Source: Lepidurus packardi | Lineage: Eukaryota; Arthropoda; Branchiopoda; Notostraca; Triopsidae | Reading direction: 5' to 3' | Assembly: GCA_023053545.1 (NCBI GenBank) | Contig: JAKZAN010000003.1 | Location: 219,501-283,500 of the forward strand | Length of the DNA: 64,000 nucleotides | Part shown: one piece after another, positions 1 to 64,000 of the stretch | Numbering within the stretch: the first letter of the stretch is position 1 | Layout of the letters: every line of letters begins with the position of its first letter | The notes under the pieces: model-generated | What the model was told of the DNA's origin: nothing | The model's database searches: none | Seen by the model: only the letters and a program-made list of their open reading frames with translations | Made by a program: the position numbers and the translations under genes

Positions 1-303
1 AAAAACAAAAAAGTTGATCTGATGAATATCGAGACTCTTATTCAAGGGTTTGCTGAAAGAGACACGGAGTTCATGGAGCAGCAAAGGCAAATTCAGAGTA
101 GCATCAAAGAAAGGACGGAAAAGGAAGATGCCTGGCGCCTAAAGGAGCAGGAGTACCGCGACAAGGAGGCCGAACGCCTTGCTAGGGATGAAGAGCGATG
201 CAAAAAAGACGAAGATAGGAAAGACAAGACGTTGGAGCTTATGGCTTTGTTGGTAGGGAACGTCTGCTCTAAGAAAAAGACGTCCCGTTCTCAAAGAAAA
301 TAA
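1..303 (+). CDS. C-terminal part of Harbinger accessory (Myb/SANT-like) protein, partial
   Basis: The frame is open from the first base of the window and stops at 301-303, so the true start lies upstream. The visible part is a strongly charged, Glu/Lys/Arg-rich helix-forming stretch that looks like a coiled coil, ending in a basic tail (KKKTSRSQRK). PIF/Harbinger transposons usually carry two genes, a DDE transposase and a Myb/SANT-like DNA-binding protein that ends in such a charged coil; in many copies the two genes are convergent, as they are here with the minus-strand transposase at 415-1603. The DNA-binding domain itself is outside the window, so the assignment rests on position and composition. 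It could instead be an unrelated coiled-coil gene. Confidence 0.5.
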   Translation, partial: KNKKVDLMNIETLIQGFAERDTEFMEQQRQIQSSIKERTEKEDAWRLKEQEYRDKEAERLARDEERCKKDEDRKDKTLELMALLVGNVCSKKKTSRSQRK

Positions 304-414
304 GAGCATGTTTCCTTTCATGTCATGTATTAGAGATGATCTCAACTTACCAGTGCAATACAAAGCCGTGCATTTCTAGAAAGTAGACGTTCGCAAAAAT
401 TTGAAAGTTGGAAA
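304..414. other. Gap between convergent Harbinger genes
   Basis: Short A/T-rich stretch between the two convergent stop codons. No recognisable feature is seen. Confidence 0.4.
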
Positions 415-1603
415 TTATAAATTTGCACACAAGGTACGACGAATCAATTCCGGGTTTGCAGCGGCTTGTGGGACGCGTGGATCTGGAATAACTTCGGCAG
501 GTCCGTCATTCTTTACAGCCATCTGGAAGCAAGAGTCAAACGTGTCGCCCTGCTCTTCGCAAATGTTGTGAAGAATGCAACACGCGTATATGACCCTGTT
601 ATCCGACGGATATTGGTGTCGTTTCTTTTGAGGAGACACCTCCATCTACACTTTAGCTTCCCGATGGCCCGTTCAACTACCATGCGATCACTGCTCAGAA
701 TGTTGTTAAAGCGTTCTTTCTCAGCAGTGATCGCATGGGTAGGTCATGAGCCAAGTAAGGGTCGGATATGCTGCATCGCCAATAAGGTAATACGGGACGT
801 TGACGTCCCCGATGAGCTTCGTGGTGTCAGGAAACAACGTTCCCTGCTGGCCAAGCTGGTACAGTTTGCTGTTGACGAAAATTCGTGCATCGTGAAGCGA
901 GCCTGGCCAGCCAGCGTTGATATTGATGAAGCGCCCTGAGAAGTCGACCACCACTTGGAGGACGACAGTGTATCCCCCATTTCGTACGCAATAATAGTCC
1001 GCACGGTATTTTGGCGGGGCCAAAATAGGAATATGCGTACCATCAATGGCACCAACGCACTGGGGGAGATTTCTACGCTCAAAGCTAGACACCGTTTCTT
1101 CCAGACGCTGGCCAGTTGGTATTGATATGATGGAGTCGCCTAGTAGAACTACCAGGGCATCGCAGGTCTCATGAAAGGCCCGCCATGCTGTAGTTCGGCC
1201 TATACCAAAGAGACCACCCAACGTCCGAAACTCAATGTTTGTTCCAAGGCGCCATAATGTGATCGCAACCCGTTTTTCGCAAGAAACAGGTACTCGGTAG
1301 TTAGTCGTCTTTTTGGCAAGCTTTTCGCGAAGAAGATTGGAAAGGTAATGGAAGGTACGACGGGTCACACGGATGTTAAGCTTCCATTCCTTGTCCGTCC
1401 ACCTTTCATTCATGATCTCTGTCCAAAAAGTGTCAGTTCTCTTAACTACCCATACCGATCGATGACAGGCTCTACTGGTTAATATTTTGTGAACCATGGT
1501 GAACTGCATCAACAACCGTTTCCTGCGAATTTCTCTAATACTTGACAGAGCCAACAGGATTTCGAAGTCGCTATTTTCGATACCGTGGTTTGAAAGCCTC
1601 TAC
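415..1603 (-). pseudogene. PIF/Harbinger DDE transposase (DDE_Tnp_4 type), broken
   Basis: The main open block (721 to about 1600 on the minus strand) has the Harbinger pattern. An N-terminal helical region is followed by the first catalytic Asp in AIDGTHIPI, a conserved tract ending in WPGSLHDARIF, and the second Asp in YLIGDAAYP. The third acidic residue is visible further on in RMVVERAIGKLK, and CCILHNICEEQGD is the typical C-terminal signature. There are at least two breaks. A stop appears right after WLMTYPCDHC near 721, at an inverted repeat, and a frameshift lies near 625-650. No ATG opens the long block: a possible splice acceptor (tacgtag) at about 1604 suggests a missing upstream exon. 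The gene converges on the accessory gene at 1-303. The family cuts and pastes at TWA targets. Confidence 0.85.
681..737. repeat. 20-bp inverted repeat inside the transposase
   Basis: Arms at 681-700 and 718-737 are reverse complements with one mismatch, separated by 17 bases. The repeat covers the point where the transposase frame is lost, so one arm may have been copied from the other in a template-switch mutation. Confidence 0.8.
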
Positions 1604-2294
1604 GTAAGACACGCTGAAACGCGATCTAGATATTGTACCAAGTATTTTAATTAATATGCATATCTAACGTATAATATAGTAGTTTATTACTGCTCTGCGA
1701 TGCAGCAAAGACCAGCAACATCTTCTGAAGTAAAAGGAATATAAAACTTTCATCCATTTCCCAAGAATTCGAGTTTGCGCTACAATAGTTTGACAATTTT
1801 GTTGTTGTTTATATATATGTCTTGCTTTTTATTAATATCACTCACTGCGATAGAACGATTTGAAGCTTATAATTACAGGTTGAATCGATATCAAGCTCAA
1901 CTCGAGTGAATAATATTATGTCAATGGGGACGCGAGTTGACTAAACCAAACACCGGTGCTGAGTTCTGGGAACTCAACACCGGTGTCGAGCTTTAAGTGG
2001 AAACACACTCTGACTGTGTCCGCTTGAGTAATGATAGAATTACCCGTGTTACTCAGGCAAGCCTGGTATCCAGACTGGGAAAAAGAAACTATAATTCTAG
2101 AATCCCTCGGAAAGAAGATGAGATTCGAGTTGGAGAATGGTGTGCCTTTAGGGAACATAAAGGGAAAAGATTTACTAAACCATCGATGGTACTCTTAGGA
2201 CGCGTTCTGGGCTTCGGCTTTTTGTAAGTAGATAAAAAAAAAAGTTCATCAATTTGAGTTGCCCAATTAATGAAAGTAATATTGGAGCCCTATG
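1604..2294. other. Harbinger flank and end region with hairpin, no gene
   Basis: No credible gene is seen. A hairpin (16-bp arms, 1951-1966 and 1970-1985, 3-base loop, one mismatch) lies here. It may be at or near the outer end of the Harbinger element, but the other end is outside the window, so its terminal repeat cannot be confirmed. Confidence 0.4.
1951..1985. repeat. Hairpin built on CACCGGTG
   Basis: Arms caccggtgctgagttc and gaactcaacaccggtg differ at one pairing position and are separated by only tgg. Possible sub-terminal hairpin of the neighbouring Harbinger element. Confidence 0.7.
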
Positions 2295-2296
2295 TA

Positions 2297-2487
2297 CAGT
2301 ACTGAAATTAAGTATCGTTCCTATGGTTTTCGAAATTGACCAATCACAGCGCTTTTCCACTGTTTGGATGGGTTTTTACATTGCTTGCCTACTTCTACGC
2401 TCAGGTAGGGTTCTCAACAAGTCCCTCCTAGTCCCCAGTTAATTAAAGAGCAGGTCAGTCAATTAAATGCTCCTTAGTAGCGAAGCT
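2297..2487 (+). repeat. Left terminal inverted repeat of Tc1-like element
   Basis: The 191 bases starting cagtactgaaatt match the reverse complement of 4343-4533 over the full length. The apparent reading frames inside are incidental. Confidence 0.93.
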
Positions 2488-2872
2488 TTCTGCGTAAAGC
2501 TCGTCTCTTTCGTGAGTCTGGTAAGAATCTTTCTGAATCTTCCTGTATAACTTGGTAAAGTTAATTAAATATTGAGAACAACAATGCTATCTGAACACAT
2601 ACTGGATCTTATGAAAGAAGGATTTCTCCGTTTTTCTTTCCGTGAAAGCGGTGCTGGGGGAAAGAACGGATATCCGTGTTGAGGGTCACGACGAAGAGGA
2701 CTTCATACTGAATATTAACAACCTTTTACTTCGCACCTAAATCAACACAGAAAAAAGTTGATTCCTTCCGACATTAATCCCTTTTCACCTGCTATATATA
2801 AACTTGAACAAAATCCAAGACGTGTTCAAACAGCCTTGATCTTCTCGAAGTTGTGTTAACTTTACCCAAGTC

Positions 2873-4263
2873 ATGGAAAGACGATTTAGAAATATTTTAC
2901 CTAGACCCCCTGTTATTCAGAATGATCTCCCGGAAGCCCAGCAGCTTGTCCGTCGTCTACCAAATCTTCGCACTAGTTACCACACTTCCGAAGTAAGCGA
3001 CTTGGAAATCTATTCTTTTGAGTTTAAACATAATCAAATTATCTAGGCAGAAAGAGGCCACATACTTGGGCTACGTAATGTTGGGGGTCCTGTGCGGGAA
3101 ACTGCCAGATTAGTCGGACGAAGCAAAACAACCGTGCGTCGGTGGGAACATCGGTTCAACGAAACCGGAAGCGTGAGAAAAAAGGTAATATCTTGAATGC
3201 CCTATTGTAATTATTCCATTTTATCGTATTCAGTGTTTTTAAAAAAAATAAAATAAAATTCATAAATAGGATATCCCTGGGCGCATTTCCACCATCTCTG
3301 AAGGAGACCGCATCCAATTGTTAGCCGTAATTCAAGAAAACCCCTTCAACAGCTCCAAAATCATAGCATCCGAAGCTGGACTAGATATTTCTCCCCAGTG
3401 GACGAATACATTGTTGAGAAGGGAAGGTTTTAAATGCTGCCGCCGCTAGTGAAGTTTTCCCTTGAGGACCGTCATAAAGAAACGCGCTCCGGCTACGCGG
3501 AGATCTATCGAGACGCGACTGAAGACTACTGGATCAACTCCGTTGTATTTTCCGATGAAACAACTCTTTCGTCCGATTGGTTCGGCCCTCAGCGAGTTTT
3601 TCGAGAGGTAAGCATCGCCGTTTTTTAAATTTGCTTTTCTTTTCTCCTTTGTCTAATCTTTGCTACCGCATGTCTGTTTTCACAGGTTAATACGCGGCTG
3701 GAAGACAGACACATCATCCAGCGCGACAGGAGCGGACGCTTTTCCGTTCCCTTGTTCGCATGGTTCAGTGGAGCCGTGGGACCTAGTCCCCTGCAAAGAA
3801 TAGATGGACGTTTCAATTCGCATCAGTATGTTGAGATGATGAGACAGGAACTTCCAATCATGCGAGATTTGCTGGGCCACCAATTTACATATCAACAAGA
3901 CAATTCTCCCATCCACACTGCAAGAATTGTGAGAGACTTCTTCCGTGAAGAAAACGTAAATCTCCTACCGCACCCCCCCAAGTCACCCGACCTAAATCCT
4001 ATCGAAAATGCTTGGGCTGAGCTGAAAAAAAATATGAAGTACTTTACTAACATCCTTAAATATAGATATCCATTTTTAATTTTTATTTAATTAGTTTTAA
4101 CGTGCGAAATGCAGAACAATTGTTTGCGGAGGCCGAGCGTGTGTGGGATAAGATGTCAGACAACATTGACTTCTGGTCCAAGCTGGCAGCATCTATGCCT
4201 AGGAGATTGGAAGAGTGTCGGGAGAACGGGGGGGGGGGGGGGGGGGGTCATACTAGCTATTGA
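2873..4263 (+). pseudogene. Tc1 transposase, DD34E, five exons, one frameshift
   Basis: Exons as read from the sequence: 2873-2992, 3047-3184, 3270-3607, 3686-4038 and 4095-4263, with introns of 54, 85, 78 and 56 bp that all begin GT and end AG. Exon 2 holds the helix-turn-helix region (ETARLVGRSKTTVRRWEHRF). The catalytic Asp residues are in VVFSDETTLS (exon 3) and QQDNSPIHTA (exon 4). The Glu is in LNPIENAWAELKK, and 34 residues separate the last two, which defines DD34E. Exon 3 is one base short of (or two over) a whole number of codons: the frame changes near 3440, so this copy is probably inactive. Exon 5 contains a run of 20 G, read as seven glycines before HTSY and the stop, where relatives usually have two or three. 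The transposase cuts and pastes at TA. Confidence 0.88.
4228..4247 (+). repeat. Run of 20 G in transposase exon 5
   Basis: A 20-base G homopolymer near the end of the Tc1 reading frame. It encodes glycines and keeps the frame. Its length may be partly a sequencing or assembly artefact. Confidence 0.85.
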
Positions 4264-4342
4264 TGAAAAATAAAGTTTCTGGATTGATGGTCGCCAAGCA
4301 TTTTCTTTGCTTTGACCTTTTGTTTGTCAGGGAAAAGGGATT

Positions 4343-4533
4343 AGCTTCGCTACTAAGGAGCATTTAATTGACTGACCTGCTCTTTAATTAACTGGGGACT
4401 AGGAGGGACTTGTTGAGAACCCTACCTGAGCGTAGAAGTAGGCAAGCAATGTAAAAACCCATCCAAACAGTGGAAAAGCGCTGTGATTGGTCAATTTCGA
4501 AAACCATAGGAACGATACTTAATTTCAGTACTT
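4343..4533 (-). repeat. Right terminal inverted repeat of Tc1-like element
   Basis: Reverse complement of 2297-2487, followed by the TA target duplication at 4534-4535. Confidence 0.93.
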
Positions 4534-4813
4534 TACATGGTATACATTCGATATGGACACTGAAGAAATCAAAGAATGTAATGTACACCAACACCAGGGA
4601 CGTAGCCACATATAAGAAAAGTACGCAACTGCGTACCAATTGCTTTCCGGAAGGGCCCCAAAATGTCAAACCAAAAAGGAAAAAGTATGCAGCTAATGAA
4701 GCTTTCTAGGAAAAAAGAACCAAGTTGAGGAATTGAACATGCATTCGTATAAATGGGACTTCTCGTTTCAAGCAAAAAAAAAGTCTCCCTCTAATTAGCA
4801 CCTAGTCCGGTTT

Positions 4814-5049
4814 GCATATAGCCAAAACCCAACCTGTACAAACCAGGATAGGGGAAATAGCATGGGGAAAGTTCTTACAGCGTTGCCACTTGATGACAAA
4901 ATTGGTGCCTATAAGAGTAAGTCCAAGTGCTGCTAAGATTTAGTGTGCTAAGATTATTACCCTAACCTAACCTAATAACCTAACCTCAACTTATTTTGAC
5001 ACGATCTGGCAACGCTGTGGTTTGTACAGGTTGGGTTTTGGCTATATGC
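4814..5049. mobile_element. 236-bp MITE with 32-bp inverted ends and 9-bp target duplication
   Basis: Perfect 32-bp terminal inverted repeats at 4814-4845 and 5018-5049 start GCATATAGCC. The same nine bases, gtccggttt, flank both ends (4805-4813 and 5050-5058). A further inverted motif, cagcgttgcca, appears inside both ends. A 9-bp duplication is typical of Mutator-like (MULE) transposons, so this is probably a non-autonomous MULE-type element, although the terminal bases do not let me name a family. It has no coding capacity. It contains a short CCTAA-rich run at about 4960-4985. Confidence 0.85.
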
Positions 5050-5058
5050 GTCCGGTTT

Positions 5059-5637
5059 CCCTTTCTTAGGAGACCAATGTCGTCGAAAGCTCGATTTGTT
5101 CACTTTTCTTCCGTTAAAACGAATCTATGTAAAGCAGTGTTGTTCCTTCGGTCAGCAAGAACTGTGTTCATCTTTCATATTTCCTAGTAAAGTGTAGATA
5201 TACACCATTCTGAGGACGGTTTCTGGTTTACTGTGGATTGTGGAAGCATTTATTACCTCAACTACATTATTGTGTTTAGAGAGGTAAGACCCGAGTCTAT
5301 GATTTATTACGAAACTACAACGTGTGCTTTAGAATGGATAAACGAAAATGTGACCCAGGGTCGGAAAAGAGAAAAAGAAAGAAAATTTGAGAAGCAGAAA
5401 ATGCCCAACTCGCTTCTTCATTGTCTAAATTTGTTATAAAGTAATTATAATTTTTATTTACTAGCTAGTGGAGGAGATTTAGTGTTATTTTTAACCATTA
5501 GTGCTTGTTTATTTTTTTACTCGTAACGTAAGGCGAACTAAACAATCATGCAAGTGTGTTACGAAATGCAGACCTGCTATATTTTTCAAACTTTTTCCCG
5601 TGAAAATCTTAGTTCAGAATAGTGTCTCAAGAGCGGT
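5059..5637. other. No recognised gene, 5' flank of hAT-like element
   Basis: A/T-rich sequence. Short open frames (for example 5233-5439) show no recognisable domain. This may be the 5' non-coding part of the following hAT-like transposon; terminal repeats were not found. Confidence 0.3.
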
Positions 5638-7857
5638 GCCCGAGCCTGATGAAATTATTTTCGACAACGAACCGGTACAAGATATTGCCACGAATGGCGA
5701 TTCTGGGCCGAGCAGCTCCATTTCAGCACACTTGTGCAACGATATTGGTCTCTTATCAAAGAAAACTTGGATGAAGCCGAAAAGGTTGAAATATTGTCTA
5801 AAGAATGGCGCCCTCCTCCCGATTACGAATATCCTAAACTCGAAATCAACGGCCGAAGTCGGCGCTTCAATCCGGGCTTATTGGACGAGTTCAAATTTGC
5901 TCGCTACTCGATGGAGTGTGATGGCTTATTCTGTGCTCCTTGCTTTGTATTCAAGCGAGACAAACGCACACTCGTTTCGAAACCTATAACAGATTGGTCA
6001 AATGCTAAGAAAATCCTAGAGAAGCATAAGACAAGCAATATACATTTGGACGCAATGTCAAAGGCTGACAATTTGCTAGCTGTCATTTCTGGCAAGCAGG
6101 AAACTTCCCTTGGTCTTCTAACAAAGGAAAATGATATGCGTATTGCGCTAAAGAAACACGCGTTTATGCGAATAGTCAATGTTGTACTGCTTTGCGGGAG
6201 AAACAATATTGCCTTGCGAGGAAGAGAGCAAACGGGTGGCAATTTCAATGCTCTACTCAGTTATACAGCTGATTTCGACCCGCTGCTTCATGAGCACATT
6301 AAAACAGGACCAAAAAATGCTCAATACACTTCTCCACAAATACAGAACGAAATTATTCATCTTGCGGGGTTGCAGATACAACGTGAAATCCTAGAAAGAG
6401 TCCGAAAGGCTGGCTACTTTGCATTAATAGCGGACGGCACGACCGACATCTCTACGAAAGAGCAGATTGCTTTGGCGGTACGATACGTTTTCACAGCTCC
6501 AGATGGCGAAGTGCAAATTCGGGAAGATTTCCTTGAATTTGTTGAGGCCCCGGAAACTACTGGTGAAAAGCTAGCCGAATTGTTCCTATTGCGATTGCAA
6601 GCTTGGGGCCTAGATGACAGCAAGCTTCGCGGCCAGGGCTATGACAGGGGCAGCAACATGTCTGGCTGTTTTAAAGGAGTTCAAGCTAGAATCACCTCTA
6701 AACTCCCAGAAGCAACCTACTTCCCCTGTAGAGCCCATGGTCTTAATACAGCCCTCGTTCACTCCTGCTCCATAAGGCAAATTGCTAATATTTTCGACGT
6801 TTGTCGAAGAACTGTTGTCATGTTAAAGTCGTCCGCTAAGCGCTACAGTGTTTTCCTACAAGAGCTTCGTGAGCTCAACGGAGTTCTATCCTACTTAGAA
6901 GACGATGAGGATGAATTGCAGCCTGATCAACAGATCAGAATCTGTACACCGGCTCCGACAAGGTGGACGAGTCAAGCCGACTGTTTTCGAGGCTTCAAGT
7001 CCAAATTTTTGGTTATTGTTAGCAGCTTGGAAAAAATCGCCGAGTCGGACAACGGAGATGCGGAACGATATTTGTTCTCAATTAAGAGATTTGAGTTCTT
7101 AGTCAGTCTTGTTTGTGCAGAGGAAGTCCTTTGCGCAACAAAATTGCTGCACGTCAACCTCCAGAGGGAAAATATTGACTTGATCGAGGCAAGCGAGGAA
7201 GCTGATATAGTTATTGGTGTGTTAACGGGTATGCGTGATAACGCAGAGGAGAAATTTCGCGAACTTTATTCCGAAGCTCGACGAATTGCCGATTCGGCAT
7301 TTATTGAAGAATCTATGCCCCGTATTTGCGGAAGTCAAACCAAACGGAGTAATGCTACATCGGGCGACCCGGAAACTTATTACAGGAGAAATGTCTTTGT
7401 CCCTTTCCTAGACCATGTGATTTCGGAACTGAAATCCCAGTTGGTGGAAAAACGACCTAAGTTTTGGGCTCAGCATCTCATACCCGCAACGGTTAAAATG
7501 CTTGATATTGCTTCCGTGCAGGGAAAAGAAAAAGTCAAAGCCATATATGAAGCCTATCAGAAAGACCTGTCACAGTTCACACTGAAGGGTTTTGAATACG
7601 AGGTCCTCTCATGGAAGACGAAGTGGCAAGACGTTAAGAAAGAGCATACACCTACGAAGATACTTGATTGTTTGTCGAGCATCAACGAGAATTATTACCC
7701 TGGAATTGCCACCATTTTCAGAGTATTGGCAACGCTGCCCGTTAGCGTTGCAACCGTAGAACGTTCATTCAGTGCCCTTCGCCGCATCAAGACTTACTTG
7801 CGGAACACAACGGGACAAACAAGACTAACTGGCCTTGCGTTGCTCAACGTGATGTGA
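5638..7857 (+). pseudogene. hAT-type transposase, ZMYM1/TTF zinc-finger-like
   Basis: The 5734-7857 block gives about 707 residues. In order it shows a TTF-type zinc-finger region (RRFNPGLLDEFKFARY then GLFCAPCFVF), a DUF4371-like RNase H fold (LIADGTTDISTKEQ, YDRGSNMSG, FPCRAHGLN, TRWTSQAD) and the hAT C-terminal dimerisation motif (ATVERSFSALRRIKTYLR). The conserved lead-in HLCNDIGLL is read in another frame just upstream, so there is one frameshift near 5745-5755. The protein also stops soon after LTGLALLNVM, earlier than relatives, right where a LINE relic begins. ZMYM1-like proteins are hAT transposase derivatives found in hundreds of copies in animals. This is a decaying transposon copy rather than a host gene. 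Confidence 0.85.
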
Positions 7858-7869
7858 TGTTGTAGGTAC

Positions 7870-9410
7870 ATACAACCCCTTTTCCCCCCCTGCTCGCAAG
7901 CGATTGATAAAGCAGCGACAGGAAAAGCAGCCCTCACCCTGGCGGAATTACAAGCTCGAACACTAATACCGATTTCAGCGTCGAGGAAAAAACCATTAAT
8001 CTTAAGAGTTTACGACAAAACAAATCATCCGGAATGGATGACTTCCTAACAATTGCTTTAAAAGATCTTTGGGAACCACTGCTAAGAAACTCGTCATATC
8101 TACTGTGCATTACTCGCCCTCGGTCACTATTCCGATGTATGGAAAAAGGCTCAAGTCTCCCACTCCACAAGCCAGGGAAGAGACTACACGATGCTTAAAA
8201 GCTTCCGGCTGATCTCTCTACTACTAATAATGGGAAATATATTAGAATAGGTCATAGCCTCTAGACCGCAAACTCAATTGCAACAAGGCAACTCCCTGTC
8301 AAACATGCTATGCTGTTTCAGACCAGGAAGTTCCACAACAGGCGCTCTTGAAACACCTAGCAATGCGGTGCTTGAAAGTTTCTACCGACATAAAGTCATA
8401 CAGCCCTAATGCTGGATATCAAGGGCGCCTTTGACAGTATGGATCATGATAGGCTGGTGATGGAGCTTCGGAAAATGTAAGTTCCTTTTAAAATAGCAGG
8501 CGGGATCAAGCGTTTGTTGAAAAATTTCAAACCACAAAGCATTAATGGCATGCAGGTGGGAAAAAAATGAAACGAAATATAATCAATGCAGAAAGGTGTA
8601 CCATAAGGTTTCCTAATCTCTCCGATTCTCCTATTGGCCTATATCAACGGGTCACTGAGCGTCACCGAACGTAAGCGCAAAAGCACTGAACATTTCACAG
8701 ACGATTAATTGCTTCCTATCAGGCTCACCCAGTGAGGGAAATATTAGACTCAACCCACAACCTGTCAGCCCTCGAAAAGTGGGCAAAACGACCGACTGGA
8801 ATTGGTGAAAGAGAAGACCGAACTAATCCACTTCTCGAGAAGACGAACGCGGGAATAAGCATCTGCTGCCTGGGGAGCCTCAATGGTCCAGCCGAAAGAG
8901 GTAGTAAGACACCATGGCACGACACATGACTCTCTGCTGCTATTAGCCCCCGTCGCAGCAGAGCAACTACACTGCAGAAAGGATTCCAAAACTATCGAAA
9001 GTCTCGAAGTCGATCAACTGTTCCACACGCTTTTTTTGGCAACGGTCATCGCAAACTGCGCTGCGGTTTCCCTATATGGTGCAGTGTCTTAGATTCGAGA
9101 TTACATGTCCTTTACTACACACATCAAGAGGGGTTGTTAACCACAACAGGTATCTTATAACAACTGTAGCCCCGAAAGTCGAGACAGGATTACCTCCTAT
9201 TGGGCTGCTCCTGGAAATAGGTTATTGTGACATTTTCCACCGGAGCAGCCAAGACAGAAGTCAACACCTCCTGAGAGAGCAAAATGCCTCATGTCGACCG
9301 CCTGGAATATACATGTACAAGCCAATTAGAAGCAATGAAATGGATAAAGTAAGAATAATGAAAAGTAGAAAAGTCGACGGGAAACAATTGAGAACCCCTT
9401 AAAAGACCTC
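7870..9410 (+). pseudogene. Decayed Jockey-type LINE, reverse transcriptase relic
   Basis: Pieces of a reverse transcriptase occur in order in changing frames: NKSSGMDDFL, LHKPGK, FRPGSSTTGAL and MLDIKGAFDSMDHDRL around 8000-8460, NLSALEKWAKR near 8765, and the C-terminal marker VETGLPPIGLLLE near 9180. These match, in order, segments of the better preserved LINEs at 15701-24583 and 47220-51931. Frameshifts and stops are frequent throughout, so this is an old copy. No ORF1, endonuclease or poly-A tail could be delimited. Confidence 0.75.
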
Positions 9411-9789
9411 TACATCTCCTAAGGATTTTTGGGAGAAACCGTTTCTGTCAAATCCCACAATAACCCCACATACCGTATCCTTTTTGAATTTAATCAGCAA
9501 CACAAAATTAATTTTAAAAAAACTCTCGGATGTCATTACACATCCCGTTACCTCTCCCAACTGAAGCCCTTAACATTACACGTGTCGAAAATGTCCAAAT
9601 TAAAACCGAAAAATACCCTTGAGCAAGGAATCACACTGGCCTTCTTACAAACGTTCAAAAACCATAAATGTAGTACACGACTAGGTACGCACGAGACGGG
9701 GTTAGGGGTCATTGTTGACATTGGATTTCCGCGATACGGTTCCAACGGTTACCTAATACAGACTCGTTCAGTTAATCACAACTATCCAT
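9411..9789. other. No recognised feature
   Basis: An open frame at 9429-9791 has no recognisable domain, and the base composition does not look coding. Nothing else is seen. Confidence 0.3.
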
Positions 9790-10190
9790 AGCTCAATACG
9801 AAAAATTTTTGCTAGCGCTGGACATCCTAATCCAAGAAGATGACACCCAAGTAAAGCAGCAAGCGACTGATAAACGATGCTTAGCTTTGACGGTGCACTA
9901 CGCGAGTCCAGAAGTGCGCGACAATATCGTCAACAGAAAGTAAAGATACATATAACTAAGGTAAAACCGCTCGCACAGGCGTACTTCCAGTCCAAATAAA
10001 ACCCGAGCTAGGGATATTCCGCTTCCGAAAGATGGAGCAAAACGATGGGGAGACGACAGACGCGTTCACTCAGACTCCGCCAACAAGCAGCGAGATGTAG
10101 CTTCAGCAACGCCGATCAAGAGATCAAACTCCAAATCATGGAAGGATATTTGCCAAGCTCTTTTCGACGTCTGTGCCTAAGAGAAAAAGT
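9790..10190 (+). mobile_element. LTR retrotransposon gag relic (Gypsy-like)
   Basis: Scattered peptide similarity to Gypsy gag cores: a stretch with RFRKMEQNDGETTDAF near 10020 followed by capsid-like sequence. It is a fossil with many breaks and no LTRs recognised nearby. Confidence 0.5.
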
Positions 10191-11381
10191 AGCCGTGAAT
10201 AACTGAAGCCTTAGATGGCATTTAATTTGAATCGGAAATTAAGTCAGAAGACATCAATTACTCAAAAATCCTGTTTCACTCTTACTACACCTCTTAGTCA
10301 TACTCGACTTCGACGTCAAATGTTTCGATGAAAAGAATAACTCCAATGTTTTAGCCGCAGTTGAAACAACTTGTGTTCCGGATCACATAATTAGAAAGCC
10401 TAGTAGATACAAGGATTGATGTCGAATGTTTTGCTTTTTGTTTTTACTTGAAAATGTTAACTTTTGGAATTCCCGTGGCACGTCAGACCAATAAGGAGTA
10501 ACCCAGATTTCGAAGAAAAACGTTGTCGTCGCTCCAAAAATGCCTGTGTGATATACGGAAATAAAAGCTAATTATAAATAGCTAAATTATACGGAAATAA
10601 AGGCTAGTTATACGGAAATAAATTGCTTTTAGATACTTAAACAGAAACCTTTGAAGAATCCAGACAAACTCAACAAAAGCACAAACAAGAGAACTACCCC
10701 ATGCTTGCAAATGGCTTCGGTTCACTGAACAAAGTTTGCTTCTCTGGGCGGAACCTATTTTATCAAGAGAAACAAAAACTGTTTATGAAAACAATGATGA
10801 ATAACTTATTATCAAATTAAAGCTTGCATGCATTGTACACATAATATTTAAATAGCATTAAATTCAATAGTATTAAATGACAAATAAAACCAATTTACCA
10901 AGAAAAAGTACAAATAAAACTGTGAAAAGTTTTCAAACTGGCCAGTGAAAAACAAACGTCTGTTTAGGAAAGTCAGAGCGTTGTCTAAACGTTGGAACAA
11001 AGCCGAACAGTTCACAAACCGCGTGTTGCACTGTGGGGCAACTGACAGCCTGTTATTCTTATTCCAAATGGTAAGAACTGGCTAAATTGGCACACGTAGA
11101 GGTTAAATTAGGTACACACATTAAGTCTAAATGATAGGGAATATTTCCAACTTGTTTCTTACCTTTAAACCTTCGGAAAAGTACCACTTTTTAAGCCACT
11201 TATTCTGACAACACACGCTAAACGCCACCAGGAGAGGCTTCCATAGGGGATGCCACCCAGCCACAGCTGCGTTCCAGTTGCGCAATACGACCCGAGCGCC
11301 ATTATGATAGGTTTTGTGCATTAACGGTTCAAACAGAACTGGTTTGTTTTAAAATATTTCCCTTTTTCTAACACACTTATT
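10191..11381. other. No gene seen; short tandem repeat inside
   Basis: A/T-rich sequence without credible genes. The only structure noticed is three copies of tatacggaaataaa between about 10553 and 10622, spaced irregularly. Confidence 0.4.
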
Positions 11382-12002
11382 TGTAAGGAGTGGAATTAGT
11401 GGTGGTATGGATTTAAAGCTCGATAACAATATACTATGCAGAGTTAAGAGATTAACACTGAATATACGATAAACACTGTTGACCATAAATGTAAAGGACA
11501 ACGTAAAGACATCTCTCGTGCCGAGGCCAGAACCCTCGTGAATGTCTATACGCAGTCCAAAGGTAATCTTAAGTTCCGAAGCCCAAGAAGCAAAACAGCG
11601 ATGCCAACCCAAGGACACAACCCAAGCCTAAGATCACTTGAGGCCAAGGAGGGTAGACGAACCCGAGGTCACAACCCAAGCCTAATAAACTAATTGAGGC
11701 CACGGAAGGTAAAAACAACCGAAGCGCACCTCGATACCGATGTCCAACTGGCCTATAAATACGGACCCGCCAGATGACAACAGCAGGCAGTTCACCCCTC
11801 GTCTCAGTCCCCGTAACATCAGTACCCCTCCCCGTTTTCCCCAGCAGTCCATAGCAGCGCCATCACCGTCTATCGAGACCGAAGCCAGCGAAGCCCTCAC
11901 CCGAAGCCAATCGACCCGACTCCCCCCTGTCCCTCCTCTCTAAATCTGTACTGGCCCCGCTGATAGCAGAAGTGAAATACATTGAATAAACTGACTATCA
12001 CA
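11382..12002 (+). mobile_element. Solo LTR of the env-bearing Gypsy family
   Basis: This 621-bp sequence starts TGTAAGGAGT and ends GACTATCACA, like the 673-bp LTRs at 14858-15530 and 37539-38211, and is flanked by the 4-bp target duplication tatt (11378-11381 and 12003-12006). It contains a TATA-like ctataaatacgg and an AATAAA close to its end. It is a fossil left by LTR-LTR recombination, more diverged than the two LTRs of the nearby full element. Confidence 0.9.
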
Positions 12003-12261
12003 TATTCAATAATGATAATTAACTGTTAAATTTAACTGCGCTCTCTAAAATTGATGTGAATGGGAAGGTTTAATTTTTAATTTTAAACTAAATTTTAGAA
12101 ATTCATTGTAGAGAACTAATTTTTAAATAACTCAATTAACTAACGATTAGCCAACTAAGAAATAAACTGATTACCAACTACATGTAAAAATGGTAATTTA
12201 GCAAAAGGTTTAACTCAAGACATTTCTTTATGTACTGGTAGTGAACCACAGAGATTCTAAA
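12003..12261. other. No recognised feature
   Basis: A/T-rich spacer downstream of the solo LTR and of the minus-strand gene's stop codon. Confidence 0.4.
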
Positions 12262-13508
12262 TTAATAATAAGTTGATAAAAACGACGGATTACTTGTCAT
12301 GTAATTGGCCCTGTAGTTCGATAACAAGGGTGGCGGGTGAAAGATTTCCTTATGCGCCGCGTAAAGACTCTGGAATTTGACCACTTCCATATCGTACAAT
12401 TCAAGCCAATTTTCACTCCACTCCTCGTATTTCATCGGTTCAAACAAACTACGAGCATATGGACCAACCATGCATTGGTCCGAGTAGTTTTTTAATGAAT
12501 CAAGTAAACGTTCGACAAAGACTTGCAGATTCTCGCCTTTACGGCGAACTAAATGACTCGCTCTCGCATCAGCAGCATCACTTTCAACGGACGGGTCCAA
12601 AAACTTGGTTACAGCGTCATCACTCTGTCAAAAATGAGAATTAAAAAGGAGCTTGAAAGCTTTTCCTAATGAATGATGGCTTACTTCTGAGGAACCAGTG
12701 GAACCTGCACTGGTTCACCGGAATGCACTGGTTCACCTGCACTGGCTGCACCGGAACCTTCCGAACTGGAAGAGGAGTGGCTACCTTGAGCAGGGTCTTC
12801 TTTCCTTAGATGCGCCAAAAGAGAACATAGGTTGAACCCTTTGCCTATTTTATGTTTTAAGCACCTTTGGAACTGATCGTGACGCGTGGGAAGGCTAAGA
12901 GGACGATATTCACGCCAGCAGCAAGCAAAGGAGTGGCTACAGTGAGGTCTGGCATGCAATGTTGGATTACAAAAGCTTATGGTTTACAGGGTGCGAGGTA
13001 AGGGTTGAGGATAATCAGTTGAAAACTAGAAAATGCGTACCTAAGGCTTTGTCTCTAGCGTCTGCTTCTTCTTGGATTGCATCAACAGTAGCCAGGGGTT
13101 CCAAAAGCTGCTTGGTTTTGTTCTTGAAGGAATGGCTATAGAGCAATTCCAAAGCTCTAATATACGAGCTGCTAGAGGTATTAGCCAAGGTATTGACTAG
13201 AAGGTACTAACCTTGTAGTCACTAGAAGCTCGCCTTATTTTATATTGTAAAATTTGTTAAATAATACTTTACTAATACCTTAATAGTTTACCAAGCCATT
13301 GTAGAATGGCTGATGGAAAATCGGTTTTCCGGCCAGCAGATTTGTTTGATGGTCGACTGGCATGGTATCTATGCCAAAAGGCTGATAATAAGTTACTTGA
13401 TAATAACTGACAATAAGTATAAGTTACCATAAAACTTTTGGGTAAATCTGCTGGAAGCCAGGCCCAAATCCTACGATTTGGATGTATCAAATTAGCCAGG
13501 TATGTCAC
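12262..13508 (-). CDS. Candidate spliced gene, unrecognised
   Basis: Several minus-strand blocks join through good GT-AG borders without losing frame. 13428-13508 (NLIHPNRRIWAWLPADLPK) is followed by a 46-bp intron. 13292-13381 is exactly 30 codons (TMPVDHQTNLLAGKPIF), followed by an 85-bp intron. 13041-13206 includes LLEPLATVDAIQEEADARDK. The last exon, 12262 to about 12622, includes VGPYARSLFEPMKYEEWSEN and ends FLSTYY. The middle part (about 12685-12960) has open, Ser/Gly/Pro-rich sequence whose exon borders I could not settle. I do not recognise the family: no membrane segment or catalytic motif is visible. The ATG at 13506-13508 is a possible start, but an upstream exon is equally possible. 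The phase agreement of three exons argues for a real host gene or a recent copy of one. Confidence 0.5.
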
Positions 13509-13954
13509 ATTATTTCAAGTAAGTTTTGTCACTGTTCCTTGGAAATCGCATAATTTATTATTTACAAATCTAAAAAAAATCTAAAAAAAGTCAATTTGAA
13601 GTAAACCAAAGAAAAACTCTGGCCGAGAATACAACGACGTTTAGGGCTACCGTTTAGTGTTCTGCTGACGGATTTACTGTTGATTTTGTATAGTTTTTTG
13701 CTTTGGAATCCTTTGGACCCACTAACGTTACTGGAATGACTTTGAATTGACTAGATGTACTCGTTCCACGCATGCCTGCCTTGTAAACAAACAAAAATTT
13801 GTCGTAGTAAAAAGTGAACGATGGATGGCCAGTAACGGAGCAGTGGTCACGCCTAACCGTCCCGTTTCTCAACCAACCACGAAACACCCCGACGTGAAAA
13901 CATGTGACGTTTAGGGCAAGGGTTTATTGCGTTGCACACGTTCAAATGACGTTC
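13509..13954. other. No firm feature; unplaced minus-strand open frame
   Basis: A minus-strand frame at 13654-13887 contains SFTFYYDKFLFVYKAGMRG, which looks protein-like and could be another exon of the gene at 12262-13508, but no matching splice pair was established. Confidence 0.25.
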
Positions 13955-14165
13955 ATTTGAAGGTTACCCGAAGCCAAAAAAGGACCCTGAGATCATTGAA
14001 GGTTATTTAAAAGGCATTAGAAGGTTATCCTAAACCAGGAAAGGTTTGTTGAGGTCATCGAAGGTTATTTAAAGGTCATTTGAAAGTTACTTGGAAGTCA
14101 CTGTTATCTGGAACCAGGAAAGGCTGTTGAGGGCATTGAAGATTATTTAGAGGTCATTGAACCAA
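13955..14165. repeat. Degenerate tandem repeat (gaaggttatttaaaggtcatt type)
   Basis: Imperfect copies of a unit containing gaaggttattta and aaccaggaaagg recur about every 70-75 bp, roughly three times. Confidence 0.6.
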
Positions 14166-14857
14166 ATTCGTCATCAGGAGCCGCCTTTTCACAATGCGTC
14201 AATGAGTTTTTGAATAATATACCTTTACATTCTTGGGTTTTCCCAGGGCGAACTTGCCACTTGCGCTCCAAGTGTCGAGGCACTCTGCGCTAGCTAAATC
14301 TAATCTAGTGATAGGTTTTCGTCATTCTTGACCTGATGGCAAGAAAAGAATGCAAGGTGAAGGTCAGGGACAAGTATTTCAAGGTCAAGGGCAAGATTTA
14401 GTATAAGAACCGAAAGTATCGCGAAGGAGGGGGAGTAGTCGTTATAGCCTGATCACGAGGTAAACAAGTAGATTAATGTAGTGGACAGGAAAGACTACCT
14501 GTGTTTCGTTTGTTTCGTTTCCTTTGTTCATTTGTGTGTCTTTATCTACTCAATAAATCAATACGCTACCAACCAAAATAAGTTTAACTTAACACTAGTT
14601 AGGTTCTAGTTCATTCGGTAACGGAAATCCCGCCCATTTCATGCAGAAAGTGGTCAATACCCTCTTTGCCGTACCTTTAGAGCCAGGACAATGCTCTAGC
14701 GAGGGAGAGTAAAGAGGAAAGTCAGTGTTCGTTTAATTTACAAACAAAAGTACCTTTCTAGGAGCTGGTATAGCAGTTGTAAGACTGGAAATCTGGAAGT
14801 AGCAAGACAAAAGATCGAACGTTGTAAACATTAGAAACTGCTGTAACAGTTATGTAG
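14166..14857. other. Spacer, no gene; ends in a 130-bp satellite unit
   Basis: No gene is recognised. The last bases before the provirus (ctgtaacagttatgtag) match the end of the 130-bp units seen after its other end, at 38341 and 38471. Confidence 0.4.
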
Positions 14858-15530
14858 TGTAAGGAGTAGAATTAGTAATAGTATAAATTTAAATCTCGAT
14901 AACGATATACTAGGAAGAGTTAATAGATTAACACTTAACATACGATAAACACTGTTAACCATAAATGTAAAGGACAACGTAAAGACATCTCTGGTGCCGA
15001 GGCCAGAACCCTCGTGAATGTCTATACGCAGTCCAAAGGTAATCTTAAGTTCCGAAGCCCAACGACGCAAGAAGAAGCAAAACAGCGATGCCAACCCAAG
15101 AACACAACCCAAGCCTAAGACCACTTGAGGCCACGGAGGATAGACGAAACCGAGGTCACAACCCAAGCCTAATAAACCAATAGAAGCCACGGAAGGTAGA
15201 AACAACCGAAGCGCACCTCGATACCGATGTCCAACTGGACTATAAATACGGACCCACCAGACGACAACGGGGCCCAGTTCACCCCCCTTCTCAGTCCCCG
15301 TAACATCAGTTCCCCTCCCTGTTCTTGGCCAAGGATACCCGTCCGCCGAGCAATCCCCCCAGCAGTCCATAGCAGCGCCATCACCGTCTATCGAGACCGA
15401 AGCCAACCGAAGCCAGTGAAGGCCTCACCCGAAGCCCAATCGACCCGACTCCCCCTGTCCCTCCTCTTTAAACCTGTACCGGCCCCGCTGATAGCAGACG
15501 TGAAATATACTGAATAAACTGACTATCACA
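14858..15530 (+). repeat. 5' LTR of env-bearing Gypsy element
   Basis: Starts TGTAAGGAGT, ends GACTATCACA, contains a TATA-like ctataaatacgg near 15239 and AATAAA near the end. Same length as the 3' LTR. Confidence 0.93.
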
Positions 15531-15700
15531 CTGGTGGCAGCGTCTCTTCGACCCCACGTCCTCCGAACCCGAAAGCAAGCTTCCACGCCTACCAGCATCA
15601 AAACCCCCAAACTCCACGAATCGTAAGTACAACCATACATACTAAAAATGACCGCTGTAGGATCAACGTCCACAGTTCCCTTATCAATAACCCTAGAACA
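15531..15700 (+). promoter_or_regulatory. Primer-binding region, leader and start of gag
   Basis: ctggtggcagcg directly follows the LTR, where the tRNA primer of Gypsy elements anneals. The first ATG of the leader is at 15648; the LINE insertion point is at 15700. Confidence 0.6.
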
Positions 15701-16599
15701 GACACAAGTCGTCAAACGTGCCCGAAAACCCCCAAGAATACCCGAAGTTGACGTCCCTACCTCCGCTAATGTAGGAGCCACCAACAGCAATGTTAACAAA
15801 GCTATCCCAAGGCCCCACTCAAGAGTACGGATATGTACTGGTAATTCAACAGCAAGACGTCCCAAAACGGAACCTTACAGTCGCAAGGAGAGACCTGTTA
15901 ACTCTTGTCGAACAAGATATAAAAGAGAAAAGCCCCAGAGCTCCAACCCCTATCCTAGCCAATAAATCACCAGCTGGCAATCTGTTTCTAACCTTTAAAA
16001 ATGCAAATGAAATGATGGAAACTGGAAATCTTTTAAAAGAAACTACACTTTCCCAACTCGGATCCGTAAGGACTGTCGTGAGACAACGTTACCGGAAGAT
16101 AGTTATTCACAAACTTCCTCGCGACCTCGACCTGAACACTATTTGTGCCCATATGTCAGAGAAAAACTCAGCACTCGGCGTACATTTTGTAGCAGACCAA
16201 GCTAAATGGCTGAACCCGAGCAGCACGAAAACGTTTGGATCAATCTGGTACTTCTGCTCAACAACGGAGGAAAAAAGCAAACTTCTCAACGTAGCAGCGC
16301 TCCTCGCCTTTAACAGGGTTGTACAGATCGAGGACGTGAGACATTCACCTCTAATCCAATGTTTTAATTGCCTCGCTTTTGGACACATTGCCTCAGCTTG
16401 AAAACGCCTAATACCCACCTGCGCAAAATGCGCATCAGCAGAGCACTCAACGAACACCTGCCACGTCAAAGAACTGAAATGTGCGAACTGCCGCGGCAAA
16501 CACGAAGCCTTTGACCGTTCATGCACAGCTAGGATTGCTGCTCTCGAAAAACTGACAAATAACCCGACGGCAACACCAACGACATCGTCACAAACATGA
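15701..16599 (+). pseudogene. LINE ORF1, CCHC RNA-binding protein, broken
   Basis: 5'-truncated ORF1. It has an RRM-like core (for example VRQRYRKIVIHKLPRDLDL and TKTFGSIWYFC) followed by three zinc knuckles around CFNCLAFGH, CAKCASAEH and CANCRGKHEAFDRSC. The frame shifts near 15800. A TGA at 16399-16401 stands exactly where the fourth Cys of the first knuckle belongs. The product would coat LINE RNA in the ribonucleoprotein particle. Its stop (16597-16599) overlaps the ORF2 ATG as ATGA. Confidence 0.85.
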
Positions 16600-18793
16600 A
16601 ACGCACGACTAGAAGTGACGCTCAACAAACAACTGACGTAAACCAACCTGACCAACAACGAAACAACGGAGGAATAAGCATCATCTTTCATAACATAAGG
16701 AAAAGTTTTTTCCAACTTACAGAGACTCTGAGAGAAGCAAACATCCAAGAAGCGAAAGCAGTCTTCATACTAGAACCACCTACAAAGATGTCGAATCAAT
16801 CTCAACAGGGCTTTGACCTAATTATGCCTCCGACGGAGTATAAAGGGGTGGTCTGTTTCAAGAGACCAAATACGTTCCATTTTCAAATCCAATCAGTACA
16901 AGAATTGTACTCCATCTCAAAAATACAACCGGAGAGTCTACCTTCCATAACACTTGTATGCATCTACAGAAGGCAAACCAATGATACACTCAAACTACTC
17001 ACCAAGATATGGCACCAGTTGAACGACACCACCTCTCCCATCATTCTATGCGGCGACTTTAACGCACATCACTGGTATTGGGAAAACAAACCTCCAGACG
17101 GACCGGGTTCACAGTTATACGATTTTGTCACGGAGAAAAACATGGTGCTTGTAAACGAATGGAACACTCCAACCTTTCAAAATGAAAGAGGAGATTCCTC
17201 AACAATAGACCTCGTCTTTGCCTCACCGAAGATCGCAGAATGCATGCAAATGATACCCCTAAATAAAAACTCTTTCCCCAACTCGTCGGATCACAACGCT
17301 TTCTCCTTACGGATACATACACCTGTTAAAGAATTCTCCCCGCCATTTTAGAACTACAAGAAAGCCGATTGGATATCACTTAATGAAGATCTATCCAATA
17401 AATTAAATGAAATGGAAAAGACACTGACACAACTCAACTCTACCGAGCAACTTGATAATGCAGTTGGCCGTCTATCCGGTATTCTCGTAGACACCGCTTC
17501 AACGTTCATCCCAAAAATAAATTTATCGAACAAAAAAATCCTTGGTGGAATTCTACACTCAAATCCTTAAAGAAAGATGTAGCTAAGAAACTAAGAACGT
17601 ACCGCTCCTACCTAAATGCTAACAACGATAGACTCTGGAAGGACGCTAGAAACGAATACACTAGTCAATGCCGAAAAGCCAGGGAGAGATACTGGGAAGA
17701 CAAAATGTCCACCTCAGACACAAAGTTACTATGGAACTTAGACAGGAAAGCACGGAAAACTACCACAAATAGCTCACTTGACCTTCTCCTCGACTCAAAC
17801 CGGAAAACTTTCCAAAACGAAACGGAGAAACTAAATCACCTCGCAGTGAAACTACTTGAAGCAGACCTTAGCCCACCCATAAACAACAAACCAAGGAGGA
17901 TGCAACCAGATGTAAGTAAACGGCCGAAATGCAGACATGAAGTTCAGCACAAAATTTCACACGCTGAAATTACAACTATTGTTGACCACCTCCCACCCCT
18001 AAAAGCACCCGGCACAGACCTTATACAACCAACTCTTATAAAAAACACGTGGAAATCGATTGGACCTTATATAACTGGATTTTTCAACGCAAGTGTAAAG
18101 CTAAAACATTTCCCAACCCCCTGGAAAACCGCTAAGATCTTCCCCATCCCAAAACCCGGTAAAACGGACTACTCTACCTATAAGAGTTTTAGACCAATTG
18201 CCCTTCTATCGTGCCTGGGAAAAATACTCGAAAAAATCTTAGCAAACAGGATTATAACCCACCTCGAAACCAATAACTTACTATCCCCAAATCAATCGGC
18301 CTTTCGCACAAAGAAGTCAACAACAAACTCGCTAATCACGCTGTCGGACAAAATCCTAAACGGCTTCGACAAAACGAAAGTGACATCTGCTCTCCTTCTA
18401 GACATCGAAGGAGCTTTCAACAATGTTCTACACGGAAAACTCCTCCAGAAAATGAGAAAGAAAAGATTCCCAACCTACATGTCTGAATGGGTACGAAGTT
18501 TTCTTGAGAACCGTTCAGGCTTCGTAATAAACGGACCATCTTTCAGTGATACCTTCATCATGCTTAAAGGTGCACCACAGGGCTCTCCCCTCTCCCCAAT
18601 ACTCTTTCTCCTCTATATAGACGACGCACTCCACCTACTCAAACAAAAACGTATCACCACAATTGCGTACGCCGACGACCTGCTCCTTGCGGTGACAGGC
18701 TCATCTAGCAAGATCAATGTTAAAATTCTTCAAAATGCCATTAAAACGTTGGAAAAATGGAGTAAGAATCTAGGCTTTTTTTTTTCTCAAAAA
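16596..18793 (+). pseudogene. LINE ORF2 first part: endonuclease and reverse transcriptase
   Basis: Starts at the ATG overlapping the ORF1 stop. The APE-type endonuclease spans about 16670-17340 (ISIIFHNIRKS, FILEPP, CGDFNAHHWYWENK, SSDHNAF). A reverse transcriptase follows, with LPPLKAPGTD, FRPIALLSCLGKILEK, LLLDIEGAFNNV, GAPQGSPLSPILF and the catalytic AYADDLL. A stop at 17349-17351 and a frameshift near 17530 break it. At 18794-18798 it is cut by the nested Gypsy insertion. The remainder lies at 23346-24343. Confidence 0.9.
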
Positions 18794-18798
18794 GCAAG

Positions 18799-18993
18799 TA
18801 GTATGAGGTCATCTACATGCCCTCTATTGGTATGTAACCTTGAGGGCAGCTTTGCCTAGTGAGAGGTCCGTTAGGGAAGGTGAGAGAGAGGTAGTAAGAG
18901 TTGAGCGTCAACACGGTGACCATCGTTAGCTTGTGAGCCACGCATCCAATACACCAAATCTTAGTACCAAATTTAAGACTAGAAGTCATACCA
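18799..18993 (+). repeat. 5' LTR of nested Gypsy
   Basis: 195 bp, nearly identical to 23152-23345; followed directly by the primer-binding site at 18994-19007. Confidence 0.92.
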
Positions 18994-19047
18994 TGGCGCA
19001 GTCGGTGTAAAGAACAATTATCTACAAACTTCAGTTAGTGTGCTTAC

Positions 19048-22000
19048 GTGATTTGTACGCAAATAGATAGAAAGTGCGTAAAAGTGCTAAAACTTGGACA
19101 ACCAGTCACTACCAAAATGGCAGCCAAACCATTTAAGCCCTATGGCACGCCACCCCCACTCGATTTAGAAGAATTTAAAGACTGTTTCGAAGTGTGGAAG
19201 ACACAGTGGGAAGTTTTTCTCGCATTATCAACAATTGACTCAGTTCTGAAGGAGGAAGACAGGCCAGCATACAAAACAAACACTCTCTTGTCATGTTTGT
19301 CCAAATCCACGCTGCACATCGTTTTAACAGCAAGACTGACCTCCCAAGAATTCAAGAGTCACACCGCCATCATCGCCAGGTTGGAGGAGCGGTGTAACGC
19401 AGGGAGAAACCACCATTTTTGGCGTCACGAGTTTGCGTCACGCAAACAAAGGGCGGAAGAACGTGTAGACAACTGGTTATGCGAACTTCGCGACTTGTCA
19501 AGAAAATGCGAGTTCTCAAAGGACTGCTGCGGCTCATGCGAATCGACAAGGATCTTAGGCCAAGTGGTATACGGCGTGGCAGAGGACGAAACAAGACGAA
19601 AGCTGGTTGAGAAGGGACTAACCCTCACCCTCGACGAAGCCGTGGCAACGCTGAAGTCATGCGAAGCCGCTGCACTCCAAAACCAGAAGATGAAAGGTGA
19701 AAACGGAGCTGCAATCTGTGGCGTTTCGAAGACGGACAAGCCGCCGAAGCCTTCAAACATCCCTTCTGGAAAGGCAAAATGCTCGTACTGTGGATCCAAA
19801 AAGAAACATGCACGCACAGATTGCCCAGCAAACGGCAAAGAGTGCAGAAAGTGCGGAAAAACGGGGCATTTCAAGGAAGTATGTAGAAGCAAGGACGACA
19901 AGGATAATGCAGCCATACAAGCCGTATACATCAGTTCCGCGAAGCAGAGTCCCAGTTCAACGGCAACAAGCAAAATGGTCACGGTCAAGGTCATACCGAC
20001 AACGAATACCAGGAAGATCGTAGAAATCCTGGTGCTACCTGACACAGGAGCAGACATTTATGCAATCCCTGAGCAGATGTACAAAGACCTGCTGAAAGGC
20101 GTGGTATTATCGCCGCAAGATGAACCAGCGTACACAGCTGTAGGCGAGAAGATTACCAGCGCAGGCACATTCCGGGCGACTTTCGATTGGATCGCGGGAG
20201 ACGGGCAGTCTCGTCCAACAAAGACAACCGTTCACGTTTTAAAAAACTTAAAACAACCCGTCCTATCTGGAGATACCCAAAAAGCTCTGCAAATGTTGCC
20301 GGAGGAGTATCCACACATCCGAATTACCGAAGCTTCTGCCAGAACCTCAACGACGGAACCAGCCGGGACTCCGGTGCGCAGTATGGACGACAACGCACTC
20401 TTCCCGAACTTGATAGCAGAGAGCAGAGCTGACAACGGAGCGGTCGAATCCAGCAAGCCAAGGGATCTTCAAAAACTCATGGACGAGTTCCCACAAGTTT
20501 TCGATGGAGTTTGCAGAACTATGTCTGGTCCACCATGCCACTTCCAATTAAAGGAAGGTGCAGCACCAGTAACCTTGAAAGGGTCGCGCCCTGTATCTGA
20601 ACCCTTAATGCCGAAAGTCAAGGAAGAGCTGGAATCCCTCGAGAAACAAGAGATAGTTCGGAAGGTGTCGCAACCAACGGCATGGGTACACCATATCGTC
20701 CTTGTGGCGAAGAAGGACGGAGGTATACGTCTATGCGTTGACTTCCGGGAACTCAACAAATGTATAGTTCTCCCGAAGTTCGAGTCCCCAACACCATTCC
20801 AGGCCGTACGGACCATTCCACCGGGGATGAAGTTTTTTACCGTCGTGGACGCCCTGAAGGGATACCACCAAGTGAAGCTGGATGAAGAGTCGACAGCTTT
20901 AACAACGTTTTCTACTCCGTTTGGTAGGTATCAGTATCTGAGACTGCCATTCGGTATAAGACATGCAGGGGACGACTATGGACGTCGCGTGTCGGAAGTT
21001 TTCGACAGCCTACCCTCAAGCAGATGTGTGGTAGAAGACATCGTCGTCTTTTCAGTGGACTACGTTACTCACCTGCAAATGGTTCGGAAGCTGTTCCAGA
21101 AGGCAGCGGATAACAACATCGCTTTGAACGTCAAACAAATCCAGTTCGCTCAATCGACAGCGAAGTTTGGTTGCTTCATCCTCAACAGCAGCGGATTCAA
21201 ACCCGATCCCGAGTTAATGAAGGCCATAAAGGAGTTTCCAACGCCGAAAAACATCACGGACGTCAGGGCCTTCAACGGGCTATGCCAGCAAATAGGTAAC
21301 TTTTCAAAGAAGTTAGCCGAAGCCTTAATCCCCCTTGCGCCACTCCTCAAGAAAGATCGCATCTTCGAATGGACCACAACGCATGAAGAAGCATTCAACA
21401 GGGCAAAAGAGCAGTTGGCTGAAGTCGAAGAGCTCGCCTTCTACGACCCTTCAAGACCCACAGCCCTACACGTTGATGCATCAAGACTGCATGGCCTTGG
21501 GTTCATTTTGAAGCAGGAGATCCCAACGCGAGGCTGGGCAACGGTCCAGGCAGGATCAAGATTTTTATCGGATACCGAGAAGCGGTATGCAATGATCGAG
21601 CTAGAGTGCTTAGGAGCGGCATGGGCAATGCAGAAGTGTCGCCAATTCCTTGAAGGACTTGATACCTTCACGGTTATTACAGACCACAAGCCATTGGTGC
21701 CGATCCTAAACGACCAGACTCTCGACAAAATCGACAACCGACGAATTTTCCGATTAAGACTTAAGATGCAGAAGTACTCATTTGTGGCCAAATGGGTCCC
21801 AGGTAAACGCGACGCGGATGCGTTATCGCGTGCCCCAGTCGACAGCCCGACCACCGAAGATCAGCTAGGCGAAGGACCCCCGTCATTCCGAGCACGGATC
21901 GCAATGCTCGAGGCCGTCGAAAATCCAGCTGCGGCAGTGGACCCAATCTTGGAGAAGATTAAGAAGGCAGCTGACGCAGACCCCGTCATGCAGGAGCTCC

Positions 22001-23094
22001 GTACTACCATCGTTAACGGATTTCTGAACCACAAATGCAATTTGCCTGAAGCATTGCGTCCATACTGGAACATCAGGAGCTCATTGGCGATCGATGAAGA
22101 AGACGGCATGCTGGTTGCGGGCCCACGAATCGTCCGAATCGAATTTGGTTCTAATGCACCAAGGTGCGACGAAGCCACGACAACGAGCGCGCCTATCACT
22201 TTACTGGCCAAACATGGACATGGACATCACGACTGCCGCACGATCATGTGATACATGCACGAAAAATCTGCCGTCGTTTCCCCCGGAACCAATGCGCCAC
22301 CACGAGCCGGCTTCCCGTCCGTTCGAAGTGATCCACGCAGACCTGGCAACGGTCAGAGGGCGAGATTTTCTGGTCATCGTGGACCAGTTCAGTGGATGGC
22401 CACACGTAACTGCGTTCTCAAACAAGAACACATCCGCTCAGAAGGTGGTGGATGCTGTTCGACGCTTCTTCGTTAACGGACCTGGAGCGCCGATCAAGTT
22501 CTTCACGGACAATGGACCTCAATTTGCAAGCGCAGAATTTAAGAGTTTCCTGAAAGATTGGGGAATAGTACACAGCACGTCGTCGCCGCCGTCAAGAGCA
22601 TGAAGAAGCTCATAGAAGGAGCATGGGTGGGAAGAACCTACAGCGAAGACAAGTTTGGCAAGTCGCTGTTGCTTTTCCGGAACGCTCCTAGGGAGGGCAT
22701 AGCCTCTCCAGCCCAGCTCGTTTTTGGGAGACCGGTGCGGGACCTTCTACCAGCGCATCGCCGCTCGTTTGAGACAAAATGGCAAAAGGCAGCGGTCGAG
22801 CTTGAGAAGAAAGCACGGCACACAAAGGAAGTCCGAAAAGCCAGCTATGACAAACGTGCACACGTTTTGCAAGACCTGTCTGTGGGGAGTCACGTCCTCA
22901 TTCAACACCCTGTTACTAAAAGGTGGGATACGCCAGGTGTCCGGGCGCAACCGGGATTACATGGTGAAAACACCTGCAGGGCGCACTTTCCGCCGCAACA
23001 GACGTTTTCTAAGGAGAAGAATTGCAGTTATGCCAGGCACAGGAGCAACATCAATGTCCGAGCCAGCGAGTGTTTTTATTCTCCTTGTATGTAA
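19048..23094 (+). mobile_element. gag-pol region of nested Gypsy element
   Basis: Gag is followed by two zinc knuckles (CSYCGSKKKHARTDC and CRKCGKTGHFKEVC), an aspartic protease with DTG (LPDTGADIYAIP), reverse transcriptase (LCVDFRELNKC, LPFGIRHAG, VVEDIVVFS), RNase H (LHVDASRLHGLGF, YAMIELECLGAAWAM) and an integrase whose core includes TDNGPQFASAEF. Most of the polyprotein is one long frame (19048-22251); the integrase end is broken about twice. It is a fossil copy, recently inserted. Confidence 0.9.
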
Positions 23095-23151
23095 GTAGTT
23101 ATGACCAACCAAAGTGTACTGTACTTCCCCAAAAGATAAAAAAAGGGGACA

Positions 23152-23345
23152 TGGTATGAGGTCATCTACATGCCCTCTATTGGTATGTAACCTTGAGGGC
23201 AGCTTTGCCTAGTGAGAGGTCAGTTAGGAAAGGTGAGAGAGAGGTAGTAAGAGTTGAGCGTCAACACGGTGACCATCGTTAGCTTGTGAGCCACGCATCT
23301 AATACACCAAATCTTAGTACCAAATTTAAGACTGAAGTCATACCA
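23152..23345 (+). repeat. 3' LTR of nested Gypsy
   Basis: 194 bp starting tggtatgagg and ending tcatacca, followed by the target duplication gcaag. Confidence 0.92.
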
Positions 23346-24343
23346 GCAAGACGGAACTCATACACTTCTCAAGGAAAAGAACTGACGAAACTACTGCCTT
23401 AACCTGGAATGAGGATGTTATATGCCCCAAAGACAGCGTTCGCAATCTTGGCCTAATTTTCGACACGAACTTAAACTGGTCAAAACAAGCTGCTCATCTT
23501 GCCTCAAAAGGGCATCACACAATTAGCAGACTACGCAAATTAATCACCTTCCTACCAACTATTAAAGTCAACCAACTAAGAACGCTGGTCCTGAGCCTCC
23601 TCTACTCGACAATTCTGTACGGTCTTCCAGCCTGGTCTAACACTAAGCTATCCTCCCTTGCCCCTGTACGAACACTACATAGACAAGCCCTGCTTCTTAT
23701 TACCGGTGCACTCAAAACTACCCCCACTTCAGCTCTTGAAGTTGAAACAGGCATTCCTCCTTTAAACCTCCTCTCGCTCGAAAGAACTCTAAGATTCAGC
23801 CACAACAACTCGACTATCCCAAACGCCATCGCACCGAAACACAAACGTTACGCCTCATGTTCATTCTTAATAGAGTCACTAGAAAATAACAACCTGCTCA
23901 CCGATAAGCCCCAAGACATGAAGAAAAGTATAAAGCATCTGATTTTACACAAATGGCAAGAAGAATGGTCTACCTCTGCCTCCCCCTTCCGCGATCTACA
24001 GATATCTCCAACGCTACAACCTATCTGCAAACTTGACCAAGACAGACGGACTATTTCTACACTTATCAGACTTAGAACCTTACATTTCCCGACAAAGTCA
24101 TTCCTCTACCGCATTAAAAAGACACAAGACCCAAATTGCACCTGTAACAACCACTCGAAACAAGACCTCAGACACATGTTTTTCCACTGCAGACTCTTAA
24201 ATAGATCCAGAGCTATTTTGCTAAGAGACTTATCAAAACTTCGACTCCACTTTAATGCACAGACTATACTCACAAACCCAACCGCTTACAAAGCAATAAA
24301 TACTTTCGCCATCTCGGCTCTAACAACCCTACATCCCAACTAA
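23346..24343 (+). pseudogene. LINE ORF2 last part
   Basis: Continues the interrupted LINE: SKTELIHFSRK, then LHRQALLLITGALKTTPTS, VETGIPPLNLL, and a C-terminal Cys/His motif (CTCNNHSKQDLRHMFFHC) typical of I/Jockey-group LINEs, stopping at 24341-24343. The 3' UTR and poly-A tail follow to 24583. Confidence 0.88.
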
Positions 24344-24589
24344 CCCACTAACCAGAAGTGACGCTGACTTCTCCCTGTCGTACGAGTTATCTGACTTTTT
24401 TAGAATAAGGAAAGAAGCTATTACCATATCTTTGCTATAGTATGGCTACGCTCTCCTTTCGAGGAATAGCGTAAATGAATGTATGTTTGTAAAATTGTTC
24501 ACTGATTACTTAACTTCAGACCCAATAAATAGGCGGCAACGAGCAGTGCTCATGCTGAGATAATTTAAAAAAAAAAAAAAAACAGAACA

Positions 24590-25732
24590 ACTAAATGAAA
24601 TCCTATCTCCATTACTTAACTCTACGATGATGCACACAATCCCTGATTTTACAGGAGAATCCGACGATGCATCAGTAAGACGATTTTTCCAAGATTTAGG
24701 ACGCATTGGTAGTACAATAGGATGGTCCGAACCACACCTACTCAAAGTAGCCGTAATTAAATTAAAAGGAGGCGCCGGTGCCTATTACAATACTATTTCT
24801 CCCCGCCCAACAACTTACACAGAATTCAAAACAGCTCTCTCCGAACGCTACGGTGACAGTCACCACGAATCACAAGCTATAGTCAAACTCCAGAATTGCA
24901 ATCAAGAGGCAAAACAACCAGTTCGTGACTTTGCAGACAAGATTCGTTCACTCACAAGACGAGTCCACGAAAACGATAGCCCCCCAGCTGGGAACGAAAT
25001 ATTAGACAAAATCATGCGCCTAAATTTTATCAGAGGACTTCTTCCTTATTTAAAACGCTACGCTCTAAGCGCCAATCCAACGAACCTTCGCGAAGCTATA
25101 GAAGTTGCAGCTCGAGAAGAAGCTAACGAAGCAGCAGTTCCCCACAATGTTAGTCTTCAGAATGAAATCGAAAAGCTTACAGCAGTTGTTGCTGCATTTA
25201 ATACTAGCGAACCTTCGTTCAGTCGCAGGAGCAGAAGCACTACCCCGAATAGACCTCCCAACTCGTACTCTTACGATCGAAACAGCTCGAGATATAGATC
25301 CCGAACCCATATAGATCCCAAAATTCATACAATCCCTCGAACCCGTATCGCGACACATCTCGCAGCGGCGATAGACAAGTCCGTTTCTCGGACCAGTTCT
25401 CACGAAATACGAACAGATTCCAGTCCCCAGGCAGGAACAACTTCAACCCTAGAAACCCCACCTTCCAACCACGCCCTAACTTTCGACCACGGTTCCCCCC
25501 AGGCCACCATACTGATAGGCTACAAGGCATGTCACGACCCCGAAATCCCAACATTGAATGTTGGTCATGTCGTAGACGAGGACACATAGCAGCTAACTGC
25601 CGAAACGAACCAATCAAACTAGAGGTGCTGACTGTGGCGCAACGAAAAGTTCAGTTGGCACCAGGTAGGAGAAGAAAAAACCTTTTTAAGAGACCTCTCG
25701 GTAGAATTTTTGCAAAATTTATTATAGGATAA
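24590..25732 (+). mobile_element. gag region of env-bearing Gypsy element
   Basis: Capsid-like helical sequence (for example FQDLGRIGSTIGW and LKGGAGAYYNTIS), a Ser/Arg-rich linker, and one zinc knuckle (CWSCRRRGHIAANC) near 25560. The start of the gene lies before the LINE insertion, at 15648. It is a fossil with about one break here. Confidence 0.85.
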
Positions 25733-27003
25733 ATGCCATTTAGGTGTTTAGCTGACACAGGTGCAGGCGTTACAGTTATGAATAAGCAAGCGTTTAATTT
25801 GCTGACACCGGACATTCCAGGAAAGCCAGTTCAAACTGATACAATCTTGAAATCAGTAACAGGAGAGAACCTGAATGTCTTCGGTTGTTATGAATTACCT
25901 TTTGAAATTCAAGGCCGTAAATTCAAAGTTGAATGTTACGTAGCAGAAGAGTTAACTCACGACATCATCCTCGGTATGGATGCGATTCAGAGCCAGAGCA
26001 TAGTTATTGACGGCGCGTCAATGGAAATAAGCATGCAGAAAGAGATTAATGTGGTAGGCCTTGCAAGGAACAGTTCCAGAGTGCAACTGCATAAGCAAGT
26101 GAAAATACCCGCGTACAGTAGAATCATTGCTACTGCCAAATCCGAGCACGATAACTCGCATGGAGCGGAAATTATTCTTGAGCCTGTTCAGCTAGACGAC
26201 GAATTCGTTTGTAGCGAACCAGCAATCGTAATAGGAAAGGGATGCGGTAAAATCCCAGTCTCGTTTTGGAATAATGGTCCTAACGCTGTTGTGTTGAAAC
26301 GAAACACAGTTATAGGAAGAGTTTGTAACGCCAGAGTGTCCGTGATTGCAGCAGTGCACTCACTTCCAAGTACAGAGTATCCGTTACTCGAGAACTTCGA
26401 TCTGTCTAATGTTACCCCTTCGCACAGGGATGAGCTATTAAAATTATTAATTGAATTTCGGGATATTTTAGCAAAAGATGATAACGATTTAGGCCGTACA
26501 AAACTTGTTAAACATACCATTCACACCAGAGGTTCCAATCCTATCTACCAGCGTCCGTACAGAGCGCCAGAAGCACAAAAAACAGTTATTAGACAGCATG
26601 TGGACGAAATGTTACATAGAGATATCATTAGACCTTCTTTCTCTCCTTGGGGAGCACCAGTAGTTTTAGTTAAAAAGAAAGATGGTACACAAAGGTTTTG
26701 CGTAGATTTTCGTAAAATTAATGCAGTTACAAGGAGAGATGTGTACCCTTTACCACGAATCGACGATACCTTGGATAAGTTAGGCAAAGCACGTTATTTT
26801 TTAGTTATGGACTTAGCATCAGGATATTGGCAAGTCGAGGTAGCAGAGGAAGATAAGTACAAGACAGCATTTACGACAAATTTGGGTCATTACGAGTTTA
26901 ATTGTTTACCTTTTGGGTTATCTAATGCCCCAGCAACTTTTCAAAGGCTAATGGATAAAATTCTCGCCGCCGAGAATAGACTTGAGAACGTGTTAGTATA
27001 CTT
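25733..27003 (+). mobile_element. pol of env-bearing Gypsy element: protease and reverse transcriptase, first part
   Basis: Aspartic protease with CLADTGAGVTVMN at the start, then a reverse transcriptase with RFCVDFRKINAVT and FNCLPFGLSNAPATFQRLMD. The sequence is interrupted by the BEL element inserted at 27004, directly ahead of the catalytic YLDD region, which lies at 32354 onward. Confidence 0.9.
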
Positions 27004-27238
27004 TGTCGGGGAACAATATACCAGGAGAGGTAGAAAAGTTAGAATTCCCGCCAGGTATGTTTGATGTACCCGAGAGGGGCGCTGGGGCGGGGCTCCTGCT
27101 ATTATTGGCAGGTTAGAGGTGTATGGTATATGGAAATAAAGGACCGTGACCCGACTCCATCAAATGAGTTTTGTATACATTACTATATATTCACAACTTA
27201 GTTAAGAAGAGTCTAATACTTTGTGTTGTGCTTATAAA
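27004..27238 (+). repeat. 5' LTR of BEL element
   Basis: 235 bp starting TGTCGGGGAACA; contains an AATAAA in tggaaataaagg. Same sequence as 32119-32353. Confidence 0.92.
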
Positions 27239-27255
27239 ATGGTCCTCCGAGCCGG

Positions 27256-28143
27256 ATGGCAACTGTAAAAGGAGATAATCCCGGAATCAAGACGCTTGAA
27301 GTAGAATCAAGCATGGAGCTTGATAGGCTGATCAGAAGAAGAGCGGCTTACAAAGGCCAAGTGACTAAACTGGTAAACCGTTTACGTCAAGAACTCGACA
27401 AAGATGACCGAGACGTCGAGGCACTTCAGAAGACACTAGAAAAACTGGAAATCCAAGAATCTGCGTTAAAAGCTCTCAACGAAAAGGCATTGGACCTAAT
27501 TGACCTGAACGAGATGGAAAAGGAAATCGAGAATGCCGAGACGTTTGGTGAATCGACGTTCGACTTGAAGCACGAAGCCAAAACAGTTCTTAAGGAAATA
27601 GAGAAGAAAACTGAATCCGAAAGAAGCCAGAATGTAAGCGGTTTATTCCCCTTCCCTTTGACAGGGCGAAACAAGAATCATTTCTCGAAGCCCAAAATCG
27701 CGTTAAAGAAGTTTAATGGAGAAAATTGGTACGAGTGGCCAGAATTTTGGGATTCATTCAAATCAGCCATAGATTCAGACGACGACCTTTCGCCAGGCGA
27801 GAAGTTCACCTACCTCAAGAGCCTCCTTGAAGAGCCCGCGTCAAAAACCATTCGAGGGATGCCGTTAACGGACGCAAATTACCCCATAGCAGTGGACCGC
27901 CTAGTCAAGAAGTATGGCCGTGACGACTTGATAGTTCAACAACATTTATCTTCGATCTGGAAAATAGAAGAAGTATCACCTTGCTCCATCGAACGAAAAG
28001 AAAGAAGATGCGAATGCCGAAGCTACGACCTTGATGACAAAGAGCGAATATATCAGCGAAAAGAAGCAAGCCATTTTCAGGACCGCATTAGTATGCCTGG
28101 AAAATCCTCAAGGAGAAAGAAAGAAAATCCGAATTCTTTTTGA
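27256..28143 (+). mobile_element. BEL gag region
   Basis: Charged N-terminal coiled coil typical of BEL/Pao gag (LIRRRAAYKGQVTKLVNRL), then the DUF1759-type capsid core (LKKFNGENWYEWPEFWDSF, SPGEKFTYLKSLL). It overlaps the following pol frame. Confidence 0.85.
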
Positions 28144-31100
28144 CTCAGCTTCGAACCGAAATTGGATAACGGACGAGATTGCCGAATTCTTAGAACCCTT
28201 TGATTACGAAGAAACTTCAACCCAGATTTTCGGCGGAAAAAGAACCCGAGGCGAAAACGGTATCTACGAACTGAAAATTCTCACCCAAGATCCCGAGGAA
28301 GAGGCCATCCACATTGTAGCTACCTCGACGAAACACATTATCGACCCCTTAGTAAGAAAGCCCTTAGACCCCAGCATCTTCCATACAGAATACAAACAAG
28401 TTGGAAGTAAATCAGACATCACGATCCATTTATCGGAAGTCGACTTGGCAGACAACGTTTGGGAGGAACCGATGCCAGTGGATCTACTTGTTGGAACAGA
28501 AGACGAGTGGGAATTCTTCACAGGACTCACCCTAAGGATCAACGCACCCCGGACACCTGTTCTTCTTGAATCTAAAGTCGGATGGATTTTATCTGGCGTA
28601 GACACCAGAAAACCAGCAGGAGAAGTGATTTCCTTAGTTACGATCTCAAATCAAGAATTGAACGAAAACGTGAAAAAATTTTGGACCTTGGAAACTCTCG
28701 GAATAAACCCCCAAGAAATTAACAACCCTTTGAGCAAAGAGGAAGAACTCGCAGTGAAGCTTTTCAAAAAATCTCTAAAATTTAAAGATGGGTACTACGA
28801 AGTTGGACTCCCTATGCCCCCTGAAAAACGAATTCTGAAGAATAACCGTGAAGAAGCTGTCAAGCGTCTGCTTCAACAAGAAAAAAGAATGACTAAGAAT
28901 CCCGTTTTGAAGAAAGCCTATGAAGAGGCTATTCAAGAGCACATAGACAAAGGACACGTAGAAGAAAAACCTCCCCATGAAGAAAAAGAGGGAGAATTCC
29001 GGTACTTACCACATCACATGGTGATCCGTCCCGAAAAAGAAACTACAAAGTATAGACTTTGTTTTGATGGGTCATCTAAAAGAGTTAACGAGAACTCCTT
29101 GAATGACATTGTCTTACCTGGACCCAACCCTGTACCGAACCTCCAAAAGATCCTATTGAACTTTAGATCCCACGCCGTCGCTATCTGCGCTGACGTCAAA
29201 CAAATGTTTCTAATGGTACGGATTCAAGAGAGCCATAGACCTTACCTGTCCTTTGTATTTTTCAAGAACGGTCAAATTCAAGATTACCAGTTCCGGGTAG
29301 CTTGTTTTGGCGTGAACGCGTTCCCATTCATTTGTACGGCCATCGTGAAAGAACATGCTTTGAAGTTTAAAGAATTCCATCCAGAAAGCGTGCAAACCAT
29401 CCTCGACGATTTCTACATTGACGATCTTCTAAGCGGTGCCGAAAACGAAGAGAAAGGCTGGATACTTTACAACGTCGTTAACGAAATAATGAAAACTGCT
29501 GGATTTGAATTAAGAAAATGGAAGACGAATTCATCAAAACTACAACGAGCTATCACTGGTCAAGAAAATCCCGAAGACCCTGAATTCGATCTCACCCTCC
29601 TAGAAAAAAGAGACAATAGCGAAAAAACTTTAGGTGTTGTGTGGGATCCCCGAGATGACTGCTTCAAATTTAAGACCCCGATAGCTACTGAAGATTTCGA
29701 AAGCAAAGCGCTAACAAAACGACTAGTCACAAGTTGGTCATTCAAGATTTACGACCCCTTGGGATTTATCTCGCCGTACACCGTACGTGCGAAAATCTTC
29801 ATACAAGACCTCTGGCGTGAAGGAAAAGAATGGGATGAGGAACTTTCCGCTCAAAGATCTGAAGAATGGAAACGTTGGCTACTCGAATCCAAGGACCTCC
29901 CGTTTGTAAAGATACCACGCAGAATCTTTACTGGAACAAGCTCCAAGAACCTCGAATTGCACATCTTCTGCGACGCGAGCGAAAAATCTTACGGATCAGT
30001 AGCGTATATAAGAGCCGAATCTCAAGATGGAAAAGTAGAAGTCAACTTCCTTTTATCCAAAACCCTAGTAGCCCCGATTAAGGGTAAGCTAACCATTCCG
30101 AAACTGGAGCTAATGTCATGTCTCATCTCAACAAGAATGGGGAAAATAATAACAGAAGATCTCAAGCTCGAGAAGAAATTACCTACGTATTATTGGTCGG
30201 ATTCAGAAGTCGCATTAAATTGGATTCGCTCTAACAGCCATGGCTTACCACCCTTCATAGCGAATCGAGTCTCAGAAATCCAAACACTGACCAATCCCGA
30301 AGAATGGAGACACTGCCCTGGAAAATTGAACCCGGCAGACAAGTGTTCCAGAGGATTGACCTTGAAAAATTTGGCCGAAGACCAAATTTGGTGGGGAGGA
30401 CCCACATTCCTCAAGAAATCGAAAGGAGACTGGCCAAAGAAGAAAGACGAAACCGCAATCATCGCCAAAGAATCGACTTGCCTCATAATTAAGGACTTTG
30501 AAGACCCAATCATCGATGACACCCGTTTCAGCAAGTGGACGAGATTGCTGAACACTACAGCAAGAGTTTTCCGTACAATTAAACACTGGAAAAACAAGAT
30601 GCCTGAAACGCAGAAAGGTGTTCCCTTTTCGTTAACCGAGATAGAAGAAGCGGAAACCTACTGGATCAAGCGAGTTCAACGCGAAGCTTACGATAAAGAC
30701 ATCCGTAACTTAACGAAAGGCAAGGAATTGGGGAAACATTCCAAAATTTCCATTTTCTTACCTTTCCAGGACGCCAGAGGGGTGCTCCGAGTGGGGGGAC
30801 GTCTCAACTTCGCAGCTGATCTCCTAGAAGATGAGATCCACCCGGTTCTGTTACCAAGCGACTGCCACATAGCAACTTTACTCGTCAGACACTTTCACGA
30901 GAAGAACTGCCATGCCGGTACTAACGATACGCTTAACGTGCTACGGAAGAAATTCTGGATAGCACAAGGCAGGAGGAAGGTGAAAGCCATCGTGAAATAC
31001 TGCACGACCTGCAGGAAAGTACTAGCAAAACCCTTAAACCAGCAAATGGCTCCACTTCCTACAGATAGAGTGACACGACATCACCCGTTCGAAGTCACAG

Positions 31101-32179
31101 GCTTGGACTTCGCTGGACCCCTGTACGTCACTACGGACAACGCAGAAACGAAGAAGGTGTACATTTGCCTTTTTACTTGTCTAACGATCAGGGCAGTACA
31201 CCTAGAACTCTGCTCCAACATGGACTCGCAATCTTTCTGGTGTGCATTGAAAAGATTCCAAGCCACCAGAGGGCCTTGCAAGACAATTTGGTCAGACAAC
31301 GCCAAGACTTTCAAGAAGGTGAACAAAGAGCTACAAAGCATCTGGGACGAAATTGAATCTCTCAGAGCAAATGAAGAATTTATTGCGTACCTGAATGTGA
31401 ACAAGATTGAATGGAAATTCATAATTGAAAGAGCACCCTGGTGGGGTGGCGTTTACGAGCGGATGGTCAAAACTGTAAAACTTGCTTTGAAAAAAGTATT
31501 GATGCGCAGCTCTGTTAATGAAGAACATCTCAGAACTTTGTTGAAAGAAGTAGAAAGTTTTGTAAACTCCAGACCCATTTCCTTTAGTAGTGACGATCCA
31601 TTTGAACCCAAACCTTTGTCACCAGCCAACTTTCTAATCTCAAGTACCTATTGTTTGTTACCTGACTCCGTACCTAAGAATGATCCCGAATTTTTGAGTC
31701 AATCTGATATTTTGAAAGAGTTCCTAGAAAATAGAGAGAAGATCTTGGAAGATCTGTGGAAACGGTGGAAAGAAGATTACCTGAAGGAGTTAACCTTGGT
31801 ATCGAAATGGCGAAAGCACAACAAAAACCCGTTGAAACCGGGTGACGTTGTGTTGATCTCCGAAGACAACTTACCCCGCATGCAATGGAAGATGGGAGTT
31901 ATCGAGGACGTTTACGAAGGAAGAGACAAGCTAGTCCGCAGTTGCAGCATTCGCACCAAACGAAACATTTTGCGTCGTCCAATTCAAAAGATACACCCAC
32001 TAGAACTCAGCATCAGCGGAAGAAAAGAAGATCAGAAAATTGAAGACTCCCATCGTGATCCACCATCCGAAGAGTTACGTGATGAGAATCAGCCCCCGGA
32101 TTCTCATGGTGGGGAGGATGTCGGGGAACAATATACCAGGAGAGGTAGAAAAGTTAGAATTCCCGCCAGGTATGTTTGA
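28031..32179 (+). mobile_element. BEL pol: protease, reverse transcriptase, RNase H, integrase
   Basis: One frame of about 1,380 residues with domains in BEL order: aspartic protease (RILFDSASNRNWI, BEL type), reverse transcriptase (YRLCFDGSSK, TILDDFYIDDLL), RNase H (LHIFCDASEKSYGSVAY, YYWSDSEVAL), an integrase with an HHCC finger (HFHEKNCHAGTNDTL, CTTCRK) and a DDE core (GLDFAGPLYV, WSDNAKTF, IIERAPWWGGVYERMV), then DUF5641 (KPGDVVLI). The frame runs into the 3' LTR, so the LTR encodes the last residues. Looks whole. Confidence 0.92.
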
Positions 32180-32353
32180 TGTACCCGAGAGGGGCGCTGG
32201 GGCGGGGCTCCTGCTATTATTGGCAGGTTAGAGGTGTATGGTATATGGAAATAAAGGACCGTGACCCGACTCCATCAAATGAGTTTTGTATACATTACTA
32301 TATATTCACAACTTAGTTAAGAAGAGTCTAATACTTTGTGTTGTGCTTATAAA
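32119..32353 (+). repeat. 3' LTR of BEL element
   Basis: 235 bp, identical by eye to 27004-27238, followed by the target duplication tactt at 32354-32358. Confidence 0.92.
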
Positions 32354-34783
32354 TACTTAGACGACATTATAGTTTTTTCCAAAACGTTCCCTGAACACAT
32401 TGTTCACCTCCGCGAAATTTTTTCTAGACTACGAGCCGCAGGCTTAAAACTAAAAGCCAAGAAATGTAATTTTTGCAAACCTTTAGTTAAATATCTAGGT
32501 CACATTGTCTCCGCGGAAGGAGTTCAACCTGACCCAGAAAAGATTTCAGCCGTTAAGAACTACCCGACACCAAGATCCGTAAAGGAAAATCGTTCCTTCC
32601 TAGGCTTAGCAGGATACTACAGGCGATTTATCAAAGACTACGCGCGTATAGCAAGACCGTTGAATAAACTAACTAAGAAACACAAAATTTAACTGGACAG
32701 ACAAAGAACATTCGGCTTTTACCACTTTAAAAGAATTTCTTATGAATAGCCCTACTTTAGCTTACCCAGATTTTTCAATACCATTCATACTTCACACAGA
32801 TGCTTGTGACACAGGACTAGGCGCTGTGTTAAGCCAAACCCATAACGGCCAAGAAAAAGTTATTGCTTACGCTAGCAAAACTCTAAGTGATACCGAATCA
32901 CGTTACGCTACGGTCGAAAGAGAAGCTTTAGCGATTATATTTGCAGTTAAGCATTTTCATCCTTATCTATACGGCAGACATTTTAAAGTAGTTACAGACC
33001 ACAACCCGTTAAATGGCTCATGAACAACAAAGACAGCTCTTCTAAATTGGCAAGATGGTCACTTAAACTTCAAGATTACGATATGGAAATCAAATACCGT
33101 CCCGGTGTTAAACACGGCAATGCCGACTGACTATCCCGAATTCCCGTCCATGCAATATCAAACAGTGATACGTTTGATACCGCCACCTTGCACGACCTTC
33201 AGTTAAGAAGACCCCTTTTGTTCAGCTATCGTATACTATTTAGAAAACGGAGAATTACAGGATAATAGCCCTAAGCATCCAGCATGGATGCACTAGAAAA
33301 CTATTTCTATTCACTAGAAAAATTTATTTTAGACGAAAACGGGTTACTCCTACACCTCCTTCAAATTAAAAAGTCACAAGAAATTACAGAACAAATAGTA
33401 GCTCCCGAGGCTATCAGGAAGGAGATAATGGTGTCCCTGCATGATCACAAACTGTCAGGACATTTAGCTTTCCAAAAGACACACGAAAAAGTTAGGCAGC
33501 GTTTTTATTGGCCTAGAATGTATTCTGAAATTAAACAATACTGCAAATCCTGTGAATCCTGTGCAAGACACAAGGATACTATTCGTACAGCGCCAGCCCC
33601 TATGGTTCCTTTGGAACCGGTTTCGGCGCCTATGGAACGTATTGACGTAGACGTTGTAGGCCCCTTACCACAGACCTACAGAGGTAACAAGTATATAGTT
33701 GTCTTTACAGATTATTTCACCAAATGGCCAGAAGCATTTGCGATACCCGATCAGAAAGCAGACACTATAGCTAGACTTTTTGTGGAAGAAATCATAGCTC
33801 GCCATGGTACACCCCGTATCCTACTCTCAGATAGAGGCACTAATTTCATGTCCCAGCTAGTGGCAGAAATCTGCAAACTTCTTGAAATCAAACAGGTTCG
33901 CACAACTGTGTACCACCCGCAGACAGATGGGTTGACAGAAAGGTTCAATAAAACTTTAATTTCCTTATTGAAACATTATGTTGAAAAATCACAACAGGAT
34001 TGGGATTCGCACATCCCATACGTTCTGTTCGCTTACAGAACATCGCTACAATCTTCCAGTTTAGGATCCCCATTGTTCCCGCTTTACGGTAGGGACCCTA
34101 CCCTACCAATCGACACGCTAATGACACAACCTCGGAAGAGTTATGCATTAGCGGTAGATTACAAAGCAGAAATGTTAGCACGCCTCACTTCAGCATGGGA
34201 AGTAGCCTGTAGAAATCTTCAAATAGCAACAGAAAATCAAAAACATTATTACGATCAGAATTCAAAAGAAGTAGCATACACTGTTGGTCAAAAGGTCTTT
34301 TTAAATAATCCAATGACAAAACCTGTATTAGCTAGGAAACTAGATTTAAAATGTCTAGGTCCCTTCAGAATCGTCGAGTTTACTTCTCCAGTAAATGTTC
34401 GAATTAGAGACACAAAAACTTCGAAAACAGAAATCGTCCACGTAAACAGACTAAAAACTTGCCGCGACACTAGCCCGTGGTCTTCAGAACCCCCACTCTA
34501 TACTGCCCCTACCCCTGTGTTACATGAAACACCCCCCTTCCCCCCAAGACAACTTTCTATAATTCCGCGAAAACCAACCCCGGTACTAGTAACGCCACCT
34601 CAAGTGATCGTTCCACCAATACCTTTACTAATTTCAAACCCAACAGTGCCCCCCGCAACTTCACCCGTACCCCCACTTCCACCCGTACCCAGAGCCGTTA
34701 CTAGAGCTCAAAATGCCGGCACAGCACGAGCATCAACGTCACAACCTTCACAAGCATTAACTCCCCTCAGGGAAATGTTCTAA
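32354..34783 (+). mobile_element. pol of env-bearing Gypsy element: rest of reverse transcriptase, RNase H, integrase
   Basis: Begins at the catalytic YLDDIIVFSK. It continues with the Gypsy thumb (AGYYRRFIKDYARIARPL), RNase H (LHTDACDTGLGAVLSQ, YATVEREALAII), the integrase HHCC finger (LSGHLAFQKTHEKVRQRFYW, CESCARH) and the DDE core (IDVDVVGPLPQ, LLSDRGTNFMS, TDGLTERFNKTL). It ends in a Pro-rich tail. The region is a fossil with about two breaks. Confidence 0.9.
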
Positions 34784-34944
34784 GACCAGTAACTTTAAGA
34801 GATCGGTCAACTCTTCGCCCCCGGGCGAAGTATACTTAAATTTCTTTTTTTTTACGTCTGAGCACGACAGACTTAACCAGCACATGGTTCTTATTAAAAA
34901 TAGAATGGTTACATTTCTTACATGTTAGTATACTACCATAGAAT
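34784..34944. other. Spacer between pol and the zinc-finger frame
   Basis: A/T-rich 160 bases. In env-bearing Gypsy elements a spliced RNA usually expresses the downstream gene; no acceptor was fixed by eye. Confidence 0.3.
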
Positions 34945-35520
34945 ATGAAATCCACCCCCCATACCGTCTACATCTGCCCCTACGCTTGCGGAGATAGCTT
35001 CATGCTAGCGGAGGCGACAGAACACCTCGCTGAGTGCCGCAAAACCAACGAGGATTCGTTGGTAGGTACGGGCCTGCACGTCTGTGGGTTCGATGCGGCT
35101 CATAACATCCCGACGGAGGCGTCCATGCGCCACATACTGGACGACTGCCCGTACGCCAACGCCCTCATGCATTACGAGAGCGTACAAAGCCTGGGACACG
35201 ACCACCCGAACGTGCACCCGCCACCTAAACCAACCGCTTTTAATACGCTCCCGTACAAAAACAGCGTAATCCTTCTGAAAGGGTTCGAGCGGCAAGTACT
35301 CCCGGACCACGGACTACCAAGACCCGACCACTTCGGTCTGCCAAACGACCTGGGCGTCCTCATGTTCACCCCCCAAACTATCGGCACGGAGGTAGGTCAC
35401 CAGACCAAAGTTGCACACCTCGAACCAAAGCAGGCGCACAGCCATCTCACTCACCCCACCCCACCCAATTCAGTACAGGAAGACCAATTTACCTGCCCAT
35501 TATTGTGGAAACGATATTAA
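34945..35520 (+). mobile_element. GTSF1/Asterix-like double CHHC zinc-finger frame in Gypsy element
   Basis: An uninterrupted frame of 191 residues. The second finger (35081-35151), CGFDAAHNIPTEASMRH followed by ILDDC, has C-x5-H-x9-H-x4-C, nearly the spacing of the CHHC fingers of GTSF1, U11-48K and TRM13. The first (CPYACGDSFMLAEATEH then LAEC) keeps the first Cys, last His and last Cys at the GTSF1 spacing but has Asp, or an extra nearby Cys, in place of the first His. The link CRKTNED resembles the CRKNHPD link between GTSF1 fingers. A second, similar pair is visible just downstream (about 35510-35660; CRNEHPDLQDTFLPC, then H at the expected places). GTSF1 helps PIWI proteins silence transposons and binds RNA, including tRNA. 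Its presence between pol and env is unexpected. The rest of the frame is low-complexity and unrecognised. The relationship is inferred from motif spacing only. Confidence 0.7.
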
Positions 35521-37477
35521 TACCAGGGACACGATAGGACACCTGGAGGAATGCCGTAACGAACACCCCGACCTCCAGGACACATTCCTACCATGCCCAC
35601 ACTCGAAGCTGCACCACATTCACCGGTCTGACGCCTTCGCACACACGTTTCAAACGCCATATTACGGCTTCTTCATCTTCTTCGTCAGCACTAGATTTTT
35701 GTCGACGACGCAAGCCATCGACATCACTATCTGCAACTGTAGCAACCCGAAAACCTTAAATTTCATCAATCTTAACAACATGCCACAGTGTAACCCTAGA
35801 AAACGCGACCTACCACCTACTACAATGAACTACACCCTAACTAAAGATTTAGAAGCTTCAACAACCTTTAAAGGATACGCCTGCGGCCAATGGCAAAGAC
35901 AACTAAAAATCGACTCGTTCTTCTTCGGAGGTCACGACACCATAACGGATAAGCAACCAATGGACACCTCCACAGACGCGCGTTACCATATGGTGCAAAC
36001 GCTCACTTGAAATGGTAACAAGATGTACCGTGAAGGAAACAAATGGGTTTTTGACGAGCTGCCAAAAGGAGACCCAGTCTGGATGACTACGCAAACTTAC
36101 ACCACCGCAAGTTGCTTCATGCAAGAAATCACGCTTCACAAGCAATGACCAACCTGCTCAGTTGACACCCCTTTTGGTACCACAAATGCCTCATACGATG
36201 CCGGATCCGTAACATGAAACCACATCACAGTAGTATGGAAGCCTACGGACATCGAAACAAAAACGAATACCTGTACCAACGTCACAATTGCCCTAGGCAT
36301 CGCCCTTTACTACTCTGCAACTACAAGCAAATACGGTAGGGTACAGGATAATAACAATCAACTTGAATTTTTTGTAGAAAAGACCCCTGTCTTAAACTGC
36401 GGAAAGTCCGGCGTACTACAAGTCGTTGGAATGCCGAAGCACTACATCCAGCTCTACCCCATCAGTACTATCCCCAGCCCAAAACCACAGACGGAACGGA
36501 ATATTTCAGCCACCGAAGAACTAGCAGCCCATCTCCAGTACATTCAAGATTCAGCAGTTTTCCGCGAAAATCAATTGGCAAGGGAAATATAAATTAATAA
36601 CTGCATTTACACACAAAATAGAGCAGCCCTGGTACCCTTAATCGCGCAGTTTAGTGGAATCCTCGCCGCACAGCTGCTCAGCTTTAATGATTGCGAAAGA
36701 ATTCTGCCGTTCGGAGGGACCGCGCTGCTCCAGAAATGCACTAAGGAAATACGCAACTTCACAACGGAAATCACCTCTTGTGGACCACAACCACGAACCG
36801 GAAACTATACAATTGGAAAAGATGGATTTACACTTTACCCCTTCAAAAACTGTTTTTGGCAGAACGGTCTAGTAAACTTCAATGGCGCGGCGTACCGATA
36901 CAACGGAACCGAGTGGGCCCCAGCCAATGCAACTAAGCTACCAGCATCCTATCAGCTTATCCGCAGTTTCAATGTATCACTAGATGCCACACTTTTCAAC
37001 CTCCTAGCAAACATCAACCCGGCTTACCACAAAGAACATCAGGAGAACATCAACATCCTTATGGACCTAATGCAGACTGTTGACGGATCAGCAACCCACA
37101 CGATAAGCGACTTAGTGTTTGATTTAAAGGCGAAAAACAATGTTAAAGGGATGTTCCAATGGACGAGCTACCTCAAAAACGGGTTAATTATAGGTACAGC
37201 AGCCATTGCTGGCCTCGTCGTGTTATCAATCCTTGTGAAACGTACACCTTGCCTATCGTCCGTCTGCAAAACCCTAACTCCAAAACCAAAAACACGCCGT
37301 CAACGACGCCAAGACGAAGAGACTGTAGAAATGCTCCCTCGACAGCCACCCCACAATCCAGCTATAATCACCACTCCAACCAATCTCCCTGTCTACGCCC
37401 TAATGCCCCCTAATAGCGCACCTCCTCCACCGTTGTACAGAACTAGAGCCAACGGAGACCCCAATTTCCGAACCTAA
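35521..37477 (+). mobile_element. Envelope-like glycoprotein region of Gypsy element
   Basis: After the zinc fingers come a hydrophobic, signal-like segment (FFIFFVSTRFLSTTQA near 35665), Cys-rich ectodomain sequence with N-x-S/T sites, and, near the 3' end (about 37165-37240), a membrane segment (LIIGTAAIAGLVVLSILV) followed by a Pro-rich cytoplasmic tail. This is the layout of a class I or III viral fusion glycoprotein. I do not see the furin site or fusion motif of baculovirus F-type Gypsy envelopes. The early CNCSNP...MPQC arrangement is more reminiscent of glycoproteins of arthropod mononegaviruses such as chuviruses, a weak resemblance. It is a fossil, broken several times. Confidence 0.55.
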
Positions 37478-37538
37478 GTCTTCGTTTGTAGGACGAATCC
37501 TGTTGCCGGGACGGCAACTTTTTCGATGGGTGGAGGGA

Positions 37539-38211
37539 TGTAAGGAGTAGAATTAGTAATAGTATAAATTTAAATCTCGATAACGATATACTAGGAAGAG
37601 TTAATAGATTAACACTTAACATACGATAAACACTGTTAACCATAAATGTAAAGGACAACGTAAAGACATCTCTCGTGCCGAGGCCAGAACCCTCGTGAAT
37701 GTCTATACGCAGTCCAAAGGTAATTTTAAGTTCCGAAGCCCAACGACGCAAGAAGAAGCAAAACAGCGATGCCAACCCAAGGACACAACCCAAGCCTAAG
37801 ATCACTTGAGGCCACGAAGGATAGACGAAACCGAGGTCACAACCCAAGCCTAATAAACCAATTGAGGCCACGGAAGGTAGAAACAACCGAAGCGCACCTC
37901 GATACCGATGTCCAACTGGCCTATAAATATGGACCCACCAGACGACAACGGGGCCCATTTCACCCACCTTCTCAGTCCCCGTAACATCAGTTCCCCTCCC
38001 TGTTCTTGGCCAAGGATACCCGTCCGCCGAGCAATCCCCCCAGCAGTCCATAGCAGCGCCATCACCGTCTATCGAGACCGAAGCCAACCGAAGCCAGCGA
38101 AGCCCTCACCCGAAGCCCAATCGACCCGACTCCCCCTGTCCCTCCTCTCTAAACCTGTACCGGCCCCGCTGATAGCAGACGTGAAATATACTGAATAAAC
38201 TGACTATCACA
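37539..38211 (+). repeat. 3' LTR of env-bearing Gypsy element
   Basis: 673 bp, about 98% identical to 14858-15530, preceded by a purine-rich tract (gatgggtggaggga) and followed by the target duplication gtag. Confidence 0.93.
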
Positions 38212-38480
38212 GTAGATTGAACTGTTTTTAAACCTTTTCCTCTACAGTTTGTGCGAATCAGACTTCAAGCAAATCTGCAAAAGCAAAACAAATTCGTCCG
38301 AATCCTTGTAAACTTAACAAACTACTGTGACAGTAATGTAGATAAAACTATTCTCAATAGTTTTAGTAATGTTTATTACACACCAAAATTCAAACAAATT
38401 TGCAAGAAGCAAAATCGTTTAAACAAAATCAAACCTTGAAAACTTCAAAATCTGCGGTGACAGTAATGTAGCTCGGATTA
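38212..38480. repeat. 130-bp tandem repeat into which the provirus inserted
   Basis: The unit end gtgacagtaatgtag recurs at 38327-38341 and 38457-38471 (period 130). A third unit ends exactly at the provirus left edge (ctgtaacagttatgtag, 14841-14857). Unit bodies share caaacaaattTGCaa-type sequence with clear divergence. Confidence 0.7.
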
Positions 38481-38765
38481 TTAAAAAATTTTTGTGTATT
38501 TTCCTTACACTTTAAATAACTGTTGTAGAAACAATGTGATGTACATTACTGTCACGGTAATATATAGATTCGAAGGATTGGATGCATTCGAAGGATTCTT
38601 TTTAGGTTCGTTATTCTCCATAATATGTTCGCTGTTATTATTGTGGTTCTCTCGTTTTTTCTGTTGTGACGGATCCTTATTCTCTTTGAGCGGTGTTGTG
38701 TAGCTTGTTTTCCTTCTGGCCAATCCTTATTCTCTTTAAGGTTTTCGTTTCGAACGATAGTGCCC
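38481..38765. other. No gene; inverted copy of the satellite motif
   Basis: tacattactgtcac at about 38541 is the reverse complement of the repeat motif gtgacagtaatgta upstream. Nothing else is recognised. Confidence 0.35.
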
Positions 38766-39165
38766 TGGTAAGGCAACAATGTGCATTGGTAAAGCACAAG
38801 TGTGCACCAGTACTGCACCTGTGCAGCACCAGTGTAGCATGCAGTGCACCCACTGCAACACCCGGGGCACCCCAGTACAGCACTCAGATTACCCCAGTGC
38901 AGCATTCAGACCACCCCAGTGCAAACCTATGTAGCACTCTGTGCGCACCGGTGCTTCACCGATCCTGCACTCAGTGTGAACAGGTGTGCTACCACTGTGC
39001 ACTGGTACTGCACCGGTGTAACACCACTGCACCCAGTGCAACACCCGGTGTGCACCAGCACGCACCAGATCAGCACTCAAGTGTACTCCAGTGTTCAACC
39101 AATGTTGCATCAGCCTACCACTCGATGCACACCAGTGGAGCACTCAGTCCACCCCAGTACTTAGG
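38766..39165. repeat. GC-rich degenerate minisatellite of CACCAGTG/GCAC motifs
   Basis: About 400 bases made of variants of gtgcaccagtgtagcac with irregular spacing of about 15-16 bases. Several frames on both strands are free of stops because of the composition, which explains the long apparent open frames here. No protein family is evident. Confidence 0.75.
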
Positions 39166-39345
39166 GCTAGTCTAAAAACACGATTTCATTGTTTCCGCTC
39201 CCAATTTTCCACAGGCCTAAAACTTTTGCAAAGAGCACACTTACGCATGCGCATAAGATGTTTTGAGCACATGTTCCCAGTTCCTCCATGCCTTTTTCTC
39301 GGCCACTTTTCTCTTTCTTCCTATATTTCACAACGCCGCTTCTAC

Positions 39346-39932
39346 CATGGCTTCGAAGAAGCAATCTGTGAACATATCCTGCGAGGATCGAGCTAAGCAG
39401 TTTCCGAAAGGAATTTTACATGCTGATGGTGGAAAGCTCTTTTGCACGATTTGAAATGTTAGTTTGGATCACACTAGAAAATGTTCAATTGATCGTCACC
39501 TTGAAACTCAAGCGCATCGTTCGAAAACAGAGGCAAAGGATGAGAATTCTGAATTAGTTAGTAAAAGACAATGCACAATCGTCGGAACGCTTAATCGCCA
39601 TACCGAATCTCGGGACGCCCGAAACTTGACTCACTTCAAACTTGTTGAGGCTTTTACAGAAGCTAATATACCCCTGGCGAAATTGGATCACCCTAAACTA
39701 CGTGAATATTTACAAGTACTAACTTGCACCCTGTTACTCCTGATTATTTAATTTTACGTATTCCAGGAATCCGTGAACAATTTATGCAAATTGCCCAATT
39801 CGAGTGCTCTACGAAGCCTTTACCAGGCAAAGGTTTATGCTGTGTTGCAAGAGGAGTTGCTTTTAAAAGTGTCTTCTTTTTCCTCTATCTCCATCGCAAC
39901 TGACGAGTCGAGCGATGTACAAGACTGTGGTG
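39346..39932 (+). pseudogene. CGGBP1-like / hAT transposase N-terminal relic
   Basis: Starts MASKKQSVNI. It then reads LHADGGKLFCT, a Cys/His finger spread over LDHTRKCSIDRHLETQAH, and the conserved FTEANIPLAKLDHPKLREYL, all matching CGGBP1, a host protein derived from a hAT transposon. After a possible short intron (about 39714-39766) comes SSISIATDESSDV, which fits the first catalytic Asp region of hAT transposases. A TGA at 39453-39455 replaces the Cys expected after FCT-I. The copy is cut off where a Gypsy relic begins. Probably a decayed hAT transposon. Confidence 0.75.
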
Positions 39933-43064
<3,132 letters not shown>

Positions 43065-46000
43065 ATTAACTCTCACGACATTACTTAACATTTGCCAGCA
43101 AGAGAGAGCGAGGAAGAAAGAGGAACAGAACTTGGACGTTTATATCAAGCTGTGTTGGAGGACAAAAAGGGATTCGTTGGGGGGGCAGCGACTGGGGGAA
43201 GTTTGTATAAAAAAAAACACAAGCCAGATTCCTTTTTTTTCGCTGCGGGCGAGCTATTTTCACGTGAACGGACAGTATTTGGGGGTTGGAAGAGGGTTTA
43301 AAAGCATATCTGGCAAAAATTACACACAAATTTTTTCATCACATAATCCCCCCCTCCCAACGTGGAATCGTTCCATTACCAATTTATCTCTATCAGCCCT
43401 GCTAGTCATTTAGCTGAAACCATTGACGGATCTCCATTTATGTGACTCCCTCTGTCCTGACATTACGGGACTATTTATTGAAGCTAGAACTTGGCTCCAA
43501 AGTACGGGAAAATCCTCTAGTCAGCTGAAACTAATTTGGGGGGAAGTAAAAAAGAGCTTTTCACACCCATACACACATACAAGTCACACAACTGATATTA
43601 GCACGAGTTTCGTTCGATGTGCGGTTGACTCAACTTTCCAAACTTTTTTTTAATGTTTTTTGTTTGTGTGGTACAACTCCCCCCTCCCGCCCCCATTCGC
43701 TCATTTCAGTTGCCAAGTTTTCTTGGGCCATCTTCGGCCCAAAATTATGTGTTTCCCCTCTGCTGAGTTTCCAATGGACTTCTAAGCGTTTTTTGTTAAG
43801 TACCTGCAATATTGAGACAGTACTTTGGAGTATGTACTTAACGATGTTCGTACCAGATTTCATTTCTTTTTTTCCCTTCCAAAAGTGAAGGGTGGTGGTC
43901 CCGTTATTATCATTTTTGTGTGGATGGGATTCATGGGCATTACATTTCAGTTCATTTTCGGTTTTTATTTTTCCTTATCTGATTGGGTGTCCATGAGTTG
44001 GCTTCTTTGTTTTTACGTTTCACCCCCATTCCCCCACCTGAAGAGAGAGCACCCAGCTGTCCTCCTCGCCACACAACGAACAAAGCAAAATGGGACGCGT
44101 GTGCCAGTCTTTCATATCCATTTCACAGCAACATTCCTTCAGAGAGCAGTTTCAAACCAAGTATTATTTTTTCTATTTTAATATGGGTTACGAGGCAGAA
44201 GTGACGCCCTCTAGTGCAGCTAAACCGAAAGGAAAGAATTGACACCAGCGCATTATTTTAATTGCACTTTTTGAGTGATCCCGTTCTTTACCTACGGTCT
44301 TGGGACATTTTTCGCATTCTAAACTCGCGGCATAGGTTTTCCTTTTTGAGCGTTGATTTAACGTCGATTACTTGTTTCAGCTCGGTGTTCTTTTCCGCAT
44401 AGGTAGCGTTTAAATTAGTCCACTATGCTTTAGTCGTTTATTTAGTTCATTTTATAGTTTTCTTTTTTGGAGGAAGGAATTTCTTAAGAGTTGTATTACT
44501 TACAAACTTTTGTGTCGTTTCAATTCAGAAGAAAATCCTTTTTCAACTAGAAAGTCGGTGTTTGGTCTTGTATGGATTTGGGCGTAGTTTGTTCCATTCT
44601 ATTTGTTTTGTGGCTTTTTTCTTCTTCCTTATATTTCCTTACACACATGTGTTTTTCGCTGCAAAATATCCTAGTGGCTAGCAGAAACTAGTTTTAGAGG
44701 CAGCAACAAAAAGACGGATGATCTTCCTGTCAAAAAACAAACAATTTACCATGAACTTTTTATTGCTACTTAAATTTGTCTACTTCAAGCGAATCATACG
44801 AAAAAGAAATAAGGCGCTAGGATGGCTATTTCTATTCCTCAGTGGTAGCGAAGGTTTTAGTCGTTTTCTCCTCCAGTTTTGTGACGTATACTTACGTGTT
44901 ATTTCTCAAAATCTTAGCGAGTTATCTAGAAAACCCCATTTTTTTCTCTCCCACCTCGGTTCGGTGTAAGGTTATCATCAGCAGGTCCTAAAGAACATTA
45001 TTTTATCCAAGCAGGGGTTTAAAAAAGGCGAACAATTTGGTTCGGCTGTTCGCTATTCGGTTCTTTTAGTAGCAGCCTAGCCGACTAGAAACAAGCACGC
45101 CAAAAAAGAACCCAAGGGTTTTCTCAGAAGACCTTTCAAAAGTCCTTCCTGAAACGAAATAATAATACTAGAAAAAAACTTTGTTTTAGCTGTTATTTTT
45201 CAAAACATGCGTTAGGTTTTCCCTCCTTCAACCACTAGGTTTGTAGACCCTCTTCCTCAAAGTGGCGTTGGAAGGGCGAGATCTTTATGCAAAAGGAGAG
45301 AATAAGGGATTAAGGTGCTCACAGAGATGAAACCGGGAAAGTTGGGAGCGGCTTTTTTGTAAAAACCTGCAAAAACCTTGCAGTTTCTTTTAAAAAAGAG
45401 GACCAGTTTTTGCCGAAACTGGAGCCCAGTTGTGGGGGGAGCGTGAAAAGAGAAAAGAGGGCTGCTCAATCATTCCATAGAGCAAAACAAACTTTAAAAA
45501 CCTAGTTTTTCGCAAGGATTTGAAAGAGGCAAACCAAAACAAAGTTTTAAAAAACAAAAGATGTTGTAAACACCTTTTGCATGTTGGACTATTTGCCATA
45601 CAGAGCTTTGCCTTAAATAACTATTCTCCCCTAATTGGATTGTCTTTCAATTTTTTGGGGTTCCATAGACAAGACATGGAAAATGGGTTTGTTCGGTTAA
45701 TGACGACCTGGGCTGTAGCAACGACCTGAACTGTACATCATATGTGGGTGTGGTATGTGGCACTTGAAACAGTCTTGCCCAATCAAAATGTGTCGGTGAT
45801 TAGAAGCTGCCCGTTCACTCACTAGAGGGCGTTCGTTCCTTCAGCGTTGCCATGGAGTCGGAAACGTAAATATGGAGTTCCTGCTAAAGATAAATAGAGC
45901 GGGGCATGCAGATAGAACATGCAGCCCCTTCATAACCGGCTTTTTGTTACCACTTTTCGAAGTTCTCAGGTTAAGTTCCGTGAGAGGACAACATTGGTCA

Positions 46001-46180
46001 GACCTGTTTGACCAATGCCTTGCTCACGGCGAGAAATATAAAGGTTCAAACGTAAGTCGATTGCAAGAAATTTGAAGCTTAGGAATACATAAGACTATTT
46101 TCAACAAAGCCAAGTAAATATTATTGCTTTTCAAAGCTTCCTCATTAGTGGAGGATAATGGACTTATGGATCAGGACCTA
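43065..46180 (+). other. Probable long 3' UTR of the ELAV-family gene
   Basis: T-rich, free of recognisable transposons, genes or repeats. By eye I see no AATAAA between the stop codon and about 46650. ELAV-family genes are known for long, U-rich 3' UTRs, so much of this may be transcribed. The true end cannot be placed. Confidence 0.45.
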
Positions 46181-46199
46181 CGGAGAGCTTTGATAAATC

Positions 46200-46560
46200 C
46201 TATTCCACACCGATTTCCATGTTGACTCTCTTCATCTTCTGACAGCGTTCAAGGGCTGCTCGGATCGAATGCAGCATCAGTACTGCGTTGCTTTCCCAAA
46301 AGTCCTCCAATAATGACAGCTCTTCAATATTGTCTCTACTTTGGTTAAGGCCTCCAACAACTGATTGGCATAGAACTCCTTGACATTGTCTGGTGTTTTC
46401 TTATGGATTTTACCGATGGAGAGGGTACGCAAATTAGGTATGGATTGGTTAAACACACTAAACGATTCGGTTAGAAACGTGCATCCATCGATGCTCAATT
46501 CCTCCAGGTTTAGTGCCATTTCTCCAAGCAAAGAGGAGACGCGCTTCTAAACCACGCCTA
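46200..46560 (-). pseudogene. Leucine-rich-repeat (F-box/LRR-like) gene fragment
   Basis: The minus strand reads LNLEELSIDGCTFLTESF and SIPNLRTLSIG, two leucine-rich repeats, then NVKEFYANQLLEALTKVE. After a frame change near 46325 it reads EELSLLEDFWESNAVL to RVNMEIGVE and a stop at 46200-46202. The frame is closed just upstream at 46548-46550 (tag), which may be a splice acceptor (gtttag), so this could be a last exon with one frameshift or a retrocopy fragment. LRR proteins of this type are ubiquitin-ligase adaptors or of unknown role. The match is to the repeat pattern, not to a specific family. Confidence 0.55.
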
Positions 46561-46787
46561 TTTGTTGGTTCTGTTATTATTATTATTATGACTTGTATGT
46601 CCTCTCATAAATTTTTAAATTAATGGGATGACGTGGTAAAACCAGATCTTCAAATAAAAAAAGAACTATTTAAAAAGTGGAATCCCAAACCAAAAAGATA
46701 GTTGTATAATAATACTATGGTAATGTAATAATGTTGTTGTCCTTTCCTAACAAGTTACCAATTGTAAACAACGCTTCTTAATAAATA
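46561..46787. other. A/T-rich spacer
   Basis: Includes a (TTA)n-like stretch at about 46574-46589 and AATAAA signals near 46653 and 46781. No gene. Confidence 0.35.
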
Positions 46788-47017
46788 CAGTGGAACCTCT
46801 CTTAACGAGCACCTCTCATAACGAGTAATTCGCATAACGAGTCAAAAAAATGTGAAAAAATTGCTCCCTTAACGAGCGACATGAGTGACACAGAAAGGGA
46901 AGTCACGTAACGTATGAGTCACATGTGAGCCGGGACTCATCAGTTTCGCTTAACGAGTGTTTCACATAACGAGCAAGATTCTGGAACGAATTATGCTCGT
47001 TAAGAGAGGTTCCACTG
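46788..47017. mobile_element. pogo/Tigger-type MITE, 230 bp
   Basis: Perfect 24-bp terminal inverted repeats beginning CAGTGGAACCTCTC, flanked by TA on both sides (46786-46787 and 47018-47019). These are the hallmark ends of the pogo branch of Tc1/mariner. Multiple copies of taacgag in direct or inverted orientation lie inside. It has no coding capacity. Confidence 0.92.
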
Positions 47018-47219
47018 TACCTTATTTGCCTTCCTTATTATTTGGCAGATAATGCACTAATAAACAGTAAATAAACTGTCAGCTCTGAATGGCTTTTTAC
47101 TAACTCAAGTAAATTAATTATTCTGCTTTACAAACATTAATCATTTTACAATCTATATAGTTGCAGACATTCTGGAGATGGATTCCCCCCTAAAATGACA
47201 AGTAAAAATCCGTAACTAG
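47018..47219. other. Spacer, no feature
   Basis: A/T-rich, no gene or repeat recognised. Confidence 0.35.
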
Positions 47220-47515
47220 GTGCGTATAGACGTGTACGTGTGCGGACGTGCTTTTTCAACGTTCCAAGCCCAGAGTTTTTCTTTTTTTTTTCTCTCCCGC
47301 AGTTCTAGTGTTTAGTGCTACCTACGAATAGTTTTGATTGCTGGTTAACTGTCAAGCACACAGTTAAAACTAACTCCGGCTTAAATTTGCACAAGTGTAT
47401 TAAACTTATTTGGGTTTGTTGTATGTGACATGATGCGCTCACCTGAGCCCTCCTCCAGAGGAGGAGGGACATCACTCGCGGTGACTCAACAAACAATGAG
47501 AATAACCCCGAGAGC

Positions 47516-48661
47516 ATGGAAACCAACGCGGCCTCGCTCGAACCCAAGAAGAAGAAAAAGGTTAAAGACTTTCCGAATCCGAATAACCCTTCCGAAATGT
47601 TCGAATCCCTCAGAAAACAAAACGAAGAGCTGTCAAAACAAGTGACAATCCTCAATTGCAAAGTCGAGGACCTTCTCCCAATTGCTGAATGTGTTCCCCA
47701 GCTTCAAGCGGAGGTTAAATACCTGAGAGAACTCATCAACAAACATGGAATCCAACCAAAACCTACTCCGTCGCCAATGGAAGGTCCTTGGTCCGTGGTA
47801 AACCGAAAACGGCCTTTACCCAAATCAACAAAGCCCGCCGCCTCCCCTATTCAATCAAGCCAACCCAGCCCGACGAATTACCAAAGACGACAACAAGATG
47901 AGCTTATCGTCTATGTTGAACAATTGAATGACGGAAAGAAGAAAGAAGTAGTCAAAAGAGAAGACTTACTACGTAATCTGGACAGGGACTTGCTTAAAAA
48001 GTTTGGCCCCAAGGCTCCCAACGTGATCGTGGCACGGAAAACGAAGAATTTAGTCGAACTCACACTTGGAAGCGAACGGGAAAAGAGTGAAACAGAGAAC
48101 CTCCTTCATGACACCACTTTGGACTCACTCGGCCCGATAAAAGTAACCTGCCCGAAACCACGTAAAGATTTAGTCATCCACCAAATCCCCAAACAATTTA
48201 ACTACGAAGAAATCGCCTCCCACCTGACTAGGAAAAACATAGCCACACAAATCGATTTCACTGCTGAGTCTCTACGCTGGCTGAACCCTGACAGCACGAA
48301 AGCCTTTGGTTCAATCCTGTTCACGTGCCCTTCGACTGACGCTAAAACGAGGCTGCTTAACCGAGGCTACCTATATGCCTTCAGCAGATCTGTACAGCTC
48401 GAAGACCGCCGCCAAGAGCATTTCACACAGTGCTATAACTGTCAGAAGTACGGTCACACCGCATTTTACTGCAAAGAAACACACCCGACTTGTGGGAAAT
48501 GCTCGGACAAACACAACACGAAAGAATGCACAAACAATACAAGGAAATGCCGAAACTGCGGAAGTAATCACTACTCCTTTGAAAGTAGCTGCCCAACGCG
48601 TATTGCTGAAAGGCAAAAACGCAACCCCACCGTTTCCCAAATCCATGCCCAAATCTATTGA
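47516..48661 (+). CDS. LINE ORF1, 381-residue CCHC protein
   Basis: An N-terminal basic patch (KKKKKVKDF, possible nuclear signal) is followed by a coiled coil (EMFESLRKQNEELSKQV), a Pro-rich linker, RRM-like folds (ELIVYVEQLND, LVIHQIPKQFNYEEI, STKAFGSILF) and three zinc knuckles (CYNCQKYGHTAFYC, CGKCSDKHNTKEC, CRNCGSNHYSFESSC). This is the usual build of ORF1 in I/Jockey-group LINEs: an RNA chaperone that packs the LINE transcript. The frame is intact. It ends in TGA at 48659-48661, overlapping the start of the ORF2 frame. Confidence 0.88.
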   Translation: METNAASLEPKKKKKVKDFPNPNNPSEMFESLRKQNEELSKQVTILNCKVEDLLPIAECVPQLQAEVKYLRELINKHGIQPKPTPSPMEGPWSVVNRKRPLPKSTKPAASPIQSSQPSPTNYQRRQQDELIVYVEQLNDGKKKEVVKREDLLRNLDRDLLKKFGPKAPNVIVARKTKNLVELTLGSEREKSETENLLHDTTLDSLGPIKVTCPKPRKDLVIHQIPKQFNYEEIASHLTRKNIATQIDFTAESLRWLNPDSTKAFGSILFTCPSTDAKTRLLNRGYLYAFSRSVQLEDRRQEHFTQCYNCQKYGHTAFYCKETHPTCGKCSDKHNTKECTNNTRKCRNCGSNHYSFESSCPTRIAERQKRNPTVSQIHAQIY

Positions 48662-51600
48662 CAGACGGAATAAAAATAATCTTCCATAACATAAGGAAAA
48701 GCAATGCTCAGCTGTCAGAAACGCTAAGAGAAGCTAACGACTTTAACGCTGACATTATAGCCATAATCGAACCCCCATCTAATCCCTCGACTCCCCTTTT
48801 TCATCACTTCACCTCATTCGAATCCCAGAGTGATTATAAAGGTGTTATATGCTTCAAAAGATGCAGAACACCTAACGTTTCTGTAGTTACCGTAACAGAC
48901 TTATATTCGATTATAAAAATAGCCCCAAAAGCATTTACACCCATATTCCTAATCATTGTGTACAGAAGACATACTGAGGACCTTGCGGAGCTTATGACCG
49001 AAATCTGGAGAGAACTACCTTCATCTTCCCAGAACGTAATTCTCTGCGGAGACTTCAACGCCCATCATTGGCACTGGGAGAACAAACCAGCAGATAAACC
49101 TGGAAGACAACTTTTCGATTTTATTACCGAAAAAAAATTAATTCTGCTCAATAGTTGGAATGTCTGCACCTTTAACAATGAAAGAGGAGACTTTTCAACT
49201 CTCGATTTGGCCTTTGCCTCTCCAAATATTGCTTTTTTAATAGACCTGCAAATTATCGACAAAACTTTTTTCCCAAACCTATCAGATCACGAAGCCATCC
49301 GCTTGCACATCGATATTCGAATCGAAAAACCTAAACAGGAAATATGGAACTACAACAAAACAAACTGGCCAAAACTAAATGCGGGCCTGGAACTAACACT
49401 ACAGAGGATAAAGGAGGCACTGACCGACATAGATACAGTGGAAAAACTCGACACCGCAGTTAACCTTTTAACTGAAGCTCTCTACAACTGCGCCCAGGTA
49501 CACATACCCAAAAGAAACATTACGAATCGAAAAAACCCGTGGTGGAATAACCAGCTCAATCTACTTCGAAAGGATGTAGCAAAATCACTCAGGGCTTACC
49601 GTGTCTTCCCAAGCTCGCTTAACGAACGCAAGTGGAAAGATGCTAGAAATAGCTATACGACAAAAGTACGCATCACCAAGGAAGAATACTGGAAGCGAAA
49701 ATTAGACACTTCAGATTCTCGAGTGTTATGGAACCTGGAAAGAAAATTTCGTGAATCAAGAAATTCTCTCTCCCTAGACCAACTTCTGGACGACAATCGT
49801 AAACCTTTTGCCAATGAAATCTCGAAGCTTAATTACCTTGCTGCTAAACTTCTCGATTGTAAAAGCTTCCCTCCCTCCACTGTAAACCAACATAAACAAA
49901 CAAGACGTACACACCCACAAAAGACTAGACAAAAAGACTTACCAACTGTGACTTTAGAAGAATTGGAACAAATAGTTCACTCCTTACCGAATATGAAAGC
50001 GCCTGGAATTGACTGCATACAACCAATCCTAATTAAAAAGACGTGGCAAACAATAAAAAGGATCACTATGGACATCTTTAATTCCAGCCTCAGACTATGT
50101 CACTTCCCCACTGCATGGAAAACAACAAAAATATTAGCTCTTCCAAAGCCAAATAAGGCTGACTACTCTAGCTTTAAAAACTTTCGCCCGATTGCCCTCT
50201 TGCCCTGTCTAGGCAAAGTCCTTGAAAAAGCAATCGCAGCCAAATTGTCGGAAATGTTAGAGAGTCATAAAGCCCTGTCTAACAACCAATGGGGTTTCCG
50301 ACCAAACAGGTCAACGACAAACGCGATGCTGCAATTGTCAGACAAAGTGCTTTCCGGCTTTGACAACGGCAAAGTAACCTCAGTTCTGTTACTGGATATC
50401 GAAGGCGCATTCAATAACGTAAATCACGGAAAACTCTGCCGGGAAGCGGAAAAGAAAAAGATACCAGCTTACCTAGTAAACTGGATTAAGAGTTTTCTGG
50501 TTAACAGACGCGGCTTCATCGCTAACGGACACAATAGGAGCGAAGCTTTTGGCATAGAAAAAGGGGTGCCTCAAGGGTCACCCCTCTCACCTGTACTGTT
50601 CACTATATACGTCGATGGAGCTCTCTCGTTAGTTAAAGCCAAGAACTCCCTATCAACGGGCTTTGCGGATGATATCCTATTAGCGACCACGAGCTCTTCC
50701 GAAAATATAAATATTGGCCGATTACAAAATGCACTAATATCGCTAGAAAAATGGGGGAAAAGACTGAGCCTAAACTTCGCCAAATCCAAAACAGAGCTTA
50801 TACATTTCTCCCGAAAACGTTTCCAAGACCCCGTTCCTCTGGAGTGGGGAGAAGAAATTATCCACGCAAAAAACAGTGTACGGTACCTAGGCCTACAATA
50901 TGATTCAAGGCTCGACTGGTCAGCCCACGCAAGTCTTCTCGCTTCCAAGGGCAGCCACACCATCTTCAAATTAAGAAAACTAGTGCAATTCATCCCCTCC
51001 ATAAGAATAGATCAACTAACAACTATAGTCAAGAGCACACTGTACTCAAGAATATTATATGGGTTACCTGCCTTGGCGAATGCGAATCTGCAGAACCTAC
51101 TCCCTGTGCGAGCGCTACACAGGCAAGCGCTCTTACTCATCACCGGCGCCCTAAAAACCACCCCTACTGCATCCCTCGAAGTAGAAGCGGGTATCCCTCC
51201 TTTAGATCTTCTCACGTTGAAAACGCTCCTACGATTCGCCCAGAAACTACCGGACGGACCAATTACGAAACCAAAACACGGAAGGTATAACACTTGCTCC
51301 CAGAGAATGATATCTTACAAGAATACTTACCCCATATCGGACAAATCCATGAACAAAGAGGCTGCGATTAACCTCATCATTCTTCAAAAATGGCAAAAGA
51401 AATGGTCTGACGCATCATCAACACTCAGAGACTTACATGTTACCCCGACCTTAAAACCAATTTGTAAACTCAAACTAGACAGAAAGACAATATCGACACT
51501 CATAAAATTAAGAACTGCCCATTTCCCGACTAAGACTTACCTCCACAGAATAAGAAAGACCGACGAGACGACCTGCACCTGCAACGGACTTTCAAAACAA

Positions 51601-51774
51601 GACCTTATACATGTTTTTTTCCACTGCAGACTACTCAACAGACAACGAGCACTGCTGCTCAGACATATTTCAAGAAAAAGACTACATCCGGACAATATTC
51701 TGACGAATACAACAGTTTTCCCCGCGACTCATATCTTTGCAACAGAGGCACTCAACATCCTAAAGAGCAATTAG
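48658..51774 (+). CDS. LINE ORF2, endonuclease and reverse transcriptase
   Basis: About 1,038 residues without a stop. The APE endonuclease spans about residues 1-215 (IKIIFHNIRKSN, AIIEPPS, CGDFNAHHWHWENK, STLDLAFAS, LSDHEAI). The reverse transcriptase spans about 440-720 (NMKAPGIDCIQP, FRPIALLPCLGKVLEK, LLLDIEGAFNNV, GVPQGSPLSPVLF, catalytic GFADDILLA), and the C-terminal Cys/His motif is CTCNGLSKQDLIHVFFHC. No RNase H domain is seen. The frame has no ATG before the endonuclease: the first in-frame codon after the ORF1 region is TTG at 48658, and the first ATG is near residue 113. The related LINE at 16596 has an ATG at this place (ATGA), so this copy lost its start codon or uses reinitiation at a non-AUG codon. 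Confidence 0.9.
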   Translation: MTDGIKIIFHNIRKSNAQLSETLREANDFNADIIAIIEPPSNPSTPLFHHFTSFESQSDYKGVICFKRCRTPNVSVVTVTDLYSIIKIAPKAFTPIFLIIVYRRHTEDLAELMTEIWRELPSSSQNVILCGDFNAHHWHWENKPADKPGRQLFDFITEKKLILLNSWNVCTFNNERGDFSTLDLAFASPNIAFLIDLQIIDKTFFPNLSDHEAIRLHIDIRIEKPKQEIWNYNKTNWPKLNAGLELTLQRIKEALTDIDTVEKLDTAVNLLTEALYNCAQVHIPKRNITNRKNPWWNNQLNLLRKDVAKSLRAYRVFPSSLNERKWKDARNSYTTKVRITKEEYWKRKLDTSDSRVLWNLERKFRESRNSLSLDQLLDDNRKPFANEISKLNYLAAKLLDCKSFPPSTVNQHKQTRRTHPQKTRQKDLPTVTLEELEQIVHSLPNMKAPGIDCIQPILIKKTWQTIKRITMDIFNSSLRLCHFPTAWKTTKILALPKPNKADYSSFKNFRPIALLPCLGKVLEKAIAAKLSEMLESHKALSNNQWGFRPNRSTTNAMLQLSDKVLSGFDNGKVTSVLLLDIEGAFNNVNHGKLCREAEKKKIPAYLVNWIKSFLVNRRGFIANGHNRSEAFGIEKGVPQGSPLSPVLFTIYVDGALSLVKAKNSLSTGFADDILLATTSSSENINIGRLQNALISLEKWGKRLSLNFAKSKTELIHFSRKRFQDPVPLEWGEEIIHAKNSVRYLGLQYDSRLDWSAHASLLASKGSHTIFKLRKLVQFIPSIRIDQLTTIVKSTLYSRILYGLPALANANLQNLLPVRALHRQALLLITGALKTTPTASLEVEAGIPPLDLLTLKTLLRFAQKLPDGPITKPKHGRYNTCSQRMISYKNTYPISDKSMNKEAAINLIILQKWQKKWSDASSTLRDLHVTPTLKPICKLKLDRKTISTLIKLRTAHFPTKTYLHRIRKTDETTCTCNGLSKQDLIHVFFHCRLLNRQRALLLRHISRKRLHPDNILTNTTVFPATHIFATEALNILKSN

Positions 51775-51931
51775 CTTAAGAATATCTTCCTAACTTAAGT
51801 TGGCATTCGTGCGAAGACCAACTGGTACACTATGTGAAGGCATCAAGTTGTTTGTGTCATTGTAAACCCTAAGTCAGCAACGAGCATTAGCTCACGCTAC
51901 AAATACAGGGAAAAAAAAAAAAAAAAAAAAA

Positions 51932-52510
51932 GACTGCAATCGTGACAAAGACTTTGCTCTGCAAACAAAACCAAATGAAAATATATTGTAGCGTAAATTG
52001 AAATTACGCAGATTAAAAATAGGGAGAATATTTTATTTCACAAGGCAAGTATCAAGAAAGGGAAAGTAACTTTTAGCTTTTTTTTTGCAAATATCAAAGC
52101 TCGCGCGTTTCGCACAATTGCTCCCGCCGTTAGTCCTATTCAACTCTGCGCTCTCAGCTCTTCTTACTTCCTTTCTGTGCCTCTCGTACAATCTAGCGAC
52201 AAAAAGAGATTTTTAAAGGAAAATCATAATAACTTTCGAACCTCGAAAACAGTAGTATAGGTACCACCATTACTGCCACCTCCATTACTGCCGCACCAAT
52301 AGGAAGCCTCCATTTCTCCCAAGCCCCGCCCCTTTTATGGCTGCACCAATAGGATGCCTTCATTTCTCCCCTAGTCCCCGCCCTGACGCCTGCGCAGTAT
52401 GGTTTGACAACACCTAGTTTCTAGCGTTTCCGCCACTTTCACGTTGGCGCTGTCCTCACAATTGAGCAGCTCTCGTGTCGACAACAGTGTCCTCCGCAAA
52501 CAAACTTAAT
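51932..52510. other. Non-coding; 50-bp direct repeat with CCAAT and GC-box motifs
   Basis: No gene. At 52291-52320 and 52341-52370 a 30-bp segment with ccaat repeats (period 50), separated by ccccgcccc. This promoter-like cluster has no plus-strand gene directly behind it other than the Polinton. Confidence 0.4.
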
Positions 52511-52870
52511 TACCATTAAAGTTAAAGACACTTTTTCGGACTCGACATTAAAGTTAAAGACACTTTTTCAGGATTACCATTAAAGTTAAAGACACTTTTT
52601 CAGATTCGACATTAAAGTTAAGGACACTTTTTCGAGAATAGACATTAAAGTTAAAGACACTTTTTCAGAATCAACATTAAAGTTAAGGACACTTTTTCGA
52701 GAATAGACATTAAAGTTAAAGACACTTTTCGAGATTCATCATTTAAGTTAAAGACACTTTTTTCACAAAATACACACACATTTAAGTAAAGACACTTTTT
52801 CAAAAATAGACATTAAAGTTAATGACACTTTTTCGGAGATAGACATTTAAGTTAAAGACACTTTTTGTAA
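52511..52870. repeat. Minisatellite, about 11 units of 32-33 bp
   Basis: Units of the form acattaaagttaaagacac followed by tttttcag with small variants (ttaag, aaggac, aatgac). It lies just before the first Polinton gene and could be part of that element's end, but the opposite end is outside the window. Confidence 0.9.
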
Positions 52871-53358
52871 GTTTAACCTTTGAAATGTATTTTCTTTCAA
52901 CAAATACAATTACAAATTCATTCAAAATAATGGTTGGTGGTTTCACTACACTGTAAGATTTTTTTTGGAGAGTGTGCCATCATGCTCATCAGGCTATCAA
53001 CTGTTGCACACACACTGATAACACCAACTCACCAACTCTTGCGTTTGCACAGCCCCTCTGGCTAGGGTGCTTGTCAGCTCACACTCCCCTCAAGCTCCTG
53101 TGTTGGCCAATCCTCACTCTTCCATCGGTATGATTCCTCAGATGAGCGCGCTTGACAACCCCCTCTTTGACATCTGTGCAACCTTTAGACTGAACAGTTT
53201 CAAAATCCCCAATTCTCGCAACCACACACCCACACACACATTCCAACCAGGGTGTTTGACAAACTCAAGGCTATCACCAGCACGTCTCCCATTTATGAAA
53301 CCAGTGGAACCAACACAGATCAACACGATGGTTCAATAAACTCTGCTAGAGCATAAGA

Positions 53359-53802
53359 ATGGCTGAAGACTTGGCTGTAGTCTATTTGAGATTAGTCGAC
53401 AACAGCCCTGTGGAGTTAACCACATGTTTTATTAATTCCAAATTATCTCGAAACAATTTTTACTACCAACATTTCACATGGGGAAATGACCATGATCAAG
53501 ACTGGTCCTTTGACACGATGGGTGTTTTCTTCAATCATCTAGCCTGCTCAATCCGAAAATATCGAGTTTTAACATGGGGCGATCCCTCGTTTGAAATTCT
53601 CTCACAAGGACTTCAACAACCCATTGAGAACTTGGCAGGATACAATTGTCCTACAGTCAACGGAATTTTCTGTCCATTTGAACCACCCTATTGTCCTAAA
53701 CATCAAACAACCCCAACTCTTTGTACGCTATTCCAAACCTACAAATTCGCTTATTGGTTAACCCGAGATGTAGAACGAATCAATGTAAATACACGTTGTT
53801 AA
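53359..53802 (+). mobile_element. Polinton frame of unknown function (147 residues)
   Basis: An intact frame. It is rich in Trp, Cys and His, with YYQHFTWGNDHDQDWSFDT, RVLTWGDP and a C-terminal CPFEPPYCPKH...LCTLFQTYKFAYWL that could bind a metal. The spacing is faintly reminiscent of DnaQ-like nuclease C-termini, but I do not recognise it. It is the leftmost gene-like frame of the element. Confidence 0.45.
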
Positions 53803-54081
53803 ATAATTTCGAGACTTATATTTGAATGTTGCGCCGCACACATATACACACAACTTATAGATGTCGCCTTATGCGTACAACAACAACAAACACGAGGTTA
53901 AAAGAAATCCTTTTCACAATTCATGTCGAAACGAACACTAGTTATTAGTGCTTCTGTGTTGTACAGTGCAGAATAACCCATGAAACTTTGTCGCATAAGA
54001 TCCGATTTTAACTTCACTCTGAGGAAAGAGTAAGCATACAAAATATCGATATACACACAAGATTTGATCTTATATACTTAC

Positions 54082-54462
54082 TTATTTATTCGTAATATCT
54101 TTTTCGCACCCAGGTCCAGGACGCACCTGACAATCAAACGCAAAAGCTGGCTTGGAGATCTTGGTTTTAATAAAGGTGTCTGCATGCAGATAAAGACAGC
54201 GTCCAGTTTCGTAAGACATGAACCTTATGGCACGATGCGTATAGTAACAGTTAAATAAGAAATCGCGACATCTAATATCATCGCAATGGATATCACAATA
54301 TTCTCGATTAGGTCCCACTTGCATGTAAAAGTTAAAGTAACAGCCAGGTTGGTGTTTATATTCGCGCACACCGCTAATTTTTGTTATGTAGCCTATTACT
54401 AAAGGCATTTTATCATGTATGTTAAATACAAGCGAAGTAGAGCTGAAAGCTGATTTTTCCAA
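54082..54462 (-). mobile_element. Polinton frame, possibly OB-fold (126 residues)
   Basis: An intact minus-strand frame. LVIGYITKISGVREYK, then YFNFYMQVGPNREYCDIHC, resembles the strand pattern of RPA-like single-strand DNA-binding OB folds, which would suit a replicating element. The resemblance is weak and no family is named. Confidence 0.4.
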
Positions 54463-55737
54463 CAGACCGTCTGCCTCTTTTATACGTTTAGAGTAAAGTC
54501 AAACACCAATCGTAAGCTAGCGGGTTTGTAATGTATGCCACACCCAACGCGCAACTTCCACACATTGAAACCTTACAGTATCCAGCGCGCACACTTCAAA
54601 CTTAACCTCAAACTACAACAAGCAGTCATGGCTTACGGTAAGTTTTCATACCAGTTTGAATTTTATATATGTGTCTACACGTGTTTGAACATATTTTGTT
54701 TGTAGGAATCGGTCAAGGTAAAGGAAATCAAGTAACAATGAAAACCCCAGCTTTTTTAAATTTGGAGACGAATGCTGGTTGTTGTAACCCAAATCTAGAA
54801 GCAGAAAAGCTATTATAGAAATTGAACTGTGAAGTTTTTAAAATCAATAACACTCCTAGATTATCCCTCCTCACCTTTGTCATCAACAACCGATTCAAAT
54901 ATTGTAAGGTGAGTGTTGTTGGGAGGGATATATTTGACATTGTCATCATCATTATCATCAGTTGCAACATACGATTCTACTTTAAATCCATTAAAAAGTT
55001 TGTTAGATATGTAAAGTTCATACCAGTAGTTATTGTGAAAGCTATACGATTTGTAGATTCTTCCACATCTTTATCATCACCACCAACCGATTCAAAGATT
55101 GGAAGGTGGGTGTTGTTGCGAGAGAGATATTTAAAATCATTGGTGGATGTAACATACGATTCTACTTCAAGATTAAGAGGTTTGTTATAGATATGTAAAC
55201 TTCATACCGGTAGTTATTGTGAACATTGTAGGATTTACAGACGTTGATGATGATGGAACTTCCATTAGCTTGGTAGATTGTTCTATCAAAAGAAATTTAT
55301 AGAATACTACAATGTTACACAATAAATGTAGTTATCAAAAGAGCTGTTGTTGTACCGTTGAGATTTGGAGAAGAAGTTGACATGGTTGTGTTTTCCGAAC
55401 AAGTAAAAAAAAAAATTATTCTGTTCCCCTTAACACGTTTAGAGATAGGGTGACATACATGCTGCCCTCCCCAAACGTATACCCCATAGTAGCATCCCGG
55501 AACACTTCGACAAACCTCACAACCTAATTTATCATTAGGACAAACTAGTAAAAGAGAAAAGAAGTGTTACCAAATAGAGACCGGTGATTATTGCGTCTTA
55601 CCCTTGAAACTGTTAACAACAGTTAAAAACATCCACACCAAACACCAAACATGTTTCATTTTCCTATTCGAGCGACTGTACTGAACAAAGAATATATCAT
55701 ACTGAGGAAGAGTTCTTTAAAATAGGAAACATTTTTT
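54463..55737. other. Polinton non-coding stretch with a direct duplication
   Basis: No firm gene. A roughly 190-bp segment is duplicated at about 54865-55245. A very short ATG frame at 54628 with intron-like borders is possible but unsupported. Confidence 0.4.
54865..55245. repeat. Tandem duplication, period about 183-197 bp
   Basis: aaccgattcaaa recurs at 54888 and 55085, and cataccagtagttattgtga / cataccggtagttattgtga at about 55019 and 55202, with similar sequence between them. Confidence 0.8.
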
Positions 55738-56400
55738 TTATTTCCTAACGGTTTTTACAGGCTGGTGCACTCTTTCATATACAATAGGTTCACCTTTCAT
55801 GTTGAAAATATCTGACATAAGACGATGAGTGTCAGGAGTGTTGGGATCGAAGGAGAGCATCAAATAAGAGTAAGGTTCTTCACAGGCATGCTCGTACGCA
55901 TCCATAAAATATCTCAGTTTACCAGGGAACATTTGAGCTCCAATAGCTCGAATTTGAGTAACATCTCGAGCAGTTTTCATTAGAAACATGTGGGAGCAAT
56001 TAAGAGAGATGGTGCGAAGGTTGCTATAAAACGGGTTTTGTGTAATCATGATGACGGAGATATTGGCATGGTGGGAATGTTTGGTAAAGATGTTCTCCAA
56101 TGCTTTTGATTTACCATCTATAGTTTCCATCAGATCATCCAGAATGAGTAAACTGTTGGCTGGTAAAGTTTCTTTAATATCATTTTCGTCAAACCCGGCT
56201 TGAAAAGTAATATTGTCCAACTCCGACTGGAGTTGTGCAAAAAGCGGTTGCCACGCTCCATAACAATAGCGTATACGTTCAGGACAGGGAGTGAACATTG
56301 ACGATAGTTGTCGAAGCAGCTGGGCTACCACCTCGCTTTTACCCGATTGTGAAGGACCAGCAATGAGGATGCGCACTGGATGTCTAAACAACGCCTCCAT
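55738..56400 (-). mobile_element. Polinton packaging ATPase (FtsK/HerA type)
   Basis: An intact frame of 220 residues. The Walker A motif is GPSQSGKS near the N-terminus. Walker B is SLLILDDLM, followed by a sensor-like VIMITQNPF. It matches the short A32-like ATPases of Polintons and adenovirus-like elements, which pump DNA into capsids. It is divergent from the polymerase gene, with about 90 bases between them that probably hold both promoters. Confidence 0.9.
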
Positions 56401-56490
56401 ACTAACAAATGAGTTCCTCCTCTTCTAGTTCCGAGTCTTTAAGCACTAACACGCCATGAAAATCGTGCTCAGTAGCCCTCAGGACAGCGT

Positions 56491-59400
56491 TTGACAATGA
56501 ATTCTGAATATAGTCCAATCTTAGGCGATTTGATTCGTGAATTAGGTATTGATGTTGATGAGGATGACGAGTCACAAGCAGGTGCTGGCGAAGAATTCCC
56601 CGCTCCACACCCATCAATCCGTACTCGAACTCTCAATCGCGGCATCAAGCGTCGACAACGACGTTTGAAACGTCGTCGTCAAATTTTAAATCCTCTGCCA
56701 ACGATCGCCCTTTCACCACCCCCTCCAACAAGTGTTGCAGAACCTCTCACACCCAATATACCACCACCGCAATCGATTGAATCTAACCACAATGAATTTT
56801 TTGAATTGAATAGTACACTAGCTGGACATTTGCGGGAATATCGATTGATTGTTGGACCTGAGCGTTACCCGATTATAACAGCCGAACAATTGATGAGCGA
56901 GTATAGTTCACAAATTCTCGGATTATTGAAAGCTCAACTACGAAAGAGTTTGTCTGTGAAAATCAAATTTGTAGTTCATAGCGTTATGAGTAAAATCATA
57001 AACACTCCTGAAATCAACCGCAGCGAACGCTACCCCCGTTTTTTCCACAGTGTGTATGTTATCGTGTTCCCAACTTCAGATTTAAATCAAGTTATGCAAA
57101 ATGCATTTGATCATATTGCCAACGTGATCCACAATCGTCAGAATCAAGCTGGTTCTGGTTGGCGGATGGAGTACATTAGTGAGCTTCGAGCTTCAGTGAC
57201 CACGTTTGTTCCTATGGCAGGTAGTGGTAACGACTCTCACCAGATACGGTTACCTGCCGGCATCGCTAAACACAAAGCTGTTGTTAATATCGAACGTTGC
57301 GGTGATCAATGTTTTGTCTACGCGGTCAAAGCGGTGCTAGCTCGTCAACATGCTGCAACTGACGAAAATTCTCAGTTTTTTATAAAACATCATAGTGCTA
57401 AAAGTTTAGATGATCTCTTCGCCCGTTATCCCGACAGGTTACCGACCATTAATCCACAAGTGCTAACCTATCCTGTTAAAATTCAAGACATAACTGCTTT
57501 TGAAGAAGCCCATTCAATCGCTATTAATATCTTAGCTTTTGATACTTTACCGTTTGGATGTTTTGACGAGAGTGATGAAGAAGCAGAAAATCCTAAACGC
57601 TCTAAACTCCCACCAACTCTTGTTGCCACCCCTCGAAATATTTATCCTTTTCGTATTTCTGGGAAAACCTTTTTCAAACCCAACACCACCCTCTGCCAAG
57701 AACCGGTTAATCTTTTGTATACATGCACCGGTCCGGGACAAGGACATTTCTGGCCTATTCTTTCACCAAATCGTTTGTTGGGTAAAGATCAACTACATAA
57801 GGATCATTATTGTCTCAAATGTCTAAATGCGTTTAAAAGTTCCCGGTCCCTAGATGCTCATAAAATGTACTGTTTGGAAAACAAACAAAAAGCAGTTCGA
57901 CTCCCCACTCCTGGGAAGAACGATTTTGTTCAGTCAATCAAAAGCTTCATCGTCACGAAGCTCTATCTTTTTGTTATTTGGTGCTCGACCTGCAGGGGAG
58001 TGAAGTGGCATACCAGCGCTATGTTGGCCCTAATGCAGGTCAGATTTTCCTACAAAACATCTTAGAAACAGCAGCAAATCTTGAACAAGTGGTGCGCTCA
58101 ACAAATTTTCCCCTCAATGAAAAAGATGTGTCAATGGCAATAAGAGCCCGACATACAGCTACTATATGCGTACACTGCAAGAAACCCTTACCCCAAGATT
58201 TGTCCGAGCGTATGATAGATCATGATCATTTTGACGGTTCTTTCCGGGGTATTGCTCACCGAGGTTGTAATCTCCATTGTAAATTGGAAAACTACGAATT
58301 ACCTGTCTACTTCCACAATTTACAGTAAGTATCTGTGAAAACCGATAAACCGAATCCAAATAATCTGTTGTTTCTAGGAATTACGATGGACATTTCATCT
58401 GTCAAGCATTGGAGCATTACGGGCAAGACATTGACATTATCCCCAAATCCATGGAAAAGTTCTTGACTTTTAAAGTTGATAACGTTCGCTTTCTGGACAG
58501 TCTTCAATTTATGAACACTAGTTTGGAACGTTGGGCTCAAGTTCTCTTGAAAAAGGGGCTCCACTCCTTTCAATGTTTGAACCGTGCGGCTGCGGTAGCG
58601 GGGAATCAAGAGAAACTCAAACTCTTAGCGCGCAAAGGGATATTTCCCTACGAGTTCATGACTAGTCTGACAGCTCTCGATTTACCACATTTACCATCCC
58701 AACTGGCCTTTTTCTCCACCCTAACTGGTTGCTCAGTTTCAGATGAGGATTACATTCATGCACAAAACGTTTGGGATACTTTCCAATGTCGCACATTACG
58801 CGACTATCACAACTTGTATTTAGAGTGCGATGTCCGCATTCTAGCCGACTGCTTTTCCACCTTACGTCAAACAACCTATCACCATTCGGGTTTGGATGTA
58901 GCCCATTTTTACAGCATTTCGCATTTTAGCTGGAACGCCTGTTTGTACACAACGGGGGTGACGATGGAACTTATGACCGATGTAACCATGCATAGTATGG
59001 TTAAACAAAATGTGCGAGGGGGGCTAACCATGGTGTCCCAACGTCATGCTGTAGCCAATTTACCAGACTTGCCACATTATGATCCTACACGCCCTAATAG
59101 CTCCATCGAATATATCGATGCTAACAACTTGTATGGATGGGCGATGGTTCAAGCTTTACCCACCGATGGAATTTGCTGGTTATCAACCAAAGAATGCCCC
59201 AGTTTGAACGAAATCCTCTCGTTAACCCCAGATTCGCTCTATGGTTATGCCCTACTAGTCGACATGGAATATCCTGCCCATTTACACGAAGAACACGACG
59301 ATTTTCCCTTTCTCCCCCGCAAAGAACAAATAACATGGGATATGCTAAGCCCCGCAATCCAAGAGCATTATCTGAAGGATGGGAAAACATTTCCCTCTCG

Positions 59401-60460
59401 TGTTGAAAAACTATGTGTCACCTTAAACGCTAAAGAAAAATATCTGATTCATTACAGAATGTTGCAGCTGGCTTTAAGTCACGGATTGTTAGTGACCCGA
59501 ATGCATGGTGGTATCAGATTTCGTCAGACAACGCTGTTTCAGCCCTACATCGAATGCAACACCGCTTTGCGAGCTGCCGCCACCAATGACGCTGATCGTG
59601 AATCATTCAAACTGATGAATAATTCCATCTTTGGTAAAATCATTCTAACTTAAACTCATACTTTTGACTAACCTTCAGTTAACATTTCAGGCAAAACTGT
59701 AGAAAACGTAGACAACCGAGTCAACATCTACGTAATAAACAACGAGAAAACTCTTGTGAGTTTAACAGCCAGTCCAGCCTTCAGCCATGCACGACGCATT
59801 TCGAATGATTTAGCACTCATCCAGATGAGAAAAACCGACGTTTTTTATAACAAACCAATTCTTGTAGGTTTTGCAATATTGGAATTAGCCAAAATGCATA
59901 TGTACGATTTCCACTACAACATTATTCGCCCACATTTTGGTTCGCGCTGCCGCTTGGTTTTTACCGATACCGACAGTTTTTGCTACAGTGTGGAAAGCCC
60001 TACCGGATTCTGGGAAGAGATGTGTCATCGTCTAACCACCCACTTTGATACCTCCAACCAACATCCATCCAGTCCATATTACTATGCTGACAACGATAAA
60101 CGTCTAGGCATGTTTAAGAACGAGGCTGGACAAAACCGTATTGTGGAAATTGTAGCTTTACGACCCAAACACTATTGTATACGTTTTGACACGGGTGAAG
60201 AACAACGAAAGGCCAAGGGCACTACCCGAGAAGCCACCCGTCGTGAATTATCGTTAGACCTTTACCGTCAAGTGTTGTATGGTGAGCGAGCGAGGTATAT
60301 ACTACCAATACCACTCTCCGCTCATTCAACCATCAAATTTATACTTATCAAACTCGTAAATTGTCATTGTCTGCTCTTGATGATAAGCGTTTCTGGCTCC
60401 CAGATTTTGTTACCAGTCACGCTTACGGATATTGTAATGAAGATGATGAATAAAGTTTAA
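56491..60460 (+). mobile_element. Polinton protein-primed family B DNA polymerase region
   Basis: A long gene in several blocks. The N-terminal part (56491-58065) has an Arg-rich N-terminus and a Cys2His2-like finger (CLKCLNAFKSSRSLDAH). An endonuclease VII-like HNH motif lies at about 58160-58285 (CVHCKK, IDHDHFDGSFRG, HRGCN). The polymerase proper runs from about 58400 (ECDVRILADCF), with motif A-like YIDANNLYGWAM, motif B region LMNNSIFGK, and motif C FTDTDSF near 59965. The gap at about 58326-58378 has GT-AG borders and looks like a short intron, which Polinton genes in some hosts have. The region has few breaks. Confidence 0.88.
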
Positions 60461-60516
60461 ATTGTATCTATAACCCATGTCTAGTTTAGTTGTCACTCAA
60501 CCTTTGAAGCTGCAAG

Positions 60517-60660
60517 ATGGTTCATGATAAAAGATTTGGGAAGAAATGGCGCACTCGCTGTCGACAGGTTGCCGCGCAAACCCTTCAAACTCTAGCTGAA
60601 TGGTTGTCGATTATGACGCGTCTTATTTTAGCCTTTAAAGCGCGATCTTCGAGTGGGTAA
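60517..60660 (+). mobile_element. Polinton small basic protein (47 residues)
   Basis: A short intact frame beginning MVHDKRFGKKWRTRCR, strongly basic, then a hydrophobic helix (LAEWLSIMTRLILAF). It could be a core or membrane-active minor virion protein. Function is inferred only from composition and position between the polymerase and integrase genes. Confidence 0.4.
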
Positions 60661-60706
60661 ACCTTTAGTCGCACACTGGCTTTGGAGGTAAACAGACAAC
60701 GAGAGG

Positions 60707-61084
60707 ATGTGTCTTAAACAGGTGAAGAAATACAAACCTTATTTGAAAACTTTATGTCGCTGTCAGCCCAAACTCCGTCAAATTATCCTTCAGAACGCTG
60801 ACCGACCCCTTATTAACGTTATTTGCGAAATCATCTTGAATTTAGTCAAGGGTGTTATCCCTCTTCAGGAAAAAGAGAAACAAAAGCTACGTCGTTTCAA
60901 GTCTATTCTTCGAGATTTGGCTCAATCCAAACAGAGTTTCCGCTATCGTCATAAACGAATAGTGCAGAAGGGTGGAGGATTTATTTTAAACGTGCTTAAC
61001 CCCGCTTTAGCTTTTTTAAGTCGCCATTGCCAAAGCAGCGCGTCCCATGCGGTTAGTGCCGCTAGACATAGCCAACAAAATTGA
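60707..61084 (+). mobile_element. Polinton basic protein with RIVQKGGGF motif (125 residues)
   Basis: An intact frame. Helical, Lys/Arg-rich (KPYLKTLCRCQPKLRQII, LICEII-like segments, KLRRFKSILRDLAQ), ending in KRIVQKGGGFILNVLNPAL. Proteins with a basic helical body and a final KGG-F-hydrophobic motif occur in many Polintons and adintoviruses and are thought to be minor virion proteins. The exact role is unknown to me. It overlaps the next frame by 38 bases. Confidence 0.55.
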
Positions 61085-61886
61085 TCAAGTTTTGCATCGG
61101 GAATCGCAGTCTGCCATAAAACCGCCCCCCAGTTTCAAACTAACAGAATTTTATCGGGCGGAAGAGGAAATGCGGAATATTCTCAATAATCCTGAATTAA
61201 GCATTGAGAATAAGTTGCACCTGTTTGAAAAAACGTTTCAACGCTACAAGGCTGCTCACCCAGGTCATGAGAGGGCTGCATCGTCAACACATGTTTCTTT
61301 ACCTTCTGTTCCCACGGTTCCATCTTTAAAACATGGGGGTGTTGAGAGTGATTTAACACCCACACGTGTAAACAACACTCGCAGCTTTTCACCACAACCC
61401 TTTCAAACACCGATTAATAACATTTCTAAACCCGACATGTATGATAGTCCATTGCAGTCAAGTGTTGAAGAGACCCCCAGCGTTACCCAATTTATGGTTA
61501 AAGTGGACGACCAATATCGTGAGAAAGCGTTGACAGCTAGCGAGTATCTTACAAAACCTGAATATGCACACATAATTACAGTTAATCCTGACAGTACTCT
61601 AAAACTATATGGGGAAACTATAGAAAACAGCCATGTGTCAGATTACATGAGAGATCTCTTTTCACACAACAAGGGTCGCTTTTTACCTCGAATGGATGAT
61701 TTTTCACGCGCGTTAGCCGATATTAATTTTCCCACCCAGCTTATTGTTAAAGAGAAACGGCTAAAAGAGATTGAACGTTTGAAACTGCTCCATTCGCGCG
61801 GTATCACTCCACCCAGCCCTAGAGTCACCCGATCGTATAAACGCGCTCGAGCTGGATCAAGTCCTCAGTGGCAAAATTTAGTTTGA
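61047..61886 (+). mobile_element. Polinton frame of unknown function (279 residues)
   Basis: An intact frame starting MRLVPLDIANKIDQ. A short helical N-terminus (AEEEMRNILNNPELSIENKL) is followed by a Ser/Pro/Thr-rich middle and a charged C-terminal part. Proteins of this build sit next to the integrase in other Polintons; the function is not known to me. Confidence 0.5.
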
Positions 61887-61887
61887 A

Positions 61888-63096
61888 ATGGTAGAAAAGA
61901 CATGGCTTACTCGAGACGATTGGCATCAACTCTATACGGATCCTTCGTCTTTGGGTGCTTATGGTGGTTTACAACGTTTGTTGCGTTACGCCAAACAGCA
62001 ATACCCGAAAGCCGCTAATATTAACCTTACCACCGACCGCAAAGCTTTGAGCTATCTTAATAGTTATACTCTACATCGGAACAATCCTCGTCGCTTTCCA
62101 CGTCGATATGTAATCACTTCTACGCTTCATGATCTTTGGCAGGCTGATTTGGTTGATGTACAACGCTGGAGTCGAATGAATAATGGAATGAACTTTCTTT
62201 TTACTATTATTGATGTTCATAGTCGTTATCTCTGGGTCTATCCTATCTCCAACAAGACTGGACCTACTGTACTCGCAACCTTACAACAACATATTACAAA
62301 CACAAGATTAATACCCAAACATTTCAACACGGATCAGGGTACAGAATTTCTCAATCACGCGTTCCAAAAATATCTTAAAGACGTAGGTGTCAAATTTTAT
62401 CTAACTCGGACTCAAGAAACTAAAGCACCGATTGTGGAACGAGTCCATCGCACCCTCCTAGAGCGAATCTCGCGTTACATGACTCAACATCATACCGAAC
62501 GTTTCATAGATGTGTTGCCACAATTAGTGGATAACTACAATCGGAGTTACCATCGAACCATTGGTCGGGCTCCTGTGGAAGTCACCGTGGAAAACCAAGA
62601 TGAGGTAGCTCGACATATTCATAAGATGCGCAGTGCAGCTGTTAAAACTCGTCAGCCCACCTTCAGTGTAGGTGATTACGTACGGATTAAAAACGATACA
62701 AAACCATTTTTTAATAAAGGCTATATTGTTCAAAACACATACGAGATATACAAGATTGAAACGGTGAATCTTACTCAACCTGTAACTTACAATTTAGTTG
62801 ATCTCCAAAATGAAGATATTATTGGTCAATTTTACGGTATTGAATTAACCCATGTGGCGCCACCTAACTTTAAAGCTTTGTACCCCATCGAAAAAGTGCT
62901 CAAACAACGTTGCAACTCGGTGGGTGAGACCGAGTACTATATAACATGGAAAGGTTGGCCAACCGAGTTCAATACTTGGGTAAACGCTCGAGAGTTAACA
63001 CCTTTCTGGCAAGACTTTGTCCGCACACGGAAGACTTTAAAACCTCCCGGCAATCTGTATTCGGGTCGCATGCGATCTAGTCGACAGTCACCATGA
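61888..63096 (+). mobile_element. Polinton integrase with chromodomain (402 residues)
   Basis: An intact frame one base after the previous stop. DDE core: Asp in DLWQADLVDVQRWS, Asp in FNTDQGTEFLNHAF, Glu in APIVERVHRTLLERISRYM. An SH3-like segment (FSVGDYVRIKNDTKPFFNKG) follows, then a C-terminal chromodomain (YPIEKVLKQR, YYITWKGWPTEFNTWV) with the aromatic residues that cage methyl-lysine. It inserts the element into DNA; the chromodomain probably steers it to marked chromatin. The stop overlaps the next start. Confidence 0.92.
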
Positions 63097-63962
63097 CCCA
63101 CAATGAAAAGTATATCACGTTACCTTCTAACTCATCCATGTCGCATTATCCTCATAATACTATGAGTAATTATCGAACTCTATTGTGCGAACCAATACAT
63201 GTCCCTGTAGATGAGTATGAGGTGGCTTTGGTGGAATTTCTATTTGTGAACAGTATGCATACTTTAAGCGAAGAAGAGAATTTTATGATTGCACACAGTG
63301 AAATCAAATCTAAAAAACAGACTGATGGTTTAACCAAAGAAGTAGTAGAAATTTCATCGAAGGAAGAGCTAACTAAAATCAATTTACACAATTTGGAAGT
63401 GTACGATTCTATAGATCGGTTGGTGAGCGATCTCAACAGTGGTCTTGACCGTATGTTTCCGACTCTATTGGATAAATCTCGGAGAGTCGAATTTGTTTAC
63501 CGTGACAAAAAGAAAACAGTGAGCTTGAAACTACCCCCGAGTTCCGATTTGGAAGCTTGCGAAATTATTTTACCGGCACGGGTTAAAGCTATCTTAGGGT
63601 TCATGGATCAGGACAAATTACGGGTGGTCAAAGGTCGTGGGGAATGTAATTCGAGTCTAACACCAGATCTGAAAAGTGGTGCTCACAATTTATACGTTTA
63701 TTGTGATATTATACAATCGAGTTTCGTGGGGGATACCAGCGCTCCTCTTTTACGCACCATCCCTCTTTCCACCGAAATGAGAGAGGGTGACCTAGTCTCA
63801 GTTAGTTTTAATCACAATTACTATATCCCCCTTAGTCGAGGTTACATTGATACAATTCACATCTATATTAAGACAGGTACTGGTCTACCTGTTTTATTCC
63901 AAGCTGGGACAGTGTCGGCTATACTACATCTACAACGAGTTCGCTCTCATGGCGCCTTTTAA
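63093..63962 (+). mobile_element. Polinton minor capsid (penton-like) protein (289 residues)
   Basis: An intact frame. The motifs LYVYCDIIQSSFVGDTSAPL and SFNHNYYIPLSRGYIDTIHI are typical of the single-jelly-roll penton protein of Polintons and adintoviruses, which caps the capsid vertices. The double-jelly-roll major capsid gene would be expected next, beyond the window. Confidence 0.85.
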
Positions 63963-64000
63963 GGGATGTTTATCGGTTGAATGTTATATGAAGGCGTTAA

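Follow-up and report, generated by a model that had tools for sequence, protein, structure and literature searches.

A GTSF1-like gene with two finger pairs between pol and env of a Gypsy lineage in Lepidurus packardi, and its possible role as a decoy in piRNA silencing

GTSF1 is an animal cofactor for the silencing of retrovirus-like elements, and elements in the germline are restrained by piRNAs. Genes of animal elements that counter piRNAs are, to our knowledge, hardly known. The locus studied here raises the question why an env-bearing Gypsy element of Lepidurus packardi has, between pol and env, a reading frame with fingers resembling those of GTSF1, whether this likeness reflects descent, and what the encoded protein might do for the element. 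The frame lies in a stretch of 64,000 nucleotides (the window; contig JAKZAN010000003.1, positions 219,501 to 283,500), from whose first letter all positions below are counted. Copies were searched for in the same genome (108.6 Mb) and are given as L numbers; the extra gene is called the module and its four fingers F1 to F4.

All features of the Gypsy element and its module lie on the forward strand. A gag gene (24564-25589, Pfam Retrotrans_gag), taken as part of the same element, is followed by the protease and the start of the reverse transcriptase (25733-27003, Pfam aspartyl protease and RVT_1), and the integrase end of pol is found at 33275-34783 (Pfam Integrase_H2C2 and rve). The pol gene is split by a BEL/Pao element (27004-32353), which is a recent nested insertion: its LTRs (27004-27238 and 32119-32353) are 235 nt each and identical, and TACTT flanks both sides. 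Downstream of the module, an env-like gene (35654-37477) is broken in the window copy, with frames at 35396-36010, 36218-36592 and 36593-37477; it obtained no Pfam match and is called env by place and anatomy only. A 3' LTR-like stretch (37539-37981) matches the LTR-like repeats of a short derivative, L004, at 85-93%, and comparison of 21001-25000 with 36501-41000 yielded no LTR pair. Both the module and the env ATG are preceded by pyrimidine tracts that end in AG, so that the two proteins could possibly be made from separate spliced messages. The same LTR-like repeat is matched at 90-94% by two further stretches of the window, 11382-11813 and 14858-15300. A hAT-type transposase and two LINE-like endonuclease/reverse transcriptase frames lie at 5653-7857, 16563-18859 and 48610-51774. 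Within 58364-63096, a DNA polymerase B gene at 58364-59653 is close to a chromodomain-bearing integrase at 61882-63096, an arrangement that is presumably like Polinton/Maverick.

The module of the window copy begins in an open frame (34942-35520) covering F1 and F2. A preliminary description of this DNA had reported a C-x5-H-x9-H-x4-C finger, a partial finger ahead of it and a CRKTNED link, and all of these are present in the frame. By ORF scan and PDB match, 34945-35520 encodes 191 aa plus stop, with the F1-F2 pair, a spacer and the start of F3. F1 (34975-35037, CPYACGDSFMLAEATEHLAEC) is the partial finger; aligned to mouse GTSF1 it reads C-x3-C-x11-H-x3-C, with Asp at the position of the first ligand His and an additional Cys at +4, and it is followed by the CRKTNED link. 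F2 (35083-35148, CGFDAAHNIPTEASMRHILDDC), placed by the same alignment, has the spacing C-x5-H-x9-H-x4-C. A second pair with the link CRNEHPD, earlier located at about 35510-35660, proved to be real, but it is split between frames and its F4 has no last Cys. F3 (35494-35554) starts in the first frame at 35494, while its main part (35501-35554) stands in a different frame, the shift falling within the finger; in L011-L014 the finger is open. The CRNEHPD link from F3 to F4 (35552-35572) corresponds to CRKNHPD of mouse GTSF1, which is aligned with it in other copies. According to comparison with other copies, F4 (35594-35644) is followed by a deletion: at about 35650 the window copy is short by some 240-300 bp, which takes out the module tail and the env start. 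The module gene of the window copy is broken, and other copies are open. A programmed frameshift common to the copies was rejected as an explanation, since the positions of the frame change differ between the window copy and L002.

The genome search returned 25 rows corresponding to 22 places (L021-L023 overlap L017-L019). Integrase, module and env stand in this order in eight places (L001, L002, L011-L016), among which L011 and L012 have an open frame of 305 codons and L013 and L014 one of 292 codons, with all four fingers in each. L017-L020 are truncated or rearranged. In L003-L010, F1-F2 is located upstream of a protease-reverse transcriptase piece (part of L003 reads N), and no match to F3-F4, integrase or env was found in the stretch read. 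L004 (661-3480) and L005-L010 are short derivatives in which direct repeats, 300 nt long or more, flank F1-F2 and the protease-reverse transcriptase piece; the two repeats are 100% alike in L004 and 99% in L010. Because these repeats match the LTR-like stretch 3' of env in the window, L004-L010 look like non-autonomous members of the Gypsy family.

The place of the module between pol and env, first described in the window, is kept across the family. The module is directly downstream in 8/8 places with integrase copies at least 76% identical, and module sequence is directly upstream in 11 of the 12 env copies at 93% identity or more, where the counts of integrase and env copies, coming from similarity searches of the genome, are lower bounds. 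The twelfth env copy lies about 5 kb past the module of L018, and the intervening sequence has no marker match. A sister family of env-bearing Gypsy elements (L070-L073) shares the pol-env order, with integrase 37-38% and env 34-39% identical to the window family. Unlike the window family, it is without the module: at the four sister junctions no F1-F2 or F3-F4 match was obtained at E<=1e-4, and the pol frame and the env start are close together (in L070 the pol frame stops and an env-like signal sequence starts, by eye, about 90 nt on). The difference is either a gain in the window's lineage or a loss in the sister family.

Sequence comparison was then the basis for judging the likeness to GTSF1. 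Against 177,635 PDB sequences, the window frame 34945-35520 had mouse GTSF1 as its sole match at E<=10 (E=9e-4), aligned over both fingers and the link, and frames containing F3-F4 likewise had mouse GTSF1 as best match (7.6e-4 for L013, 7.7e-4 for L011 and 6e-3 for L014). Two alignment profiles also placed it on top (9e-4 and 1.8e-3). The likeness suggested beforehand is therefore significant for each pair separately. A small GTSF1 profile, combining mouse GTSF1 and the 9nhb GTSF1 chain with two GTSF-type exons of the host, was run on 3489 frames, which include the profile's own two host exons and duplicate loci; it gave 1.1e-10 for L013 (two domains), 9.4e-6 for the window frame and 4.9e-4 for the window F3-F4 frame. 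For L011, L014 and the first pair of the window, the score was reached by 0/2000 full shuffles and 0/2000 shuffles keeping Cys and His.

The resemblance could in principle be convergent, the module consisting of two pairs of ordinary C2HC/C2H2-like fingers with an origin unrelated to GTSF1. The F1 and F3 ligands (C-x2/3-C-x11-H-x3-C) would fit this, as would weak matches of module frames in Pfam (zf-TRAF 0.093, zf-Di19 0.013 at best, zf_UBZ 0.014) and of an alignment profile to LYAR in PDB (0.52), and for the truncated F3-F4 frame of the window 2/2000 Cys/His-keeping shuffles reached the score (0/2000 full shuffles). We consider convergence very unlikely, as GTSF1 comes first for both pairs, in register through the link and the second finger, and the tail motif described below is an independent second likeness. 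A relationship of the module to GTSF1 is highly probable on these similarities, and the gene probably derives from a GTSF1 gene.

The duplication of the GTSF1-like module proposed earlier is borne out by L024, one of the diverged relatives. Used as a query, it matches F1-F2 at E 1e-9 to 8e-7 and F3-F4 at 1.3e-4 to 6e-3 in the same copies; the two pairs are therefore related to each other, which demonstrates an internal duplication. In a tree of finger pairs, the element pairs group with L024 and L025 (support 0.94), and the host-gene node has support 0. L024, L025 and L074 are diverged finger-pair relatives elsewhere in the genome, the first two being fragments; L024 is close to an apparent gag fragment.

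Other searches were negative. The Pfam profile zf-U11-48K (PF05253), a check suggested at the outset, had no match at E<=10 in eight module frames (two from the window, six from other copies), and it does match host GTSF-type exons. The L011 ORF, used as query in a large protein search, yielded 362 candidates, of which 0 were at E<=1, and alignments A1 and A2 scanned against IMG/VR yielded 80 and 151 pattern matches, 0 confirmed. Single-sequence structure models of the 191-aa frame and a 73-aa piece (pLDDT 31 and 40) were too poor for use.

Within the fingers, several ligands and contact residues have changed. F4 has the same spacing as F2, and F3 reads C-x2-C-x11-H-x3-C; F1 and F3 are without the first His, which serves CHHC fingers as second zinc ligand, and have another Cys instead. 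The H-x4-C spacing had been regarded as a GTSF1 trait, which is not correct: the published CHHC motif is CP-x4-H-x9-H-x3-C (PMC9539491, accessible text), one residue different. RNA binding by mouse GTSF1 requires R26, R29, K36 and K39 (PMC9385479, accessible text). These align with M, E, E, K in window F1 (1/4 kept) and with N, D, E, N in L011 F3 (0/4 kept), and because so few basic residues are kept, binding of RNA or tRNA is less likely. The suggestion that the module helps with RNA or tRNA is weakened accordingly. As a nucleocapsid or export factor, the protein would bind RNA or tRNA through its fingers for genome packaging, primer placement or RNA export. Structured RNA is bound by GTSF1 and other CHHC proteins (accessible text of PMC9539491), and the LTR element Cer1 of C. 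elegans has its own RNA-export protein (accessible text of PMC10309623); against these precedents stand the residue replacements in F1 and F3, and such a role is quite unlikely.

The end of the module protein offers a second point of comparison. Of 21 module places, 11 have a tail E-[I/M/L]-W-D-stop (L002, L011-L018, L020, L056), and in the other ten (L001, L003-L010, L019) none was found; where present, it has this form in 11/11. It is continuous with F4 in five of the eleven (L011, L012, L015, L017, L056) and lies in a different frame or past stops in the remaining six. In the accessible part of PMC10711660, I98, W99, D100 and D101 of silkworm BmGtsf1L touch a pocket in an extended Tudor domain of Vreteno, the W99A mutant no longer binds Vreteno, and W99 and D100 are termed broadly conserved; the W-D of the module tail thus resembles the I-W-D-D tail of BmGtsf1L. 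Among five host GTSF-type loci, two (L027, L029) have E-x-W-D-D-E downstream of the fingers in open frame. Across all loci, with duplicates and the tails of the elements counted, 33 of 8814 frames have the pattern [DE]xWD. By analogy, a protein with the E-[I/M/L]-W-D end may dock on components of the piRNA pathway. Mouse GTSF1 binds PIWI via W98, W107 and W112 (PMC9385479, accessible text). L011 has just W39 and W304, the part of L017 has one tryptophan, and the last Trp alone is conserved; PIWI binding by the module protein is doubtful because the mouse protein uses three.

Such a tail would also serve a tether. A GTSF1-derived protein could use it to carry element RNA, Gag or an envelope precursor to germ granules, which would promote transmission and leave silencing unblocked, and two observations speak for this: the tail is similar to a motif that docks on an extended Tudor protein in the piRNA machinery, and it is uniformly conserved. 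No motif for binding of element RNA or Gag was identified, however, and most RNA-binding residues are gone from the finger pairs. The tether is unlikely in our estimation, and it appears the strongest rival to the reading preferred below; RNA packaging looks weaker because of the residue changes.

To evaluate constraint, dN/dS was calculated between copies; two env rows against L014 were out of frame and were left out of the set. In six comparisons of F3-F4, dS was 0.59-1.16 and dN/dS 0.09-0.27, which demonstrates purifying selection on this pair. F1-F2 had dN/dS of 0.39-0.57, a mild constraint. Between the window copy and L011, the integrase had dS 0.05 and dN/dS 0.34, and F1-F2 had dS 0.29 and dN/dS 0.52; for env of L002 and L011 the values were 0.07 and 0.34. 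The integrase of L002 against that of the window gave dN/dS 1.09 in a short row (78 codons, 12 changes). The module could alternatively be a functionless passenger, given that many copies are broken, the window's among them, and that the eight derivatives L003-L010 have F1-F2 and are without F3-F4 in the stretch read. This is highly improbable in view of the F3-F4 ratios at such dS and of a tail kept wherever it is present; the passenger reading appears largely refuted for F3-F4 and the tail, and less so for F1-F2. It is likely, judging from these ratios, that the module has been retained as a working gene.

The divergence along the element is uneven. In steps of 100 nt, the window copy and L011 are 92-100% identical in pol, 79-89% in the module and 91-99% in env, and L011 and L014 are 96-100% identical through F1-F2, 68-86% in F3-F4 and 94-100% at the tail. 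From these profiles, three F3-F4 variants exist among L002-, L011- and L014-like copies, sitting within otherwise similar elements. Because dS is raised as well, protein selection alone does not account for the variants, and we read them as cassettes swapped between older lineages.

Taken together, these features suggest that a Gypsy parasite may have taken over a piece of the host defence system. In the reading we prefer, an env-bearing Gypsy lineage has an additional gene, about 305 codons long and placed between pol and env, composed of two tandem GTSF1-type finger pairs from a duplication and an E-[I/M/L]-W-D end of the kind used by a Gtsf protein to dock on a piRNA-pathway partner. The protein would bind partners of GTSF1, namely an extended Tudor protein like Vreteno and perhaps PIWI; with most RNA-binding residues lost, it would occupy these partners without aiding piRNA-guided silencing, and the element would be protected in germ cells. 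As a whole, a GTSF1-derived gene whose fingers and tail form a decoy protecting the element is the best explanation, with a probability of roughly 0.45, and the decoy mechanism on its own stands slightly below an even chance. More tentative is the fuller proposal that RNA-blind doubled pairs with a W-D tail compete for extended Tudor and PIWI partners, that the variant exchange resembles an arms race, and that the whole amounts to counter-defence by mimicry.

The module resembles GTSF1/Asterix and Gtsf1-like PIWI cofactors in the tandem pair, the CR-x-x-HPD link in F3-F4 and the best PDB match. Unlike GTSF1/Asterix, which has one pair, it has two pairs, the frames being 305 or 292 codons long, and is encoded by a retroelement; its F1 and F3 zinc ligands are altered, F2 and F4 have H-x4-C, the RNA-binding residues are mostly lost and PF05253 is silent. 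By sequence, it is outside the GTSF1 family in the strict sense on four counts (PF05253, ligands, RNA-binding residues, one pair) and GTSF1-like by similarity, link and tail. U11-48K and TRM13 are CHHC proteins of the same finger class (PMC9539491, PMC9385479, accessible texts), with single fingers in those seen there as opposed to the pairs of the module; in the PDB searches U11-48K was matched by a host GTSF-type exon and not by the element frames. LTR elements that have captured additional ORFs are known, and those of bdelloids, like the window family, have an additional non-env ORF after pol (PMC5408684, accessible text). Unlike the module, the bdelloid ORF3s belong to the GDSL esterase and DEDDy exonuclease families, and the terms GTSF, CHHC and zinc finger are absent from the main text of that study (PMC5408684, accessible text). 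The preliminary description knew of no Gypsy element with this module, and our literature search, with most subscription papers outside its reach, likewise found no precedent, nor any GTSF1-like gene in a transposable element.

A retroelement gene made of GTSF1 fingers and a docking tail is a concrete counter-piRNA candidate for existing biochemical assays, and it would extend the range of additional ORFs in LTR elements by a host-like gene of regulatory type. If true, the decoy would let a transposon counter piRNA silencing by mimicry of a component of the pathway. The three F3-F4 variants in otherwise similar elements would provide a route to study whether changes in the host and in the parasite drive one another.

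On the host side, five loci have PF05253 fingers above the cut-off (L026-L031), some with two fingers; the locus on C2 appears twice, as L029 and L031, and was counted once. PIWI-clade genes are also present: three pieces were fetched and two were tested, with silkworm Siwi as the best match for both. One COX1-like nuclear copy in this genome appears to be of arthropod type. In the same assembly, 41 COX1 matches were observed on contigs C52, C214, C43 and others. Three are stop-free and lie on small contigs, which we take to be bacterial from their appearance; the others mostly have TGA inside, and these are presumably like mitochondrial copies in the nucleus.
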